From NCBI GenBank assembly GCA_004322275.1, contig SCTA01000006.1:1-64000 (forward strand): a stretch of DNA of 64,000 nt, given 5' to 3'. Position 1 is the stretch's first letter. Each line of letters begins with the position of its first letter. The stretch is from a bacterium. Its GTDB lineage: Bacteria > Desulfobacterota > Deferrisomatia > Deferrisomatales > BM512. This document shows positions 1 to 64,000 of the stretch, one piece after another. A program made the position numbers and the translations under genes. The notes beneath the pieces are model-generated. The model ran no database searches. It had not been told where the DNA came from and saw only the letters and a program-made list of their open reading frames with translations.

Positions 1-64
1 CAGATGGTAGAGCACCTGACTTTTAATTAGGTGGTCGTTGGTTCAATCCCAACACGGCTCACCA
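1..64 (+). tRNA. tRNA-Lys (anticodon TTT), 5' end outside the window
   Basis: The anticodon stem CCTGA/TTAGG encloses the loop CTTTTAA, which gives anticodon TTT. A T-arm GTTGG/CCAAC, a 3' acceptor strand ACGGCTC, discriminator A and an encoded CCA (62-64) follow. The 5' acceptor strand and part of the D-arm lie before base 1. The last 22 bases also encode, on the other strand, the end of the serine recombinase gene, and the last 11 bases recur at 7378-7388. The tRNA 3' end is therefore the likely integration site of the neighbouring element. Confidence 0.93.
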
Positions 65-1638
65 CGACGTTTAAAACTGGGTACTTCGCACATATCAAGC
101 GAGGTACCCAGTTTCTTTTTTGCCACAAGCTCACCAAGCGCCGCATTGCTCCCGCACATGACAGCCGTGTTTCCCTCGATTCTGATTTCATCCACGAGTA
201 GTTGCAGGTAGCTTTTTGCAAGACTCCTAATGTCGTGCAAACACCTCCGGATTGCGGCGCAAAAAGCCGTGATTTCGGAAGTGGTTAGCTTGCTCAGGGG
301 CATTTCCGATTTTTGTCTTAAAGACGCCATTTCCGAAAGAAGCTCTTGCTTCTTATTGTCGTGAAAGCGCAAGCGTTCACGGAGCGAATTATCGAGAGGC
401 ATAAAACCAGATTCAACCGCCTCGTAAAGCCGATTTTTCGCCTCTTCCAGCTTCTTTAATTCGTTTTTTAATTGCTGGATTGCGCCGCTTAATTTTCCGC
501 TGGCTTTTTCGCCGTTTTTCTTTTGCGCCGTAAGAATATTTTTGACTTTTTCAGGGGTAAAAACACGCTCCGAAAGCGCATCCAAAATAAGCGCGTCAAG
601 TTTTTCCATCGGTACGGCGGAAGAATCACAGGCTTTTGCGTTTATACGAGTCTTTCGGCTGCATTTGTAATATTTATATTTCCCGCTTCTTCCGGTGCTT
701 GTGGTCATGGAAGAACCGCAAGTACCGCACTTCAAAAGCCCTGTTAAAAGTATTGGAGAACTTACGATACTCGGATTGATGGTTTTTGGAGCGCGTTTTT
801 TGCGCATTTTCTCCGCTTTTTGAAATAATTCAGCGTCGATAATCGGCTCCAAAGCGACTTTTATCCACTCGTTTTCAGGCCGTAATTTGCCGGTTTTTCC
901 ATGCCTTTTATTGAAAAAGTATTCGCCTAAATATGCTTTATTTGAAAGCACCTGTAAAACTGTCTGTCCAGACCATTTCTCGCATCTTCGCGTCATGTTT
1001 TTTGAGTTTAAAAAGGTCGCAATTTCCTTGATTCCGCTGAATTTCCCGGAAGTGTAGCACTCGAATATTTTTTTGATTATTTGCGCTTCAATAGGATCGG
1101 GTTCTAGCACGTATTTTTGACGGTTTTTAGCACCTCCATCCACGGGCTTTTTTCGGTATCCGAAAAGAGGCTTATTGCCGTTAAAAAAACCCTGCCTTGC
1201 ATTTTCTCTCATGCCTCTGGAAGTGTGTTTCGAGTTTTCCCGGCTAAAAAATTCATCGAGGATTTTATAAAAACCTCTGGATAAAAAACCGCTGTCGTCG
1301 TCGCCGGATGGCTGCGTGGTGGAGACTACCGAAACACCTGCTTTTTTCAGCTTTAATTCATAAAAACTCGATTCAAGGGAGTTTCGGAAAAAGCGGGAAA
1401 AACTGTGGACTAAAATCGCTTCAAAAGGAGGTGGTTTTTGACACGCTTCATCAATCATTTCCGTGAAAACCGGGCGCTTGTCGTCAGTTGCCGAAGCGCC
1501 CGGTTCTATGTATTCCTTTGCGATAAAATGACCGTTTTCTTCACACCATTTCCGCATCTGCTTTAACTGATCGGGGATAGAAAGATTCATATCCGCCTGT
1601 TTTGTTGTCGAGACGCGAGCGTAAATTGCGACGATCAT
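43..1638 (-). CDS. large serine recombinase (element integrase)
   Basis: A 531-aa serine recombinase that probably integrates and excises the 65-7388 element. The N-terminal resolvase domain carries the nucleophile context YARVSTTKQ (Ser10) and the LVHSFSRFFR region. A recombinase domain (roughly residues 150-250), a zinc ribbon (KCGTCGSSM, then C and C about 25-35 residues on) and a long coiled coil (roughly 375-450) follow, as in large serine integrases. The start ATG follows the 49-aa ORF by a few bases with an AGAAGGG site. The last residues (GEPCWD) and the TGA stop are encoded by the antisense strand of the tRNA-Lys 3' half, so the C-terminus depends on what flanks the integrated element. 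Confidence 0.9.
   Translation of the reverse strand: MIVAIYARVSTTKQADMNLSIPDQLKQMRKWCEENGHFIAKEYIEPGASATDDKRPVFTEMIDEACQKPPPFEAILVHSFSRFFRNSLESSFYELKLKKAGVSVVSTTQPSGDDDSGFLSRGFYKILDEFFSRENSKHTSRGMRENARQGFFNGNKPLFGYRKKPVDGGAKNRQKYVLEPDPIEAQIIKKIFECYTSGKFSGIKEIATFLNSKNMTRRCEKWSGQTVLQVLSNKAYLGEYFFNKRHGKTGKLRPENEWIKVALEPIIDAELFQKAEKMRKKRAPKTINPSIVSSPILLTGLLKCGTCGSSMTTSTGRSGKYKYYKCSRKTRINAKACDSSAVPMEKLDALILDALSERVFTPEKVKNILTAQKKNGEKASGKLSGAIQQLKNELKKLEEAKNRLYEAVESGFMPLDNSLRERLRFHDNKKQELLSEMASLRQKSEMPLSKLTTSEITAFCAAIRRCLHDIRSLAKSYLQLLVDEIRIEGNTAVMCGSNAALGELVAKKKLGTSLDMCEVPSFKRRGEPCWD
54..64 (+). repeat. attachment-site core, tRNA side (11-bp direct repeat)
   Basis: The 11 bases ACGGCTCACCA at the tRNA 3' end recur exactly at 7378-7388, just before a strong terminator hairpin. 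A tRNA-end repeat of this kind, with a recombinase gene at one edge, is the usual mark of a site-specific insertion. It makes 65-7388 the likely element. Homology does not extend beyond 11 bp on either side. Confidence 0.7.
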
Positions 1639-1641
1639 TTT

Positions 1642-1791
1642 TTACCCTTCTTCGTTCATGATCTGGTACATAGCCGCCAGTATTTCCGGCCAATGAGCGT
1701 CAAGGATTTGCATCTCCTCAGCCGAATTTATTTCCCTGAATTGGACTGATACGGTCAGGCTATCACTTTTTTCGTTTTTGACATGACTCAC
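1642..1791 (-). CDS. small protein, 49 aa, unknown
   Basis: A GTG-started frame of 49 codons fills the gap between the 88-aa gene, whose end it overlaps, and the recombinase start four bases downstream. An AAGGGGG ribosome-binding site lies about 9 bases before the GTG. The product begins MSHVKNEKSDSLTVSVQF, is acidic towards the end and has no recognised domain. The tight packing suggests it is translated with the neighbouring genes; accessory roles for a recombinase (directionality factor, for example) are only a guess. Confidence 0.5.
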   Translation of the reverse strand: MSHVKNEKSDSLTVSVQFREINSAEEMQILDAHWPEILAAMYQIMNEEG

Positions 1792-2029
1792 TCATGCCAG
1801 CCCCCTTCCCTTGCTCTGAATATTCCGGCCCGATCCTTTCCAGTGCCTTGTTACAGCCGCTTTTGAAAATCATATCGAGTTCATTTGCTAAACCCTTGCG
1901 ACCGAAGGCATCGAGGACTTGTTTGCGGTACGCATGAAATTGCGCAGGACGCAGACACATTTCCCCGTAGGCGAGAACCTTTGACAGCGCGGTTTTTACC
2001 GCTTTGTCGATCTCTTCCCGCCTTACCAT
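1763..2029 (-). CDS. hypothetical protein, 88 aa
   Basis: An 88-aa charged, helical protein not assigned to a family. Its ATG overlaps the end of the upstream Rep/MobT-like gene by a few bases, and its 3' end overlaps the 49-aa ORF, so it belongs to one transcript running from the RHH regulator to the recombinase. The C-terminal part is Lys/Arg-rich (SCQKRKK end). Its place between the replication/mobilisation gene and the integrase suggests an element-maintenance role, which is inference from context. Confidence 0.65.
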   Translation of the reverse strand: MVRREEIDKAVKTALSKVLAYGEMCLRPAQFHAYRKQVLDAFGRKGLANELDMIFKSGCNKALERIGPEYSEQGKGAGMSESCQKRKK

Positions 2030-3099
2030 TGTCCTAGCCTTATTTCCGTTATCCGCTTTTCAACGTCGAATTTCCATGTAAGCGGATCGTGGTGTCTTTT
2101 GACGCCGTTAAATAGTTCTCTTAATGCGTCCTCGGCGCTCATGTGCTCTTTGCCTCGCTGGACGCACTTGATTGCGGCAAGCCTCTTTAGGTAGCCGTAA
2201 ACGCTCTGCGCAATCCGGTTTTCCCTATCCTTTAGCGCCGCCTGTTCGCCGTACACTTTCAAAATGCCCATGTGAGGCAATTCGCGGATTCTCTCCTGCA
2301 AGTCTACCCATAGAGGGTGAAGCGGCCAGCGGGATGTATTTTTATCGTCATTGGGCTTTCTCAGGGTGTCGTGATCTTCCGCGAGGTAGCGGAGTAGATC
2401 GCCGCAGTTTTCGGCAAAGTCCTTGAAGGTCTTTATCTCGAATCTTTCAAGAACCGGCCTTCTTACCTGCCACTCGATGCGCCACACCTCTGAATCTCTC
2501 TCCCAGAGGACGTAAAACCACGATTTTTCGCTTTGCTGCTCAATCTCGGCTACTTTGTCGTAGACGCGCAACACGATGTCGCCACGGCCAAAAGAGAACG
2601 TCTGGGCCTTTCCGTTTTCCCTGTACTGAGCGTCCTTCGTCGATCTGCTTTTAAAGCAATCCTCGTCAAAGTCCATGACAGGCAGGAAGTAGTCAAAACA
2701 GTAATCTATTCGGGAAAGGCTTTCGGGCTTGGCTTGCGTGTATCCAACGCTCTCGGCCCATGAAAGAAACTTTTGATGAAGGAAAGGCGCGGATTCACGC
2801 CAGAGGGCTTGGCTTGAGAAGGTGACGAAAAAATTAGGCTTGTTGAACTCTCCGAACTCGATTTTAAGATCGCCGTTGGTTATCAGGAAGGGATAACCGG
2901 ATTTGGTGCCATGAGGTGCTAAAAAAAACTCGCCTCTTCCTAGCTGGATCGCCGCCGACTCGCGCTTCTTGGACTGCCTTGCTTCCTCCCTTAAAACCGC
3001 AAGGGCCTGAAAGTCGATCAGGTTTTCGCCAGTCTTCGCCATGCAATAAGCGCACTGGACGGTATCAAGGCCGTGAATAAGTAGAGTGGGCGAAAGCAT
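2023..3099 (-). CDS. Rep_trans-family replication initiator / MobT-like relaxase
   Basis: A 358-aa protein resembling the replication initiation factor family (Rep_trans, PF02486), which includes rolling-circle initiators and the MobT relaxases of Tn916-type elements. Supporting stretches are SRIDYCFDYF near residue 130, LRVYDKVAEI near residue 180 and RIEWQVRRPVLERFE near residue 215. Proteins of this type nick a double-strand origin or oriT and become covalently bound to DNA through a tyrosine. Which of the two roles applies cannot be told from the sequence. Beside a serine integrase and without a conjugation apparatus, it makes the element look like a small mobilizable or autonomously replicating integrative element. 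Confidence 0.75.
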   Translation of the reverse strand: MLSPTLLIHGLDTVQCAYCMAKTGENLIDFQALAVLREEARQSKKRESAAIQLGRGEFFLAPHGTKSGYPFLITNGDLKIEFGEFNKPNFFVTFSSQALWRESAPFLHQKFLSWAESVGYTQAKPESLSRIDYCFDYFLPVMDFDEDCFKSRSTKDAQYRENGKAQTFSFGRGDIVLRVYDKVAEIEQQSEKSWFYVLWERDSEVWRIEWQVRRPVLERFEIKTFKDFAENCGDLLRYLAEDHDTLRKPNDDKNTSRWPLHPLWVDLQERIRELPHMGILKVYGEQAALKDRENRIAQSVYGYLKRLAAIKCVQRGKEHMSAEDALRELFNGVKRHHDPLTWKFDVEKRITEIRLGQW

Positions 3100-3110
3100 T
3101 TGTCACCAGA

Positions 3111-3434
3111 TCATTCGTCTTCGGGTACAAATGCTTTGCGGGGTGAAACTTCCTTTTCGTACTGAGCAATGTATTTGTCCACCAGCTTTTCAAAGGCTTT
3201 TCTCAACTCTGCATTCTCCTCGTTTTCCGTCAGCAGCTTTCCGTATTCATCGAGTGAGTTTTCCAGAAGGGTTAAGACAACCTCCGTTCTGGTTCTTGTT
3301 GGGTAAAGCTCGCAGAGGGCGCTTATTTTCGCAGCAGTTATAACCGGAAGTCGCAAGCTGATGTGCTTCGCGGAAGCGCTTGACTGCTCGCTCAGTTCCT
3401 TGAGCAATTTGTGCTGCTTTAAAATCCATCCCAT
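3111..3434 (-). CDS. ribbon-helix-helix (CopG-like) regulator
   Basis: A 107-aa protein with a central segment HISLRLPVITAAKISAL followed by a helix containing TRTEVVLTLLENSL, the strand-helix-helix layout of RHH DNA-binding proteins. A charged helical tail follows. The start chosen is the ATG at 3434 because a perfect AGGAGG sits six bases upstream; an upstream extension to 3491 lacks such a site. It is the first gene of the leftward operon. A palindrome lies just upstream, so autoregulation is likely, as with plasmid copy-control or relaxosome RHH proteins. Confidence 0.7.
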   Translation of the reverse strand: MGWILKQHKLLKELSEQSSASAKHISLRLPVITAAKISALCELYPTRTRTEVVLTLLENSLDEYGKLLTENEENAELRKAFEKLVDKYIAQYEKEVSPRKAFVPEDE

Positions 3435-3461
3435 GCCAAACCTCCTAAAATTCGATCCACT

Positions 3462-3490
3462 TGTGGTACGCATGTAATACATACGCCACA
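3462..3490. promoter_or_regulatory. palindromic operator candidate for the RHH regulator
   Basis: The sequence between the RHH gene and the start of the NACHT region is an imperfect palindrome. TGTGG (3462-3466) faces CCACA (3486-3490), and the centre ATGTAATACAT (3472-3482) is a perfect 5+1+5 palindrome. Its place 28 bases upstream of the RHH start codon, and between two divergent transcripts, fits an autoregulatory operator. This is inference from position and symmetry only. Confidence 0.5.
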
Positions 3491-3566
3491 CGCAAGCGAG
3501 GAGTCAACAGAAAATATTTGCCGGGATTTTATGAGGAAGAGTATTCTCGGAGTGCTAAAGGGGGGA

Positions 3567-3641
3567 GGAGGAATTTCGCCTCCTCGCCTCAGATTTTCAG
3601 GAGGATGTATTTTGAGCCCCCCGTGTTACCGTATCGGGGGG
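3567..3641 (+). promoter_or_regulatory. two strong hairpins in the NACHT gene leader
   Basis: Hairpin 1 pairs GAGGAGG (3567-3573) with CCTCCTC (3581-3587) around a 7-base loop. Hairpin 2 pairs CCCCCCG (3617-3623) with CGGGGGG (3635-3641) around an 11-base loop. Both precede the chosen NACHT start at 3674, and neither is followed by a proper T-run, so they are not obvious terminators. They could insulate the gene from read-through or limit its translation. If the NACHT protein instead starts at the ATG at 3605, hairpin 2 lies inside the coding region. Confidence 0.45.
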
Positions 3642-3673
3642 CAGACCATCAACTCCACAAGATTGAGAGATTT

Positions 3674-6600
3674 ATGGTTGACCCGGCAACACAAACGGTT
3701 TTGCTAAAAGGCGGCAAAGCATTATTGACGTTTTTGTTGAACATCGCCGTTGATGAGACAAAACGACAAATTTCCAAACGCTTAAAAAACAAACCAGTAC
3801 AAGTGGCATTCACCAACGCTTTTGATCGCGCCATTTTGAAATTCGAGGAGCAACATTCAGAGCTATACAAATCTCTTTTCGATGAACATTTCCTCAAAAA
3901 TCACGCCGGTGAGCAGTTCTCAAAATTGCTCTATGGCGAGCTTCCTGATGTGGAAGCCATTGCTTCCTCCTACGAAAAGCAATTTCATCTCATAGGAATC
4001 CCTAAACTAAAAATAGTCGATGCCATCAACGATCTGGTCCAGTTAATCATAAAGGCTATGTCCGCCGAGCCCCTCTTGCTTGGTTGGGTACAGTTGTACA
4101 AACATGATAAAACTTACCAAGAACTACTGAAACTACCCACCAAAGAATGGATTGAAATTGCCTTTAGCGAGTTGTCTGCAAACATCCTTGCTGCGATTGA
4201 CGCAGCAAAAGACATACCTCCAGAAAAGACCTCAGAACTTTATTCCCGCTATTGTAAATGGAGAGCCGACACAACAGCTAACTACACCATTGCCGGTTTC
4301 AACAAACCACTGCCGGTTTCGGAATTATGGCTTGAATTAGAGGCCTCGGAATCCGAGGACTTGTCAATGCCCTTTGGTGACAATCTAGAGATCATTCAGC
4401 GATACCATAAGTCACCTTCCCCGGATAATGGGCGAAGAGCAGAATACGACGCAGAATGGCTTGGCGTGCAGCTTCAAAAACTGGTTGCAGTGGGAGGTCC
4501 TGGGGCTGGGAAGTCGCTATTGATGAGGCGAATCGCCCACCGTGAGTCAAAGCTTGGTAGCAAGGTTTTGCTCGCCAAGCTTCCACTAGTGCTCGCGCGA
4601 ATGGAAGAACAGGGGGAAAACTTTGAAGAGGCTCTTTCGCGCCAAGCAACAGATAGCGCGGGACTTACGCCCACTGAGATCGGCTTCCTTAGCGAACATT
4701 TAGACTTGTTGCTGCTGGATGGGCTCGATGAGTGCGCCGGACGCAGAGAACAAATCGCGCAATTGATCTGTTCATGGGCGGAGGGACATCCTAAAGCTAA
4801 AATTATTGTCACCACCCGCCCTGTGGGGCATAACCCCGGAACCCTTCCGGGATGGAGACATTTTCAGCTACAACAAACCTATCTCGGACCTCTATCCCGT
4901 TTCGTTGTCGAAGGCGTATCGCTTCATGTCTTTTCTAAAGACGTTTATAACCGAATGGACAAGGTGTTTAGCAGCGACAAAACCTTCGATTTCGTTCGGA
5001 ATAATCCTCTTCTTTTCACTTTTGTTGTTGCCCTTGCAGCAGGGGGAAAGGCGATACCGAATAGTAAGGCACTGTTGTACCAATCCGTAATCGCAATGAT
5101 CGCAGAACACGAGGTCGCCAACAGGGTTGTAGCAGAAAATGGCCGGGATCTCGCAGTGTTAAACAAATTTTCGGAAAGCTTTGCTTGGATTCTTCTCCAT
5201 GAACCGACAATTAGCTATCCGGACTTGCTAAAAAAAGTGGGCCTTGCGATGGCTGATGAACTGGAAATTAAGCCGCTTAATGCGGCATCTCAGGCAGCCA
5301 AGGCCTTTGCTTGGTGGGAGGAGCGACGCCTCTTCGAGCGTCTCCATGTGGCCGACAGGACGATGGCTACATTTGTTCATCTAGGTTTTGGGGAATACTT
5401 GGCGGCTAGGTACCTGCTCGAATTAAACGAACAAGGTCTTCGTAAATGGATTATGGAAACAAAAGAAGACCCGGCATGGAAAGAGGTTTACTTAAATGCC
5501 GCGCAGTTGGGTTTAGGGACAAAACTTATTCGTATCTTGTTGGACGCTCACAACCCGGAGGACAAAAAGTCTATCTTCCCGCTTTTAGCCGCCCAAATAT
5601 TTTCCGTCGCAGAGGACGCCGGTGAAGAATCAGCGTGCCGGATAATCGCGCACCTCGCTCCGCGTATTTCTGACGAACTTAGAGAGCATATTTTCAGTGC
5701 CGCCGAGGCTTTGATTCCAGTCGCAGGTAGATTTCCCGTCACAGTGAAGGCACTTACCCAAGCTTTGCAGCGTGATGAAAACGAATATCGGCGTTTTGCA
5801 GGTTTAGCACTGGCACTTTCCGCCGGGGAAACTTATGTTGATCTTCAGAAACTGAGGGAAAATTATTGTAATATTCTTCGGCCATTCAAGGATTATCGCT
5901 CTGCATTCTGGTTGGGGAATAGACCTCTTTACAGACTTGATTATCACTATTTACGCGAGATAATGCTAATCAAGGGCACAGAGTATCTTATCTCCAAAAC
6001 TTCTATTAAAGAATTAAAGAACGAAATTGTCCATCATTTTAACAACAACAGTATATCTATTTCTATGAGGGATCGATTGCGAGAGGTTCTTCGTAAAAGT
6101 TCCGATCCTGATATTAGAGCCATATTACTAGAGGTTGACGATTGGGCAACTAGATTTTCGTTCATATTCCCTTCCCCAGAAGAACGCAAAAAATCGACCG
6201 CAAATGAAATTCTGTTTTTAGATAGGATTATCGTAGCGTGCAAAACTTACGAGAATGTCACAGCACGACTGACACAAGCACCTCTAGTTAGTCTAGCTAA
6301 GGTAATCTCAACGCTCCAAATTGGGCAACTAGTAGCCGGTGAGTTCGATGAGGTTATAGAACGAGAATGGGATGATTCAATGCAGTATTGCTTTCTGTGG
6401 ACCCTCTTGGCTTGCGGGGTTGACAATGCACGAGTAATCGTGGATGCACAACAAATGCAGAAAGGTTTGGAAACAGAAAATTTATTTTCTATCCTCTCAG
6501 GACCGCGCTTTCCTTTCAAACCCGACTGGGGCAAAGCCGCGAATAAGTGTAATGATCCTTCAGTTTTGGTAGAGGCATTGAACCATCCCTTGTCCACTTG

Positions 6601-7312
6601 TTCCTATATTTCCGCGGAGATGATCGAAGCAGGCGCAGGTGGGAATGGTATGTGCCAAATCCTCAAAGATGTGTTGGCGACCGGAGGATACAACGCGCTT
6701 TATTACTTAGCTCAGCTGGCGGACAATCTCTGGGGCGAAGAAGCTCCGAACTTAATTTTGAACCGGTTGGAAACCAAACCCACTGGAATGTGCGAGCCGC
6801 TTTTGAAGAAACTCCCCGAATGGTACCCCGTTGAAGTGCCGGAACGTGTGCTTTGCGTCATCGAAAACTGTCTGTTCTCACCGTATGTCTCATTAGCGAC
6901 AGGAACAGCGGAAATTTGTCTAAAAATGAATCTTCCCGATAATTTCACCGAAGTATTGCGGCGCGCCTTCGATTATTGGAAAACCCACGAAAAACCCTAT
7001 CCTATGGAAGGAGGGATTGTCCCCCCCAGTCCTCGGGATGACCTGTTTAAGGCTATTACTGCCAAAAACGCCTTTCAGACAAAGGAACTATTCGAGTTGC
7101 GCCACGACAGGCGTGTTTCTAATCGGGCTCAAAATCAGTTGTTAGAATTGGCAAAAACCGATGCAATCGTGGTCGAACGCTTGATTTCGGAAATTACGCC
7201 TGAATCTGTGCCGCTATACCATGCTCTTGTGAGACTGCCTGAAGCGATGCTTGAACCTCATAGGGAAAAATTAAAAGCATTTCAAGAATCAATGGCGTCC
7301 GTGGACCAGTAA
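3674..7312 (+). CDS. NACHT-domain STAND NTPase, probable anti-phage defence protein
   Basis: A 1212-aa protein (from the ATG at 3674). Residues 1-250 are an all-helical N-terminal region. A NACHT NTPase follows, with Walker A GGPGAGKS (274-281), Walker B LLLLDGLDE (346-354) and the sensor TTRP (380-383). The C-terminal 600 residues are helical and HEAT-like, the usual sensor part. Bacterial NACHT proteins of this layout are established anti-phage proteins that respond to a phage product and trigger cell death or arrest. No nuclease, TIR or protease effector is recognisable, so the N-terminal helical region would be the effector or adaptor. The frame stays open upstream to 3461, and ATG 3605 is an alternative start. 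It is the only cargo gene of the serine-recombinase element. Confidence 0.85.
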   Translation: MVDPATQTVLLKGGKALLTFLLNIAVDETKRQISKRLKNKPVQVAFTNAFDRAILKFEEQHSELYKSLFDEHFLKNHAGEQFSKLLYGELPDVEAIASSYEKQFHLIGIPKLKIVDAINDLVQLIIKAMSAEPLLLGWVQLYKHDKTYQELLKLPTKEWIEIAFSELSANILAAIDAAKDIPPEKTSELYSRYCKWRADTTANYTIAGFNKPLPVSELWLELEASESEDLSMPFGDNLEIIQRYHKSPSPDNGRRAEYDAEWLGVQLQKLVAVGGPGAGKSLLMRRIAHRESKLGSKVLLAKLPLVLARMEEQGENFEEALSRQATDSAGLTPTEIGFLSEHLDLLLLDGLDECAGRREQIAQLICSWAEGHPKAKIIVTTRPVGHNPGTLPGWRHFQLQQTYLGPLSRFVVEGVSLHVFSKDVYNRMDKVFSSDKTFDFVRNNPLLFTFVVALAAGGKAIPNSKALLYQSVIAMIAEHEVANRVVAENGRDLAVLNKFSESFAWILLHEPTISYPDLLKKVGLAMADELEIKPLNAASQAAKAFAWWEERRLFERLHVADRTMATFVHLGFGEYLAARYLLELNEQGLRKWIMETKEDPAWKEVYLNAAQLGLGTKLIRILLDAHNPEDKKSIFPLLAAQIFSVAEDAGEESACRIIAHLAPRISDELREHIFSAAEALIPVAGRFPVTVKALTQALQRDENEYRRFAGLALALSAGETYVDLQKLRENYCNILRPFKDYRSAFWLGNRPLYRLDYHYLREIMLIKGTEYLISKTSIKELKNEIVHHFNNNSISISMRDRLREVLRKSSDPDIRAILLEVDDWATRFSFIFPSPEERKKSTANEILFLDRIIVACKTYENVTARLTQAPLVSLAKVISTLQIGQLVAGEFDEVIEREWDDSMQYCFLWTLLACGVDNARVIVDAQQMQKGLETENLFSILSGPRFPFKPDWGKAANKCNDPSVLVEALNHPLSTCSYISAEMIEAGAGGNGMCQILKDVLATGGYNALYYLAQLADNLWGEEAPNLILNRLETKPTGMCEPLLKKLPEWYPVEVPERVLCVIENCLFSPYVSLATGTAEICLKMNLPDNFTEVLRRAFDYWKTHEKPYPMEGGIVPPSPRDDLFKAITAKNAFQTKELFELRHDRRVSNRAQNQLLELAKTDAIVVERLISEITPESVPLYHALVRLPEAMLEPHREKLKAFQESMASVDQ

Positions 7313-7377
7313 AACATTTCACCCTGACTTTGATTGAATTTTCAGCGAAAACTCCCACGTTCCCACATCCGGCTCCG

Positions 7378-7388
7378 ACGGCTCACCA
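7378..7388 (+). repeat. attachment-site core, distal end (11-bp direct repeat)
   Basis: A second exact copy of ACGGCTCACCA, the tRNA-Lys 3' end, placed 11 bases before the terminator at 7399. In an unoccupied chromosome the tRNA would run directly into that terminator, which supports this as the right-hand end of the inserted element. Confidence 0.68.
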
Positions 7389-7398
7389 ACAAAATCAA

Positions 7399-7428
7399 GG
7401 GGTTACGCGATAGGCGTAACCCCTTTTT
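7399..7428 (+). terminator. intrinsic terminator, original tRNA-Lys terminator
   Basis: A perfect 10-bp stem GGGGTTACGC/GCGTAACCCC with a 5-base loop, followed by TTTTTC. It lies 11 bases after the distal tRNA-end repeat, which suggests it ended the tRNA transcript before the element inserted. Confidence 0.85.
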
Positions 7429-7512
7429 CTTTTCTAAACCTGTTTCCGTCTAACAACTGTCTAACAATTTTTAAAAATCGTCCTTCTAATTATGCCTCTT
7501 CATCAATATCAC

Positions 7513-7541
7513 GGGGTTACGCAAACAGCTTAACCCCTTTT
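7513..7541 (+). terminator. second intrinsic terminator, diverged copy
   Basis: The stem GGGGTTA/TAACCCC (7513-7519 with 7531-7537) extends inward with one mismatch and is followed by CTTTT. It is similar in sequence to the terminator 114 bp upstream. Confidence 0.7.
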
Positions 7542-7677
7542 CCTTACCCGAGATCAATTCTCCCTACCAACTCCCTACCAATCTGCCGCCATTGAGTCAT
7601 TTTAATTTTGTCAATTAGACATTTTTTTCTGAATTTAGTAGAGTGACAGACATCTAACGCCACCGGAGAAATAGAGC

Positions 7678-8850
7678 ATGAAGACAGTAGAACTCTTTGC
7701 AGGTATTGGCGGTTTCCGCTTAGCCGCAGACTCTATGGGATTTAAAACCATTTGGGCCAACGACATTGAGCCCAAGGCTTGCAAAGTTTATAAATCTTGT
7801 TTTGGAAATAGAGAGTTAGTAGAAGGCGATATTAGAAATTTAAAGACACAAATACCTTCTCACGACCTATTGACCGCAGGTTTCCCCTGCCAACCATTCA
7901 GTAGTGCAGGAATGAAAAAAGGTATCAGAGACCCTCGAGGCACTCTTTTTCAAGAAATAGTAGATGTTTTAAAATTAAATACTCCCGATTTCTTTATTTT
8001 AGAGAATGTTAAACGCCTTCTCACAATGGAGGATGGACTTCATTTCGCTACAATACTTTCTTCATTAACAGACTTAAATTATACGATTGAATGGAGATTA
8101 TTTAATGCTATGGACTTTGGATTACCTCAGAATAGACAGAGAGTATTTATAGTTGGCACAAAAGCAGATGACTATAATATTAACGGCAATTCATCATTAT
8201 CAATAGTTTCAACAAAACTAGCAATAGAAAGTGAATTAAATTCATTAAAGCCTATTGACCTTGAAGATTTGTCTGATAGTAAAAGTTGGAAATTTATCGA
8301 AAAACATGGAAAAAAGTTTCCAAACTGGGGCATTGCATCAAATCACAGATTTTGGGGCAAAGACCTTAATGGGTTTGATAGCAAATCTAAACCAGTTTTC
8401 CTAAATTCTATACTTCAAGATAATGTTTCAAGTGAATTTGACTTTACAGAATCTACACTAAGTCGGCTTCATAAAAATACTCCAGTCAATAAGATGGTAC
8501 AGGGTGTAGAAATTATTAGCAATCAAGGTGGCGGGGCAAGGATGGGGTACACCATTTTTGGCGTCAATGGAGTTGCCCCGACCCTCACCTCCACAGCCAG
8601 TAGGCATTATGAAAGATATCTGGTTGGGAACAAATATAGAAGACTCACAAATATTGAATATGCGAGAATTCAAGGGTTTCCAGATAATCACTGTGAAGCA
8701 GTTTCAGTATATGATCAATATTCGCTAATCGGCAATGCAGTCCCTGCGCCTATAGTTAAATGGGTTATGAGCAGATTAAATTTTAAGGTTTTACGAAAAT
8801 CGATACCAAGAGCAAAAAGACAAGGAGTGCTTTTGCATTATGGAACGTAA
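7678..8850 (+). CDS. DNA (cytosine-5) methyltransferase of a type II R-M system
   Basis: A 390-aa C5-cytosine methyltransferase. Visible motifs in order: I, ELFAGIGG (5-12); IV, GFPCQPFS with the catalytic Cys71; VI, ENV (110-112); VIII, QNRQRV (152-157); a target-recognition region of about 160-300; X, SLIGNAVPAP near the C-terminus. It transfers methyl from S-adenosylmethionine to C5 of cytosine and protects host DNA from the adjacent nuclease, which overlaps its end by 11 bp. The start has AAATAGAG upstream. Base composition is much lower in GC than the housekeeping genes nearby, a sign of transfer. The recognition sequence cannot be deduced. Confidence 0.95.
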   Translation: MKTVELFAGIGGFRLAADSMGFKTIWANDIEPKACKVYKSCFGNRELVEGDIRNLKTQIPSHDLLTAGFPCQPFSSAGMKKGIRDPRGTLFQEIVDVLKLNTPDFFILENVKRLLTMEDGLHFATILSSLTDLNYTIEWRLFNAMDFGLPQNRQRVFIVGTKADDYNINGNSSLSIVSTKLAIESELNSLKPIDLEDLSDSKSWKFIEKHGKKFPNWGIASNHRFWGKDLNGFDSKSKPVFLNSILQDNVSSEFDFTESTLSRLHKNTPVNKMVQGVEIISNQGGGARMGYTIFGVNGVAPTLTSTASRHYERYLVGNKYRRLTNIEYARIQGFPDNHCEAVSVYDQYSLIGNAVPAPIVKWVMSRLNFKVLRKSIPRAKRQGVLLHYGT

Positions 8851-9856
8851 AGAAGCATTAAGAAAAGCCCTTGCAGAGCGACTGGACGCAACTGTTACGC
8901 TAATAAATGAGGCTTTAAATGCATCAGGTCTTGACGCAATAGGGCCAGTTTTGGCTCGGCTCGGACGCGACAAAAAATTACCTCATTGGTATGAAGACTT
9001 AAAGAACAATAAATCACTTCCTAATTTGGATGGCAAAACCGTAGGAAGTGTGATTGAAATGTTATTGGTTGCTGTTTTAGAAAAGCACATACTAAATGAT
9101 TTAGGGGTTGAAAATTTACGAATTAATCCAGCAAGAGGTGTTGATTTACCGGATTTAGATATCGGCATAAAGTCGCCATCGGAAAACTATTGCACTAGCG
9201 AACCATTTTTTTCAGCATATGAGAGACTACTAGGAGCTAGCCATGATGCGCTAATATTGCTAACTGACTACCAAACTGCAAAGAAAATCACACCTTTCAA
9301 ATTGCAGATAATTAAATATAAATATTTATTTAAAACTCAAATAGCAGATGAGAATTTGTGCAAAATTGCATTAAATAATCGCGCGTGGCTTCTAGAAAGA
9401 GAAGAAGCTTGGGCAAAAAGAGTTTTCAGGTTTTTGGCATACATAAATCAAAGCGATTGGAGGGCAAAAATACTTCTAGAAATAGTCTCAAACATTCAAA
9501 ACGATGATGAAGTAAACAAAATAATTGAGTTTTCAACAATAGACTATGAAAAGAAGAATAAAGCCAGAGAGAAAAGAGAACAAGAAATTATACCGGAATC
9601 CGATTTGCTTTCTATAATAAAAATTAAATCTATTTCTCCTATACACTTGGGTGTAATCGATGCGATAGACAATTGGGTTGTAGAAACTCAAAAAGATCTT
9701 GCAAGATTGCCCAATGACAATGAATGGGAACAGATTCTAAACGGTCCTCTTAATGGCGCGATAGGCATGAGCTTTGCCCTTCAATGGCGATATAACTTTG
9801 GCAGACTATTTACCAGCGCTGAACTGGAAGACGAAGATACAGCCTGCGAGGACTAA
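8840..9856 (+). CDS. probable type II restriction endonuclease partner
   Basis: A 338-aa AT-rich gene overlapping the methyltransferase by 11 bp, the normal place for the cognate nuclease. I do not recognise its family. The best catalytic candidate is GVDLPDLDIGIKSPS (residues 100-114), with Glu73 upstream. This resembles a PD-(D/E)XK core, but the spacing between the acidic residue and Lys111 (D-I-G-I-K) is not the canonical D-X-K. The function comes mainly from the operon context. A phage or regulatory protein is less likely because no other domain is visible and gene pairs of this form are characteristic of R-M systems. Confidence 0.7.
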   Translation: MERKEALRKALAERLDATVTLINEALNASGLDAIGPVLARLGRDKKLPHWYEDLKNNKSLPNLDGKTVGSVIEMLLVAVLEKHILNDLGVENLRINPARGVDLPDLDIGIKSPSENYCTSEPFFSAYERLLGASHDALILLTDYQTAKKITPFKLQIIKYKYLFKTQIADENLCKIALNNRAWLLEREEAWAKRVFRFLAYINQSDWRAKILLEIVSNIQNDDEVNKIIEFSTIDYEKKNKAREKREQEIIPESDLLSIIKIKSISPIHLGVIDAIDNWVVETQKDLARLPNDNEWEQILNGPLNGAIGMSFALQWRYNFGRLFTSAELEDEDTACED

Positions 9857-10136
9857 TCATGGTTTCATTTTATCTCAACAACGCCACAATGTTATGGCTG
9901 AACCTGTTAGTTTCCAGTCTCAGATAGCGAGAAAATCTGTCTAAATTGTTAAGCCCCTTAAAGAAACATCCCTTGTTCATCATCCTGCTTTCCGCTCATC
10001 CGAAAAACCCACAAAACGCAGTCTTTTGAGGTGCATTTGGCGACTTCGTGAACCGATTGAATGCAATGGATGCAAAATTCCCTGATCGCTGTTTTTCGCG
10101 TTCAATACCTTCGCTTTCTGCTTTTGAGAAGCCGGT

Positions 10137-11237
10137 CTATCCTTTATAAAGCTGCTTGATTGCCTTGCTGATCGACTTCCATCGGTCTTTTTCTTCGGAA
10201 GCTTGTCCAAGATTGGCGACGCGCTCCCGGTAGCGCACCTCTCTTTGCAGCCTCAGGAAACTCTCCCAGCGTTCGCCCGCCAGCTCTCCGCTCTCTACAG
10301 CCGCCAGTACGGCGCAATCGGGTTCGCCGCCGTGGGTGCAGTCGCGGAAGCGGCAATCCTTCGCAAAAGCCTCCACTTCGGGAAAGGTCTGTTCCAGGCC
10401 GTCCGGGCTGGAGAGCGCCACTTCGCGAAGGCCCGGCGTATCGATGACGATGACGCCGCCGGGAAGGACGAACAATTCGCGGTGGGTTGTCGTGTGCCGC
10501 CCCTTGCCCGATACTTCGCTTGTCGCTTTTGTGGCCTGGCAGCTCGCCGCCGCGAGTCCGTTGAGCAGGGTTGATTTCCCCGCGCCAGACGAGCCGAGCA
10601 GACAGACCGTTTCGCCGCTGCGCAAAAGGTTTCGGACACGCTCCACCCCCTCGCCGTCCAGTGCCGACAGGGCGATCACCTCGACGCCGGGCGCCAGAGA
10701 GGCGACCTCGTCGGCCTTCTCCTGCGCGTCCTGGCAGAGATCGGCCTTGTTGAGGAGAACAACCGGCTGGACTCCGCCGCCGTAAGAAAGCGCGATGTAG
10801 CGTTCTATGCGCCGGGGATTGTAGTCCCGGTCAAGGCCGCAGACTATGAGGCTTGTGTTGACGTTGGCGGCCAGTACCTGCTCGCCTCCCGCCACGCCAT
10901 CCTCATTTTTTCGCCCTCCCGCCTGGCCGCGCACCAGAGCGCTTTGCCTGGGGATGACCGCAAGAATCACGGCGTTTTCCAAATCGGCGCGACGTGCGGT
11001 TACCCAATCGCCCACCACGGGCGTAGGGGTACCGGGGTCGTTCCGCGCCTTGCCGGAAAGGGTCGCCGCGATTTCGCCGCCTTTGCAGAGCAAACGCCAA
11101 TGACCTCGCGAGGCGAAGGAAACCCTTGCGGGGAAAACGTCATTGCGCGTTTCACCGGCAAAAAATTCCTCACAGGCCGCAGACCAGCCCAGTTCTTCCA
11201 GCGTCATCGTTTCATTACTCAAAAGAATGTCTCTCAT
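10137..11237 (-). CDS. rsgA: ribosome small-subunit-dependent GTPase RsgA
   Basis: A 366-aa circularly permuted GTPase that matures and checks the 30S ribosomal subunit in the cytoplasm. An OB-fold N-terminal part is followed by the GTPase motifs in permuted order: NKAD (G4), GSSGAGKSTLLNG (G1) and DTPG (G3). The C-terminal zinc site CRFRDCTHGGEPDC is the family hallmark. The length is normal. A second possible start lies 10 codons downstream (MTLEELGW). It is followed on its 3' side by about 280 bases without a gene (9857-10136), where I see nothing specific. Confidence 0.95.
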   Translation of the reverse strand: MRDILLSNETMTLEELGWSAACEEFFAGETRNDVFPARVSFASRGHWRLLCKGGEIAATLSGKARNDPGTPTPVVGDWVTARRADLENAVILAVIPRQSALVRGQAGGRKNEDGVAGGEQVLAANVNTSLIVCGLDRDYNPRRIERYIALSYGGGVQPVVLLNKADLCQDAQEKADEVASLAPGVEVIALSALDGEGVERVRNLLRSGETVCLLGSSGAGKSTLLNGLAAASCQATKATSEVSGKGRHTTTHRELFVLPGGVIVIDTPGLREVALSSPDGLEQTFPEVEAFAKDCRFRDCTHGGEPDCAVLAAVESGELAGERWESFLRLQREVRYRERVANLGQASEEKDRWKSISKAIKQLYKG

Positions 11238-11274
11238 TGGCTAATCTTATCGTAAAAGACCTGAGTGGCTTGAA

Positions 11275-11985
11275 CTACTCCAAAATAGCCAGAGCATGCC
11301 TCGCCGCCATCTGTTCGGCCTCTTTCTTGGAGTGGCCGGTGCCTTTGGCGAGGGAGCGGGTGCCGAGGAGGATTTCGACGGTGAAGACCTTGTCGTGATC
11401 GGGGCCGGAGGAGCCCAGGGACTTGTAGACGGGGGTTTTCTTGTACCGCGCCTGACAGTATTCCTGAAGGCGGGTCTTGTAGTCGCAACGGATGGCGTCG
11501 GGCCCTTCGTCCTCGATGACGGGGCCGTAAATGGATTCTATGAAGCTGAAGGCGAGCTCGAAGCCGCCGTCGAGGTAGATCGCCCCGACGAGCGCCTCGA
11601 AGGCGTTGGAGAGTATCGAGGGTTTGTCCGCGCCGCCGCTTTGCGCCTCTCCCCTGCCGAGGCGGAGGTGTTCGCCGAGGTTGAGGGTTCTGGCTATCTG
11701 CGCGAGGGTCTCTTCCTTGACGAGGTAGGCGCGGATGCGCGACATGTCCCCTTCGCTCAGCGGCGGGTCGATGTCGTAAAGGAGCCGGGTGACGCTGATT
11801 CCGAGCACGGAATCGCCCAGAAACTCCATCCGCTCGTTGTGGATTATCTTCTCCCCCGTCTCGTTGGCGAAAGACTTGTGCATGAGAGCCTGTTCAAGAA
11901 GCTGGGGCTTTTCAAATATGTAGCCGAGGTCTTCTTCCAGAGACCTTAAAAGCTCGCGGCGGTGAATGTCCACCTTCATCGACAA
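11275..11985 (-). CDS. rnc: ribonuclease III
   Basis: A 236-aa RNase III, which cleaves double-stranded RNA during rRNA and mRNA processing. The signature NERMEFLGDSVLG lies near residue 45 and the second acidic helix, FEALVGAIYLDGG, near residue 115. The C-terminal third is a dsRNA-binding domain (DYKTRLQEYCQARYKKTPVY onward). I prefer the TTG start at 11985 because GGGAGA sits six bases upstream; an ATG two codons later is the alternative. The start overlaps the mtaB end by 10 bases, so the two are translationally linked. Confidence 0.95.
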   Translation of the reverse strand: MSMKVDIHRRELLRSLEEDLGYIFEKPQLLEQALMHKSFANETGEKIIHNERMEFLGDSVLGISVTRLLYDIDPPLSEGDMSRIRAYLVKEETLAQIARTLNLGEHLRLGRGEAQSGGADKPSILSNAFEALVGAIYLDGGFELAFSFIESIYGPVIEDEGPDAIRCDYKTRLQEYCQARYKKTPVYKSLGSSGPDHDKVFTVEILLGTRSLAKGTGHSKKEAEQMAARHALAILE

Positions 11986-13265
11986 GAGATTTCTCCCATA
12001 AGATTTTTACCGCTTCGCCCCGTGATCTTCACTCCGAGTTCCCCCGGGGGCTTTTCGCCCTCCCACTTTACCCTTACTTCGAGGTAGTTGCGCGTGCGGA
12101 AGGTCAAAAACCCCTCCTCCACCTTCCCTTCGCCAAGCGCGGGATGCACCTTCCCAAGCTGGCTTCTCTCGAACTCGCCCCTCTTTTGCGCCGAAAGTTC
12201 TTTCAATGCCGCCGCCCGCCTGCGCTTTTCCCCCTCCTCTACCTGCCCCGCCATGCCGTACGCTGGCGTGGACTTGCGGGGGCTGTAGGGGAAAATATGA
12301 AGATAGCAGAAAGGAATCTTTTGCAGAAGTGCCTTGGTGGCGCAAAAATCCTCTTCGCTCTCGCCGGGGAAGCCGGCGATTACGTCAAAGCCGAGGCAGA
12401 GGTCGTCAATCCTCCGGGCCGCGTTCATCACCCGATCTAAAAAGAGCCCTGCGTCGTAGGGCCTGCCCATGCGCTTCAATACCCCGTCGCTGCCGGACTG
12501 AAGGGGGATGTGAAGGTGCGGGCAGAGAACCCTGGAGGTTGCGATTCTTTCCGTCACCTCTCCGGTAAGTTCGAGGGGTTCGAGGCTCGATATGCGTATC
12601 CGCTCCGGCCCGTGGGCTTCCGCCAGGTCGAGAAGATCCATAAAATTCTTCGGCGGATTTAAATCCTTCCCCCAGTTGCCGATGTGGATTCCCGTAAGAA
12701 CCACCTCGCGGTGGCCTCCTTCTTTCAATGTTATCAGGCCGTTTTTGACCTCTTCGGGCGGGAGGGAGCGCGAGGGTCCCCGGGCGTGGGGGACGATGCA
12801 GTAAGCGCAGAAGGTTTCGCACCCGTCCTGCACCTTGAAAAACGCCCGCGTGTGAGCGTCGAACCGCTTCACCGGCTCCGGCCCGAGGCCGAGCGGGTAG
12901 GAAGTCCCGGCCAGCACCCCTCTCTGCCTTTTCTCGATAAGCTCGGGGAGCTTTTGCTTCCACGCCGAACCGGCGACGAGATCGGCTCCCAGCGAGAGCA
13001 TCTCCTCGCCGGAAGTCTGCGCGAGACAGCCGGTGACGACGAGAAACGCTTCGGGGTTGCTCCGCCTCGCCCTTCGGATGAGTATGCGGGCGTTCCTGTC
13101 GGAGCGCTGGGTGACGGTGCAGGTGTTTACGATTATGACTTCGGGATTCGAGTCCTCCGAAGCCGGTGAAAAGCCCCTGAGATCGAGGGCTTCTTTGAGG
13201 TGCATGGATTCGTACTGGTTGACCTTGCACCCCATCGTGTGAACCAGAAGGGTCTTCTCTGCCAT
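11976..13265 (-). CDS. mtaB: tRNA t6A37 methylthiotransferase MtaB
   Basis: A radical-SAM methylthiotransferase that adds a methylthio group to t6A at position 37 of tRNAs. The N-terminal UPF0004 domain opens VHTMGCKVNQYES, and the radical-SAM cluster motif is CETFCAYC. A TRAM-like tail closes the protein. The open frame runs on to 13463, but the ATG at 13265 gives the normal family N-terminus (MAEKTLLVHTMGCKVNQYES), and the extension is low-complexity and overlaps another gene. The CysteineXXNQ/Cys...Cys first-cluster residues and a length of 429 aa fit MtaB better than MiaB or RimO. Confidence 0.93.
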   Translation of the reverse strand: MAEKTLLVHTMGCKVNQYESMHLKEALDLRGFSPASEDSNPEVIIVNTCTVTQRSDRNARILIRRARRSNPEAFLVVTGCLAQTSGEEMLSLGADLVAGSAWKQKLPELIEKRQRGVLAGTSYPLGLGPEPVKRFDAHTRAFFKVQDGCETFCAYCIVPHARGPSRSLPPEEVKNGLITLKEGGHREVVLTGIHIGNWGKDLNPPKNFMDLLDLAEAHGPERIRISSLEPLELTGEVTERIATSRVLCPHLHIPLQSGSDGVLKRMGRPYDAGLFLDRVMNAARRIDDLCLGFDVIAGFPGESEEDFCATKALLQKIPFCYLHIFPYSPRKSTPAYGMAGQVEEGEKRRRAAALKELSAQKRGEFERSQLGKVHPALGEGKVEEGFLTFRTRNYLEVRVKWEGEKPPGELGVKITGRSGKNLMGEISCR

Positions 13266-13279
13266 CGGAAAGTCTGTTT

Positions 13280-13591
13280 TCAAAGCGGAAGGAGGGCTTT
13301 CGCCCCCATGTTTTCGAGAAAGAATTCGCTCTCCCACCGGGTCAGCCTCGCCGTGTGGGAAAACCCCAGCCGCTCGACTCTTATCGTCAGGCTCGCGGAC
13401 TCCGGGGTTCTGCCTAGGGATACTCTCGCGCCCGGCTCTTTCAGCTCCCGCATCAGCGCGCAAAGCCTGTTGTGCGCGACGTGGGCGCGCCTCGCCGAAG
13501 ACCCCTTGAAGAGCTGAAAATCCCTGTTGCGGGAGAGTTTTCCCTCGTGGATTTTACCCAGAAGAAGAAGTTTTTCGCGGCTGTTGTCCAT
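13280..13591 (-). CDS. hypothetical protein, 103 aa
   Basis: A 103-aa basic protein upstream of mtaB in the same direction. No domain is recognised. It starts MDNSREKLLLLGKIHEGK, is rich in Arg and Ser, and ends 14 bases before the mtaB start, so the two are probably co-transcribed. Only a weak ribosome-binding site (GTAGGG) is visible. It could be a chance frame, but the spacing and coding-like composition favour a real gene. Confidence 0.5.
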   Translation of the reverse strand: MDNSREKLLLLGKIHEGKLSRNRDFQLFKGSSARRAHVAHNRLCALMRELKEPGARVSLGRTPESASLTIRVERLGFSHTARLTRWESEFFLENMGAKALLPL

Positions 13592-13724
13592 TTGTGAAAT
13601 CTACCCTACAGGAGGGCGTAAGGACAAGCCCCATCGCCCGAAAATGCTTGACTTGAGTACCGTATTTATAAAGGATTACACTTTCTTGTTTTAATGTATC
13701 CGTACCTTGAAGGAGTAACCGCCG

Positions 13725-14909
13725 GTGGCAAAAACCATAGACGAGATAAACAAAAAAATACGCGAGGGCAAATGCGTCGTCGTCACCGCCGAGGAGATGA
13801 TCGACGTGGTCGCAACGCTCGGCCTTCGGGGCGCGGCGAAGAAGGTAGACGTGGTCACCACGGGAACCTTCGGGACCATGTGCTCTTCCGGCGCTTTTCT
13901 TAACTTCGGCCACCTAAAGCCCAAGATGAAGGCTTCCAAGGTATTTCTTAACGACGTCGAAGCCTACGCCGGAGTGGCCGCCGTGGACTGCTACATCGGG
14001 GCCACGCAGGTGCGCGAGGGCGACCCCCTGAACGCCGCCCACCCCGGCAGGTTCGAGTACGGCGGCGGTCACGTGATAGAAGACCTGGTCGCGGGCAGGG
14101 AGGTCACCCTGCGGGCTCTCTCCTACGGCACCGACTGCTACCCCTCGAAGGCCGCCGAAAAGAAGATGCGCCTCGCGGACTTTCGCGACGCGATTCTGAA
14201 CAACCCGCGTAACGCCTACCAGAACTACAACTGCGCGGTGAACCTGAGCGACAGGACGATCTACACCTACATGGGCGTCCTTCGCCCCAACATGCAAAGC
14301 GCCACCTTCTCCACCTCCGGGCAGCTTAGCCCCCTCCAGAACGACCCCTACTACAAGACGATAGGGGTCGGGACGAAGATATTCCTGGGCGGAGGCGTCG
14401 GGGCGGTCACCTGGGCGGGAACTCAGCACGCGCCGGGAACGAAGCGCAACGAGCGCGGGGTTCCCACCGGCGGCGCGGGCACGCTCATGGTCACCGGCGA
14501 CCTCAGGAAGATGTCGCAGAGGTATCTGCGCGGCGCTTCCCTGCTTGGCTACGGAACCAGCCTGATGCTCGGTATCGGCGTCCCGATTCCGGTGCTTGAC
14601 GAGGAGATGGCCTGGTTCACCTCGGTCACGAACCGCGACATCGTCTGCCCGGTGGTCGACTACGGCATCGATTACCCGCAGGGCACCGGCGGACCGCTGG
14701 GCTACGTGAATTACCACGACCTCTTCTCGGGAACCGTCTCGATAAACGGCAAGGAGGTGCCCGCCACGCCGCTTGCCAGCCTCAGCCGGGCGCGGGAGAT
14801 CGCGGACATCCTCAAGGAGTGGATAACCGCCGGTGCCTTCACTCTCGGCGCTCCCCAGATAATGCTCCCGAGCGCTCCGGTGGAGATAAAATTCCCGGAG
14901 GCCGATTGA
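13725..14909 (+). CDS. homocysteine biosynthesis protein (DUF39, HcyBio family)
   Basis: A 394-aa DUF39/HcyBio protein. In methanogens and many anaerobes this family, together with a NIL-domain ferredoxin, is implicated in making homocysteine directly from aspartate semialdehyde and a reduced sulfur source, bypassing O-acetylhomoserine. Conserved stretches include TTGTFGTMCSSGAFLNFGH near residue 45, GGGVGAVTWAGTQH near residue 225 and several invariant-looking cysteines. It heads a cluster with the UPF0280 protein and the NIL ferredoxin, the same association seen in archaea. The start follows an AAGGAG site with normal spacing (it may be GTG). Confidence 0.88.
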   Translation: MAKTIDEINKKIREGKCVVVTAEEMIDVVATLGLRGAAKKVDVVTTGTFGTMCSSGAFLNFGHLKPKMKASKVFLNDVEAYAGVAAVDCYIGATQVREGDPLNAAHPGRFEYGGGHVIEDLVAGREVTLRALSYGTDCYPSKAAEKKMRLADFRDAILNNPRNAYQNYNCAVNLSDRTIYTYMGVLRPNMQSATFSTSGQLSPLQNDPYYKTIGVGTKIFLGGGVGAVTWAGTQHAPGTKRNERGVPTGGAGTLMVTGDLRKMSQRYLRGASLLGYGTSLMLGIGVPIPVLDEEMAWFTSVTNRDIVCPVVDYGIDYPQGTGGPLGYVNYHDLFSGTVSINGKEVPATPLASLSRAREIADILKEWITAGAFTLGAPQIMLPSAPVEIKFPEAD

Positions 14910-15634
14910 AGGAACGGGAAAACCGTTTCTACAGGGATTATTCGGCGAAGAAGGGCGCGGCCTTCCGCGTCGCGCTGGAGACTACGGACCTTTACGTAAG
15001 GGCCGACAAAGACCTGACGAAAGAGGCTCTGGAGGCGATACGGAGCGAGCGGGAAAAGCTGGTGGAGTATATAAAACTCCATCCCCGGTTCGCCTCCTCC
15101 CTCGTGCCCCTCGAAGAGCCGGCTGACGCGCCTCCCATAGCGGCCATGATGTACCGGGCGGCGAAAGCTGCCGGAGTAGGGCCGATGGCGGCGGTAGCCG
15201 GGGCGATGGCGCAGAGGGTCGGGATGGAGCTAAGAAGGCGCTCCTCTTTCGTCATCGTCGAGAACGGCGGAGACATCTACCTCGACACCGGGCGCGAAAC
15301 CCTCGTCGGCCTCTGGGCCGGGACCTCCCCCTTCAGCGGAAGGGTGGCGATAAGGGTCGACTGCAAACCGGGGCCGCTAGGCGTCTGCACCTCCTCGGGA
15401 ACGGTGGGGCCGAGTCTCAGCTTCGGAGTGGCCGACGCCGCGACGATAATCTCCTCCGACGCCGCCTTCGCCGACGCGATGGCCTCGGCGCTCGGGAACA
15501 AGATAAAGCGCCCGGCGGACCTCGAAGGGGCCGTCGAGTGGGCGGCTTCGATACGCGGAGTAATCGGAGCCCTTGGAATAATTGGAGACAAGCTCGCCGC
15601 CAGAGGTGAGCTTTCACTTGAGAAAATAGCCTGA
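14906..15634 (+). CDS. UPF0280 family protein
   Basis: A 242-aa UPF0280 protein (ApbE-like fold), often linked genetically to homocysteine and sulfur assimilation in anaerobes. I chose a TTG start at 14906: it overlaps the preceding stop (ATTGA), has GGAG five bases upstream and gives the family N-terminus KERENRFYRDY. Conserved stretches are GPMAAVAGAMAQ and VIVENGGDIYL in the middle and GVCTSSGTVGPSLSFG further on. Position between the HcyBio and NIL-ferredoxin genes supports a shared function; the biochemical role is not settled. Confidence 0.85.
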   Translation: MKERENRFYRDYSAKKGAAFRVALETTDLYVRADKDLTKEALEAIRSEREKLVEYIKLHPRFASSLVPLEEPADAPPIAAMMYRAAKAAGVGPMAAVAGAMAQRVGMELRRRSSFVIVENGGDIYLDTGRETLVGLWAGTSPFSGRVAIRVDCKPGPLGVCTSSGTVGPSLSFGVADAATIISSDAAFADAMASALGNKIKRPADLEGAVEWAASIRGVIGALGIIGDKLAARGELSLEKIA

Positions 15635-15648
15635 AGCGAGCGAAATAA

Positions 15649-16083
15649 ATGGAAATTTCCAGAAACGTCCTTTTGATATTCCCCCCCGAGGTCATGTACA
15701 AGCCGATAATCTTCCGGCTGGTTCGCAACTTTGACCTCGTCTTCAACATCCTCGAAGCAAAGATACTCCCCCGCAGGGAGGGCAGGATCATCCTTGAAAT
15801 AATCGGCGAAGAAAAGGCCGTGCAGAAGGGTATAGACTTTCTGACGCAGGAAGGCGTCATCGTCTCCCCCATCGCCGACCAGACCCGCCGCGACGAGGAG
15901 CTTTGCGTCCACTGCGGCGCCTGCACGGCGGTCTGCAGGGTGGGAGCTCTACTGGTAAACACCGAAACGATGGAGGTGGTCTTCGACCCGACGAAGTGCG
16001 TCGCCTGCGGCCTCTGCGAGGGCGCATGCCCGATGAAGGCGATCAAAGGTTTGACCATAGAGCGCCTCGGAAGCATTCTTTAA
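15649..16083 (+). CDS. NIL-domain 2x[4Fe-4S] ferredoxin
   Basis: A 144-aa fusion of a NIL ligand-binding domain (residues 1-80) and a bacterial two-cluster ferredoxin (CVHCGACTAVC and CVACGLCEGACP). In methanogens the homologous partner of the DUF39 protein is required with it for homocysteine formation, presumably supplying electrons or sulfur. The gene ends TAATG, overlapping the start of the nitroreductase gene. Confidence 0.9.
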   Translation: MEISRNVLLIFPPEVMYKPIIFRLVRNFDLVFNILEAKILPRREGRIILEIIGEEKAVQKGIDFLTQEGVIVSPIADQTRRDEELCVHCGACTAVCRVGALLVNTETMEVVFDPTKCVACGLCEGACPMKAIKGLTIERLGSIL

Positions 16084-16601
16084 TGTGCCGGGACGGAATC
16101 CTTCACGCGATAGAGGAGCGCCGCTCGGTAAGGCGGTTTTCCCCCGAGCCGGTCGGCCCGGAGATACTGGACGCTCTCGTTTCCGCCGCGCACTGGGCTC
16201 CGTCGGGAATGAACAACCAGCCCTGGCGGTTCGTGACAATCGAAAAAAGAGAGGTTCTGGATCTTCTCGCGTCCTTTACAAAATACTCGAAGATTTTAAA
16301 TAACTGTACCGGCGCGATAGCGGTTTTCATCGACACAAAGAGCATCTACCACCGGGAAAAAGATCTCCAGTCGATAGGCGCGGCGGTGCAGAACATGCTC
16401 CTCGCCGCCCACGGCCTCGGGGTCGGCGCTTGCTGGCTGGGCGAGATACTTAACCGCAGGAAAGAAGTCGAAAAAACCTTGAAGGTTGACGAAAACCTTG
16501 AACTCATGGCGGTCGTCGCCGTGGGCTTTCCCGAGGAGAGCGAACTGCGAGCGAAAAGGCAGCGCCTTCCCCTCGAAAAGCTCATCGCCGGGCGCTTTTA
16601 G
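16083..16601 (+). CDS. nitroreductase family FMN protein
   Basis: A 172-aa nitroreductase-fold flavoprotein. FMN-binding segments are RRSVRRFSPEPV at the N-terminus, APSGMNNQPWRF and GVGACWLGEI. The true start is the ATG at 16083 that overlaps the previous stop codon; the frame is open further upstream only as a shadow of the ferredoxin gene. The substrate is unknown. Its coupling to the homocysteine cluster may mean it handles flavin-dependent reduction in that pathway, which is inference. Confidence 0.85.
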   Translation: MCRDGILHAIEERRSVRRFSPEPVGPEILDALVSAAHWAPSGMNNQPWRFVTIEKREVLDLLASFTKYSKILNNCTGAIAVFIDTKSIYHREKDLQSIGAAVQNMLLAAHGLGVGACWLGEILNRRKEVEKTLKVDENLELMAVVAVGFPEESELRAKRQRLPLEKLIAGRF

Positions 16602-16610
16602 GAGGATTAC

Positions 16611-17231
16611 GTGATTATCGAAACTCTAGTTGTCGGCATGATTCAGGCCAATTGCTTCATTGTCGGCGACCCCGCCACCAGAAAGGCGGTAGTGATAGAT
16701 CCGGGCGGCGACGCGCCGGTGATAGCGAAGAGGCTGAAAACTCTCGACCTCACGGCCGAGGCGATAGTCCTCACCCACGGACACTTCGATCACGTCGAAG
16801 GCGCCGGAGACCTGAAAAAGCTGACGAACGTCCCCATAATCGCCCACATTGAAGACGTGCCGCTGATCAAGGCTCTTCCCGCCCAGGGTCAGCTCTTCGG
16901 GCTTACCGTCACCCCGGCCCAGGTTCCGGACAAGACGGTGAAGGACGGCGACGAGATCCCCTTCGGCGCGCTCTCCCTGAAAGTCCTGCACACCCCCGGC
17001 CACTCGCCGGGCTCGATATCGGTTGTGGTGGGAAAAGACATTTTCGTCGGAGACCTGCTCTTCGCGGGCTCTATCGGAAGAACGGATTTGATGGGCGGCA
17101 ACTACGAAACCCTGATAAACTCGGTCGAAAAGAAGGTATTCACCCTTCCCGAGGACACCGTGGTTCATCCCGGCCACGGCCCCGACACCTCGGTCGGCAG
17201 GGAAAAGCGGACAAACCCCTTCTTCAGGTGA
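16611..17231 (+). CDS. MBL-fold hydrolase (glyoxalase II-like)
   Basis: A 206-aa metallo-beta-lactamase-fold hydrolase with the two-metal motif THGHFDHVEG, HTPGHSPGS, GDLLFAGSIGRTDL and HPGHGPDTSVGREK, the pattern of the short glyoxalase II/persulfide dioxygenase-like group. It starts with GTG at 16611 after a strong AGGAGG. Its place after sulfur-metabolism genes allows a thioester or persulfide substrate, but motif reading alone does not decide this. Confidence 0.88.
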   Translation: MIIETLVVGMIQANCFIVGDPATRKAVVIDPGGDAPVIAKRLKTLDLTAEAIVLTHGHFDHVEGAGDLKKLTNVPIIAHIEDVPLIKALPAQGQLFGLTVTPAQVPDKTVKDGDEIPFGALSLKVLHTPGHSPGSISVVVGKDIFVGDLLFAGSIGRTDLMGGNYETLINSVEKKVFTLPEDTVVHPGHGPDTSVGREKRTNPFFR

Positions 17232-17235
17232 AAAG

Positions 17236-18453
17236 ATGCTTAACGACCTGGAAATAATCCTCGGCGTGACGGGTTCGATAGCGGCCTACAAGGCCGTCAT
17301 CCTCGCCCGCGAGCTTAATCAGTGCGGGGCGAACGTCCACGTTGTCATGACGAAACACGCGACCGAGTTCGTGACCCCCCTCACCTTCCAGACCGTGACG
17401 GGAAACCCGGTCACGATGGACATGTTCGAGCTGCTGGCGGGCTCCGAGATAGGCCACGTCTCGCTCGCCGACCGCGCCCACATAACCGTCGTCGCCCCCG
17501 CCACCGCCAACATCCTCGGAAAGGTGGCCAACGGCCTCGCCGACGACTTCCTCTCGACGATGATAATGGCCACCAAGGTTCCGGTGCTCTTCGCCCCCGC
17601 GATGAACTCCGTCATGTGGGAATCCAAGGCCGTCCGCCACAACGTTCAGCTTCTGGTGGAGTCGGGATACCATTTCATGGACCCGGAGACCGGCGAGCTG
17701 GCCTGCGGAGTCACCGGTCAGGGCAAGATGGCCGATCCCCAGAGGATTATCGAGCGGATAAAGGGCGTCCTCTCCCCCAAGGACCTCACCGGGGAGCATA
17801 TCCTCGTCACGGCGGGGCCGACGGTGGAGCAGATAGACCCGGTCCGCTTCGTCTCCAACCACTCCTCCGGCAAGATGGGCTACGCGCTGGCGCGCTCCGC
17901 CATAAGGCGCGGGGCGAAAGTCACCCTCATAAGCGGTCCGACCCTCCTCCAGCCCCCGGTAGGAGCCAGGACGGTGCAGATCAAATCCGCCGAAGAGATG
18001 TACGAGGCGGTCCTCCGTGAGAGTCCCTCAGCCTCGATAATCATAAAGGCGGCGGCGGTCTGCGACTGGCGTCCGACCTCGATGGCCGCCGAGAAGATAA
18101 AGAAGATGGAAACCGGCGTCCCTCCCCTCGAACTTGAGCCCACGCCCGACATTTTAAAGGCGCTCGGCGAGCGAAAGACAAAAGAGCAGATTCTGGTCGG
18201 CTTCGCCGCCGAGACCGAGAAAATCGAGGAAAACGCCCTCGCGAAGATGAACTCCAAGGGGCTCGACCTTATCGTCGCCAACGACGTTTCCAGCCCCGAG
18301 TCGGGGTTTCATGTAGACGTCAACGCCGTGAAGATACTCACCTCCGACAACCACGCCATAAGCGTTCCCCTCATGGAGAAAGACCGCGTCGCCGACAGGA
18401 TGATGGACGCGATCGTCAAATACCGTCGCCGTGTTTCGGCGAAAAACCAATAA
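17236..18453 (+). CDS. coaBC: bifunctional phosphopantothenoylcysteine decarboxylase/synthetase CoaBC
   Basis: A 405-aa CoaBC, which makes 4'-phosphopantetheine from 4'-phosphopantothenate and cysteine for coenzyme A. The N-terminal flavoprotein decarboxylase (about 1-185) shows GVTGSIAAYKA, GHVSLADRAH, the PAMN motif (FAPAMNSVMW) and the catalytic loop ELACGVTGQG. The C-terminal synthetase (about 190-405) shows TAGPTVEQIDPVRFVSNHSSG and KAAAVCDWRP. It begins four bases after the MBL gene. Confidence 0.96.
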   Translation: MLNDLEIILGVTGSIAAYKAVILARELNQCGANVHVVMTKHATEFVTPLTFQTVTGNPVTMDMFELLAGSEIGHVSLADRAHITVVAPATANILGKVANGLADDFLSTMIMATKVPVLFAPAMNSVMWESKAVRHNVQLLVESGYHFMDPETGELACGVTGQGKMADPQRIIERIKGVLSPKDLTGEHILVTAGPTVEQIDPVRFVSNHSSGKMGYALARSAIRRGAKVTLISGPTLLQPPVGARTVQIKSAEEMYEAVLRESPSASIIIKAAAVCDWRPTSMAAEKIKKMETGVPPLELEPTPDILKALGERKTKEQILVGFAAETEKIEENALAKMNSKGLDLIVANDVSSPESGFHVDVNAVKILTSDNHAISVPLMEKDRVADRMMDAIVKYRRRVSAKNQ

Positions 18454-18489
18454 TCTACTTTAAATAATTTACTAAAGAGAGAGAGTCCA

Positions 18490-20481
18490 ATGCCCGCAAA
18501 GATTCCCGTAAACACCCTTCGCTTCCTTGCTGTGGACGCGGTTGAAAAGGCGAAGAGCGGCCACCCCGGCATGCCCATGGGCGCGGCCCCGATGGCCTTC
18601 ACCCTCTGGACGAAGTTCCTTAAATTCGACCCGAAGGCGACGGACTGGGCCGACAGGGACAGATTCGTCCTTTCGGCGGGCCACGGCTCGATGCTCCTCT
18701 ACGGCCTTCTCCACCTCGCGGGCATAGACGTTTCGCTCGAAGACATAAAGAATTTCCGCCAGTGGGGCTCCAAGACCCCCGGCCACCCGGAATACGGCCA
18801 CACCCCCGGCGTCGAGACCACCACCGGTCCTCTCGGTCAAGGCATCGGCGCGGCGGTGGGAATGGCCATAGCGGAGCGCCACCTCGCCGCCCGCTTTAAC
18901 CGCCCCGGCTTCGAGATAGTCAACCACTACACCTACGCTATCGCCGGTGACGGGTGCCTGATGGAGGGCATCTCCTCCGAAGCAGCTTCCCTCGCCGGTC
19001 ACCTCGGCCTCGGAAAGCTGATACTGCTCTACGACGACAACAAGATAACCATCGACGGCCCCACCTCGCTGACCTTCACCGAGGATGTCACGGGCCGCTT
19101 CACCGCCTACGGCTGGCAGGTCCTCTTCGTGAACGACGGCAACGACGTCGACGAGATCGAAAAGGCCATCGCCGACGCGAGGGCAGACCTTTCCCGGCCC
19201 TCCCTCATCCGCGTGAACACCATCATTGGCTTCGGCTGCCCGAAAAAGCAGGGCACCTCCGGCGTTCACGGCTCCCCCCTCGGAGCGGAAGAGACCAAGG
19301 CGGCGAAGGAATTCCTCTGCTGGGAGCCCCACGAGCCCTTCACCATCCCCGAAGACGCTTACGCGCCCTTCAGGAAGATGGCCGGGAAGGGAAAGAGCGC
19401 CCGCAGGAAGTGGAAAGCGCTGTTCGCGGAGTACGAGAGCGCCTTCCCCGCCCTCGCCGAAGAGTTCAAGCGCAGAGATAAGGGCGAGCTTCCCGGAAAC
19501 TGGGAAAAGGCACTCCCCGTCTTCCCGGCGGACGCCAAGGGTATCGCCAGCCGCGTCGCCAGCGGAAAGGTTCTCAACGCGCTGGCGAGAGCTCTTCCCG
19601 AGATTATGGGCGGCTCCGCCGACCTCACCCCCTCGAACAACACCTACATCGAAAACGACGGGGATTTCACCCGTCAGGACCACACCGGCAGAAACATCCG
19701 CTTCGGCGTCCGCGAGCACGCGATGGGTGCGGTAGCCAACGGCATGGCCAACTACGGGATGTTCATCCCCTACACCGCCACTTTCTTCGTCTTCACCGAC
19801 TACATGAGGCCCTCGATACGCCTCAGCGCCCTGATGGGCCTTAACGTCGTCCACGTAATGACCCACGATTCGATCTTCCTCGGCGAGGACGGCCCGACCC
19901 ACCAGCCGGTGGAGCATCTGGCGAGCCTTCGCGCCATGCCGAACCTCTCCGTCATACGCCCCGCCGACGCCAACGAAACCGCGATGGGGTGGAAGGCTGC
20001 GCTCACCCAGAAAAACCGCCCGACTGTGCTTGTTCTCAGCAGGCAGAACCTCCCCACCCTCGACCGCGAAAAGTACGGCAAGGCCGAAGGCGTCCTCAAG
20101 GGAGGGTATATACTTAAGGAGGCGAAGGGCGGCGTTCCGAAGGCGATAATCATCGCTTCGGGGTCGGACGTGCACCTCGCCCTTTCGGCGGCGGAAAAGC
20201 TTGAAACCGAAAACATCCCCGTCCGCGTCGTCAACATGGCCTCCTGGGACCTCTTCGAGGCGCAGACCAAAAAATACCGGAGCGAAGTCCTCCCCCCCGC
20301 GATCAAGGCGAGAGTCGCCATCGAATCGGCCTCCACCTTCGGCTGGGAGCGCTACACCGGATTTCGCGGTAAAGTTATAGGCATCGACAGGTTCGGCGCG
20401 AGCGCGCCCGCCGAGGTGCTCGCGGAGAAATATGGCATGACCGTCGAAAACGTGATTTCGGCTGTGAAAAAGCTGGTCTAG
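18490..20481 (+). CDS. tkt: transketolase
   Basis: A full-length 663-aa transketolase of the non-oxidative pentose phosphate pathway. TPP and metal binding are shown by [20 protein letters not shown] and DDNKITIDG. Early His residues ([17 protein letters not shown]), the pyrimidine-domain EHAMG motif and the [14 protein letters not shown] loop are present. A GAGAGAG ribosome-binding site precedes the ATG. A large antisense frame covers the gene but is a shadow of high-GC coding. Confidence 0.97.
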
Positions 20482-20561
20482 ACGGTCTGCCTTTGCTAAG
20501 GCTCCGGCGGGCAGGGGCATCCGGATGGCAATCTATTTCGGCCATTCCGGCTAAGGATTTT

Positions 20562-20683
20562 ACCGGCGCGGTTTTCCGCTCCCGACGAGGAATCCCGCAG
20601 CGAAAGGGCGAGGCAGTAGCAGCGCTACGGCGAGTCCTTGAGCGAGGACATGACGAAGCCGGGGGCGGAAAGGATGCGCCGGT
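20562..20683 (+). repeat. structured dispersed repeat, copy B1
   Basis: A 122-bp palindromic element in the leader of the molybdopterin oxidoreductase. Outer arms ACCGGCGC/GCGCCGGT and TTTCCGCTCCC facing GGGGGCGGAAA form the base. The core holds CCCGCAGCGA, a central hairpin GTAGC-agc-GCTAC and a second hairpin GTCCT...AGGAC around GAGCGA, then GACGAAG. The core is shared with copies near 33024 and 61233, and in looser form with 40545 and 58157. Confidence 0.6.
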
Positions 20684-20711
20684 TTCCGGCGGTTTCACAC
20701 GGAGGTATCAC

Positions 20712-22616
20712 ATGGGCCGCATAACCCGCTGTGCCAGAGACTGCCCCGACAGCTGCCTGATCGAAGCTGAAGACACCCCCGGCGGGCTCGTGTTCGGAGC
20801 GTATTCCGGCCACGAGCCCACCATGGGCTTTATCTGCGGGAAAACCCGGAAATTCCCCTCGCACCTCTCCTCCCCCCACCGCATCCGCGAACCCTGGATT
20901 AAAAAAAGCGGCCATTTTCATCCCGTCTCCTGGGAGGAGGCGCTGGACGAGGCCGCGCGGAAAATCGCCATCGCCGCCCAGAAAGACCCCGCCTCGATCC
21001 TCCTAATCAAGGGCTTCGCCTCGATGGGGGCGAGCAAAGGGTTCGCCAGCTACCTCTTCGAGAAGATAGGCGCGCGCACCACCTCCGGCTCGCTGTGCGA
21101 TTCAGCCGGAATAAAGGCAGTAATCGACGGAGCGGGCGAGCTGCTCATGAACCACCCCTCGGAGATCGAAAACGCCCGCCACATCGTCCTCTGGGGTAAA
21201 AACCCGGCCTCCTCCAACCACACCGCCGCAAGGGTAGAGCGGGCGGCGAAGAAGGGTGCGCGGGTAATCGCCGTGACCGTGGACGGCAAATCCGTCGCAG
21301 GGCTGGCGCACGAGACGATACTTCTGCGGCCCGGCTCCGACAGGTTCCTGGCCTTCGCGGTGGCGAAGATCATGCTGGAGAACTGCCCTTCCCTCACCCC
21401 GTGGAGAAAAACTTCAAACGGCGGAGAATTTCTGAATTTCATCCGCTCCCTCGATACGGACAGGCTCCTTAAAGCCTGCGGCGTTTCGCCCGCGAACGCG
21501 GAAAAGCTGGCGGATTTCTACGGGGCCGAGAGAAAGACCGCGACAATATGCGCCTGGGGCCTCCAGCGCCACCGCAGCGGCTACGAGAGCGTGCGCGCCG
21601 TCCACGGCCTCGCCTTCCTCGCCGACACCCTCGGGAAGAGCGGCGGAGGGTTCTACTACAACGTCTCCTCTTCGCGCTATCTGCGGCGTCCCTCGGGGCG
21701 CTCCGTGCCCGAGCCGGAGCCGGTTTTTCTCCCCTACCTGGCCGACGAGCTGCGCAGGGTAAAGCCGGAGGTAATCTACGTCTGTTCGATGAACCCGGTA
21801 AACCAGTGCCCCGACTCGAAGGGAGTCCACGCGGCCTTCGAGGCTTCCGGAACGGTAATCGTAGCCGACGCCTTCTGGACGGAGACCGCCCGCGTGGCGG
21901 ACATCGTGCTCCCGGTCGCCCTCTGGCCCGAAGAAAACGACCTCGCGGGCTCCTCCTCTCTGAGCGAGATAGCCGCCGTGTCAAAAGTGGCGGAACCTCC
22001 CGCCGGGTGCAAAACGGATTTTGATATTATGCAGGAGTTGGCAAAGAGAATCGGAGTGGCTACAATCTTCGACAGCCTCGACCGCTGGCTCTCCTCCTGC
22101 CTCCCTCAAAACGGCCCGACCCTCTCCGAGCTTCGCCGGACGGTATTTCACGAGTTCAGCGAGCCCCCGGTGGTCTTCTGCGATGGCTTCGCACACCCGG
22201 ACGGGAAGTTCCGCCTCCTCACCTCGCTGACCTCGGAGCCCGCCGTAGACCCGGTGCATCCTCTTTCGCTCCTCAGCCACGTACGCCCGGACGCCGTCCA
22301 CTCGCAGCTCTTGCCGGAGGAGCAAAAAGACCCCCTGCCGGTACGGATTCACCCCGATACCGCAAAAAAGTCCGGCTTAACCATGGGGAGCATGGCGAGG
22401 ATTGTCAGTCCGGTCGGGGAGATTGAATGCGAGGTTCACCTCGACGCCGCTCTTCACCCGGAATGCGTCGCCGTGCCGCGCGGAGGCTGGATGAGCCTCG
22501 GGCGCTGCGCCAACGAGGTCACCGAGGTAATCTCCACCGACAAGGGGGGCTGCGCGGCCTTCTACGACACCCGCGTACGGGTCGAACCGGCGGAGCATGG
22601 GGAGAGGAGGAGTTGA
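20712..22616 (+). CDS. molybdopterin-dependent oxidoreductase
   Basis: A 634-aa molybdopterin oxidoreductase of the DMSO-reductase superfamily. The N-terminus ITRCARDCPDSCLIEA, with another Cys near residue 41, binds a [4Fe-4S] cluster. Mo-bis-MGD binding regions follow, for example LWGKNPASSNH, TVDGKSVAGL and YVCSMNPVNQCPDSK. A C-terminal molydopterin dinucleotide-binding domain contains RIHPDTAKKSGL. The start is the ATG at 20712, six bases after GGAGG; the open frame upstream runs through repeat B1. No Tat signal is seen, so it is likely cytoplasmic. The substrate is not deducible. Confidence 0.88.
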   Translation: MGRITRCARDCPDSCLIEAEDTPGGLVFGAYSGHEPTMGFICGKTRKFPSHLSSPHRIREPWIKKSGHFHPVSWEEALDEAARKIAIAAQKDPASILLIKGFASMGASKGFASYLFEKIGARTTSGSLCDSAGIKAVIDGAGELLMNHPSEIENARHIVLWGKNPASSNHTAARVERAAKKGARVIAVTVDGKSVAGLAHETILLRPGSDRFLAFAVAKIMLENCPSLTPWRKTSNGGEFLNFIRSLDTDRLLKACGVSPANAEKLADFYGAERKTATICAWGLQRHRSGYESVRAVHGLAFLADTLGKSGGGFYYNVSSSRYLRRPSGRSVPEPEPVFLPYLADELRRVKPEVIYVCSMNPVNQCPDSKGVHAAFEASGTVIVADAFWTETARVADIVLPVALWPEENDLAGSSSLSEIAAVSKVAEPPAGCKTDFDIMQELAKRIGVATIFDSLDRWLSSCLPQNGPTLSELRRTVFHEFSEPPVVFCDGFAHPDGKFRLLTSLTSEPAVDPVHPLSLLSHVRPDAVHSQLLPEEQKDPLPVRIHPDTAKKSGLTMGSMARIVSPVGEIECEVHLDAALHPECVAVPRGGWMSLGRCANEVTEVISTDKGGCAAFYDTRVRVEPAEHGERRS

Positions 22617-22700
22617 AAAGTTACCGGAGACTTGTGGGCCGAGCCCCCCGCGGCTCGTAAGAAAATGCCCGCCTGTTTGCGCGCCGCCGTAACGATACCC

Positions 22701-22729
22701 TTGCGCTTTGTATCTACAATGGCTATACT
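22701..22729 (+). promoter_or_regulatory. sigma-70-like promoter upstream of mazEF
   Basis: A -35-like TTGCGC (22701-22706) and a -10 TATACT (22724-22729) are separated by exactly 17 bases. The -10 lies 21 bases before the mazE start. The -35 match is weak and the -10 is good. Confidence 0.5.
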
Positions 22730-22750
22730 TTCCGAAAAGGAGGTAAAGTC

Positions 22751-22996
22751 ATGTTTGCCACGATTCAGAAATGGGGGAACAGCCTCGCTGTGAGAATCCC
22801 TGTGCAGATCGCCAAAGACGCCCACCTCGGGCAGAACTCAAGGGTCGAGATTTCACTTCAGGGCGACGAGATCGTCTTAAAGCCGGTCGAGAAGGCGAAA
22901 AAATATTCCCTCGCTGAGCTAGTCGCGAGGATAACGCCCGAAAACGTCCCCGGCAAGACCGACATGGGGCCGCCTGCCGGAAAAGAGCTTTTGTAA
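22751..22996 (+). CDS. mazE: MazE-like antitoxin (AbrB fold)
   Basis: An 81-aa AbrB/SpoVT-type protein: IQKWGNSLAVRIP at the N-terminus is the classic MazE DNA-binding strand pattern, followed by VEISLQGDEIVLKPV. The C-terminal tail would wrap the MazF toxin. An AAGGAGG site precedes the ATG. The stop overlaps the toxin start (TAATG), so the pair is coupled, and the antitoxin probably represses the promoter in front. Confidence 0.9.
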   Translation: MFATIQKWGNSLAVRIPVQIAKDAHLGQNSRVEISLQGDEIVLKPVEKAKKYSLAELVARITPENVPGKTDMGPPAGKELL

Positions 22997-23328
22997 TGGA
23001 ATACGTTCCCGAAAAGGGTGACGTTGTCTGGCTGAGTTTCGACCCTCGCCTCGGCCACGAGCAGGCCGGCTACCGTCCCGCGCTGGTCCTCACTCCCTCG
23101 ATTTACAACGAGAAAGCCGGCACGATGCTTTGCTGCCCTATTACCTCCAGAAAAAAAGGTTATCCCTTTCAGATAGAACTGGAGGGAAACCCGGACGTTT
23201 CCGGAATGATCATGACCGATCAGTTGACGTGCATCGACTGGCGGGCAAGGGTGGCGAAAAAGAAAGGGGTCGTCGGAGGCGAAGTCCTGCAGGAAGTTCA
23301 ACACCTGCTGGAAGCCCTGCTTTTCTGA
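22996..23328 (+). CDS. mazF: MazF/PemK-family endoribonuclease toxin
   Basis: A 110-aa toxin of the MazF/PemK fold, a sequence-specific single-strand RNase. Family stretches: [21 protein letters not shown] (the GHEQ..RP loop), [20 protein letters not shown] and [13 protein letters not shown] near the C-terminus. Its ATG overlaps the mazE stop. The downstream copy of the yjbQ 5' end starts 14 bases later. Confidence 0.93.
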
Positions 23329-23342
23329 GATGGAGCAAAGCA

Positions 23343-23507
23343 ATGAAATCCTACCGCAAGGAGTTATGGTTCGACGTGCCGGGGAGGCGCTCGTTCGTGT
23401 ACATCACGCCGCAGGTCAACGAGTGCCTGCGCGAAAGCGGAATAAAAGAGGGGCTTTGCCTCGTCAAGACAAAGCAGATCTACTACTTCACTTCCTTTTG
23501 TGGTTAA
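23343..23507 (+). pseudogene. truncated 5' copy of yjbQ
   Basis: The first 125 bases (23343-23467) match the start of the intact yjbQ at 24871 with three differences: ATG versus TTG at the first base and two silent third-position changes. After codon 41 the frame enters inserted DNA and stops at 23507 (54 aa in all). A GGAG site precedes this ATG, so it is probably the original gene start, cut from the rest of the gene by the insertion. Confidence 0.8.
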
Positions 23508-23566
23508 AGGGATTGTTGTACAGGGACTACGCAGACCCCAAGTTCGCCACGACCAAGGAGGGATTA

Positions 23567-24874
23567 ATGTCTTCGACTACAATAACTGAGACAAGCAATT
23601 TGAAACGTTTAAATGATGCGGTACTCTTGCCAGGAGATATTTTACTAACAACGTCTACAGAAAAGTTTAGTAAAGGAATTCGCCGCGTTACAAAGAGCGA
23701 TATCTCACACGCCATGATTTATGTAGATGACAGATCTATTATTGATGCAACCGGAGAAGGTGTACATGCTAGAAATACGCAAAGATTGTTTTATGAAGAA
23801 GACTGCCCAGTTTATGCCCTCCGCTTAAGAGATAACTTGAATGCTACCAGTCTACAAAAAATTTTGACCTATATGCGAGGCCATATCGGCGCACAGTATT
23901 CTTATAAGGAAGCTGCCCTGACGGCTTTAGGTGGAGCGCACAGTTTTAGCAAGAAACAGTTTTGTTCAAGACTTGTTGCACAGGCCTTTGAATCAGCAGG
24001 AATACTACTTGTAGGGGACTCGAATTACTGTTCCCCGGAAGATATCAAATCAAGCCCTCTGCTAATTGAAGTATCAGATTCTACAGTACCAGCAACTCAT
24101 GAAGAATTGCTATGGAATCAGGAAAGTGTGGACATAACGAAACTAATGAGGGAATCCACCAATACAATCCTCACCGGTGCTCGCGATAAAGACCCAACAA
24201 TCCAAACATTCGACGATATGGACAACTATCTTGTTGCTAATCCCGAATGTGATGATGAATTTTGCCAACTTCTGAATACATCTGGATATCTTACAATCTG
24301 GAAGACCGAATTAGATAAGAACCCTTGGCAGTATAATATTTATTTCATGAATGAAATGCCTCCAGATGTAATTGAAGAATACTGTTGGAGTGTTTTGAAA
24401 AGCGAAAAATCCGGACCACACCGCTACATCTCAAATAGGATGGGTTACAACTTTCTCTTTCGGCAACACAATCTTAAATTTTTCAGAATTATGATGGAAC
24501 TATTTGAACACCTGGCCTCGTTACATCAACAGCGCATAAGAGTAGCCACTAGTTGGCTTGAGATTAATGGGCACCTTACAGAATCGAAGGCAAGTATTCT
24601 CGAACCACATACACCTGAATGGTTTGCGGCCCTAGAGCAATGGGATCTTCATCAGGCAAAGCAGACTCGCGAGATAATAAATCTGGCTGGTAGTTCTGAT
24701 GTGTGTTCAATTTGTGGCGATGACACGGCAAATGATCATGTTCTTATAAAAAGTCAGCGACCACCTGGGGGACCTGGCACACTCCGACTTTGTGACGATT
24801 GCTTAAAGATAAGAGGATTGATGGGAGAACAATACCTACCTCTCAATGACCAACAAGACGAGAACATTCATTGA
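23567..24874 (+). CDS. permuted NlpC/P60-type (C92, YiiX-like) hydrolase with zinc ribbon
   Basis: A 435-aa low-GC gene. Residues 15-190 look like the permuted papain-like YiiX/YaeF (C92) fold: PGDILLTTS, the catalytic His in DISHAMIYV, and the Cys after it in [17 protein letters not shown]. Such enzymes cut amide or thioester bonds in peptides or lipids. A middle region of unknown type follows, then a zinc ribbon CSICGDD...LCDDC close to the C-terminus. An AAGGAGG site sits right before ATG 23567. It interrupts yjbQ, and its stop overlaps the TTG start of the restored copy. Base use differs sharply from the neighbours, so it was acquired. Confidence 0.75.
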
Positions 24875-24995
24875 AATCTTACCGCAAGGAGTTATGGTTC
24901 GACGTGCCGGGGAGGCGCTCGTTCGTGTACATCACGCCGCAGGTCAACGAGTGCCTGCGCGAAAGCGGGATAAAAGAGGGGCTTTGCCTCGTCAA
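24871..24995 (+). repeat. 125-bp direct repeat, second copy (first at 23343-23467)
   Basis: It matches 23343-23467 in 122 of 125 positions, with sharp ends on both sides. The pair flanks the AT-rich insertion. The repeat is far longer than a transposon target duplication and corresponds to the yjbQ 5' end. Confidence 0.9.
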
Positions 24996-25290
24996 CGCGA
25001 TGCACATCACGGCTTCTGTCTTCATCAACGACAACGAAGCCGGGCTCCATCAGGACTATGAAAAGTGGCTTGAGGAACTGGCGCCGCACGCGCCGGTGAG
25101 CAGGTACAGCCACAACAGGACCGGCGAGGACAACGGCGACGCCCACCTTAAGCGCCAGCTAATGGGCCGCGAGGTGGTGGTGGCCGTGACCAACGGAAGG
25201 CTGGATTTCGGCCCCTGGGAGGCGATTTTCTACGGGGAGTTCGACGGGGGCAGGAAGAAGCGGGTTTTGGTCAAAATAATCGGGGAGTAG
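24871..25290 (+). CDS. yjbQ: YjbQ family protein (UPF0047), restored after insertion
   Basis: A 139-aa YjbQ/UPF0047 protein, a compact fold with a conserved metal site. Some members have weak thiamine-phosphate synthase activity, but the physiological role is uncertain. Family stretches: [59 protein letters not shown] and [13 protein letters not shown]. It starts with TTG at 24871, overlapping the stop of the inserted gene, so it now depends on translation of that gene. It is complete from there on. Confidence 0.88.
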
Positions 25291-25313
25291 CGGTTTTCGC
25301 CGCTCCCATGGTA

Positions 25314-26093
25314 TCAGCCGTACCTTCCTTCAATGTATTCGGCGGTCTTCGGGTTCTGCGGAGTCAGGAAGAGGTCGCCCGTCCGGCTGTGCTCGACAAG
25401 CTCACCCAGCAGCATGAAGACGCACTCGTCGCTGGCGCGCCGCGCCTGCGCCATGTTGTGCGTCACGATGATGATGGTGTAGTGCTCCTTCAACCCGAAC
25501 ATCAGTTCCTCTATAGCCCTCGTACCCTCAACGTCCAGCGCCGAGCAGGGTTCGTCCATCAGGATGACCTCGGGCTTCAGCGGCAGGAGCCTCGCTATGC
25601 AGAGTTTCTGCTGCTGGTCGAGCTGCAGCGAAGTGGCCTTCTCCCCCAGCCTGTCCTTGAGGTCGTCCCAGAGCCCCACTTCGGTCAGGGCCAGCTCCAC
25701 CTGTTCGTTCAGAAAGGATTTTTTCTGCTGAGACCTTTCGGTGTGTATGCGAAGGCCGAAGGTCAGGTTCTCGTAGATGGAGATGGGGAGCGGATTGGGG
25801 CGCTGGAAGACCATTCCCACGGATTTGCGCAGCTCGATGAGGGAGATGTCCTCGTCGTAGATGTTCTTGCCCAGAATCGATATCTCGCCGCGCGTCTTTA
25901 CGTTGTCGAAGCGCTCGTTGATGCGGTTGAAGCAGCGAAGAAGCGTAGTCTTGCCGCAGCCGCTGGGCCCGATGAGCGAGGTGATTATCCCCCGGCGAAA
26001 ATTGACCGTGACGCTTTTCAGGGCCTGAAAGTTTCCGTACCAGAGGTTCAGGTCCCTGGTCGTTATCGCGGTTTCGCCGGTGTCGCTCATCAT
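25314..26093 (-). CDS. pstB: phosphate ABC transporter ATPase PstB, copy with degenerate signature
   Basis: A 259-aa PstB and the last gene of the phoU-pst operon. Walker A GPSGCGKTT, Q-loop VFQRPNP, Walker B VILMDEP, D-loop SALD and H-loop VTHN are all intact. The ABC signature, canonically LSGGQ, reads LQLDQ before QQKLCIAR. The adjacent copy has the reverse pattern, so the two probably form a heterodimer in which this subunit contributes the catalytic Walker side of the active site. It starts at 26093, directly after the other pstB. Confidence 0.93.
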   Translation of the reverse strand: MMSDTGETAITTRDLNLWYGNFQALKSVTVNFRRGIITSLIGPSGCGKTTLLRCFNRINERFDNVKTRGEISILGKNIYDEDISLIELRKSVGMVFQRPNPLPISIYENLTFGLRIHTERSQQKKSFLNEQVELALTEVGLWDDLKDRLGEKATSLQLDQQQKLCIARLLPLKPEVILMDEPCSALDVEGTRAIEELMFGLKEHYTIIIVTHNMAQARRASDECVFMLLGELVEHSRTGDLFLTPQNPKTAEYIEGRYG

Positions 26094-26855
26094 TTATCCG
26101 ATTATCCCGTTGACGTAATCCCAGGTCCTGGGATTTCCGGGAGTTTCCGAGAAGAGTTTTTCGGTGGTGTCGATCTCGATTATCTCGCCGTTCCAGAGGA
26201 ACATCGTCCGGTCGGCGAGACGCCTCGCCTGCTGGGTCAGATTAGTAACGAGGATGATGGTTATCTCGCTGCAAAGCTCTTTTAGCACGTCTTCGATTCT
26301 CATCGTCGTGACCGGGTCAATGGCTATCGAAAATTCGTCGAGGCAGAGTATCTCCGGGTCGTGCGAGAGGGCGCGGGCAATCGTAAGGCGCTGCTGCTGG
26401 CCGCCGGAGAGCTTGGTGCCGAGGACGCCGAGCCGGTCTTTCACCTCGTCCCAGAGGGCGGCGGATTTAAGGCACCTCTCCACTATTTGGTCCAGCTCGT
26501 CTTTGTGGGTTACCCCCGAACAGCGCGGCGCGAAGGCCACGTTGTCGTAGATGGTGAGAGGAAGCCCGACGGGAAGCGGAGCGACCATGCCGACCTTTCG
26601 GCGCAGCCCGTAAATATCCTTTACGTGGCGGAGGTCTTCGCCGTCCACCTTTATCGTGCCGGAGACGCGCGCTCCGGGGGTGAACTCGGTCGTGCGGTTT
26701 ATGCATTTGAGAAGAGAGGTCTTGCCCGATTGCGCGGGGCCGATGACGCCCAGAATCTCCTTTTGGTGAACCTCGAAGGAGATTCCGTGTATCACCTCGG
26801 TGTTCCCGTAGGAGAGGCGAAGGTCCCTGACTTCTATCTTTTTTTGCTGCTCCAT
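26094..26855 (-). CDS. pstB: phosphate ABC transporter ATPase PstB, copy with degenerate Q- and H-loops
   Basis: A 253-aa PstB homologue. Walker A is GPAQSGKTS, and the signature LSGGQQQRLTIARAL is perfect. The Q-loop Gln is missing (VGMVAPLP instead of VGMVFQRP), the H-loop His is Asn (VTNLT instead of VTHNM), and Walker B continues LDEFSIAIDP instead of DEP.SALDP. On its own it is not expected to hydrolyse ATP well. Start ATG 26855 follows the pstA stop by a few bases; an upstream extension of the frame is a shadow of pstA. Confidence 0.92.
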   Translation of the reverse strand: MEQQKKIEVRDLRLSYGNTEVIHGISFEVHQKEILGVIGPAQSGKTSLLKCINRTTEFTPGARVSGTIKVDGEDLRHVKDIYGLRRKVGMVAPLPVGLPLTIYDNVAFAPRCSGVTHKDELDQIVERCLKSAALWDEVKDRLGVLGTKLSGGQQQRLTIARALSHDPEILCLDEFSIAIDPVTTMRIEDVLKELCSEITIILVTNLTQQARRLADRTMFLWNGEIIEIDTTEKLFSETPGNPRTWDYVNGIIG

Positions 26856-26860
26856 CCCAC

Positions 26861-27778
26861 TTACCACTTCTTCCTGTTGCGCAGCCAGACGCGGAGCCCT
26901 ATCGCCGTGGCGTTCACCAGAAGCACCGACCCCAGAAGCACCACGGCGGTAGCGGCGGGGATGGAATCCTTCACGCCGGGCACCTGCGTCGAAACCGTGT
27001 AGAGGTGCATGGAAAGCGCCATGCACTGCTCGTTCAGGCTGTAGGCGAAGATATCGCCGCGCTCCACGGCCTTGTAGAAGACCGCGCCGGTGAACATTAC
27101 CGGGGCGGTTTCGCCCGCGGCGCGGCTCACCTGCAGGATGACGCCGGTGAGGATGCCGCTGACGGAGTTGGGAAGAACTATGGAGCGTATCGTCTGCCAG
27201 CGGGTGGCCCCTACGTTCCAGCAGGCTTCCCGGAAGGACTTGGGCACCGAGGCCAGCGCCTCGCGGGTGCTGGCTATGATTACCGGAAGGGTCATTATCG
27301 CCAGGGTGAAGGAGGCCGAGAGAATCGAGTAGCCCATCCTCGCGGCGTAGACGAAAGCGCCGAGGCCAAAGAGGGCGTGAACAATGCTCGGAACACCGGC
27401 CAGGTTTATGACCGCCAGGTTTATGAGGCGGTTGAACCAGTTGTCCTGGGCGTATTCGTTCAGGTAGATGGCGGCCATGACACCGATCGGGGCCGAGACC
27501 GCCAGGGAAACGCCGACAAGGTAGATGGTGCCTATGAAAGCGGGCCAGATGCCGCCTTCGGTCATTCCCTTTTGCGGGATGTCGAGGATGAAGTCGAGGC
27601 TCAGGGCGGGAGCCGCTTCGATAATCAGGTAGCCGATTATCGCCACGAGAGGGATTATAACAAGCGCCGCCATGCAGAAAAGAACACCCTGCGCGACTTT
27701 CTGCGCCTTCTCTTTTCTGCGGACCAGAGGGGTTCTGGTGAATCTCTTGTTGTCCGGCAAATCCGGCTGCGTCGTCAT
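26861..27778 (-). CDS. pstA: phosphate ABC transporter permease PstA
   Basis: A 305-aa inner-membrane permease with six or so hydrophobic segments, the first near residues 33-55 (FCMAALVIIPLVAIIGYLII). The transporter coupling loop is visible as ALASVPKSFREACWNVGATRWQT. It pairs with PstC to form the phosphate channel. The start is ATG 27778, in an ATGA overlap with the pstC stop. The longer open frame upstream overlaps pstC and is not coding. Confidence 0.95.
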   Translation of the reverse strand: MTTQPDLPDNKRFTRTPLVRRKEKAQKVAQGVLFCMAALVIIPLVAIIGYLIIEAAPALSLDFILDIPQKGMTEGGIWPAFIGTIYLVGVSLAVSAPIGVMAAIYLNEYAQDNWFNRLINLAVINLAGVPSIVHALFGLGAFVYAARMGYSILSASFTLAIMTLPVIIASTREALASVPKSFREACWNVGATRWQTIRSIVLPNSVSGILTGVILQVSRAAGETAPVMFTGAVFYKAVERGDIFAYSLNEQCMALSMHLYTVSTQVPGVKDSIPAATAVVLLGSVLLVNATAIGLRVWLRNRKKW

Positions 27779-28743
27779 CTGTTGCTTTTCTTTATCCCGC
27801 GGATAACGAGGTCCGCGGTGAGGTTGACCACGAAGGTAATAACGAAGAGAAGGACGCCCGTGAGAAAGAGAACCCGGTAATGGTCCGACCCCACGGGGGC
27901 TTCGCCCAGCTCGGCGGCGATATTGGCCGTAAGGGTACGCACGGAATCCAGAACGCCGGTGGGAATATGGACCGCGTGGCCCGTGGCCATCAGCACCGCC
28001 ATCGTCTCGCCTACTGCGCGGCCTATGCCCAGCAGCACCGCCGCCAGAAGGCCGTTCTTCGCCGCGGGAATGAGCACCCGATAGAGGAGCTGCCACCTGG
28101 TGGCGCCCATCGCCAGCCCCGCCTCCCTGTAGGAGTCGGGCACCGCCTTGAGCGCGTCCTCGCCGATGGAGACGATTATCGGTATGCTCATGAGCGCCAG
28201 AATTATCGCCCCGTTGAGGACGTTGACCCCGACCTCGGCTCCCGCATACTTAACGAGAAGCCTGCTCATTACGGTGAGGCCGATAAACCCCCAGACGACG
28301 CTTGGTATCGCCGCCAGAAGCTCGATTATAATCTTGAGGGATTCCCTCGTCTTCGGCTTGCAGAATTCCGAGATGAAAACCGCGACGCCTAGGCCGAAGG
28401 GCACCGCGATGAGCATCGCTAGGATCGTCACGCTGAAGGTCCCGACGATGAGCGCAAGGGTGCCGTAACGGACGTTTACCGCGGAGGTGGGGTACCACTC
28501 GACGCTCGTCAGAAACTGACCGAGCTTGAAGGATCCGCTGAAGAGTACCGGCGCGGCTTCTCGGAAGACGAAGAAAAAGATAGCGAGAACGAAGAAAATC
28601 GCGCTTACCCCGCTTGTGCGGATTATAAGCTCGATGACTTTCTCGCCCGACGTAGCCCACGCACTCCTGTTGCGCCTTACCGGGCAGGGATTTATGCCGG
28701 GCTTTTCTTCGCAGCTTCTTAAACCGGGTTCGTCTTTGATCAT
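27775..28743 (-). CDS. pstC: phosphate ABC transporter permease PstC
   Basis: A 322-aa permease with multiple membrane segments and the coupling-loop sequence ALKAVPDSYREAGLAMGATRWQ. The N-terminal 30 residues before the first membrane helix are Arg- and Pro-rich. The start overlaps the pstS stop (ATGA) and the stop overlaps pstA the same way. Confidence 0.95.
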   Translation of the reverse strand: MIKDEPGLRSCEEKPGINPCPVRRNRSAWATSGEKVIELIIRTSGVSAIFFVLAIFFFVFREAAPVLFSGSFKLGQFLTSVEWYPTSAVNVRYGTLALIVGTFSVTILAMLIAVPFGLGVAVFISEFCKPKTRESLKIIIELLAAIPSVVWGFIGLTVMSRLLVKYAGAEVGVNVLNGAIILALMSIPIIVSIGEDALKAVPDSYREAGLAMGATRWQLLYRVLIPAAKNGLLAAVLLGIGRAVGETMAVLMATGHAVHIPTGVLDSVRTLTANIAAELGEAPVGSDHYRVLFLTGVLLFVITFVVNLTADLVIRGIKKSNR

Positions 28744-29660
28744 TTAGTCCGCATGTTCGCCGGTATGGAAACGTAGCCGCTCTGCTCCACTATGGCCTGC
28801 CCGGCGTCGCTCAGAATCCAGTCTATGTACTTCTTTACCGCCCCCTGCGGCTCTCCGAGGGTGTACATCTGGAGAGAGCGCGAGATGGGATAGGTCTTGT
28901 TCTTCGCGCTCTCAAGGGTGGGGGCGACTCCGGGCGCTCCCGCTTTTTCGGATACCCTGAGCATCTTTACGCCGGGGGTGGCGTAGCCCATACCGCTGTA
29001 ACCTATAGCTCCGGCGGTGTTGGCAACCAGCTCGACAACTTCCTTCGAGCCGTTCAGGTCGCGGGAACCGAGCCTGAAATCCTTGTTCTTGAGGACGTGC
29101 TCGCGCAAAAACTCGTAGGTTCCCGAGCTGGACTGGCGGCTGACCCGGACTATTTCGTCCTGGCCGCCGGGCAGCTTGACGCCGAGATCCGACCATTTGG
29201 TTATATCTCCGCCCTCCTCGTAGATCCGGGCTATCTGCTCCATCGAGATTTCGTTCAGGGGGTTGTCCTTGTGGACGAAGATTGCGAGGGCGTCGTAGCC
29301 GACGATGAACTCCCTGGGCTCCTTGCCGGTGTTTTTCTTCGCGTCTTCGACTTCCTTCGCCTTCATGTTGCGGGAGGAATTGGCGATATCCACCGCTCCC
29401 TTTGAAAGGGCCGCGATGCCGACGCCCGAGCCGCCGCCGGAGACTTCGATCTCCACCGCCGGCTCGGCCTTCTTGTAGGCCTCCGCCCACGCCTGGGCGA
29501 TATTTACCATCGTGTCGGAGCCCTTGTTCTGGATGACGGTCCTGGCTCCCGCGGCTTTGCCTGCTGCGTCGCCGCTTTTGTTGCCGCCGCAGCCCGCGGC
29601 GGTTGCGAGGAGAAGACAGGCGGCTGCCGAGGCCAGGAAAAACTTCGTCTCTCTATTCAT
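28740..29660 (-). CDS. pstS: phosphate-binding protein PstS (lipoprotein)
   Basis: A 306-aa periplasmic phosphate-binding lipoprotein, with a signal sequence and a lipobox ending in Cys24 (ATAAGCGG). Phosphate-site segments are KGSDTMVNIAQAWAE, SGGGSGVGI, DIANSSRNMK and SRQSSSGTYEF. It lies directly downstream of phoU with an ATGA overlap, an unusual order because phoU is most often last in pst operons. Confidence 0.94.
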   Translation of the reverse strand: MNRETKFFLASAAACLLLATAAGCGGNKSGDAAGKAAGARTVIQNKGSDTMVNIAQAWAEAYKKAEPAVEIEVSGGGSGVGIAALSKGAVDIANSSRNMKAKEVEDAKKNTGKEPREFIVGYDALAIFVHKDNPLNEISMEQIARIYEEGGDITKWSDLGVKLPGGQDEIVRVSRQSSSGTYEFLREHVLKNKDFRLGSRDLNGSKEVVELVANTAGAIGYSGMGYATPGVKMLRVSEKAGAPGVAPTLESAKNKTYPISRSLQMYTLGEPQGAVKKYIDWILSDAGQAIVEQSGYVSIPANMRTK

Positions 29661-30766
29661 TTTGAATTCACCTGTGTTCCGAGAATCGCTTCGACCAGAT
29701 CTCTTATATGAGTTTCAAAAAAATTGTAGGCTTCCTCGTAGGCGGCGTGAATCTTTTCGGGTCCGCCCTTGATGTTGGAGAGATCCTTTCCGCTCCAGTC
29801 GAGAAAGACGACCTTGCGCGGGAGGCGGGGAAAGGCGCGCTGGACCTCCGGGTCGAGGCCGATGATTACCTGGTAGTGGTCGAGGTAGGGCACCTGAAAA
29901 ATCCCCTTCGGAGACATTCTGGTGATGTCGTGGCCCTTTTCCTTCATGAAGCTCACCGTCTGCGGATCGAGGCAGGTCGGCTCCAGCCCGGCGCTCGCGA
30001 AGATGAAGAGCGGCAGGTTGAGGGAGTTGGCTATCGCCTCGGCCATCTGGCTTCTAACGGCGTTGTGCCTGTCCACGAAGAGCACCCGGAAGACCTCGCT
30101 GCCCTCGTGTTTTGCGTACTCGCCGGTAATCATATACATGACTTCGAGGCAGATGTTCCTCGCCCTGTCGGTTACGCGCTCAAGGCGGCGCGCGATCGTG
30201 GTAAGCGGACGGAGGGCGTCGAAGGGAATCTTGTTTTCTTTGAAGAACTCGACCAGATCGGTATTCAGGCTGCTTTTGAGGGCGTCAACGGTCTTCTCTA
30301 CGGCCATTGTCCTCTTTGCAAGCTCGGCGTCCTCCCGGGAGTAGGCAACTATCGCGTCGTGAAGCATCTTTATCGAGAGATCGGCTATTTCGACGAAACG
30401 CTCCCTTGAAACCTCGGGGGGAAGGTCGCCGAGCTTGATGGCCTGACGCGAGATATTCTCCGCGTAGTCGCCTATCTGCTCAAGCTCCTGATTTATCTTT
30501 ATCGTGCTGTAGGCGAGGCGCAAATGCCCCGCGACCGGCTGGTGGCGTATGATGAATTCGAGGCAAAGGCGGTCGAGTTCTTTTTCCTTTTCGTCGATAA
30601 GGTCGTCGCGAAGGATGACGGCGTAGGTAAGCTGGCGGTTATTGTCCACCAGGGCCTTTACGCAATCCCTAAGCGCCTTTTCGACCATGTCGCACATCTC
30701 GACGACTTTGCCGCGAAGGCGGTCGACATCCCTCTGGAGGGACTGCTCAAGGTGTGGCGTAGGCAT
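29657..30766 (-). CDS. phoU: PhoU fused to a low-molecular-weight phosphatase/arsenate-reductase-like domain
   Basis: A 369-aa first gene of the pst operon. Residues 1-220 are PhoU: two three-helix bundles with the metal-binding pattern LEQIGDYAENI and LERVTDRARNICLE. Residues 225-369 resemble low-molecular-weight protein-tyrosine phosphatase/ArsC: VLFVDRHNAVRSQMAEA aligns with the P-loop VLFVCxxNxxRSxMAE, but the catalytic Cys is Asp. The later conserved segment FLDWSGKDLS stands near the usual D-P/W-S position. The domain is probably a phosphate or phosphoprotein sensor rather than an enzyme. An AAAGGAGAT site precedes the ATG. No clear Pho box is seen upstream. Confidence 0.88.
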   Translation of the reverse strand: MPTPHLEQSLQRDVDRLRGKVVEMCDMVEKALRDCVKALVDNNRQLTYAVILRDDLIDEKEKELDRLCLEFIIRHQPVAGHLRLAYSTIKINQELEQIGDYAENISRQAIKLGDLPPEVSRERFVEIADLSIKMLHDAIVAYSREDAELAKRTMAVEKTVDALKSSLNTDLVEFFKENKIPFDALRPLTTIARRLERVTDRARNICLEVMYMITGEYAKHEGSEVFRVLFVDRHNAVRSQMAEAIANSLNLPLFIFASAGLEPTCLDPQTVSFMKEKGHDITRMSPKGIFQVPYLDHYQVIIGLDPEVQRAFPRLPRKVVFLDWSGKDLSNIKGGPEKIHAAYEEAYNFFETHIRDLVEAILGTQVNSK

Positions 30767-31018
30767 TCTCTATCTCCTTTAAGGAAGACGCTTTTTACGA
30801 AACCGGGAAGCAGGAACTGCGGCAAGAATTTTCTTGTATTTTTCCTGTTGCCTTCTACCATGAGCCACACGGGGCGGGCAACCCCCAACTTGCGGCGCAC
30901 CGGCAAAGGCTCCGGAGCCCCCTGCGGGCCTGCTTCGGCTAACCGGTTGATTTAAAAGCGTTTATCAATATCCGCCCTGTCCTTACGGGATGAGCGGAAC
31001 CGGCTTTCAGTATAACAG

Positions 31019-31154
31019 ATGGAGATTGATTTGACCTCAAACCAATCAAGGAAAGACGATACCCCGAAGCAAGCCGCAGAGGCTCGCAAGGCAAAAAACA
31101 ATAGCTGTAAAACGTGAGCTTGAGGAAATTAGATACCGGAGAAAGATACTATGA
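31019..31154 (+). pseudogene. frameshifted small gene upstream of the HEPN-like gene
   Basis: The 384 bases after phoU hold no intact gene. From ATG 31019 a charged small protein (MEIDLTSNQSRKDDTPKQAA...) reads 32 codons and stops just after an A4 run. Removing one A continues the frame as KRELEEIRYRRKIL and ends in a TGA that overlaps the next start (ATGA), giving 45 aa. The neat ATGA ending suggests a once-intact upstream partner, or programmed slippage. It has no recognised domain, and a chance frame is possible. Confidence 0.35.
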
Positions 31155-31693
31155 GTGAAAATATTGAAAAATTTAAAAAATTTGAAGAATTGAATAAGCC
31201 TGATATTCGTCATCTTCTTTGCAATCAGGTATTTGCTTACAAAGTCACACTGGAATCTTTGTATGCTGATGTCTCCGCAGAAAGTATTACCTCCAATGCT
31301 CCAGAAGAAATTATTAGCAATTTTAATATTTTAAAAAATCTCGTGGTTTATAGCTGGTTTTGCTATAGTTTTCAGCAAATTGCTCACCACCAGTCATATA
31401 TCATTATTGAACATGCTTTAAGAATAAAAGCCTGTGCTAAAGATAAATCTCCCGGGCTAAAAAAATTAATTAGTAGCGCTATAGAAAATGAGTGGATAAA
31501 TGACTCTGGTTTCAGACACATCAATGAAGACATGCTTAACAGTGCAGACAATACAGAATACTGCAAACAACTTGTTGTTAGTTTGCCAAAACTTAGGAAT
31601 TGCAATGCTCATGGAAGCAATTCCCTATGGCCATTTCCAGTAATGTCTCTCAGAATTTGTGCCGATTTAATAAATCAGCTATTTAAAGAGTAG
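31151..31693 (+). CDS. HEPN-like protein, AT-rich, unknown function
   Basis: A 180-aa helical protein in DNA much richer in A+T than its surroundings, so probably acquired. Near the C-terminus LRNCNAHGS gives R-x4-H (RNCNAH), the RNase motif of HEPN-domain proteins common in toxins and abortive-infection genes. The rest is helical with no other hallmark. The assignment rests on this one motif and the context of a possible coupled upstream gene. The genes on both sides are ordinary chromosomal genes. The ATG follows GAGAAAG. Confidence 0.55.
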   Translation: MSENIEKFKKFEELNKPDIRHLLCNQVFAYKVTLESLYADVSAESITSNAPEEIISNFNILKNLVVYSWFCYSFQQIAHHQSYIIIEHALRIKACAKDKSPGLKKLISSAIENEWINDSGFRHINEDMLNSADNTEYCKQLVVSLPKLRNCNAHGSNSLWPFPVMSLRICADLINQLFKE

Positions 31694-31703
31694 CGATGAT
31701 CGA

Positions 31704-32315
31704 ATGAGGCTCGATCGCTCGTTTTTTTCCCGCCCTACCCTTGAGGTGGCGAAAGGACTTCTCGGAACGCGCCTGGTGAAGCTGGAACCGGACCGAGGAA
31801 GGCTTTCGGGGTATATCGTCGAGACCGAGGGTTACGTCGGGACCGGGGATCTGGGCTGCCACGCGAGAGTTGGCTGCACTTTGCGTAATGCCTCGATGTG
31901 GGGACCTCCCGGCCACGCCTACGTCTATTTCACTTACGGGATGCACTGGATGCTGAATCTCGTCACGGAAGCTGAGGGTTTCCCCGCCGCAGTGTTGATT
32001 CGCGCCCTTCACCCCGTGGAAGGTCTTGATATAATAAGACAGCGCCGGAAAAACAGGCCGGACAGGGAGCTTGCCGACGGTCCGGCGAAGCTGTGCGAAA
32101 GTTTCGGAATCGACAGGAGTTTCGACGGGGCGGACCTCTGCTCCGCCGGTTCGACTCTTTTCGTCGAGGAAGGGGTTGAAATCCCGGATAACGTCATCAC
32201 CGCGCACCCGAGGGTGGGGCTGAATTCGGTACCCGAGCCCTGGAAGTCCATACCGTGGAACTTCAGGGTGAACAGCCGGGCGCTTGCGGACGCGCTTAAA
32301 GACGAGGAAAGCTGA
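31704..32315 (+). CDS. DNA-3-methyladenine glycosylase (AAG/Mpg family)
   Basis: A 203-aa alkyladenine DNA glycosylase, which excises 3-methyladenine and related bases to start base-excision repair. Family segments: AKGLLGTRLV, the catalytic-Glu strand YIVETEGYVG, HAYVYFTYGMHWMLN, LADGPAKLCESFGI and HPRVGLN. The length is normal. Its stop overlaps the start of the ferredoxin gene (TGATG). Confidence 0.93.
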   Translation: MRLDRSFFSRPTLEVAKGLLGTRLVKLEPDRGRLSGYIVETEGYVGTGDLGCHARVGCTLRNASMWGPPGHAYVYFTYGMHWMLNLVTEAEGFPAAVLIRALHPVEGLDIIRQRRKNRPDRELADGPAKLCESFGIDRSFDGADLCSAGSTLFVEEGVEIPDNVITAHPRVGLNSVPEPWKSIPWNFRVNSRALADALKDEES

Positions 32316-32980
32316 TGCGCTGGGAAGAATACATGGACAAGATCGAGGCGCGGTACGAAAAGCTCATCTCCGAAGGGAAGATGACCCGCTCCTCCAGGGT
32401 AGTTCCCATAAACGTCTCCTTAAAGCCCAAACAGTGGATTCTCCCCTCCCTTCAGGCTCTGGAAATACTCAAGGCAAGCGACGCCGTCGCCCTGGCCAAT
32501 TGCCTTTGCAGGGAGCTTGCGGGCCGCTGCGACGCGCCGAGGGAGGTCTGCTTTTACCTCGGCGCTTTCGCAAAAAAAGCCGTCGAGAGAGGCGAAGGAA
32601 GATCCGTCACAATCGAAGAGGCCGAAGAGGTGCTGAAACTGGCGGAGAAAAGCGGTCTCGTCCACCTCACCCTCTTCGACCCGGAGCGGAAGGTTTTCGC
32701 CCTGTGCAGCTGCTGCGAGTGCTGCTGCCACGACTTTCACCTCCTGAAAAACAAAGGAAGGGCCGATCTCGTCGCCCATTCGGAGTACATCGCCGTGACC
32801 GGCGAAACCCTTTGCACGGATTGCGGCGGATGTGTCCCATTATGCCATTTCGGGGCGCGAAAGATGGCGGAGGGCAGGCTCGTTTACAATGCAAGCGCCT
32901 GTTACGGCTGCGGCCTTTGCGTACCCGCGTGCCCCGCGGGAGCTACTTCAATGGCGCAAAGAGAACCTTCGGGAGAATGA
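32315..32980 (+). CDS. Cys-rich 2x[4Fe-4S] ferredoxin-type protein
   Basis: A 221-aa protein with two C-terminal [4Fe-4S] motifs, CTDCGGCVPLC and CYGCGLCVPACP. Upstream Cys groups CLCRELAGRC (about 65-75) and CSCCECCC (about 130-138) could hold another cluster or metal. Similar proteins occur as electron carriers or regulators in anaerobes, but I cannot name a partner. The start ATG overlaps the glycosylase stop. About 277 bases without a gene follow, holding repeat B2. Confidence 0.8.
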   Translation: MRWEEYMDKIEARYEKLISEGKMTRSSRVVPINVSLKPKQWILPSLQALEILKASDAVALANCLCRELAGRCDAPREVCFYLGAFAKKAVERGEGRSVTIEEAEEVLKLAEKSGLVHLTLFDPERKVFALCSCCECCCHDFHLLKNKGRADLVAHSEYIAVTGETLCTDCGGCVPLCHFGARKMAEGRLVYNASACYGCGLCVPACPAGATSMAQREPSGE

Positions 32981-33023
32981 CGGGATGTCTGCAGAGATAG
33001 TTTCCGGCTACCGGCCCGGCTTC

Positions 33024-33127
33024 CTCTTTCGGCGAAGGTCAGCGTCGTTTCTCGGGCGCTCCCGTCGTAGTCACGCTACTGCCTGCGACCTCGCGCCCTG
33101 CGGACTCCTTGCCCTTCGCCGAAATAG
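33024..33127 (-). repeat. structured dispersed repeat, copy B2
   Basis: Perfect 12-bp arms TTTCGGCGAAGG (33027-33038) and CCTTCGCCGAAA (33113-33124), extended by two further pairs. Read on the minus strand, the core gives AAGGAGTCCGCAGGGCGCGAGG, a central hairpin GTAG-cgtga-CTAC, then GGGAGCGCCC and AACGACG. It matches the core of copies B1 and B3 while its arms differ entirely. Confidence 0.6.
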
Positions 33128-33257
33128 ATCGCCGAAATTGCGCATCAAAACCATCACGTCTCCTGCTAGTGGCCTCTTCTCTTTCCCGCTATCCCTTCCG
33201 CCCGGTGAGTGATACTTTTAAAAGCGGGCACTAAAACCGTTTGACGGGGAGCTTCCA

Positions 33258-34337
33258 ATGGCAAGAATCGACGCCTACCTCAAGGCGATGCTGGCGCAGA
33301 GCGCCTCCGATCTTCATCTGGTGTCGGGAAATCTTCCGATAATGCGCGTCCACGGCGAGATGAAAAAGCTCAAGGCCGATATCCTTACGAACGAAGGACT
33401 CTCGGGGCTCCTGCGTGAGATTACCTCCGAAGAGAAGTGGGCGGTCTTCATGGAGACCGGCGACCTCGACTTCGCTTACGAACTACCGGAAATTGCGCGC
33501 TTCCGCGTCAATTTCTTCAAGCAGAAAAACGGCGCGGGGGCGGTTTTTCGCCTCATTCCCTCTAAAATCGCGAGCTGCGAAGACCTCGGCATACCCGAGG
33601 CTGTAAAGAACCTCGCCAGACTCAGGAAGGGGCTGGTTCTCGTCACGGGTCCGACCGGCTCCGGCAAATCCACCACCCTCGCCGCCATCGTCGAGTACGC
33701 CAACGAGATACGAAAAGACAACATCATAACCATCGAAGACCCCATAGAGTTTGTCCATCCGAGCAACAACTGCCTCATCAGCCACCGCGAGGTGGGCCAG
33801 CACACCAAGAGTTTCGCGACGGCCCTTAGGGCGGCGCTCCGGGAAGACCCGGACATAATCCTCGTCGGCGAGATGCGCGACAAGGAAACCATAGCTCTCG
33901 CCATCGAGGCGGCCGCAACGGGGCACCTGGTCTTCGGCACGCTCCACACGCAAAACGCCGCCAAGACCGTCGACCGGGTTATAGAGGTCTTTAAGGCCGA
34001 GGAGCAGCCGCAGGTTCGCTCCACCCTCTCGGACTCGCTAAAGGCGGTCGTGGCGCAAAACCTGCTGAAAAGAGTGGACAAGCCGGGCCGCATCGCCGCG
34101 CTGGAGGTTATGATAGTCACCGCCGCCATCTCAAACCTGATACGCGAGGGCAAAACCTACCAGATACCCTCGGCCATTCAGACCGGGAAGAGGCAGGGGA
34201 TGCAGACTCTGGAGGGGGCGCTGTGCGAGCTTCTGGACAAGAAGATTATCGACCCCGAAGAGGCTTACGACAAGGCGGTGAACAAGGAGGTCGTTCTGAA
34301 ATACCTTAAGACGCCGCCTCCGGAGGCGCTCCGATGA
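33258..34337 (+). CDS. PilT-like retraction ATPase of a type IV pilus
   Basis: A 359-aa hexameric ATPase of the PilT/PilU family that drives pilus retraction at the inner membrane. Walker A is GPTGSGKST (about 131-139), the Asp box follows, the Walker B region is EDPDIILVGEMRD, and the His box is GHLVFGTLHT. The C-terminal ISNLIREGKTYQI corresponds to the PilT AIRNLIREGK motif. No other pilus gene is in the window, so whether it is PilT or PilU stays open. The start has a GGGGAG site. It overlaps the next gene by four bases. Confidence 0.9.
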   Translation: MARIDAYLKAMLAQSASDLHLVSGNLPIMRVHGEMKKLKADILTNEGLSGLLREITSEEKWAVFMETGDLDFAYELPEIARFRVNFFKQKNGAGAVFRLIPSKIASCEDLGIPEAVKNLARLRKGLVLVTGPTGSGKSTTLAAIVEYANEIRKDNIITIEDPIEFVHPSNNCLISHREVGQHTKSFATALRAALREDPDIILVGEMRDKETIALAIEAAATGHLVFGTLHTQNAAKTVDRVIEVFKAEEQPQVRSTLSDSLKAVVAQNLLKRVDKPGRIAALEVMIVTAAISNLIREGKTYQIPSAIQTGKRQGMQTLEGALCELLDKKIIDPEEAYDKAVNKEVVLKYLKTPPPEALR

Positions 34338-34783
34338 GCCTTAAAGTCGAGAAGATCAAAGTCGCCGCCACCCTCTGCCTCTCGGAGGGGGTCAAGAAAA
34401 AGGGATTCATCTTCCTTTCGCCCTTCGGCGCGGTGGGGTCGAGGCCGCAAACGGTGGAAGAGCTGATTTCGGAGCGCGAAAAGGTCCTGCCCTTCGAGGA
34501 TTCGGAAGAGGGGTTCATGCTGATAGGCAAGGCGGGAATCTCGGCCATCGGCGTCGGTATCGAGTCGTCGTCCTGCGAGATGGAGTTCTTCAACGCCACC
34601 GGCGTGGCTGTTCACCTTGTGGGGGGCTTCGGTCTGGCGGGAGACTTTCTGGTTGAGAAGGGGCTCGGCTTTCGCCCTTCCGACGCGATAAACTCGGACG
34701 AGCCGCGGTTTTTGCTGAGATCGGGAGACACCATCTATCTGGTCTCCAAAAAGCATCTTTCCACCCTGAAATTCCAGAAGTAA
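34334..34783 (+). CDS. hypothetical protein, 149 aa, coupled to the PilT-like ATPase
   Basis: A 149-aa protein starting in an ATGA overlap with the PilT-like gene, so it is translationally linked and may serve the same retraction system. No signal peptide or known domain is recognised. The sequence is globular with beta-rich stretches (GFIFLSPFGAVGS, FMLIGKAGISAIGVGIES). PilZ can be considered because it often accompanies pilus motors, but the RxxxR and D/NxSxxG motifs are absent. Confidence 0.75.
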   Translation: MSLKVEKIKVAATLCLSEGVKKKGFIFLSPFGAVGSRPQTVEELISEREKVLPFEDSEEGFMLIGKAGISAIGVGIESSSCEMEFFNATGVAVHLVGGFGLAGDFLVEKGLGFRPSDAINSDEPRFLLRSGDTIYLVSKKHLSTLKFQK

Positions 34784-34803
34784 AAAGAATACCCCAGAAA
34801 TTA

Positions 34804-34830
34804 TAAAGCCGGAGAAACCCGGCCTTTTAT
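34804..34830. terminator. bidirectional intrinsic terminator
   Basis: GCCGG (34808-34812) pairs with CCGGC (34819-34823) around a 6-base loop. AAA precedes the stem and CTTTTATT follows, so it works in both directions. It sits between the convergent genes ending at 34783 and 34830. Confidence 0.8.
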
Positions 34831-35501
34831 TATCTTAGGGCCTTATCGGTAAATATCGTAGTTGTCCCCTCCGGGAAGGCCCAGTAGAGGGCCTGCGCGT
34901 CGGCGGGGGTCATTACAAGCTCAATGTTCGCGAAATCCTCTTTCTTCTCCTTCTTCTCTTTAAGAATGAAGGGGAGCTTGAGGTTTCTTACGAACTTTTC
35001 TTTGTAATTTGAGAATTTTTCTTTGAACTTTTCAAACTTTTCTTTGCTTTCGTCAACCGGCGTCGATACGTGTACCGTCACGTTCTGCGGAAAGAGGAGA
35101 GAGTACTTTACCGGCATATCGACCACTTCAAAGGGATCGGGCAGAGGAGCGACCTTTCCGTCGGGGGTGAGGCCGTTCTCGTCTACAGGCGTAATCTCCG
35201 TCCTCTCGGGGCTGTCGGGGGCCTCTCTCTTCGTGAGGGTCGTGGGAACGGCGGGTATGGCGGTTCCCCAGTACTCCGCGGAAAGGGCCTTCCACTCCTT
35301 GAAGACAACGCCCCTGTTTTTAAGCAGGAAGGAGGCGCTTTTCAGGTCGAAAACGACGTAAAACTTGCCCGTCTGCGCCGCAGCCAGCTCCGCCTTGAGC
35401 AGATTCTGGCGCTCGAATGCCGTTTCGGCGTCTCCGTCGCAAAATCCGGTTGCGGCGAAGAAAACCAGCAGAAAAAGCGACGACAGCCAGCGGGTCAACA
35501 T
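34830..35501 (-). CDS. secreted hypothetical protein, 223 aa
   Basis: An N-terminal signal sequence (hydrophobic LSSLFLLVFFAATGF) is followed by a periplasmic domain starting FERQNLLKAELAAAQTGKFYVVFDLKSASFLLKNRGVVFKEW by feature: this resembles the short segment that precedes L,D-transpeptidase domains. A Lys/Glu-rich stretch lies near residues 155-190. It overlaps the L,D-transpeptidase gene in front by one base, so a role with that enzyme (substrate or chaperone) is plausible. No catalytic motif is visible. Confidence 0.7.
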   Translation of the reverse strand: MLTRWLSSLFLLVFFAATGFCDGDAETAFERQNLLKAELAAAQTGKFYVVFDLKSASFLLKNRGVVFKEWKALSAEYWGTAIPAVPTTLTKREAPDSPERTEITPVDENGLTPDGKVAPLPDPFEVVDMPVKYSLLFPQNVTVHVSTPVDESKEKFEKFKEKFSNYKEKFVRNLKLPFILKEKKEKKEDFANIELVMTPADAQALYWAFPEGTTTIFTDKALR

Positions 35502-36328
35502 CAGTAGATATAAACCTTCGTTCCCTTGGGGACCGTGTCGTAGAGAACTTTCAGATCTTCGTCGCCTATGCGTACGCAGCCGTGGGTCACGTTTCTTCCG
35601 AGCATCCTCGTATACATGGTTCCGTGGAGAAAGTACCCCTTGCCGATACCCATGGCGAAATCCCCCATGACGCCGCTCTCCGCCCTGTCGGGGGAGTTTT
35701 TGGGGGGAGGCACCTTGCCCTCCTCGACGAAAGCCCAGTCGGGCTTGTTCCAGACGGGGTTTGTTATCTTGGTCTGAATGCTGTACTCGCCGCGCGGCGT
35801 GTCGAAAAGCCAGGTTTTGTCGCCCCTGGGATCCGAAAGCACGTTGCCGCTGCCGCAGGAGACGATGGCCTCCCTCACGAGTTTGTCGCTGTCATGGAGG
35901 TAAAGCCGGTTTGCCGCCGTATCGACCACGATGTAAAGACCCTTCGGGGCAAGCGCGGCTAGCTTCTTTTCGAGGGTTTTGCTGCTCTCCTCGACCGTGG
36001 AAAGAGAAGGCCGTTTTTCCGGCAGCGGGGGCGGGGCGAGCAGATCGCCTGCGTCCGTGTAAACCTTGCGCGAACCCATCACCTCAAGGATTGTCAGGGG
36101 AACGCCAACGAGAAGGACTATCGCCAGTATGATTGGCCGGATAATCGACCCCTTGCGAAAGGGGTAGTAAAGGCAATAGAGAGCCTTCAGGGGCAGCTTC
36201 AGAAGAAAAAGAACGGGGGAAAATATCTTCCGAAGGACACCGCCGCCGTCACTCCCCTCTCTGGGGGCGACTCTTCTCAGGGGGTCTTTTTTTTCCGGGA
36301 TATCCGGGGTTTCCGGGGTAAGAGACAA
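35501..36328 (-). CDS. L,D-transpeptidase (YkuD), membrane-anchored
   Basis: A 275-aa protein with one membrane segment near residues 60-80 (IIRPIILAIVLLVGVPLTI) and a YkuD catalytic domain in the C-terminal half, ending in the active-site motif YTRMLGRNVTHGCVRIGDED with catalytic Cys. It cross-links peptidoglycan or attaches envelope proteins to it. It is preceded by a second L,D-transpeptidase and followed by a secreted protein in the same direction. Confidence 0.92.
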   Translation of the reverse strand: MSLTPETPDIPEKKDPLRRVAPREGSDGGGVLRKIFSPVLFLLKLPLKALYCLYYPFRKGSIIRPIILAIVLLVGVPLTILEVMGSRKVYTDAGDLLAPPPLPEKRPSLSTVEESSKTLEKKLAALAPKGLYIVVDTAANRLYLHDSDKLVREAIVSCGSGNVLSDPRGDKTWLFDTPRGEYSIQTKITNPVWNKPDWAFVEEGKVPPPKNSPDRAESGVMGDFAMGIGKGYFLHGTMYTRMLGRNVTHGCVRIGDEDLKVLYDTVPKGTKVYIY

Positions 36329-36331
36329 GGA

Positions 36332-37429
36332 TTACTTGCTCCCGCCGCAAGCGGCAGAAAGAAGATCGTTTTTATCCAGCGCTCCGACTATGACCACCGG
36401 AGTGCCGACGCTGGCCAGATTGTAAACCCTGTCCATGACGGGGTCGTCCATGGAAACGCAGCCGTAAGTGACCGAATCCTGCCCGCCGCCGTGCAACTCG
36501 ACGTTGCCGCCGATAGCGCGGTTTCTGGGTATAGCACCCCTCTTTTTCAATTGAGCGAACTGCCTTTTGTCTTCTTCGTTGGGATAATCTATCAAAAGCG
36601 CCTTATAGTATCTGCTTCGGGCAAGTTTGCCTGAAACTTTATAGCACCCCTCCGGGGTGGCCCTGTCGCCTGAACCGACCTTGTCGGAAAGGCCGTTTCG
36701 TCCAAGTCCGACCGGATAGGTATTGATTACCTTTCCATCACGATAAACATACAGAAGCTTGTCAAGTTTGACCACAACGTACAGTAATCCACCGGTGCGG
36801 GCGGACTCTCTCACTGCCTTGTCTACCTGGCTCTTCCAGCGTGACAGCTGCCCCGAATCCAGGTAGCGGCACACTATGGGCGACAGCGTTCTTTCAGCTA
36901 TCTTGTTTTCTGCGACAGCCTCTTCGACCTTTCGCTGTGCCTGGTATAAATCCCCCGCATAGAGGGCCTTTTTCGCGTCGTCGAGGACCAGTTCGGCCCT
37001 CATCAGACTTCTTCTGGCGAGCCGTCCCTCATTCATGAGGGTGGTGAGCTCGCGAAGAACGCTCATCCTGTTCGAGGCGGCCTCCATCTTGCCGATTATA
37101 TCGGCGGTAAGAGCTGCCTTGACGTCAGAAACCTTTTTTAAAATCGACTCCTGCTCGGCGATAACCTCGCGATACTGCTTCGCCACCGGCTCGTAGTCTC
37201 TAAAAAGGCTATACCGTTCCTGCTCCTTGCCGAGCATGTACCTGGCAATGGTTAGTGTCGATATGTGTTTCTGGTAGTCATCAGGGGCGAAAATCGGGGC
37301 GCCGGCCCCCTGGAGGTCTTCGAACAGTGCTTCCGCTCGACCAACCTCCGGGGGGACCGACGCCATCTGGCAGGCATTACACGAGAGGGCCAAGAGGAGA
37401 CCGGCAATCAGAAACCGGCATTTCCTCAT
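36332..37429 (-). CDS. L,D-transpeptidase with long helical N-terminal domain
   Basis: A 365-aa exported protein, probably a lipoprotein: a short hydrophobic leader ends in Cys residues (LALSCNACQM). Residues about 25-215 are helical and coiled-coil-like, and the start of this region, APIFAPDDYQKHISTL, resembles the next upstream lipoprotein (APVYAPEELAKVKKDL). The C-terminal YkuD domain holds GNVELHGG and the active-site TYGCVSMDD. I chose ATG 37429 over 37441 because AGG followed by six bases suits it. Confidence 0.88.
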   Translation of the reverse strand: MRKCRFLIAGLLLALSCNACQMASVPPEVGRAEALFEDLQGAGAPIFAPDDYQKHISTLTIARYMLGKEQERYSLFRDYEPVAKQYREVIAEQESILKKVSDVKAALTADIIGKMEAASNRMSVLRELTTLMNEGRLARRSLMRAELVLDDAKKALYAGDLYQAQRKVEEAVAENKIAERTLSPIVCRYLDSGQLSRWKSQVDKAVRESARTGGLLYVVVKLDKLLYVYRDGKVINTYPVGLGRNGLSDKVGSGDRATPEGCYKVSGKLARSRYYKALLIDYPNEEDKRQFAQLKKRGAIPRNRAIGGNVELHGGGQDSVTYGCVSMDDPVMDRVYNLASVGTPVVIVGALDKNDLLSAACGGSK

Positions 37430-37455
37430 GGTTTTCCTCATTTAAGTTTTACTTC

Positions 37456-38064
37456 TTACTTCTTTTTCTTGCCAGCGGGCTTGGCCTTCTCGATGGCGGC
37501 GTTGATCTGCTCGGAGACGCTCATGGCCTTGGCCTTCAGGCTGTTGGCGCTGTCGGAGGCGCCGAAGAAATCTTCACCGGCGATCTTGGCGGCAACCTGG
37601 GGCATCGCGTCTTCTACGCCCTTGAGGTCGGCGGCGAAAGCTTCGATGTCGGCGCGGGTGCCCTTGCCCTTGGGGGCCTTGGCGAGAAGAGCCTTGGCTT
37701 CTTCGAGAGCGACCTTGGCGGCGGCTTCGGCTTCGATGGCGGCCTTCTTGGCGGCTTCCTTGCGGGCGGGGATGGCGGCCTTGATGGCCTCGGCGTCAGC
37801 GGTGACCTTCACGATCATGGCCTTCGCGTTGTCGAAATTCTTCCAGAACTTCTCTTCCTGAACCTTGATCTCCGCTTCGGCGCCGGCAAGATCCTTCTTC
37901 ACCTTGGCGAGTTCCTCGGGGGCGTAGACGGGGGCCTGCATGGCGACGCCGGCATCGATGGCGGCCTTCGCGGCGGCGAGCTCCTGGGTCGGGGGCTTGG
38001 CGCAACCGGCAAGAAGTGCAACTGCTGCAACGGCAATAACGAGGGACTTAAGGGCGATTTTCAT
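37456..38064 (-). CDS. Ala/Lys-rich helical lipoprotein
   Basis: A 202-aa outer-membrane-type lipoprotein with lipobox LLAGC (Cys21). The mature part is almost wholly helical and very rich in Ala, Lys and Glu (coiled coil), with an APVYAPEELAKVKKDL segment also seen in the downstream transpeptidase, as in DUF4398-type lipoproteins. Together with the two YkuD enzymes this suggests a lipoprotein that could be tied to peptidoglycan, like Lpp; this is inference. AAGGAA precedes the start. Confidence 0.8.
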   Translation of the reverse strand: MKIALKSLVIAVAAVALLAGCAKPPTQELAAAKAAIDAGVAMQAPVYAPEELAKVKKDLAGAEAEIKVQEEKFWKNFDNAKAMIVKVTADAEAIKAAIPARKEAAKKAAIEAEAAAKVALEEAKALLAKAPKGKGTRADIEAFAADLKGVEDAMPQVAAKIAGEDFFGASDSANSLKAKAMSVSEQINAAIEKAKPAGKKKK

Positions 38065-38678
38065 CTCTTGTTTTTCCTTTCTGGATTCTGTTCTTGTGTG
38101 TTGGCGGGTGGGCCGCTTCCCTGCGCCCCGCTCCCGTCCTGTTAAAGAGAGAGTTAAACGTAATGAAACGGTAGCATCAAGGCGGCGGGCAACTGTCGAG
38201 ACCCGCCCTCAAAACCGGTGGTACGTGAACCATGACCTTAAACTCGCCTCCGAGGATGAAGCCTCCTTCGGAGCGAGTGAAGCTCAACGTCGGCGCCGGG
38301 AAGATGTCTCCAACTTCTGTTTTAGAAGTTTCCATTCAACCCTTTCATAAGAGTTGAGCGCGTGTATAGCACAAACCGAAATCAAAAAAAAGAGGGTTCT
38401 TTTGCAAGTAACGGAAAGAACCATCCTCAAAACGCGGAAACTACGTAGTAAGTACCATAGGTTGCCGAAAATGCCAATAAAATTGCATAAAATCAAGAGT
38501 AGGAAGGTTTTGTTCGGGAAAAATATATACTTTTTCCGTCGTGCCCCCCTTAGCCCCTGTTTCACCGTTTAGTCCCGCTGCCGCCTTGCACCGGCTGCGG
38601 GGCGGCGGGGCCGTCGCCCGGGCCCCCACCCCCCTCCCACCCCCTGTGAGTGCAAAAGGGCGGTTCACCCCCCCCGTT
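38065..38678. other. 614-bp gap with a G-quadruplex motif and an orphan terminator
   Basis: No convincing gene. The minus strand carries a G5-T-G3-A-G6-T-G5 tract (38623-38644), a textbook G-quadruplex with one-base loops, 35 bases after the stop of the glycosyltransferase. A shorter G8 run is nearby. An AT-rich stretch (38430-38540) with a GGAAAAA/TTTTTCC hairpin follows, then the terminator at 38384-38428. A hairpin GGCGGG/CCCGCC (38184-38189 with 38202-38207) lies upstream of the lipoprotein gene. No riboswitch is recognised. Confidence 0.5.
38384..38428 (-). terminator. strong intrinsic terminator on the minus strand
   Basis: On the minus strand GGTTCTTT (38422-38415) pairs with AAAGAACC (38402-38395), flanked by outer GAG/CTC pairs. 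A run of eight T follows at 38391-38384. No gene ends right in front: the nearest minus-strand gene stops at 38679, some 250 bases upstream. It could end a small RNA or a long 3' UTR. Confidence 0.8.
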
Positions 38679-40472
38679 TTACCTTTTGGTCTCGAATTTT
38701 TTCCTCAAAAGAGCCGCGCCGGACGGGTCGCTCTTTTCAAGAAGGGAAAGCAGGCCGGGAATCTCTCCCTGCCTGCCGGTTTCCGTGAGAAGGTCTATCA
38801 GGTTGCCGAGGGCGGCGGGGGCTCCGGACCGAAGCTCCAGGGCTTTCCGGAAGTATTCCTCGGCCTTCGCAACTTCACCGGCCCGCCTGCTCAGTATCCC
38901 GAGATTGTTCCAGGCGCTGAAATTCGAGGGGTCGCCCCTCACGACCAGCTCCAGCTGCTCTCTCTCCCCGGCGCTGTCTCCCATCGCGTTGAACGCCCCG
39001 GCGTACTCGAAGCGCAGGGAGGCGCTCTCGGGTGAAAGCTCAAGGGCCTTTTCAAAGTATCCGGCGGCCAGCCCCGGTTTCCCTTGATAGAGAAAGCTTC
39101 TTCCCGCCCCTGCCCAGGGTCTGGAGTCCTCCGGCTTCAGGGTGGCGGCGAAAATATACTCCTCCGACGCCTCTTCATAGCGCTTCTCCCCGAAATACAT
39201 GATCGCCAGATTGTAGTGCCCGCCGAAATAATCGGGGGCGGCGGCGGTGATATGCTCGAAAAGGGCTTTGTCGTCCTTCCAGACGTCGGCCCGAAGCACG
39301 GTGACGAGGCAAAGGGGCAGAAGTAAAATCGCGGGCAGCCACCTCACCCTTCCCCCGTCTTCAAACCTCTTCGCCAGCGCTTGCAGCGCGTAACCGGCCA
39401 TGAGGCAAAAAGAGACCGAGGGGATGTAGAGAAAGCGCTCTCCCGCCACCGGCACCCTGGCGGGGATAATACCCAGCACGGGAAACAAAAAGGCGAAAAA
39501 CCACAAAAACCCCGAAAGCCCGATTCTCTTATCGGAACTCCCGCCGAAAGACAGAAATAATCCGAGCGTGAGCAGCGCCCCAACCAGCACCGAAGGTGAC
39601 GGCCCCACGACGGAGGGGGTGTAGTAGGCCTTCAGGGGAAAGGGAAGGGTCATCAGGCGAAGGTATTCCAGAAATCCCCAGAGACGATCCGGGGGGGTTA
39701 TCGGAGGGACTGCGGGAGGCAGCGTCTTGAGGGGGGAGAGTATTCCGCCGTCGAAGCTGAACCTGTAAAGGAGTACGGCAAGACACAGCCCGCCGAGGAT
39801 GGAGAACCATGCTTTTCGCCTTTCGCCGTGTTCCTCTCCCCTTCCCGTTTGCAGAAAATCCCACCCCAAAAGGGCCACGGGAACGAAAAAAGCCGCCTCC
39901 TTCGTGAGAAGGGCGCAAAGGAAGAAAACGCCGCCCCAGAGCCTCGCCGTGGTTTTGGAGACTTCGCCTTTAAGTTCCGAGCCCCACATTACCGCCGTGG
40001 CGAGGATGAAGACCGCCGCGAGTATGTCGGTGCGGCCGGAGACGAAGTAGACCGATTCGGTGTGAACGGGGTGTATCGCGAAGAGGAGCGCGGCCCAGAA
40101 GGCGATGGACCTATCGAGGAATAAGGAAAAAAGGTTGAAGCAAAGGACGCTAGCGACGCCGTGCAAAAGGACGTTGGTCAGGTGAAAGACAAGGGGGGAC
40201 CCTGAGCCGATAAGGCCGTCGAGCCAGATCGAGATGAAGACGAGGGGGCGGAAGTAATTGGGGGAAATTTTGCCTTCCAGGGCGAGGAAGGGCGTGGTGA
40301 AAAAGCCGAAAATACCCTTTTGGGAGAATATCTCTCTCGTCTGGCCTATGAGAAAAGGGTCGTCCCAGACCAGCCCGAGAGAAAGCGCCCGAAAATAGAT
40401 TATCAGCGCGGCGGCGAAAACCACCGCGCCAAGAAGGGCGAAACTTCGCCTGCCGGACCGCTGCTCTTTCAT
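38679..40472 (-). CDS. TMTC-type membrane glycosyltransferase with TPR domain
   Basis: A 597-aa integral membrane protein. The first 410 residues hold about ten membrane segments of the GT-C/DUF1736 type, with the first-loop acidic motif GLVWDDPFLI and the conserved IHPVHTESVYFVSGRTD. The last 180 residues are tetratricopeptide repeats (for example NNLGILSRRAGEVAKAEEYF). Eukaryotic TMTC proteins with this arrangement are O-mannosyltransferases; the bacterial substrate is unknown, perhaps envelope proteins exported nearby. GGGAGAG precedes the ATG. Confidence 0.88.
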   Translation of the reverse strand: MKEQRSGRRSFALLGAVVFAAALIIYFRALSLGLVWDDPFLIGQTREIFSQKGIFGFFTTPFLALEGKISPNYFRPLVFISIWLDGLIGSGSPLVFHLTNVLLHGVASVLCFNLFSLFLDRSIAFWAALLFAIHPVHTESVYFVSGRTDILAAVFILATAVMWGSELKGEVSKTTARLWGGVFFLCALLTKEAAFFVPVALLGWDFLQTGRGEEHGERRKAWFSILGGLCLAVLLYRFSFDGGILSPLKTLPPAVPPITPPDRLWGFLEYLRLMTLPFPLKAYYTPSVVGPSPSVLVGALLTLGLFLSFGGSSDKRIGLSGFLWFFAFLFPVLGIIPARVPVAGERFLYIPSVSFCLMAGYALQALAKRFEDGGRVRWLPAILLLPLCLVTVLRADVWKDDKALFEHITAAAPDYFGGHYNLAIMYFGEKRYEEASEEYIFAATLKPEDSRPWAGAGRSFLYQGKPGLAAGYFEKALELSPESASLRFEYAGAFNAMGDSAGEREQLELVVRGDPSNFSAWNNLGILSRRAGEVAKAEEYFRKALELRSGAPAALGNLIDLLTETGRQGEIPGLLSLLEKSDPSGAALLRKKFETKR

Positions 40473-40544
40473 GGCTCTCCCTCGACTCTTTTTTAACCGA
40501 GGGGGATTTTAGCACCGGGGGGGTTGGAGAGGTTAGGATATTTA

Positions 40545-40686
40545 AGAGACTGCCCAAAAACGTCGAGAGAGGCCCGGTTTCAAGGAGACGCGGAGCGAAA
40601 AGCGAGACATAACCGGGTGTTAGGCGAGCTTTGAGCGAGCACGCGACACAGAAAACGGGCCTCGTAACAGTTTTTGGGCAGTCTCT
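40545..40686 (+). repeat. structured dispersed repeat, copy A1
   Basis: A 142-bp element with a perfect 17-bp terminal inverted repeat (AGAGACTGCCCAAAAAC and its complement). Inside, GGCCCG pairs with CGGGCC, and a central hairpin TAAC-cgggt-GTTA (40610-40622) is followed by GGCGAGC and GAGCGAGC. Its right end overlaps the stop codon (TAG, minus strand) of the amidase gene. The sequence is about 80% identical in its interior to the copy at 58157, but the terminal arms differ and stay paired. Confidence 0.8.
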
Positions 40687-41932
40687 AGAGGCTTCTTACG
40701 ATTCGCATCGCCTCGGTCTGGCCGCAGGTAATTTTGGGGGCGTCAACCTTGTTGTCGCAGATTACGGCTCTGCCGAGGGCGAGGTCCTGATCCACCAGCG
40801 CTGAGTTGTCCGGGAGGCCCGCCAGTGTCCAGTCGAAGACGTAGGGGTCGCCCTTGCGGGAGCGCATCTCGTATTTGTAGTTCAGGGCGACCATCTTGTG
40901 GGTGAGGACGCGGCCGGGGTGAATCTCGGGGCGTCTGGCGTAGATGTCTTCGAGGAGGCTCTTTAGCGCCTCGTACTGCGCCGTGGTTATCGGAGAGAAG
41001 ATTTCGGGGGTGGCGGTATCGGCGTACAACTCGATGTTTATCGCCCTGTGATCGACGTTGTAGACGCCGTTCCAGAGGCTCTGACCGCAGCCGAAGGAGC
41101 GGAAGCGCTCGGGGATTACCTCGTAAATGTCCCCTCCGGGGCCGATGAGGTAGTTTGCAAGCCGGTTCTTGCGGATGTAGTTCGCCACGTTGTCGAAGGG
41201 CGCGCCTTCATGCTCTGTGGTGTGAACGACCACCATGTCCACAGAAGGCCTTACGGTCTGCTGCTCCCAGAGTCCGTTTTTCTTGAGCTTTCGCACGAAC
41301 TTTTCCGGTATCTCAGCGGAAGGAGCCTGTCTTTTAAGGTTCTTTAAATCCTCGCACCGGTAGTCCCGGAAGACGAAGATGGAGGGGCGCGGCCTGAAGG
41401 TGACGGGGAGGAGCGCCTCGGGGACGAGTATCTTCTGCCCGTCCACCATCTTCGAGGGGTCGGTGATGTGGTTCAGTCTCTGGACGTTGCGGACGGCGAC
41501 GAAAGCCGCGTCTCCGTTTTCGGGGTCGAGTTCCTCGTTCACCAGCGACCAGAGAGAGACGTGGGGTTCGTTAAGCCTGAAGGAGACCGACCTGTGATCC
41601 GCCAGCGGGGAGAGAAGGAGGGTTCGGGGAATCTTCAGCTTTTTGCCCGGCTCCAGAGAGGGAGCGAGGGATTTCAGCAGCCGCTCGGCCTTGGGAGAGC
41701 CGGTCATATCCTGCGCGAGGCGAAGATGGGTGTCGCCCGGAAGGACGGTAATCTCCACCTCCGGCGGGACAGCCTCCCCGGTGGCGGGAGCGACCTCGAT
41801 CCCGGCCTCGGAGCGGATGCGCTCTTTTAAAATCTCAAGCTGTTTCGCCGTCTCCTCCTCCCCGGCGAAGGCCGGAAGGAAGAGCGCCAAAACCGCAAGG
41901 AGGACAAAAGGGAGCTTTCTGATGATTCTCAT
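40685..41932 (-). CDS. secreted N-acetylmuramoyl-L-alanine amidase (amidase_2) with LysM-like region
   Basis: A 415-aa exported protein. The signal peptide (from ATG 41932) ends LFLPAFAGEE. Residues about 60-200 contain LysM-like repeats (VLPGDTHLRLAQDM, KMVDGQKILVPEALLP), which bind peptidoglycan. The C-terminal amidase_2 domain has zinc-ligand candidates VVVHTTEHEGAPFDN, YNVDHRAINIELYA and GRVLTHKMVA. It likely cuts the stem peptide from muramic acid. The longer frame upstream of 41932 would add residues before the signal peptide and is not used. The stop codon coincides with the end of repeat A1. Confidence 0.87.
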   Translation of the reverse strand: MRIIRKLPFVLLAVLALFLPAFAGEEETAKQLEILKERIRSEAGIEVAPATGEAVPPEVEITVLPGDTHLRLAQDMTGSPKAERLLKSLAPSLEPGKKLKIPRTLLLSPLADHRSVSFRLNEPHVSLWSLVNEELDPENGDAAFVAVRNVQRLNHITDPSKMVDGQKILVPEALLPVTFRPRPSIFVFRDYRCEDLKNLKRQAPSAEIPEKFVRKLKKNGLWEQQTVRPSVDMVVVHTTEHEGAPFDNVANYIRKNRLANYLIGPGGDIYEVIPERFRSFGCGQSLWNGVYNVDHRAINIELYADTATPEIFSPITTAQYEALKSLLEDIYARRPEIHPGRVLTHKMVALNYKYEMRSRKGDPYVFDWTLAGLPDNSALVDQDLALGRAVICDNKVDAPKITCGQTEAMRIVRSL

Positions 41933-42029
41933 CCTTGCCAGGAACCGGAGACCGAAAATCGGCCCTGCGGGACTCACACCTGAAAGTATAGTATTGATAA
42001 GGAGTTACGACAACTACAAGATGTGGGGT

Positions 42030-43721
42030 CTAATGGGGGCGGGTAGCCCATTCTTTAGCGGGTTCAAAGGTTACGAGGCCGAGGGAGGGATCGTCTTTCC
42101 CGTCGTAAATGGATTTTTCGGGCGGATTTTCGGGGTTCCACCAGTTTTGCGCGGCGTCGATGCCTTTGGAGCCGCTGAGGTGGATGGAATGGCGTTTGGC
42201 CAGGCCGAAGACGTTGTCCCGAAAGGCCACCTTGCCTTCCTCGACGCCGACGAGGTCGAGACCGGCGAGGTCGAACTCGTTGCCGGTTATCTCGCCTTCG
42301 GCGTAGCTGAGGGAAAGCGCGCTCTCGGTGTTTCTGAGAAGTTTGTTGGCCCTGAGGGTCAGGAAGGCGCCCTCCCCCTTGACCTTGAGAGAGTTCCTGC
42401 CGAGGTCGAAGAGGTTGTTTTCAACCTTGAGGGAGCACTCCTTCGCCAGCATTCCCCCGAGCTTCGAGCCGATTACCCTGTTTCCCCGAAAATCGAGCGA
42501 GCCCCGGAAGGCGTGGACGGAGTAATCGTTCCCGGAAAAGAAACAGTTCTCGATGGTTACGGCGGAATCCCGAAAGCGGACGGCCTGCTTGTTTCCGATG
42601 AAGGTGGAGCCGGTTACTGTGGTGCGCTCGCTCTCCTGAAACTGCACGGCCCGGATATTCGACACGAAGGTCGAATCCCTGACGGTGAGGTTTGAAAAAT
42701 GGCCGTGAAGCCCCTGCACGCCATAGCGAAAGAGGGTGTTTTCAAAGACGTTTTCGGGGTCTTCGGAGGAGATGACGCTCACCTTGTCCCAGTCGCCGGG
42801 AGAGGGACTACGCTCGGCGGACTCGAAGACTATCGGGTTTTCCTTCAGACCCACGGCGCGTATCGAGCCGGTGACCAGAAGCTCGCCCTCGCCGAGGTTG
42901 TCTCCGTCGGTGTCTTTCTTTCTGAACCTCACCCTCGTGCCCGGCTCGATATTCAGCACCGAGCCGGGGGGCACGGTAACCCTGCCGGAAATGGTCACGA
43001 CGCCGCGCCAGCTCTCTTTCCCCTCGACGGTGTAATCGCCGACGAATTCCCTTTCAGGCCCCTTCGGCTCGGGCAAAACGGGCGTTTCGGGCGTTTCCCG
43101 AGTATAGGCAAAGGAGAGAAAGGCTGCGTCCTCCGCGTCTTTCACCGTCACCCCGGCGATCGAATCCGCCTTCCCGGCCATATCGACGACGCCGACCTTG
43201 CAGCTTTCCAGCGAAAGGCCGTCACCCTCGAAAATCCTCTCAGGCGCGAGAACCAGACCGAAGTCCGAGCCTCTCACCACTGTTTTTTGAGCCCGAAGAG
43301 TCCCGCCGTCTACCAGCAGCGCCTCCTCGGCGCGGGCGAGGACCGCGTTACGCAAAATGACCTCGCCCTTTGGCGCGGCGATAATTCCGCCCCAATAGCC
43401 TGTCTGGGGCTCGAAGGTCACCGGCGCGTCCGGGGTCCCGGCGGCCACAAGCTTTCCTTCTACGGTTATCTCCGTCTGGGGGCTGAAAAAGGAGGGGTCG
43501 GTCTTGGTGCTGACGGCTTCGGCGAAGAGGACTTTCGTTCCGGCGGCGATGGTAAGGGTCGCTCCGGGGGCGACGCGCAGATCCTCCTCGACGAGGACGC
43601 TGCCGGACCACTCGGTATCCGCGATTATAGTTTTAGCTGCCGCCGGAGAAGTCAGGATGAGTAGAAACAGGAGCGCGGCGGGGACGAGCCGCAAAAACCT
43701 CAGATTCCCCGCACCAGCCAT
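42030..43721 (-). CDS. secreted parallel beta-helix protein
   Basis: A 563-aa exported protein with a signal peptide (FLLILTSPAAAKT). The mature part is built of repeated short strands with regularly spaced Asn and Gly (FVSNIRAVQF, FIGNKQAVRF, NRVIGSKLGGMLA), the signature of right-handed parallel beta-helix (PbH1/NosD-like) proteins. Two N-terminal copies of a VEEDLRVAPGATLTIAAGT-type unit (about 30-60 and 235-265) start separate helices. Function not deducible; a surface or cell-wall polysaccharide-binding role is possible. ATG 43721 overlaps the end of the HEAT-repeat gene. Confidence 0.82.
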   Translation of the reverse strand: MAGAGNLRFLRLVPAALLFLLILTSPAAAKTIIADTEWSGSVLVEEDLRVAPGATLTIAAGTKVLFAEAVSTKTDPSFFSPQTEITVEGKLVAAGTPDAPVTFEPQTGYWGGIIAAPKGEVILRNAVLARAEEALLVDGGTLRAQKTVVRGSDFGLVLAPERIFEGDGLSLESCKVGVVDMAGKADSIAGVTVKDAEDAAFLSFAYTRETPETPVLPEPKGPEREFVGDYTVEGKESWRGVVTISGRVTVPPGSVLNIEPGTRVRFRKKDTDGDNLGEGELLVTGSIRAVGLKENPIVFESAERSPSPGDWDKVSVISSEDPENVFENTLFRYGVQGLHGHFSNLTVRDSTFVSNIRAVQFQESERTTVTGSTFIGNKQAVRFRDSAVTIENCFFSGNDYSVHAFRGSLDFRGNRVIGSKLGGMLAKECSLKVENNLFDLGRNSLKVKGEGAFLTLRANKLLRNTESALSLSYAEGEITGNEFDLAGLDLVGVEEGKVAFRDNVFGLAKRHSIHLSGSKGIDAAQNWWNPENPPEKSIYDGKDDPSLGLVTFEPAKEWATRPH

Positions 43722-44704
43722 CCGCCGTCGTCCCTTCGCAGGAGGGTGTAACCCTGTGCCTTGAGGTAGTTCGCGATCTCGTCCACCGCCGTATTTGACT
43801 GGGTGGTGGTGGAAAGCAGTTTCGCGAGGCTCCGGTTGAGGTCCAGATCGTTTTTTATGGTGTTCTTTATCCTGCGAAACGCCTGCCAGACGAAGCGAAG
43901 AGAGGTTTCGGAGGTGGCGACGTCGCGCAGAAGGTCCATTCTTACCCGGAGGGCCTGCGGCAGCTTGTCGGAAAGCTCCATCGCGTAAATCCGGAGCCCT
44001 TCGGGAGCGCCCGGGTCGAGCATGGTATCCCTGAGGTCTTCCCACTCCAGCCTTTTCCACACGTAGAGAGCGCCCATCGCCGCCTTTCGCAGTTCCGGCG
44101 GGTTCCCCTGCCCCATGAAAGTCTCCACCCTGCCGACTATGGCGGGGTTGAGCTCGCCCGCGGAAAGGTTTCCCAGAGAGTTGACTCCCTCCACGCGAAC
44201 CTTCAACGATTCGCTCTCGACGGCTTTTTCGAGAAAATAAAGGTGCGAGATCTTCGTCCACGGCCTCGTCGTGATGAGGGCTTCCGCCTTGACGCCGGGG
44301 TCCGGGTCGGAATCGGCCATTTCGAGAACCTGCCGTATGAGGGCGGTCTCCTTGAGGGTGCCGATGAGCCTGGCGGAGATCGTCCGAATCTCGGGCTCGG
44401 GGGCCGCAAGGCCGTTCTGGAGGAGGATTCTCTCGCTGGTGGAGAGGGGGGGTGGCCTGTCTTTCAGGATGGTTTCCAGAGCCTGGGCGCGAAAGTTGGC
44501 GGGCTCGTTTTTGTCGTTGTAGTAGGCGAGGAGGCCCGAGTCGCTTCTGGTTTTCAGGATGGAATCGAGACGGAGGCGGGCGTAGATCGACTTCTCCGTC
44601 TGCTGCTGCGTTCCGGTTTCAAGGGCGAAGGAGAGCCCTCCGCCGAAGAGAAGCACGGCGGCGAGAAAAACCGCGATTGAATTCTTTCCCGCCGGCCTGG
44701 CCAA
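43700..44704 (-). CDS. exported HEAT-repeat-like protein
   Basis: A 334-aa protein with a signal peptide ending GGLSFALE and a mature part of helical repeats of HEAT type, for example EIRTISARLIGTLKETALI, VKAEALITTRPWTK and LKVRVEGVNSLGNL. Such repeats bind partner proteins. It ends with YLKAQGYTLLRRDDGGWL. It lies immediately downstream of the AgmX-like gene and overlaps the beta-helix gene by 22 bases, so it is part of the envelope operon. Confidence 0.78.
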   Translation of the reverse strand: MARPAGKNSIAVFLAAVLLFGGGLSFALETGTQQQTEKSIYARLRLDSILKTRSDSGLLAYYNDKNEPANFRAQALETILKDRPPPLSTSERILLQNGLAAPEPEIRTISARLIGTLKETALIRQVLEMADSDPDPGVKAEALITTRPWTKISHLYFLEKAVESESLKVRVEGVNSLGNLSAGELNPAIVGRVETFMGQGNPPELRKAAMGALYVWKRLEWEDLRDTMLDPGAPEGLRIYAMELSDKLPQALRVRMDLLRDVATSETSLRFVWQAFRRIKNTIKNDLDLNRSLAKLLSTTTQSNTAVDEIANYLKAQGYTLLRRDDGGWLVRGI

Positions 44705-44716
44705 AGGATTTCCTTC

Positions 44717-46336
44717 CTACATGCTCGGAAAGAAGACGAAGGGATATTTTACGGTTATCGTCTTTTGCGCGACCTTGGGGAAGGTCCAGCGCTTTATCCG
44801 GGCGATAATTCCGTCGATCAGCTCGGGGGCGTTCATCGTCGTCTCCACCAGTTCCACACTGGTGACCGCGCCTTCCGGGTCGATGGAGATGGCGATGGTG
44901 ACCTTGCCCTCCAGTTCCGCGTTTTTGCGCAGTTCCCTGTTGTAAAGATACCGTATTCCGCCGAGGTAAGTTTCGACGGTGCGGTTTATTATCGACACCG
45001 CCTCCTTCATGCTTATGTCTTCGACCTGGGCGGTCTCGGCGGATTTTACCGCCGTGTCTTTTCTCTGTTCGAGATTCGCTACGCGCTGCGAGGAGGCTCC
45101 GACGTTGGAGGAGTCGAGCGTTGCGCCCTCGACCCTCGCGCCCTTCCACTCGCCTCCGGTGCCGTCGCCGCTGCCTCCGGCTCCGCCGTTCGCGCCCGCC
45201 TTGAGGCCGCCCACGCTGCCGAGCAGTTTGTCGAGATCGACCGAAGACCTTCCCCCGCCCTGGAGTATGGAGCCGCGCGCCCTTGAAACGGCTGCGCCGC
45301 CCTTGCCTCCGAGGACGCCCAGGAGACCCTTCTTGGAGACTTCTTTGCGTATCGCCTCGCGGCGCTGCGCCATCTGCTCCGCAGTTGGTTCGATACCGCC
45401 GCCGCCACCGCCGCCCGAAGGCTCGGCGGCCTGCGCCCTGGGCTGTTCGCGGGGCGCTTCGGCAACTCTTTCGGCGACAGCAGAAGATGATTTTGCCTCG
45501 ACGAGTTTCTGACTGGCCTCTTCTTTCTTCTTCTTTTCCTCGAGCTCTTTTTTCACACGGGTCTGAGCCTGAGGGGCCTCGTAAATCAGCTTCGCGAAAC
45601 GCTCGGGTATCTTCTCAATCTTAGGGGGCTCTTTTACGTAAATAGAGGAAAGGTAGATATTGCAGATGACCATGAAAACGTAAAGACCGGTGACCACGTA
45701 GGTAAAATGCCGGTCCTCCTTCGACATGAAGTCGCGCCTGAGGTGTTTCGGCGTCGGAGGAATCGGCTTGAATCTTCTTCCGGGAGCTTCGCCCCTGGGG
45801 AGAGAGGGTTTCGCGGGCCTGGCCGGTTTCGCGGGCGGCGCGGCGGGACGTTGCGGAGCGCCCTGTTCCGAAACCGGCGCGCGCGCGGGAGCGGCTGCTT
45901 CGGCGGGTTTTTCCTCGACGGCGGGAGCGGGCGCAGGGCCGAAGGTGAAGAACACCCTCAGGCCGCGATAATCCACCCAGCCGCCCATCTTTTCGGTGAC
46001 GAGGAGGGTCTGCTCCGGCGCGCTGCCCCGAAGCAGGCCGAAATCCCCGAGGTCCTCGACCTTGAGGGTCGAGCTTCCGGCGGTTATCTCGCCCGTCATC
46101 CCAGGCCTGACGAAGAGTTCCATCCCCTCTTTCGCGGCGTGGAAGACGACCTCGGAACCCTTTACCCCTTCGATGGGATAGACCATCTCGTTGGAGGTTG
46201 AAGGGCCCCAGCGGAAGGAACCCTTGTCGAAGACGTGTCTTCCGGCTACGCTCCCGCCCCTCTCCACCTGTACGTGGAGGTGCGACGCCCCGTGAGCCGG
46301 GCGCGATTTTCCGGTGAAGCCGAACGCGCCCATCAC
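44717..46336 (-). CDS. AgmX/TonB-like energy transducer
   Basis: A 539-aa protein. Residues 1-130 are beta-rich. A Pro/Ala-rich linker precedes one membrane helix (about 215-235, YVVTGLYVFMVICNIYLSSIYV region). A long Lys/Glu, then Gly-rich spacer (including GGGGGGG near residue 320) could span the periplasm. The last 95 residues form an AgmX/TonB-type C-terminal domain (VETYLGGIRYLYNREL, GKVTIAISIDPEGAVTSVELV). It would take energy from the TolQR-like motor beside it to the outer membrane. It resembles Myxococcus GltG/GltJ in layout. It overlaps the upstream TolR gene by four bases. Confidence 0.85.
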   Translation of the reverse strand: MMGAFGFTGKSRPAHGASHLHVQVERGGSVAGRHVFDKGSFRWGPSTSNEMVYPIEGVKGSEVVFHAAKEGMELFVRPGMTGEITAGSSTLKVEDLGDFGLLRGSAPEQTLLVTEKMGGWVDYRGLRVFFTFGPAPAPAVEEKPAEAAAPARAPVSEQGAPQRPAAPPAKPARPAKPSLPRGEAPGRRFKPIPPTPKHLRRDFMSKEDRHFTYVVTGLYVFMVICNIYLSSIYVKEPPKIEKIPERFAKLIYEAPQAQTRVKKELEEKKKKEEASQKLVEAKSSSAVAERVAEAPREQPRAQAAEPSGGGGGGGIEPTAEQMAQRREAIRKEVSKKGLLGVLGGKGGAAVSRARGSILQGGGRSSVDLDKLLGSVGGLKAGANGGAGGSGDGTGGEWKGARVEGATLDSSNVGASSQRVANLEQRKDTAVKSAETAQVEDISMKEAVSIINRTVETYLGGIRYLYNRELRKNAELEGKVTIAISIDPEGAVTSVELVETTMNAPELIDGIIARIKRWTFPKVAQKTITVKYPFVFFPSM

Positions 46337-46833
46337 TCCTCCTTGAAGACCACGAGGGACTGGTTGACGTACTCAGCCTGCCCCGCGGTGTAGATGATCT
46401 TTTTGAGGAGCCTGAAAGGCACCTGCCTGTCTCCCTGAAGGAGTATCTCGCCGGTAAAATCGATGTTCTTGTTCACCTCGGCTATTTTCTTCAGATTCTC
46501 GGCCTGGGTGTTCAACACTGCGTAAAGCGGCTCGATCATCATTTCGTCGCTGTTGATGTAGGGGGTGACGTCTTCGATGAGGACGTTGCCATCGACGTAA
46601 AGCGACTTGCCGTTGAAGGCGACGGCCACGGCCGGGTGAAGCTGTTCCTGCGACTGTGAAGCCGGGAGCTTGATCGATTCCGCAATGGATACGATCGCCC
46701 CCTCGCCTGCGTAGTTCAGCATCAGAAACACTAGCAGAGTCGTGAAGATATCCATCAGAGAGGTAATCTGTATGGAAACCTCCGCCGGAGAGGAAGGGCT
46801 GAATTTTTTCTTTTTCGTCGGTGAAAATGCCAT
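46333..46833 (-). CDS. ExbD/TolR-family motor protein (second copy)
   Basis: A 166-aa ExbD/TolR protein. The cytoplasmic tail is basic (SPTKKKKFSP). One membrane helix follows (about 25-45), with the conserved region starting ITSLMDIFTTLLVFLMLNYAG. It has the acidic residue (Asp) that carries protons through the TolQ-type stator. The periplasmic domain is long. With the other TolR-like gene and the TolQ-like gene it forms an AglQ/S-type motor. Confidence 0.9.
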   Translation of the reverse strand: MAFSPTKKKKFSPSSPAEVSIQITSLMDIFTTLLVFLMLNYAGEGAIVSIAESIKLPASQSQEQLHPAVAVAFNGKSLYVDGNVLIEDVTPYINSDEMMIEPLYAVLNTQAENLKKIAEVNKNIDFTGEILLQGDRQVPFRLLKKIIYTAGQAEYVNQSLVVFKEE

Positions 46834-46850
46834 CTTTGTCTCTCTTAACT

Positions 46851-47336
46851 CTAGCCGCCGGTCTGAACGCGGTCGGCCAGCGAGACGCCGGGGAAATACG
46901 GACGACAGACATCCATCGTGTGGATGATGTCGTCGTAGATGACCCCGTCGTCTACAAGGAGGATTATGGCTGTCTGCCCGGAGAACCTGCCCCGTTTGAG
47001 ATCGCCCAGCGCTGCCTTTAGAGTTTCAAAGTCGAAGGTGCTACCGCTGAGAGGGATCTTGCGGAGGGTCGAATCCTCGGAGATTATCTGGAATCCCTGC
47101 CTGGTAAGGGCCACCGATATGGATTCCTGCACCATCTGCTCCGCGACCGGCTGATCGACGTAGGTGACGACGTCGGTGCTGGGGAGGTTCAGCTGAACCG
47201 ACGAGAGCTTCACGAACGCCGCGGTCTGGATGAGCATGGGCACCAGAACGACCATCAGGCTCATCGCGGGGATGAGGGGAAGATCAATCTCCTGGTGTTT
47301 TCTGCTTCGCCTTTTGGAAGGGCTTTCCCCCGCCAT
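46851..47336 (-). CDS. ExbD/TolR-family motor protein (first copy)
   Basis: A 161-aa ExbD/TolR protein with a basic tail (SPSKRRSRKHQEIDLP), one membrane segment near residues 25-45 and a periplasmic part (TDVVTYVDQPVAEQMVQESISVALTRQGFQI by feature). At the position of the membrane proton-binding acidic residue it reads LIPAMSLMVVLVPMLIQTA, with no obvious Asp, unlike the copy beside it. So one TolR-type subunit may be inactive in proton transfer. It is two bases downstream of the TolQ-like gene. Confidence 0.88.
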   Translation of the reverse strand: MAGESPSKRRSRKHQEIDLPLIPAMSLMVVLVPMLIQTAAFVKLSSVQLNLPSTDVVTYVDQPVAEQMVQESISVALTRQGFQIISEDSTLRKIPLSGSTFDFETLKAALGDLKRGRFSGQTAIILLVDDGVIYDDIIHTMDVCRPYFPGVSLADRVQTGG

Positions 47337-47337
47337 G

Positions 47338-47964
47338 TCATTCTCCCTTTTGACGGGCTATCAGGAAGTTGATGAACTTGACGGAATACTCGTCGATCTC
47401 GGTGATTATCTTGGTCGTCTTCGCCTGTATGTAGGCGTAGACGATCATGTGCGGGATGGCGACCATGAGGCCGTAATAGGTGGTGTACATGGCCATCGCT
47501 ATGCCCTGCGCGAGGAGCGCGCCCTTCTGGGAGGGATCGGCGTTGGCCAGCGCGTCGAAGGCGAAGATGAGGCCCTGAATCGTGCCGATGAGGCCGAGGA
47601 GGGTTGAGACGTTCGCCACCATCGAGATGTAGGGGGTTCTCTTCTCGATTGAAGGGATAACTGCGAGAGCCGCCTCGTCGACGGCGTTCTGTATCGCCGT
47701 CTCGCTCTTGCCCGCGACTTCGAGACCCGCGCCGAGTATACGGGGAAGCGGAGCGTCGGTGCAAAGCGCCCTCGCGGCCGCCATGTCGCCGTTTTCGACC
47801 AGCCTGCGAAGCTCGGTGTAGAACTTTCTTCCGTCGACGTCGAAACGCTTCAGGAGAAAGAAAAGCCTCTCCGCCGAGACCGCGATCCCGAAAAACATGA
47901 TCGCGGTGATCCAGTACATGTAGGTTCCGCCGTCATGAAGGAACTTTGCTATTGATGAGAACAT
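47338..47964 (-). CDS. MotA/TolQ/ExbB-family proton channel protein
   Basis: A 208-aa proton-channel protein with three membrane segments: about 15-35 (MYWITAIMFFGIAVSAERLFF), about 110-130 (SMVANVSTLLGLIGTIQGLIFAF) and about 150-175. The TolQ/ExbB signature GLIGTIQGLIFAF is clear. With the two ExbD/TolR proteins it forms an AglRQS-like stator driven by the proton gradient. Confidence 0.92.
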   Translation of the reverse strand: MFSSIAKFLHDGGTYMYWITAIMFFGIAVSAERLFFLLKRFDVDGRKFYTELRRLVENGDMAAARALCTDAPLPRILGAGLEVAGKSETAIQNAVDEAALAVIPSIEKRTPYISMVANVSTLLGLIGTIQGLIFAFDALANADPSQKGALLAQGIAMAMYTTYYGLMVAIPHMIVYAYIQAKTTKIITEIDEYSVKFINFLIARQKGE

Positions 47965-48027
47965 CGGTTCAATCCTCCCTGGGTCTTGTCAGACGTCCGC
48001 CCCTTTTGTGGCTCGCGTTAGTCGTCT

Positions 48028-48360
48028 CTATTCCGTTTCGCCCTTTTTGCCGCCGTAGGTCGCCTCGAAAGGCTCAGGCAGGAGGGGCTTCATTATCTCT
48101 TCTTCAAAACTCTTGCGCAGGGCGCCGAGGTCCATGCGGGCTTTACGGCGGGGAATGATATAGAATACTTCCGGCCGCTCCAACTCTCCTCGTATCTCCA
48201 CGTCCTGCATCTGGACCTGAATCTTCTGCCCCTCTTCTATATTCACCTGTTCTGTCGCGGGCTTTTCCTTTGTTTCCGCGCCCGCCGCGAAGGACGCCGG
48301 AAGCGTCAGGAAAAGCGCGAAAAGGGCTACCCCCCCGAGAGCGTTCAGGCGGATTTTCAT
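48028..48360 (-). CDS. small exported protein of the motor operon
   Basis: A 110-aa protein with a signal peptide (ALFALFLTLPASFAAGAE) and a short mature domain (VNIEEGQKIQVQMQDVEIRGELERPEVFYIIPRRK). It starts in an ATGA overlap with the TPR lipoprotein gene ahead of it, 67 bases in front of the TolQ-like gene. Small periplasmic proteins of this kind accompany AglRQS-type motors; the specific family is not recognised. Confidence 0.75.
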   Translation of the reverse strand: MKIRLNALGGVALFALFLTLPASFAAGAETKEKPATEQVNIEEGQKIQVQMQDVEIRGELERPEVFYIIPRRKARMDLGALRKSFEEEIMKPLLPEPFEATYGGKKGETE

Positions 48361-49655
48361 TGTCCGCCTCCAGCCTGCCGGTTGGCCGCCTTGAGCCATT
48401 TCTGGACTTCCTCGTCGGCGGGCCGAAGCGTCAGGTATTTCTCGTAGAGGGGAATGGCGTCCTGAAAACGTCCCATGTACTTTTCGTACAGCACGGCCAG
48501 ATTCTTTAACGCAGGGGCGAAGTTGCCATCGACAAAGAGCGCCTTTCTGTAGTTTTCCTCGGCGCTTTTGTGCTCGCCGCCCGCCCTCTGCACCAGCCCG
48601 AGGTTGTTGAAGGCCTCCGGGCGCGCGGGGTTTGCCTCGCTGGCCTTTAAAAACGCCTCCTTCGCCTCTTTTTGCTTTTCCTGGCGGATATCCAGCAGAC
48701 CGAGGGCGTTCAGAGTCTCGTAATCCTCGGGCGCTTCGGCGACGATCTCTTCGAGAATCGTACGGGAAGAGGAGGCTCTTCCCCTCGCGAGAAAAACCTC
48801 CGCGAGGGCGAGTTTTCCGCGCCGCGCCAGAAGCGGATCCGTATTGTTCTGCGCCTCTTTGGCCCAGCGTTCAGCGCCGGTGAGGTCGCCGTTCACATAA
48901 TGAAGCCGGGAGAGGATGAGGGCGTATTTCAGGGACTGGGCCGGGTCGCCTATCTTTTCCCACGTCGAAATAGCCTTCGGGTAATCGCCGAGGGAGTAGT
49001 AGCACCATCCGAGAGACCCCAGAAGATCGTCCGGCGGCTGGGGGAACTCGGAGGCCAGCTTTTCGAGGAAGGCGACGGCTTCGCCGGTCTTTCCCAGTCT
49101 TTCGTTCCACCTGACGTAAGTGTCGAGCGCCTCGGGTCCCCCCTCGCCCTTCGGGATAAGCTCGGCAAGGAGCGGGAGTCCGTCGGCGGAGTCCCCGAGG
49201 ACGTAATAGATCTTCGCCTGCAGCAACTTCGCGCCCGGATACGCGGGGTCTTTCGCCACGACTACCAGAATCTTTTCAAGGGCGGTGTTCGGGTATCCTT
49301 CGGCGAAGTTTTTGTTCGCCTCGGCAGTGAGGGCCGCGAGGTCGGGGGGAGGCGGAGCGGCGGGAACAACCGGGGCGGCGGGAGCGGGAACGGCGCCCTC
49401 TTCGGGAACGGGCGCAGCCACGCCTTCGATCACGGCTTCGGGAGGAGTGGCTTCCCCTCCTGCCGGAGCTTGACCTGCAACGCTCTCCCCCGCTTTTGCC
49501 TTACCCTCGGCCGCAACCTCTCCGGCAACGGCTTCCTTTGCGGCCTCCGCCCCGGGTTCGCCGGGAGCGCCCTCGGGAACCACGGGCGGAGCGGAGACGC
49601 AGGCGGTGAGGGAGACGGCCAAAAGAAGCGCCAGAGGAAGGAAAAGCTTTCTCAT
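48357..49655 (-). CDS. TPR lipoprotein
   Basis: A 432-aa lipoprotein with lipobox SLTAC (Cys19). An Ala/Pro/Gly-rich linker (about 20-125) is followed by tetratricopeptide repeats (for example ALNALGLLDIRQEKQKEAKEAFLKA and AFNNLGLVQRAGGEHKSAEENY). Start ATG 49655 has a GGGAGGGGGG site in front and overlaps the preceding stop codon. It would scaffold partners at the outer-membrane side of the motor. Confidence 0.85.
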   Translation of the reverse strand: MRKLFLPLALLLAVSLTACVSAPPVVPEGAPGEPGAEAAKEAVAGEVAAEGKAKAGESVAGQAPAGGEATPPEAVIEGVAAPVPEEGAVPAPAAPVVPAAPPPPDLAALTAEANKNFAEGYPNTALEKILVVVAKDPAYPGAKLLQAKIYYVLGDSADGLPLLAELIPKGEGGPEALDTYVRWNERLGKTGEAVAFLEKLASEFPQPPDDLLGSLGWCYYSLGDYPKAISTWEKIGDPAQSLKYALILSRLHYVNGDLTGAERWAKEAQNNTDPLLARRGKLALAEVFLARGRASSSRTILEEIVAEAPEDYETLNALGLLDIRQEKQKEAKEAFLKASEANPARPEAFNNLGLVQRAGGEHKSAEENYRKALFVDGNFAPALKNLAVLYEKYMGRFQDAIPLYEKYLTLRPADEEVQKWLKAANRQAGGGQ

Positions 49656-52537
49656 TTGCCCCCCTCCCATTCCCTGCCGGGAAAAGGAAGAGGCGGAGAG
49701 GCCAGAGAGGCTTCCTCAACCCTCAAGAACGCCCAGGGAAGGAGATTTTCCATCCTCGCGTAGATTTTCTCTATCCACCCGTTCCATATTCCGGCCAGCC
49801 GGGCGGCGTCCACGCCCTTTTTATAGAATTCGATGGCTCGCTCTTCGAGCGGGAAGGCTTTGTCTTCCAAAAGCAGCTTGTACTCCTCTTCCTCTTCCGG
49901 GGTCATCCCGGCGGGGCGCTCGGATTCGAGCAGGGCGACCTTCATCTGCTCGAACCCCTCGCCCGCCCTGAAGAGCGCTTCCGAAAGGGTCTCTGAAAAA
50001 GGCAGGGTGGCGGCGTTGAGAAGGTGCTCCAAAGCAACGTCGAGGTGCGTCTCCTTCATCTCCAGGGCCTTTTCGAGGTCTCCCTTTAGCTCTACCGCCC
50101 GGAAGGAGACAAGCTCCTTGTCAGCCAGCACCAGAGCGGCCTTGGCCCGGAATAGCGCCGCGTCGCCCTCGGCGGGAGTGTTCCAGGCAAGCAGATATTT
50201 CTCCGAAGCCTTGTCGGACTTGCCGCCCTTGTCGAGCATAAGCCCCTGACGGTAGAGAATCTCGGCCTTCCTCCCGTCAGCCGGGTACTTGGCCATGAAC
50301 TCGTCGAAAAGGGCTATGGCCTTTTCGTCCTCGGAGCCCTTTTCCCGCGCCGTCGCGGCCTTGAAGAGATATCCCGCAGCGTCCGGGGCGTCGGGAGTCA
50401 GCCTGTAGAGGTTTTCGTAGTTCTCGGCGACCCCGCTCCAGTCTCCGAGGGAGGAAAGAATCTCCGAGGAGAGGGTGAGCGCAGACTGAGCGAAACGGGA
50501 GGTCTTGTATTCGTCGGCGAGCCGCTTGTAGACCGCCGCCGCCTTCTCCTCCTTGCCGAGCTTGCGAAGGGCTTCGGCGGCGCGGTAGAGGGCTATCTGC
50601 GCGGCCTCCCCCTCGGGGAATTCATCGACGAGGCGGAAAAAGTGCTTGGAGGCCATGTTCAGGTCGCCGGCGGCCTCGGCTTCCTCCGCCTGCTTGAAGA
50701 CGGAAAAGGAGATCAGCTTCAGCGCCCGGTCGAGAGTCTCTCCGGAAGGCTTTTTCTTCTTTACCTTCCTCGCCCATTCCTCGGCTTCGGGGAAATTGTT
50801 CTCGCGAAAATATGACCTCGCGACCCTCTCGGTGGCGTCGGCGTTCATCGCGTTTCCGCCGTGTTCCTCCACCAGCTTCACGAAAGCCTCTCTCGCCGCG
50901 GGGAACCTCTCCGCCTCGAAAGCTATCTCTCCGGCGGCGAAGAGCAGCTTGGGAACGAGTTCCGACTCGGGGTTCAGTTCCACGTAGCGCCAGTGCGCCG
51001 CAAGGTATTCGTCCAGACACGACGGGTCTTGCTTGAACAGAAGTCCAAGCACCTCGACGCGCCGGTAAGAGGCGTTTTCGCGGTGTGAGGTGAAATCGCC
51101 CGCCTCCGCCACCTTCGAGTAGAGGTCGGCGGACTTTCTGAATTGCCCCGCCTCCTTGTAAGCCTGCGCGCCGGAGTTGGCCATCTCGTAGCCGTCCTCG
51201 GTGTTCATTCCGAAGAGTTCGAGGTAGCGTTCGTACTGTTGAATTGAGGCGTTTATGGCCTCTTCTCCCCGCTGCGCCCTCGAATGGCGGTAGATTGCCG
51301 CGAGGCGAAGCCCCTTTTCCAGCATCTTGTCCCGTTCCTGCCCCAGCGCGGCTCCGTTGGCCTCGTCCCAGGGAGTCGCCGGCCGGTAGCGCTCGTACCA
51401 GCTCTGCCGCCTTGCGTTGGCGGCCTCGGCGTTCTGGAGGGCAAGATACGCGGTGATGACGTTTTGCTCCATGTGGAGGGCGAGCGTGGTCAGGGGGTAG
51501 GCTTCTATGGCGGCGGTGTAAGTGGCCACTGCGTCCGCGTGGCGGCTGGCTTCCATATAGAGGTCGCCGACCTTCCGGTAAAGAAGGTCGCCGTACTTCT
51601 TGCCCGCCTCCCTTCCCGCGAGGTACTTCTTCAACCCCTCAACCCCGCCCCACTCTACGAAGTTCCTCCCGGTTATGTCGAGCGTCTCGGTCTTGAGGTT
51701 TTCGCGCGATTCCTTCTCGTCGTCCAGTATCCTGCTGAAGACCTCGACGGCGGCCCCGTACTCGTCCAGCTTGTAGTGCGCCCACCCCAGCTTGTAGAGG
51801 GCTTTTTGCAGGTACTCTTCGCGCTTGCTCGCCAGAACCTGGCCGTACTGCTTCACCGCCTCCTTGTACTGGCCGAGGTTGAAGGCGGATTCCCCCATGC
51901 GCATGTGAATCTCGGTGGCGTAGGGGGTATCGGGCGAAAGCTCCAGAACCTTGCCGTAATAGCGCGCGGAGAGGACAATCTCGCCCTCCTCGCCGTAGAG
52001 ATAGCCCAGGTTGTACATGGCCGTAAGCGCCTGCTCGGTCTTAGGGTAGTTGTCTGCGAGCTGGCGGTAGAAAACTATCGAGCGCGGGTAGCGGTCGCCC
52101 GGAAGTATCTCTCCCTCGGAGCCGTCCTCGAAGGATTTTTTTAGCGCCGATTCTTCCTCGCGGTAGGCCAGCTCCGAAAGGCGAAGAAGAATCTCGGGCT
52201 TTCTGGCCTCCGGGGTTCCGGGGAGGGCGAGGAGATCCTGATACTTCTTCATCACCGAGCTTTCACTCACGGCTTTTTTCTTCTTTCCGCCGGTCTTGCG
52301 CTTCTCCTCCAGCAGGGCGATCTTCTCGGCCGCCTTTTCACGCGCGTCTTTCAGGGATTTGGGCCTCTCCTGACGTATCTTCTCGGTAGTCTCCTCGACG
52401 GTCGGCTTTTTCTCCGGGGCGGCGGGAGCTTCGGCGACGGGAGCGGGCGCAGCCACAGCGGGCTCCTCAGCCGGAGGGGCCGCCGCGCAGCCCGCCAGAA
52501 AGGCGAGGAAGACAAGGATTAGGGAAAACCTCTTCAT
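49652..52537 (-). CDS. large TPR lipoprotein
   Basis: A 961-aa lipoprotein with lipobox FLAGC (Cys17), a Pro/Ala-rich and Lys-rich linker (about 20-110) and then almost continuous tetratricopeptide and Sel1-like helical repeats to the end. Similar giant TPR lipoproteins occur beside gliding-motility (Agl/Glt) machinery and beta-barrel assembly partners. It lies between two other TPR genes in one overlapping operon. The exact counterpart cannot be named. Confidence 0.85.
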   Translation of the reverse strand: MKRFSLILVFLAFLAGCAAAPPAEEPAVAAPAPVAEAPAAPEKKPTVEETTEKIRQERPKSLKDAREKAAEKIALLEEKRKTGGKKKKAVSESSVMKKYQDLLALPGTPEARKPEILLRLSELAYREEESALKKSFEDGSEGEILPGDRYPRSIVFYRQLADNYPKTEQALTAMYNLGYLYGEEGEIVLSARYYGKVLELSPDTPYATEIHMRMGESAFNLGQYKEAVKQYGQVLASKREEYLQKALYKLGWAHYKLDEYGAAVEVFSRILDDEKESRENLKTETLDITGRNFVEWGGVEGLKKYLAGREAGKKYGDLLYRKVGDLYMEASRHADAVATYTAAIEAYPLTTLALHMEQNVITAYLALQNAEAANARRQSWYERYRPATPWDEANGAALGQERDKMLEKGLRLAAIYRHSRAQRGEEAINASIQQYERYLELFGMNTEDGYEMANSGAQAYKEAGQFRKSADLYSKVAEAGDFTSHRENASYRRVEVLGLLFKQDPSCLDEYLAAHWRYVELNPESELVPKLLFAAGEIAFEAERFPAAREAFVKLVEEHGGNAMNADATERVARSYFRENNFPEAEEWARKVKKKKPSGETLDRALKLISFSVFKQAEEAEAAGDLNMASKHFFRLVDEFPEGEAAQIALYRAAEALRKLGKEEKAAAVYKRLADEYKTSRFAQSALTLSSEILSSLGDWSGVAENYENLYRLTPDAPDAAGYLFKAATAREKGSEDEKAIALFDEFMAKYPADGRKAEILYRQGLMLDKGGKSDKASEKYLLAWNTPAEGDAALFRAKAALVLADKELVSFRAVELKGDLEKALEMKETHLDVALEHLLNAATLPFSETLSEALFRAGEGFEQMKVALLESERPAGMTPEEEEEYKLLLEDKAFPLEERAIEFYKKGVDAARLAGIWNGWIEKIYARMENLLPWAFLRVEEASLASPPLPFPGREWEGGK

Positions 52538-54363
52538 TGACTTCCATCCCCCGATTTTTCCAGTTCTTTCTGGTAGAGGTGCAAAGACTGCGCTTCGTCG
52601 AGAGCGTACTGGTCGGCGCGGGTCTTGGCCTTTTGCTTTTTTTCGACAAGCTCCTGCCTGGCGACGGCGGACATCGACAAATCCATCTCTTTTACGAGTT
52701 CGTCCAGCTTCGCTTTCGCCGCCTCGTAACGGACCTTTACTTCCGCTATCCTGTGGGAGGTTTTCCCCAGTTCCTCCCTCTTTAACGCCAGCAGTTCCCT
52801 GGCTTTTTTCTGGGGCTCCCTGAGCGAGACGGATTCGTTCTTCCTTGAGTCCAGTATTCGCATCAGTTCTTTTTCACGCACCGAGACCCTGGCCTTCAGA
52901 CCTTCGAGAAACTCAAGCTGACCGTCGGACAGACTCGCTCCGGCCTCTTCGAGCTTTTGCCACATCTTCTCCACCCTCGCCTTTAACGCCGCGGGGGCGT
53001 TGTCCCAGCCAAGCGTGGAGGAAAGCGCGTAAATGGCCCTCTCGGTCCACTCAAGGGCCGCGACGAGCCTGTCCTGCCGCAACATCAACCCTTCGATTCT
53101 CGGGCGGTCCTCCTTCGGGAAGAGGGAGCCGACCTGTATAACGTCGAGGTACTCGTAAAGATCCTTGTCCATCTTGACAAGTTCGGCCTCGATGGCGTCC
53201 ATCAGGTTCTTTTGCTCGTCAAGCGACTTCTCCACGTTGTCGAGCCGCGCGCCTTTCAGCACTGCGGACTCTTCGGAGAGAGCGAACTCATTCGAGAGGG
53301 TTTCCACCGCGCGCCTTACGGCGGCGAGTTCTTCCTCCTGAAGAAACTTCCAGCCCAGGGAAATCTGCGCGGGAGTGGGAACGACCTCGCCGAAACTCGC
53401 CCCCTCCCAGGTCACCGCCCACTCTTCGGCGGTAGCTCTGGCGTTGGCGTAATACTCCGCCGCGTCCTCGTAAAACTCGTTTCTCTCCAGAGTTCTTCCT
53501 ATAGCCCACTGGTCCTCGTGGGCGTTCTGCGGGTCTATCGCCATCGCGGTCTCGAAAGAGGCCAGAGCCCTCACCTTGTCGCCCATTTCAAGGCTGCACC
53601 AACCGATCGTCCTGAGGGCGTCCGCGTAGTGGGGCGAGCCCTCCTTAATCAGCGAAAGCTGGCTTATGGCGAGCTTCAGCAGCTTTTCAGCCTGGTCTTT
53701 GGTGACGTTTTCGGAGGTAATCGAGGCCTGATAGATTATCCTCCCCCTGCGGAGGCGGATATCGTCGGCGAGAGCGCGGCGGACCTCCCTGTCCGGAAGC
53801 GAGTTGAGCTTGTCCATCGCCTTGTCGAAGATCTCGATGGATTTCGACACGTCTCCCTCGCCGTAAGCTATCTGCGCCAGAGTGACGAGGGCGTAGGGGT
53901 GAAAATTCCCGTCGGCGGTCTTTTCGAGGCTGGCTTTGGCGTCCGCGTTCTGTCCGAGCATGAAGTGACTCTGCCCGACGCGATAGAAGACCGAATCCGG
54001 CTCCATGAACTTCCTGCCCTCGCTGGCCTTGAAATACTTCACTACTTCGCCGTAATTGCCGCGGTCGTATTCGTACTTAACGAGTTTTTCGAGGGCCGGG
54101 CCGTTGAAAGCCCCCTTGGAGGAGCTGAGGGCTCCGAAGAGCTTGACCGCCTCCGGCACGAAGCCGCTGTTGTAGAGGGCCAGAGCCCTGAAATATTTCT
54201 CCGCCCTTCCGGCCTTTTCGTCGGAGGGCAAAAGGCGCAGTGCGTCCTCCCACCGCTCTCCCACCGCGGCCGACAGCCCCTCCTTCTGGGGGGCTATCGC
54301 CAGGGCCGGGGCGGCGGCGAGGACGACGAGCGCTATAACTAAAAGGGTTACTCTGCGTTCCAT
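52534..54363 (-). CDS. exported TPR/coiled-coil protein
   Basis: A 609-aa exported protein with a signal peptide ending APALAIAP. Tetratricopeptide repeats fill residues about 30-330 (for example ALRTIGWCSLEMGDKVRALASFETAM). The C-terminal half is coiled coil, rich in Glu, Lys and Leu. It has an ATGA overlap with the next gene and a 16-base overlap with the gene before it, so it is translated as part of the envelope operon. Confidence 0.83.
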   Translation of the reverse strand: MERRVTLLVIALVVLAAAPALAIAPQKEGLSAAVGERWEDALRLLPSDEKAGRAEKYFRALALYNSGFVPEAVKLFGALSSSKGAFNGPALEKLVKYEYDRGNYGEVVKYFKASEGRKFMEPDSVFYRVGQSHFMLGQNADAKASLEKTADGNFHPYALVTLAQIAYGEGDVSKSIEIFDKAMDKLNSLPDREVRRALADDIRLRRGRIIYQASITSENVTKDQAEKLLKLAISQLSLIKEGSPHYADALRTIGWCSLEMGDKVRALASFETAMAIDPQNAHEDQWAIGRTLERNEFYEDAAEYYANARATAEEWAVTWEGASFGEVVPTPAQISLGWKFLQEEELAAVRRAVETLSNEFALSEESAVLKGARLDNVEKSLDEQKNLMDAIEAELVKMDKDLYEYLDVIQVGSLFPKEDRPRIEGLMLRQDRLVAALEWTERAIYALSSTLGWDNAPAALKARVEKMWQKLEEAGASLSDGQLEFLEGLKARVSVREKELMRILDSRKNESVSLREPQKKARELLALKREELGKTSHRIAEVKVRYEAAKAKLDELVKEMDLSMSAVARQELVEKKQKAKTRADQYALDEAQSLHLYQKELEKSGDGSQ

Positions 54364-54866
54364 CCGGCCTTGCCGTCTTCAACCGTTACAATCCAGGTGT
54401 TTTGTTTACCCCTCGTCACGGGCATCTTCGACGGCTCGTCCGGCGGGCTGCCGAGCACCTGCAAGAGCACCTTGTGGTCGCCCGCGCCGAGGCGCATCTT
54501 TCCGAGTTCGAGGGGCAGCTCGGAACCGAGGACGTTCAATTCGGCTGGCGTCAGGGGACGCGAAAAAAGCAGTTTGTCGTCTATGGAAAGGGAAACGCTC
54601 TTGTCCGTCAAATCTCCCGCTTTCGCCTTCAGGAAAATCTGGGCGACGCCGGTCTCTCCCTCCAGCATCTCCTTTGTAAGCCCCTCAAGCTCCAGACGTA
54701 TGGAGGCGAGCTCTTTTGAAAGCCCTTCGAGCCTGTCCTCGAAGTTCTTGACGGCGGTCTCGGCCTTCGCGGCGTCCTCCGCCTCACCGGCGAAGACACT
54801 CTTGCACGGGCCAAATGCCGTCAGAGCCATTAAAAAGATAAAAAAGAATAGAGCTATTCGCTTCAT
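54348..54866 (-). CDS. exported protein, 172 aa, coiled coil plus beta domain
   Basis: Signal peptide (FFFIFLMALTAFG), then a helical stretch (VKNFEDRLEGLSKELASIRLELEGLTKEM) that can form a coiled coil, then a beta-rich C-terminal domain (SVSLSIDDKLLFSRPL, GDHKVLLQVLG). No family recognised. Start at 54866 has GGAACGGACATG context with moderate ribosome-binding potential. First gene of the TPR run; the 61-base gap to the OmpA-like gene holds a GGCGG/CCGCC hairpin. Confidence 0.72.
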   Translation of the reverse strand: MKRIALFFFIFLMALTAFGPCKSVFAGEAEDAAKAETAVKNFEDRLEGLSKELASIRLELEGLTKEMLEGETGVAQIFLKAKAGDLTDKSVSLSIDDKLLFSRPLTPAELNVLGSELPLELGKMRLGAGDHKVLLQVLGSPPDEPSKMPVTRGKQNTWIVTVEDGKAGWNAE

Positions 54867-54927
54867 GTCCGTTCCTTCAATAGTCGGCGGATTTTGACCG
54901 CCATCTTGCTTCCCGCCCGAAGACGGC

Positions 54928-56232
54928 TCAGGGACGAAGAGCGAGCCAACGCGACCCCTCGCCGGATATCTCTCTGGGACCGATTATCATTCCCGCCCTC
55001 TTCAGCTTGTCGCCGGGCTTTTCATAGACGTACAGTAATGCCCTCGCGCCCCCGCCGAAATCGTTGAAGCAGGTGACCTCTATCTCCAGGCGCTCGGCGT
55101 TTTTCGCCGACAGCGCGCTGGCCCTGCCGAGTCCGTCGCCGTCGAAAAGAAGACTCACTCCGCTGGCGGCGGTCGAGGAAATCTCGGGATCGGAATCCTG
55201 CGGCTGGGTGTGTCCGGCCGAGATCCAGCCGTGGAGGTCGAGATCCGCTTTCTCGCCGTCCCAGACCAGTATGGCCAGAAGGTCGGGAGGTTCTTCGGCC
55301 GAGGCGGGCAATTCCACAATCTGCCCAGCGACGATTTTTCCCTTTGCGTCCACCCCCTGAACGTATACGGGAAGCGCGTAGGGCAGGAGCGCCACGTTAA
55401 CCTCGAATTTTCCGTTTTCGACTCCCGCGGGGTACGGCACAGGCCCCGCCAACACCGTCACGTTGGAAAGTCCCGCCGGAACCTTTCCCGAAAGCCGCGC
55501 CCAGCCGCTTTCCACCGACTCGATCTTTATACCCAGCCCTTCGCTCTCAAGAAACCTGTCGAAGGTGGTCTTCCCTGTGAAATCCTGCTCCCTGTACCTG
55601 CCGCCGTATACAAGGAGGTCTTGCCTGGCGGGCAGATCGTAGGTAAGAAGAACGTCGTCGGTCAGCGCCCTCCAGATGGTGATTCCCTCCGCGCCCTCGC
55701 TGGCGAAAAGGAGGCTGCTCACCTTGCCGTCTTTCAATAGCGTCACCGTGCCGCCCGCGCCCTCCTCGGGCCGGGGTTCGAGGACGACGACGGCGCTTTT
55801 CGGCGGAGGCGCGGGTTCGGGTGGAGGAACGATCCCGAAAAGCTCTACCCAGCCGTCTTTTCGCTCGCTGCTTTCGCCCGCCGAGGCGCAGACGAACCTG
55901 AAGGCGTCCGCTTTCAGCGCGCTCGCCAGCCGGTGGGACATATTCACCGCGTACTGGAGGCCGAGCGAGCGGTTGAGGAGCTTCGGGCCGGTTGAATCCG
56001 TGTGGCCTACAAGGAGGACGGATTTTCCCGAGGCGAGTATGGACTGCGCGGCTGAAACGATCTGCGGGGGGAGTTTCTCCTGCATAGACGCGCTTTTGTC
56101 GGCCACAGCCAAGGGCTTTTCAAGGTTTTCGGGCACACCTCCGAGGAGGACGGGGCCGTGGCGGAAGGAAGCCGCCGCGACCGAAGCCGCGAGCAAAAGC
56201 AGCAGGGCGGCCGTTACTATCCTTCGCAGCAT
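54928..56232 (-). CDS. OmpA-like domain exported protein
   Basis: A 434-aa exported protein with a signal peptide (ALLLLLAASVAAA). Residues about 45-135 form an OmpA-like peptidoglycan-binding domain: SVLLVGHTDSTGPKLLNRSLGLQYAVNMSHRL matches, in two short stretches, the GHTDxxGxxxxN.xLS..RA pattern. The C-terminal half includes ILVWDGEKADLDLHGWISAGHTQP, like the YfaP/DUF2135 domain. It probably links the envelope machine to peptidoglycan. The start overlaps the UDP-sugar pyrophosphorylase end by 16 bases. Confidence 0.78.
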   Translation of the reverse strand: MLRRIVTAALLLLLAASVAAASFRHGPVLLGGVPENLEKPLAVADKSASMQEKLPPQIVSAAQSILASGKSVLLVGHTDSTGPKLLNRSLGLQYAVNMSHRLASALKADAFRFVCASAGESSERKDGWVELFGIVPPPEPAPPPKSAVVVLEPRPEEGAGGTVTLLKDGKVSSLLFASEGAEGITIWRALTDDVLLTYDLPARQDLLVYGGRYREQDFTGKTTFDRFLESEGLGIKIESVESGWARLSGKVPAGLSNVTVLAGPVPYPAGVENGKFEVNVALLPYALPVYVQGVDAKGKIVAGQIVELPASAEEPPDLLAILVWDGEKADLDLHGWISAGHTQPQDSDPEISSTAASGVSLLFDGDGLGRASALSAKNAERLEIEVTCFNDFGGGARALLYVYEKPGDKLKRAGMIIGPREISGEGSRWLALRP

Positions 56233-57629
56233 CTGCCCTCCAGAACGGTTCCGTCAGGAATTACGAGGGGAGGTTTTCCGACGTTGTCTATTTTCACCGG
56301 GCCGCGCACCACCACGGATCTGCCCAGGCGGACATCTCCGCGCACCACGAAGCAATCCGCGTCAACCAGGCTGACAGGATGCGGAATGCGCTGGTCGAGG
56401 TCGTCCACCCCGCCGAAGAACTCCGGGTCGAGGTCCACGGTTATGAAGCCTGTCTTGTTTTTCTTGAGATTCGATATCTCAAGAGGGGAATGCTTGCCGG
56501 GCAGGTAGAGATCGCTTCGGCGCGCCAGAAAATCGCTGGTGGTCTTGACCGGAGCGAAGCGCTTCCGCGGCACGACTATCGCGGCCGCGCCGGGAAAGCT
56601 GCCTATCGCCGCCCCCATTGCCGTCTCAAGCTGCACGACCGGGACGCCTTCGACAACCTTGCGGTTGACGATGAGCGGAAGGGTGAGCCCGCCGTTTTCG
56701 AGCCGGGCGCTAAGGCATTTGAGGTTTATCCAGAGGTTGTTCGTATTGAAAACCGGGAATCTTTCGATATCCTGAAATTCTTCGGCGTGGGCCGAGTCGA
56801 CCTGCGCTATCTCAAGAAGCTCAAGGACGCCGCCATGCCTGACCACCGTTCCCCCCTTTACGTCAACAAAGGTCCGCTGCGTCACTTCGAGGGCGAAGGG
56901 AATTTTACGTTCCGCGATAAAGCCGAGAATCGAGGGGGAGGGAGAGGCCCCGAGGTTGTCGGCGTTCGAGACGAAAAGCCACTCCTTGCCGGCGTCGAGC
57001 AACTTTTTCAGGGTTCCTGAGATATTCAGGGATTCGTAGATGTCGCCGTGGCCGGGGGGGGCCCACCCGGCGGGGTCGCAGGGGTCTTTGAAAAAGTCCT
57101 TGTTGTCTTCGCGTATGCGGGGGTAGCGGTTCTGGAGAAAATCGAGGGGGAGTTCCTCCCCGCCTTTTGTTTTTACCGAAAGGGGGTACCTGGAAAGCGC
57201 CCTGACGGTGTCTTCGTGGGTGGCGAAGGAATTCATGAAGACGAGGGGAATGTCCGCCTTGTATTCCTTTCGGATGGAAAGAACGTGGAGGGCGATAAGG
57301 TCGAGAAAAGTAAGCCCCTCCTTCACTTCGAGAAGGCTCTTGGCGCGGGTCATGCGCATGGAGGTCCCCAGCCCCCCGTTCAGAACCACCCAGGCGACTT
57401 CTTCCATCCGCCGCCTGCCTTTTTCTTCGTAGCCAGCTTCCTCGATTTCGTGTAAAGAGGCAAGGTCGCCGGCTTCGGGCACGCCTATCTTCCCCCACTC
57501 CACCCCGGCGCTCTCGCCGGAGAGGTAACGCGCGTAGGCTCCGAGAAAAACCTCGGCTTCGCGGCGGGTCAGACCAGCCGAAAGATAGCGCCTCAGCACG
57601 CGGTCGAGAAGTTCATCCAAGGCAGACAA
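56217..57629 (-). CDS. UDPGP-family UTP-sugar-1-phosphate uridylyltransferase
   Basis: A 470-aa eukaryotic-type UDP-sugar pyrophosphorylase. VVLNGGLGTSMRMTRAKSLLEV by its key residues (GGxGT...K) is the nucleotide-binding loop. The sugar-phosphate segments PLVFMNSFATHEDT, FPQ-like EDNKDFF and FVSNADNLGA are present. It makes UDP-glucose or UDP-GlcNAc from UTP and a sugar-1-phosphate. A left-handed beta-helix tail (GPVKIDNVG, VIPDGTVLEG) closes the protein. First gene of the leftward envelope block; its upstream region is divergent to the 57719 gene. Confidence 0.88.
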   Translation of the reverse strand: MSALDELLDRVLRRYLSAGLTRREAEVFLGAYARYLSGESAGVEWGKIGVPEAGDLASLHEIEEAGYEEKGRRRMEEVAWVVLNGGLGTSMRMTRAKSLLEVKEGLTFLDLIALHVLSIRKEYKADIPLVFMNSFATHEDTVRALSRYPLSVKTKGGEELPLDFLQNRYPRIREDNKDFFKDPCDPAGWAPPGHGDIYESLNISGTLKKLLDAGKEWLFVSNADNLGASPSPSILGFIAERKIPFALEVTQRTFVDVKGGTVVRHGGVLELLEIAQVDSAHAEEFQDIERFPVFNTNNLWINLKCLSARLENGGLTLPLIVNRKVVEGVPVVQLETAMGAAIGSFPGAAAIVVPRKRFAPVKTTSDFLARRSDLYLPGKHSPLEISNLKKNKTGFITVDLDPEFFGGVDDLDQRIPHPVSLVDADCFVVRGDVRLGRSVVVRGPVKIDNVGKPPLVIPDGTVLEGRCCEG

Positions 57630-57718
57630 CTCCGGTTTGTTTCGGGGTTAAAACAATTGGGTATTTGAACAGACAAAGGGCTTAAGCGTCAAGCAAGTAT
57701 GGGATTTGTGGTTTCAAA

Positions 57719-58156
57719 ATGGTGAGGTATCCTTTTACTATGAGAACGAGACATTCATCAGCCATTCACAAAAACGGTATTCGTCTTTCCATCCAGAGAC
57801 GAAAGGCCGCAATGAAGCGAAAGGCGCTACGCGAACACAGGGAGTTGCCGAACCCCCGGCGGCCCTTTCTTTCCGGTCACAGGGCCGAAGTAATTCTCAC
57901 CATCCTCGAAGACCTTTCCACCGTCCTTAGCGGATACCCCCGCGTCACAGGGATGCTCTACAAAGTCCTCGACGACACCGTCGAGGTCGTCGTCGTCGCC
58001 CCCAAGCCGATGACCCGCCCCATGCAGACAATCCTGGAGGGGGTGGCCTCCCGCCTCAACGATTCCATTCCCGACATAAAATGGCATTTCCGGGCACTGC
58101 CAATACCGCCTGCGGACCCTTCCGGTTACTCCACGATGACGATAGCGCTACAGTAA
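57719..58156 (+). CDS. hypothetical protein, 145 aa
   Basis: A 145-aa protein, basic at the N-terminus (RRKAAMKRKALREHRELPNPRRP) and globular after about residue 50 (ILTILEDLSTVLSGYPRVTGMLYKVLDDTVEVVVVAPK). No family recognised. In-frame ATG codons at 57740 and further down are alternative starts, and the basic first 50 residues may be untranslated. The stop codon is directly followed by repeat A2. Confidence 0.55.
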   Translation: MVRYPFTMRTRHSSAIHKNGIRLSIQRRKAAMKRKALREHRELPNPRRPFLSGHRAEVILTILEDLSTVLSGYPRVTGMLYKVLDDTVEVVVVAPKPMTRPMQTILEGVASRLNDSIPDIKWHFRALPIPPADPSGYSTMTIALQ

Positions 58157-58295
58157 GAGGTTGTTGAAAAACGTCGAGAGAAGACCCGGTTTCAAGGAGA
58201 CGCAGAGCGAGAAGCGAGACATAACCGGGCGTTAGGCGAGCGAGAAGCGAATCGCGACGAAGAAAACGGGTCTCGCAACAGTTTTTCAACACCTC
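58157..58295 (+). repeat. structured dispersed repeat, copy A2
   Basis: A 139-bp element starting at the base after the stop codon of the 57719 gene. The terminal arms GAGGTTGTTGAAAAAC and GTTTTTCAACACCTC pair with one bulge. Inside, GACCCG pairs with CGGGTC where copy A1 has GGCCCG/CGGGCC, and the central hairpin is TAAC-cgggc-GTTA (58222-58234). Arms differ from A1 while the pairing is kept. Confidence 0.8.
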
Positions 58296-58302
58296 GTAGT
58301 AA

Positions 58303-58331
58303 TTGACAGGGTGTCTGGCGACTGCTAAATT
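58303..58331 (+). promoter_or_regulatory. sigma-70-type promoter for the sigma-factor gene
   Basis: A consensus -35 TTGACA (58303-58308) and a -10 TAAATT (58326-58331) are separated by exactly 17 bases. It is about 80 bases upstream of the sigma-factor start, just downstream of repeat A2. Confidence 0.7.
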
Positions 58332-58409
58332 GCCGTACCTTGCGCGCCAGTAAAACCTCATGCCTCGTCAGTAATCGACGGGAGGAACGCCATAGCGTCG
58401 TCCAACTCA

Positions 58410-59117
58410 TTGGACCGTAGGGACGAACTGATCAGGGAGTATTCCCCACTGGTCAAATTCATAGCCGAAAGGCTGTGTCTGCGCCTGCCGGCATGCATCG
58501 AGGTCGAAGATATCATCAACACCGGCGTCCTCGGCCTTATCGACGCGATAGACAAGTTCGTCCCCGACAGGGGCGTCAAGTTCCACACCTACGCCGAGTT
58601 CCGCATACGCGGGGCTATGCTCGATTACCTCCGGCAGCAGGACTGGGCTCCGCGCTCGATGCGGCGCAAGGAAAAGGAACTCGCCAAGGTCGTCCGGGAA
58701 CTCGAACAGAAACTCGGAAGAACAGCCACCCACGACGAAATCGCCAAAGAGATGGGTATAACCATCCAGGAACTCGGCGACCTCCTCGCGAAGGCCCGCG
58801 GCCTCTCCCTTCTCTCGCTCAACAGGCCAAAATCCGAGGAAAGCGAGGAGGAGGAAGCCGAACTCGGTGCCTTCATCCCCGATTCCCCCGAGAGGGGGCC
58901 GCTGAACGTGCTGGAAAAAGAAGAGGTCAGAATACTTCTCGCCGAACACATCCACTCTCTCCCCGACAAGGAACGGCAGGTCATTTCGCTCTATTATTAC
59001 AAAGACAAGACGATGAAAGAGGTGGGAATAGAGCTCGGAATCACCGAATCGAGGGTGAGCCAGCTTCATACTTCCGCCGTGCTCAGGCTCAAGGGAAGAA
59101 TCGGGCCGAAGATATAA
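58410..59117 (+). CDS. FliA/WhiG-type RNA polymerase sigma factor
   Basis: A 235-aa sigma factor of the FliA (sigma-28) group. Region 2 (about 10-85) has PLVKFIAERLCLRLP and RIRGAMLDYLRQQDWAPRSMRR; region 3 follows; region 4 (about 185-230) has KTMKEVGIELGITESRVSQLHTSAVLRLK by its key residues. Its targets are often flagellar or chemotaxis genes, but none are in this window. TTG 58410 is a possible start, although no ribosome-binding site is close. A perfect GGGAGG followed by six bases points to an ATA at 58392 in the same frame, which would be an unusual start codon. Confidence 0.92.
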   Translation: MDRRDELIREYSPLVKFIAERLCLRLPACIEVEDIINTGVLGLIDAIDKFVPDRGVKFHTYAEFRIRGAMLDYLRQQDWAPRSMRRKEKELAKVVRELEQKLGRTATHDEIAKEMGITIQELGDLLAKARGLSLLSLNRPKSEESEEEEAELGAFIPDSPERGPLNVLEKEEVRILLAEHIHSLPDKERQVISLYYYKDKTMKEVGIELGITESRVSQLHTSAVLRLKGRIGPKI

Positions 59118-59257
59118 AAAAACAACTGTTAATTCGGCGCGTACTCGGTAGGTGGATACTACCACCACAGTTATCGATTGGCCTTCAAGAGCGATGGATG
59201 GTTTTTATTTCATCTGCTATGATTAATTAGTGTGTTCAAAATTTTCGTGAGAGACCC

Positions 59258-59908
59258 ATGACAGGGGTGGTTCCAAACCCAACTTTTATTTTTCGGATTA
59301 CGCATCTAGATAATCTGGCAGGTATCCTCCAGCTAGGTGGTCTCTTCGCGCCCAACAACCAGCCCCCCAATGCCCCGGTTTATCATCCGATACACCATGC
59401 GAGTATTCAGAACCAACGTGCAGCAACTCCCGTCGTTTGCGGACCGATGGGTAACGTACATGACTACGTTCCCTTCTACTTTGCCCCGCGATCTCCGATG
59501 CTGTGCTCTCTTCAACGCGGAAATGTGGAAGGCTACAATGGAGGGCCTGCTCCTATTATTTATCTTGTGACAACCATCCAAAATGTTGTCGGTGCGGGCC
59601 TTCGTTACGTCTTTACGGATGGACATGGCATCATGCAGTTTACAAGCTATTACGACGATTTGGTTCATCTTAATGAAATTGACTGGCCACTGATGGAAGC
59701 TAGATATTGGGCTGATACGCAGGAAGATAATGATCGATCACGCAGGCGACAGGCTGAATTTTTGATTCACGCTTCATGCCCTTGGAGTGTTATTTTATGT
59801 ATAGGTGTATATAACCAGCCTACAAAGACGCGAGTCGAAAGCCTGCTACAGGCATCCGGCATAGGTCATGTCCCACCGGTAGAGGTGAGACCTAATTGGT
59901 ACTATTAA
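59258..59908 (+). CDS. darT: DarT-family DNA ADP-ribosyltransferase toxin
   Basis: A 216-aa DarT toxin (DUF4433), which transfers ADP-ribose from NAD to a thymidine base in single-stranded DNA. The N-terminus IFRITHLDNLAGILQLGGL is the family signature. The putative catalytic Glu lies in RRRQAEFLIH (about residue 165). The partner antitoxin begins ten bases after its stop. GAGAG precedes the ATG. Lower GC than the neighbours suggests acquisition. Confidence 0.9.
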   Translation: MTGVVPNPTFIFRITHLDNLAGILQLGGLFAPNNQPPNAPVYHPIHHASIQNQRAATPVVCGPMGNVHDYVPFYFAPRSPMLCSLQRGNVEGYNGGPAPIIYLVTTIQNVVGAGLRYVFTDGHGIMQFTSYYDDLVHLNEIDWPLMEARYWADTQEDNDRSRRRQAEFLIHASCPWSVILCIGVYNQPTKTRVESLLQASGIGHVPPVEVRPNWYY

Positions 59909-59918
59909 CGGTGGTTTA

Positions 59919-60983
59919 ATGATCAAAATCGTAAGCGGAAATTTGCTGGGGGCTGAAGCCGAAGCCGTTGTCAATACAGTTAACTGTGTTGGAATCATGG
60001 GCAAAGGGATAGCTCTGCAATTTAAACAGACCTATCCCGAGAATTTCACTGCATATGAACGTGCTTGTAAAGCCCAGAAGGTGGTTCCCGGCAAGATGTT
60101 TGTGTTCTCAACTGGTCGGCTGGTAAACCCAAAATATATCATAAACTTCCCTACCAAGCGTCACTGGAAGGGCAAATCAAAAATAGAGGACATAAAAAGA
60201 GGGCTGGTTGCCCTTGTTGAAGAGGTCAAAACACGGTCCATTCGGTCGATAGCGATCCCACCTCTTGGTTGCGGACTTGGAGGTCTCGAATGGAGTGAGG
60301 TTAAACCGCTCATCGAAAACGCTTTCAGCAACCTTGATGAAGTTCAAGTCCTGCTGTTCGCACCCGGTGACGCCCCAAAACCCGACGAGATCAAGATAAA
60401 CACGAAAGACCCCGGCATGACCAGATCACGGGCGCTTTTTATCAAACTCATAGAGCGCTATTGTGCTCCTGGCTATCAACTAACCCTACTTGAGATTCAA
60501 AAGCTGGCCTATTTCCTGCAAGAGGGAGGTGAGCCTCTTCGTCTACGTTTCGCCAAGATGAAGTATGGCCCCTATGCCGACAATTTGAATCACGTCTTGC
60601 AACGACTCGAAGGGCACTACATTCGAGGTTATGGCGATAGAAGCCGCAAGGCGCAAATCCATCTGCTCCCAGATGCTGTGAAGATTGCTGATGCAGAGTT
60701 GGCTGGTGACTCAACCGGAACAGAGCATCTTGACCGTGTTGCCGCTTTGATCGAAGGTTTTGAGACACCTTACGGTATGGAATTACTATCCACTGTTCAC
60801 TGGGTTTGCCACGAGAGCCCTTCTATAGCCTCTGATTTGGATAAAGTGCGTGCCAGTATTGCGGCTTGGAACGAACGAAAGCAGAACCTTTTCACTCCCA
60901 AGCATATTCAAGTGGCTCTGCGTCGTCTGCACGATGTGGGTTGGATTGAATCTAGCCAAACAGTGCAAGTTCAAGATTGTTAA
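59919..60983 (+). CDS. darG: DarG-family macrodomain antitoxin
   Basis: A 354-aa antitoxin. Residues 1-155 are a macrodomain (GNLLGAEAEAVVNTVNCVGIMGKGIALQF by its key motif VVNTVNC..GMGKG, and PPLGCGLGGLEW), which removes ADP-ribose from DNA. The C-terminal half (about 175-354), with LTLLEIQKLAYFLQEGGEPL, matches the toxin-blocking domain of DarG. Together with the DarT toxin it forms a complete DarTG system. Confidence 0.92.
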   Translation: MIKIVSGNLLGAEAEAVVNTVNCVGIMGKGIALQFKQTYPENFTAYERACKAQKVVPGKMFVFSTGRLVNPKYIINFPTKRHWKGKSKIEDIKRGLVALVEEVKTRSIRSIAIPPLGCGLGGLEWSEVKPLIENAFSNLDEVQVLLFAPGDAPKPDEIKINTKDPGMTRSRALFIKLIERYCAPGYQLTLLEIQKLAYFLQEGGEPLRLRFAKMKYGPYADNLNHVLQRLEGHYIRGYGDRSRKAQIHLLPDAVKIADAELAGDSTGTEHLDRVAALIEGFETPYGMELLSTVHWVCHESPSIASDLDKVRASIAAWNERKQNLFTPKHIQVALRRLHDVGWIESSQTVQVQDC

Positions 60984-61353
60984 CAAAGTTTTCGAGGCTT
61001 TGAGTTTCTCGAAAAACACTGAATTTTTGATACAGCAGGTAGGGTGGGCTCGGCCCACCATGTTTAACTATTTGTAATTGTTGCGCTTTTGAAATTATAA
61101 GGGAACGGGACGTTATTGTTTTGGTGGGCTGAAGCTCATCCTACGCAACTAATTTAAAACCATTTATGTTTTTACAGCTAAAAGCCGCTGGATTCCCGCC
61201 CTTTGGGCGAGAATGACGGAAAAGTGTTTTCAACGGCTTTGGATTTTGTCGCCGGGCGAGGAGCCCGCAGCGAGCGCGACGAAGACAGTAGCGTGCCTAC
61301 GGCAAGGAGCGCGAGCGAGTAGCGACGAAGCCCCGCGGCAAAAGCCGAAGCCG
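60984..61353. other. 370-bp gap made of palindromic repeats
   Basis: No gene. The gap is filled by a two-arm palindromic element (61039-61144), then a GGATTCCCGCCC/GGGCGAGAATG hairpin (61189-61215) of a kind common as interspersed repeats, and repeat copy B3 (61233-61354), which touches the ispDF stop codon. Confidence 0.6.
61039..61144. repeat. palindromic interspersed element (MITE- or REP-like)
   Basis: The left arm GTAGGGTGGGCTCGGCCCACC and the complement of the right arm GTAGGATGAGCTTCAGCCCACC (61122-61144) match apart from four or five differences. Each arm is itself a hairpin (GGTGGGC/GCCCACC). Both ends start with GTAGG. Only one copy is seen here. Confidence 0.55.
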
Positions 61354-61354
61354 T
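61233..61354 (+). repeat. structured dispersed repeat, copy B3
   Basis: Arms 61233-61256 and 61331-61354 pair in 20 of 24 positions, with two further G-T wobbles that would hold in RNA. The core reads CCCGCAGCGAG, GCGACGAAGACA, the central hairpin GTAG-cgtgc-CTAC, then GGCAAGGAGCGCGAGCGAG and AGCGACGAAG. The right arm ends at the stop codon of ispDF. Confidence 0.7.
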
Positions 61355-62520
61355 CAAGAGAGCAAAGCCACCGCATGGGCGCTGACCCCTTCCTGCCTAC
61401 CTTCAAACCCCATCCCCTCCGTCGTCGTAGCCTTTACGGTGACTCCGCCTTCCGGGAGACCGAGCGCGGCCGAGAGGTTCTTTTCCATCTTCGAGATGAA
61501 CGGAGCGAGCTTGGGCTTTTGCGCTATGACGGTTACGTCTACGCGAAGGACGTTGAGTCCCTTTTCCCTGACCAACTCCCCCACCCTTTGAAGAATCTTC
61601 AGGCTGTCGGCCCCCTTCCACTTCATGTCGGAATCGGGGAAATGCCGCCCGAGGTCGCCCAGCCCCGCACCGCCGAGGCAGGCGTCGGCGACCGCGTGGG
61701 CGACTACGTCGGCGTCGGAGTGGCCGAGCAGCCCGAGAGGATGCTCGAAGGTCACCCCGCCGAGGATCAGGGGGCGTCCCTCGACGAGGCGGTGGGCGTC
61801 GTAGCCGTGGCCGATGGAAAGCCCCGGAGTCCTGAAATTGCTGTCCGCCATCCTTAGGTCCTCCGGGGTGGTTATCTTGACGTTTTCCTTCGTCCCCTCC
61901 ACCACGCGGGGGGTTCTGCCGTAAGCCTCTACCAGGGAGGCGTCGTCGGTGGCGGGAATGCGCTTTTGCGCGCAGCTTTTGTGCGCGTCGAGGATAAGGG
62001 AATAGGGGAAGGCCTGGGGGGTCTGGGCGAGCTTTATCTTCGTGCGGTCGAGGGTGCCGGTAACAGCCCCTTCCTCGCAGAGCTTAACGGTGTCGGTAGC
62101 GGTGAGGGCGAAGAGCGCGCCGTCCGGCATGGCCGCGCGGCAAAGCTCGTCGAATTTTTCTACGGGGGGAAAGGGCCGGACGCCGTCGTGGATGAAGACG
62201 ATGTCGTCATCTCCCGCCTCGGTTAGAGCCTTGAGTCCGAGGAAGACCGACTCCTGACGCTCACTCCCTCCGGGGACAACGCGCAGCACTTTCAAGAGCC
62301 CCTCCTCGCGGAGAAGGGTCTCTGTTTCGCTGACGGAATCGGGGGGAGCGGTAACTACGATGCCCTTGAGGCCGGGCCAGGAGGAGATTCGCTGGATGGT
62401 TCTGACGAGGACGGGTTTACCGCCGAGGGAGAGGTACTGTTTGGGAACGCCGGTCCCCATTCTCCTGCCGAAACCAGCCGCGGTTACAATTGCAAAGGCG
62501 CCTAGCTGGACCTGCGCCAA
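61354..62520 (-). CDS. ispDF: bifunctional IspD/IspF enzyme
   Basis: A 388-aa fusion for the MEP isoprenoid pathway. The first 230 residues are IspD (MEP cytidylyltransferase): AAGFGRRMGTGVPKQYL by motif, and FIHDGVRPFPP. The rest is IspF (MEcPP synthase): GHGYDAHRLVEGRPLILGG, LGHSDADVVAHAVADA and FPDSDMKWKGADS carry the metal and substrate residues. It starts overlapping the PIN/TRAM gene by about 19 bases, and its stop meets repeat B3. Confidence 0.96.
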   Translation of the reverse strand: MAQVQLGAFAIVTAAGFGRRMGTGVPKQYLSLGGKPVLVRTIQRISSWPGLKGIVVTAPPDSVSETETLLREEGLLKVLRVVPGGSERQESVFLGLKALTEAGDDDIVFIHDGVRPFPPVEKFDELCRAAMPDGALFALTATDTVKLCEEGAVTGTLDRTKIKLAQTPQAFPYSLILDAHKSCAQKRIPATDDASLVEAYGRTPRVVEGTKENVKITTPEDLRMADSNFRTPGLSIGHGYDAHRLVEGRPLILGGVTFEHPLGLLGHSDADVVAHAVADACLGGAGLGDLGRHFPDSDMKWKGADSLKILQRVGELVREKGLNVLRVDVTVIAQKPKLAPFISKMEKNLSAALGLPEGGVTVKATTTEGMGFEGRQEGVSAHAVALLS

Positions 62521-63551
62521 ACCTTTCGCCTTTCCTTGACGTCCACCACCTCTTCGGAATCCTCGGGGGCCTTGGTGAAGATCATCCTACCCGCGCTGGT
62601 CTGGAGAACGGAGGTGACCACGGCGCGGATAGATTCACCCATGCGCGCATACCCCTCCTCGACGACGACCATCGTCCCGTCTTCGAGGTAGCCCACGCCC
62701 TGCCCCGGCTCCTTGCCCTCTTTCTGTATCGTGACTCGCAGCGGCTCGCCGGGAAGTACGACGGGGCGCAGGGCCTGAGAGAGTTCGTTCACGTTCATCA
62801 CCCTGATGCCGTGAAGCTCCGCGACCTTGGCGAGGTTGAAATCGGTGGTGACGATGGTGGCCCCTTTGAGCTTGGCGAGCGCGACGATCTTCTGATCGAC
62901 CTCTTTTATGCGGAGGAAGTCTTCGTCCACGACGTTGACCTCAACGCCTTCCATAGTATTCAGCTTTTCGAGGACCCCGAGGCCCCTTCTTCCCCTCGCC
63001 CTGCGGAGAGGGTCGGTGGAATCGGCGATGCCCTGAAGCTCCTGCAGCACGAACTGGGGCACCACCAGGGGGCCGCCGACGAAGCCGAGCTCCACCATCT
63101 CGACGATGCGGCCGTCTATGATGGCGGAGGTGTCGAGAATCTTGGGGTTGGAAGCCGCGGCCATGCCGGTCTTGGCGGTGGCCAGCTTGAAGGATCTGAC
63201 CGACCTCATCCCGATAACGAAGCCGAGGTGGCCGAGAAAGACAACGATGGCGAGGGTGAGAAGCGCGGGGTAAGCCCTCAGGTCCACCATGTAGGCGAAG
63301 GCCAGCGCCACGCCGATGCCGGAGAGTGCCCCGAGACCGCCGCCCAGCATTATGTGGGGGGGCGTCCGGTTAACCGCGCGCTCGACAAGAAGCACCACGA
63401 AACCCAGCAGGGTTCCCAGCACCGCGCCCACCCCGGCGGGGTCTCCCGAGAAAGTGAAGATGTTCGGCCCGGCGAAGTAGCCTGCCAGAATCAAAAAGAG
63501 AACAAGAAAAAAGCGGTAGAGAATTACATTCAAACGGTCATCCCCCAACAT
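62502..63551 (-). CDS. PIN/TRAM-domain membrane protein (YacL family)
   Basis: A 349-aa protein from ATG 63551. Residues 1-115 hold about four membrane helices (VILYRFFLVLFLILAGYFAG onward). A PIN domain follows with acidic residues at KILDTSAIIDGR, LQELQ and TTDFNLAKVA, and a C-terminal TRAM domain (GEPLRVTIQKEGKEPGQGVGYLEDGTMVVVE by layout) binds RNA. A probable RNase or RNA-binding protein, as with Bacillus YacL. The CarD gene overlaps its start. Confidence 0.9.
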   Translation of the reverse strand: MLGDDRLNVILYRFFLVLFLILAGYFAGPNIFTFSGDPAGVGAVLGTLLGFVVLLVERAVNRTPPHIMLGGGLGALSGIGVALAFAYMVDLRAYPALLTLAIVVFLGHLGFVIGMRSVRSFKLATAKTGMAAASNPKILDTSAIIDGRIVEMVELGFVGGPLVVPQFVLQELQGIADSTDPLRRARGRRGLGVLEKLNTMEGVEVNVVDEDFLRIKEVDQKIVALAKLKGATIVTTDFNLAKVAELHGIRVMNVNELSQALRPVVLPGEPLRVTIQKEGKEPGQGVGYLEDGTMVVVEEGYARMGESIRAVVTSVLQTSAGRMIFTKAPEDSEEVVDVKERRKVWRRSS

Positions 63552-64000
63552 CTCCAAAAGCTGAAAGTATCTGTTCCTGAGCCGCGCTGGCCGCCTGCCC
63601 CCTCGCAACCGCTATCTCCTGAGAGAGCAGCTCGATGGCGGTGGTAAGCATCCGCTTTTCGCCGTAGGACAAAGCCTTGCCGGAGCGCAAAATATATAAA
63701 TCCCTCAAAACCTGCGCGATTTCAAGCGCCGACCCGGTGCGTATCTTGTCGGAATACTCCCGAAAACGCCTGTTCCAGGTCTGGCCCTCGATAACTTTTC
63801 TTCGCTGCTTCAGCACAAGAAAGACTTCGTCCACCTCGTCGATGTTCATTACCGGGCGAAGACCTACTTCAATGGACTTGGAGACGGGAATGGTGATGGT
63901 CATGTTGCGGTCCAGTATGCGCATTACGTAGACCATCATCTTGCGTCCCATAACCTCGCGGCTTTCGACCGCCAGTATCTCCCCTACGCCGTGCGCGGGG
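63538..64000 (-). CDS. CarD-family transcription regulator, start truncated by the window end
   Basis: The final 154 residues of a CarD/CdnL-type RNA-polymerase-binding regulator. From the window edge the frame reads PAHGVGEILAVESREVMGRKMMVYVMRILDRNMTITIPV by its motifs HGVG (RID domain) and YVMRILDRNMTITIPV; the helical C-terminal part has RRFREYSDKIRTGS, LRDLYILR and GEKRMLTTAIELLSQEIAVA. It binds the RNA polymerase beta subunit to stabilise the open complex at rRNA promoters. The true start is outside the window. Confidence 0.9.
   Translation of the reverse strand, partial: PAHGVGEILAVESREVMGRKMMVYVMRILDRNMTITIPVSKSIEVGLRPVMNIDEVDEVFLVLKQRRKVIEGQTWNRRFREYSDKIRTGSALEIAQVLRDLYILRSGKALSYGEKRMLTTAIELLSQEIAVARGQAASAAQEQILSAFGDVGG

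Follow-up and report, generated by a model that had tools for sequence, protein, structure and literature searches.

The window, the 64,000-nucleotide stretch of DNA analysed here, carries on its minus strand one tight run of genes whose neighbours are spaced by −43 to +63 bp from the UTP-glucose-1-phosphate uridylyltransferase gene to the HEAT gene. The contents of the run, from the OmpA-like to the beta-helix protein, and its flanking genes are as follows.

56217–57629, minus strand: UTP-glucose-1-phosphate uridylyltransferase (PF01704, 8.4e-125), which opens the run in this family
54928–56232, minus strand: OmpA/Pal-like domain protein with a signal-like start; the beta domains after the OmpA/Pal-like part are possibly Ig/FnIII-like
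54348–54866, minus strand: small coiled-coil-like protein with a signal-like start
52534–54363, minus strand: GltC-like TPR protein, 609 aa (TPR matches; named by position)
49652–52537, minus strand: GltD-like TPR protein, 961 aa (lipobox-like LAGC)
48357–49670, minus strand: GltE-like TPR protein, 437 aa (lipobox-like LTAC)
48028–48399, minus strand: GltF/CglF-like small protein with a signal-like start (CglF model and profile-profile match)
47338–47964, minus strand: AglR, TolQ/ExbB/MotA-type channel subunit (PF01618, MotA_ExbB, 5e-26)
46851–47336, minus strand: TolR1, axle subunit with Ser26, the membrane Asp being absent in alignments (PF02472, ExbD, 1.1e-10)
46333–46833, minus strand: TolR2, axle subunit with Asp28 (PF02472, ExbD, 1.8e-12)
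44717–46336, minus strand: GltG-type transducer (NF033768 over cut-off; predicted fold matches)
43700–44704, minus strand: HEAT-repeat protein with a signal-like start (HEAT_2, 5.3e-6)
42030–43721, minus strand: right-handed beta-helix protein, 563 aa, with a signal-like start (PF13229, Beta_helix, 6.7e-17)
40685–41977, minus strand: N-acetylmuramoyl-L-alanine amidase, the last neighbour, with a signal-like start (PF01510, 2.2e-14)

The genes named in a preliminary description of this DNA were all found in place and on the minus strand, with tight spacing and Pfam matches, including its TolQ/TolR/TolR motor and its three TPR proteins, two of which have lipobox-like starts. The GltF/CglF-like and small coiled-coil genes were absent from its list. 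The uridylyltransferase gene overlaps the OmpA-like gene by 16 bp. Scans for sigma-70-type promoters and for terminators gave no usable operon signal: promoter-like sites numbered 6 where 2.3 were expected, with two of the 6 on the minus strand, and terminator-like sites numbered 25 where 24.2 were expected. A FliA-type operon promoter was also considered, a FliA/WhiG sigma gene lying nearby, and was dropped, as the long pattern gave 0 matches and the short pattern 3 against 4.3 expected.

The preliminary description had taken the transducer for an AgmX-type protein, and this assignment was replaced. The predicted structure has an FHA fold (residues 17–135), one transmembrane helix (206–231) and a TonB C-terminal domain (about 440–539), which is the architecture of GltG/PglI. 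The model of the AgmX/PglI C-terminal domain (NF033768) scored 85.9 bits against a cut-off of 40, and Pfam TonB_C scored 25.6 bits against 24.6. Fold comparison gave middling Z-scores (FHA up to 8.4, TonB 9.1), with many FHA and TonB rows in agreement. Comparison with Myxococcus xanthus was made through NCBIfam models of its proteins, and the equivalog scores stayed under cut-off for GltG (72 bits, cut-off 650), GltE (27.9 bits, cut-off 225) and CglF (26.1 bits, 6.4e-6, cut-off 90). GltJ (AgmX) scored 17 bits with the transducer, also under cut-off; this lower score, together with the FHA-TM-TonB architecture, ruled out GltJ/AgmX as its identity. A search of the genome for a second AgmX/PglI C-terminal domain at E 0.001 returned this GltG as the sole match, so GltJ seems to be absent from the genome.

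The TPR proteins are less specific in their matches. Other TPR families score higher than GltE on the GltE-like protein, no GltC model matched the GltC-like protein, and its profile gave weak or absent matches in many loci outside the order. The GltD profile, on the other side, matches a Myxococcota locus (L108) at 2e-100, and the order GltD-GltE-GltF-GltG is present there. The GltF-like protein matched Myxococcota GltF in a profile-profile comparison (probability 94%, E 1.5e-7). The small coiled-coil-like protein has no Pfam family over cut-off, and its profile matches gammaproteobacterial and Nitrospirota clusters at E values of about 1e-7 to 1e-11.

A comparison of gene order with other clusters, as the preliminary description had proposed, showed that Deferrisomatales, KSB1/Calditrichota, Nitrospirota, Gammaproteobacteria and Myxococcota all have clusters with the central order; since it is shared across phyla, the run is more than a chance arrangement. 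Within the order Deferrisomatales, nine close-type loci (L017–L025) keep it as far as each locus extends, while one member of the order (G009, locus L029) has the motor genes in a different order and no OmpA-like or HEAT matches. Luciano et al. described in 2011 a core complex of AglR, two TolR and GltC-, GltD-, GltE- and GltG-type genes, their group B genes, which cluster in one region in bacteria that for the most part have no known gliding; their description mentions one further gene (PMC3169522). The run almost certainly belongs to this Agl/Glt core type, with AglR, two TolR and GltD-, GltE- and GltG-type genes in one region here and a TPR protein at the place of GltC, and it differs from the 2011 core in having GltF-like, small coiled-coil, OmpA-like, HEAT and beta-helix genes as well. 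GltF was assigned in 2011 to a group restricted to Myxococcales and Bdellovibrionales (PMC3169522); it appears to be part of the core complex.

The OmpA-like call of the preliminary description held only through a homologue and a model: the protein encoded in the window matches no Pfam family at 0.1, its homologue in locus L051 matches PF00691 at 1.2e-8, and the predicted structure (pLDDT 79) resembles Pal (4g4v, TMt 0.61), which points to a Pal-like domain. FnIII rows for the same model had low TM-scores of at most 0.33. The gene is present in 9 of 9 close-type loci. The HEAT protein was borne out by a HEAT_2 match of 27.1 bits, just below the cut-off of 27.7, and HEAT_2 reaches 5.5e-34 in the profile-matched locus L051. 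The beta-helix protein was also recovered, with a corrected start: its reading frame extends mechanically to 44261, and the ATG at 43721 is the start that gives a signal-peptide-like sequence. The earlier idea of new secreted partners stands within this order, where the HEAT gene lies downstream of gltG in all six close-type loci that reach past it (L017, L018, L021, L022, L024 and L025) and a beta-helix gene lies near the cluster in five of the six; the divergent locus L029 has neither. L017 and L018 also have the amidase gene next to the beta-helix gene. In tblastn searches of the retrieved DNA, the uridylyltransferase matched in L017–L020 and had no match in L021–L025, which are from other families of the order.

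The two axle subunits differ at the position of the membrane Asp. As the preliminary description had noted for the TolR encoded at 46851, TolR1 lacks the acidic residue: its Ser26 aligns with Asp28 of TolR2, whereas a canonical 5:2 motor has Asp on both axle subunits. Asp28 is invariant in the aligned TolR2 rows, and 94 of 96 glt-linked units (five of them examined a second time) combine Asn, Ser or Cys in TolR1 with Asp in TolR2, the neutral residue being Asn in most relatives, for instance in locus L097 of Aestuariicella albida. The exceptions, from Lysobacter (L070) and Steroidobacter (L064), have Asp in both TolR, so having just one Asp is no absolute requirement. Motors without nearby glt genes, all from Myxococcota, have Asp in both TolR in 15 of 15 cases. 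The TolR tree places TolR1 and TolR2 in separate, fully supported clades, 54 rows in each, and the split is therefore ancient. These counts rest on few independent events: the association of glt linkage with Asp loss comes down to about three changes on the tree, the unlinked two-Asp motors fall in one phylum and mostly in one clade, and an independent-pairs test of linkage against loss gave 1 to 5 supported pairs, which puts significance out of reach. The earlier suggestion that TolR1 and TolR2 may have different roles has good backing at the level of the sequence pattern. AglR Thr128 and Thr162, which we take to be the TolQ/ExbB threonines facing the Asp, do not vary across the 9 aligned rows, and because they are kept together with TolR2 Asp28, the channel looks competent.

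A PDB sequence search with TolR1 gave no match at E 1, and a search of the open-access literature found no description of TolR pairs in which one member lacks the Asp. Passages of a report on the PVC group describe pairs of heterologous tolR-like genes and do not mention a missing Asp (PMC12204202). Unlike the pair seen here, AglQ and AglS of M. xanthus both carry the Asp according to a 2022 review, which states as unknown whether they form hetero- or homodimers (PMC9389320).

Taken together, our reading of the run, to which we give a probability of roughly 0.7, is that it encodes a trans-envelope force machine of the Agl/Glt core type, with a proposed hetero-axle and a role at the cell surface. 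Five AglR subunits would surround a TolR1–TolR2 axle in which TolR2 contributes the one proton-carrying Asp (D28) and TolR1 a neutral residue (S26), and proton flow would turn or ratchet this axle so that GltG cycles. The TonB-like tip of GltG would reach through the peptidoglycan and pull on a GltF/GltE/GltD/GltC assembly at the outer membrane, with TolR and perhaps also the OmpA-like protein providing anchorage to the wall. The most likely job, a surface-handling role that we put forward tentatively, would be to move or place surface material (the beta-helix protein or a glycan) or else to reshape the outer membrane, rather than to glide. The M. xanthus AglRQS-GltA-K machinery has the same kinds of parts, namely a motor, a GltG-type FHA-TonB transducer and TPR proteins, although its motor genes lie apart from glt, whereas here they are linked to it. 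The Nfs spore-coat complex likewise combines a Glt-like transducer with the AglR motor and handles surface glycan, but it takes AglRQS from another locus. Passages of one report have AglRQS driving both the Glt and Nfs complexes and moving surface glycan (PMC3858216), and AglR interacts with GltG in a two-hybrid assay (PMC3169522).

How the two TolR proteins assemble is the part of this reading with the closest competitor. We infer a TolR1–TolR2 heterodimer, and two homodimer populations would fit equally well; a hetero-axle with a single Asp in the glt-linked motor is somewhat favoured. A rather improbable arrangement, still to be taken seriously, is that the TolR proteins are not paired, AglR and TolR2 alone forming the working motor and TolR1 serving as a separate non-conducting anchor or brake. 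The lack of a proton carrier in TolR1 alone in nearly all linked units would suit such a division, but two TolR genes lie within 2 kb downstream of the aglR-like gene in 120 of 125 genes read, and TolR1 and TolR2 keep their positions and their own clades in parallel, as partners would, an indirect sign of pairing.

At the level of the whole machine, the preliminary description had compared the set with Myxococcus gliding machinery; the kinship to Agl/Glt stands, and gliding is not supported. A Myxococcus-like gliding motor is unlikely. It would account for the shared motor and GltD/E/F/G-type proteins, and the beta-helix protein with its predicted signal could act as an adhesin, but GltJ seems to be missing, GltA, B, H, I and K were unmatched in family scans of the run's proteins, and the authors of the 2011 study judged the seven-gene core unlikely to drive motility alone (PMC3169522). 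The preliminary description had held that occurrence in non-motile, non-Agl lineages with a known different role would speak against its view; lineages without known gliding do have the cluster, and no other role is known there. The run could also be a second Tol-Pal system that constricts or stabilises the outer membrane, an option we consider doubtful but somewhat better than gliding. Its TolQ/TolR/TonB-type parts and OmpA/Pal-like domain suit the proposal. The run shares 5:2-type motor subunits and a TonB/TolA-like transducer fold with TolQRA-TolB-Pal and ExbBD-TonB of Escherichia coli. However, the TolQ equivalog reaches 58.7 bits against a cut-off of 221, TolB was unmatched among the run's proteins, and the OmpA-like protein starts without a lipobox and has Tyr in the alignment at the position expected for the ligand Arg of OmpA. 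The E. coli systems also have a single kind of TolR/ExbD, whose two axle copies both carry Asp, and are not known to have an FHA domain or a comparable TPR assembly. Least probable, about on a par with gliding, is a motor that powers the sorting or export of polysaccharide or lipoproteins across the envelope, like that of type IX secretion: the lipobox-bearing many-TPR proteins and a weak PorW/SprE-type TPR match (39.5 bits, cut-off 250) would fit, but the TPR matches are unspecific and no outer-membrane pore family was matched in the run.

The core Agl/Glt complex had no known function when it was described in 2011, and we found none assigned to it in the open-access literature. On the sequences read here, the fixed residue pairing provides a rule that separates glt-linked from free-standing motors within the set. 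More speculatively, glt-linked motors may form an ancient class whose axle is an obligate heterodimer with only one Asp that binds protons. In rotary models of MotAB and ExbBD, protons alternate between two Asp in a 36-degree scheme; the class would have no such alternation and might instead step 72 degrees per proton or work as a one-way ratchet. If real, such a naturally occurring one-Asp axle would offer a ready test of the two-Asp alternation behind these models, and free-standing two-Asp AglRQS-type motors would form a type of their own. The replacement fixed in TolR1 is similar in kind to AglQ D28N, a substitution that reportedly stops the M. xanthus motor.

The genes flanking five non-Myxococcota clusters, compared by ORF positions and N-termini only, had no shared partner or glycan genes. 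Elsewhere in the genome, flagellin had no match, and four PilT-family ATPases scored over cut-off.

The genes studied here form a single run on the minus strand, from 56232 to 42030, in which they overlap or are separated by short gaps; the host genome comprises 2.88 Mb in 45 contigs. From first to last, with its neighbours, the run reads:

upstream neighbour: UTP-glucose-1-phosphate uridylyltransferase
54928-56232 (-): OmpA-like protein, first in the run
(-): small coiled-coil-like protein, second in the run
(-): three TPR proteins, placed as GltC (tentative), GltD and GltE
(-): GltF-like protein
(-): AglR, then two TolR (TolR1, 46851-47336; TolR2, 46333-46833)
(-): GltG-type transducer
(-): HEAT protein, then beta-helix protein, end of the run
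downstream neighbour: amidase

Export of the encoded proteins was judged by eye from their N-termini, and the TPR proteins at the GltD and GltE places have lipobox-like starts. An Ig/FnIII reading of further domains in the OmpA-like protein is weak. Aligned, its OmpA-like domain (54928-56232) keeps the invariant Asp79 and carries Tyr at the position where the OmpA motif would have its ligand Arg.

Of the 11 genomes sharing this genus, family or order, nine hold strong relatives of the GltD protein (E <1e-200), one gave a weak match and one none. In the rest of the phylum, clear relatives (E ~1e-50) were found in 3 of 47 genomes, with two weak ones in addition. Gene order is conserved within the order as far as the contigs extend. 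In all nine loci of the close type (L017-L025), the upstream genes encode the OmpA-like, coiled-coil and putative GltC proteins, and of the six that extend past gltG, all have the HEAT gene after it and five have a beta-helix gene adjacent or within ~4 kb. The weak match in the order (genome G009, locus L029) has AglR, two TolR, GltG and GltD-like genes in a changed order, with no OmpA-like or HEAT matches at this locus; its divergent AglR-TolR-TolR-GltG cluster lies within 1-16000, with the GltD-like gene downstream.

The preliminary description had likened the run to the Agl/Glt machinery and proposed a comparison of gene order, which revealed an arrangement common to several phyla. From a scan of named genomes we kept 80 of 202 confirmed loci; among the matches listed are one Myxococcota as well as KSB1, Calditrichota, Nitrospirota and Gammaproteobacteria, and by profiles the recurrent order is GltD-(GltE)-(GltF)-AglR-TolR-TolR-GltG, with GltC rarer. 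The window cluster and these recurring clusters are the core complex that Luciano et al. described in 2011; it was reported to occupy a single region in every non-deltaproteobacterium studied there and in Geobacter, with its function given as unknown (PMC3169522).

The transducer had been described as AgmX-type. Its AgmX/PglI C-terminal domain is indeed above the NCBIfam cut-off, but the protein scores better as GltG (72 bits) than as GltJ/AgmX (17 bits), both below the NCBIfam equivalog cut-offs, and GltJ was not found in the genome. As modelled by AlphaFold, the protein starts with an all-beta domain that scores well, continues through a helix of TM length and finishes in a TonB-like part; the mean pLDDT reaches only 65, the low values falling in linkers. 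Structural comparison matched it best to C-terminal domains of TonB (Z <=9.1) and to FHA domains (Z <=8.4). This is the GltG/PglI build described for M. xanthus (PMC3169522).

The GltF-like protein matched the NCBIfam CglF model, which we take to represent GltF, at 6.4e-6, below cut-off; among 143 Myxococcota genomes the same model matched 107 at E 0.001 and exceeded its cut-off in two. A profile of nine rows (window, six order-mates and two others) matched one of 15 Myxococcota rows with 94% probability (E 1.5e-7), the latter set being CglF-model matches of ~63 to 105 bits, most below the cut-off of 90. In other loci, a GltF-like ORF adjoins aglR (E <1e-2) in 34 of 58 glt-linked units and is not matched at that level in 24; in many of these 24 a comparable short motif can be made out by eye (uncounted). 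Although the 2011 study assigned GltF to a Myxococcales/Bdellovibrionales-only group (PMC3169522), these sequences make it appear to be a member of the core complex.

As first noticed from the sequence, the TolR copy at 46851 lacks the membrane acidic residue, having Ser26 where TolR2 has Asp28. For each TolR, 58 rows were drawn from named-genome loci, close kin and the window. All 58 TolR2 rows carry Asp; of the TolR1 rows, 46 carry Asn, 8 Ser, 2 Cys and 2 Asp. The 30 Myxococcota loci with the best AglR matches gave Asn in 29 and Ser in one for TolR1, and Asp in all for TolR2. With 20 regions with other matches added, 120 of 125 AglR-like genes had two TolR within 2 kb downstream, leaving 111 units after removal of identical pairs (window excluded; a few overlapping loci or near-copies stay). 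When linkage meant a GltD, GltE or GltG match within 6 kb, the 91 linked units comprised 72 Asn/Asp, 15 Ser/Asp, 2 Cys/Asp and 2 Asp/Asp (TolR1/TolR2), and the 20 unlinked ones 15 Asp/Asp, 4 Asn/Asp and 1 Ser/Asp. In wider DNA (L205-L209), each of the five unlinked units with neutral TolR1 turned out to have GltD and GltG matches next to it, so the corrected count is neutral TolR1 in 94 of 96 linked units and Asp in both TolR in 15 of 15 unlinked ones. The two-Asp unlinked units were widened by ~8 kb per side, save two short stretches (L217, L220); three gave weak GltE-profile matches (5e-7, 5e-8, 1e-6), >3 kb off on the opposite strand and taken as unspecific TPR. Every unlinked unit is from Myxococcota.

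Two Myxococcota loci (L185, L188) carry a tandem AglR pair ahead of one two-Asp TolR pair. Four further loci (L197, L200, L201, L202; wide, L217-L220) hold divergent AglR-TolR-TolR motor pairs close together, with Asp in every TolR residue read and no glt-profile matches near.

A TolR tree of 108 rows, with the trait column removed, was built from the window, all 20 units first called unlinked and a sample of 33 from the 91 linked units, 28 of them chosen at random. TolR1 and TolR2 formed two fully supported clades of 54 rows each and the Asp trait required three changes, which argues that the neutral TolR1 state is old and mostly inherited. Few independent contrasts link Asp loss to glt linkage, and the independent-pairs test was not significant. 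Rows from Lysobacter and Steroidobacter branch from within the Asn rows and appear to be reversions to Asp.

Two threonines are conserved in the AglR channel subunit, presumably where the Asp-facing ones sit. One TolR partner keeps a neutral residue, Asn or Ser, which suggests that the axle is asymmetric; a possible alternative to such a hetero-axle is two separate motors, each with a homodimer. Published sources state that rotary models all take 36 degrees per proton with two essential Asp alternating (PMC12215075, 2025), that AglQ and AglS each have a conserved Asp and a dimer state given as unknown (PMC9389320, 2022 review), and that the D28N change in AglQ does away with proton conductance and leaves the M. 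xanthus machine paralysed (PMC3858216). Since aglRQS is separate from the glt clusters in M. xanthus (PMC3169522), two Asp there are consistent with the linkage rule. Force would pass via GltG to outer-membrane partners, after the Agl-Glt model as outlined in PMC5349195.

Surface handling is our first choice for the role of the cluster, at a probability of about 0.4, because of the beta-helix protein, the wall amidase next to the run and the precedent that Nfs offers. The genome gave no flagellin match and four PilT-family ATPases above cut-off, one of them the PilT/PilU-family ATPase at 33267-34286 (+). A FliA/WhiG-family sigma factor (58410-59117, +) adjoins the cluster in this genome, which gave no flagellin match, as a sigma-70 family gene does at another locus (L033); a pattern search found no FliA-type promoter for the run. 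Further along, at 59258-60983 (+), lies a DarT-DarG toxin-antitoxin pair, a DNA ADP-ribosyltransferase and a macrodomain antitoxin, each above its NCBIfam cut-off.
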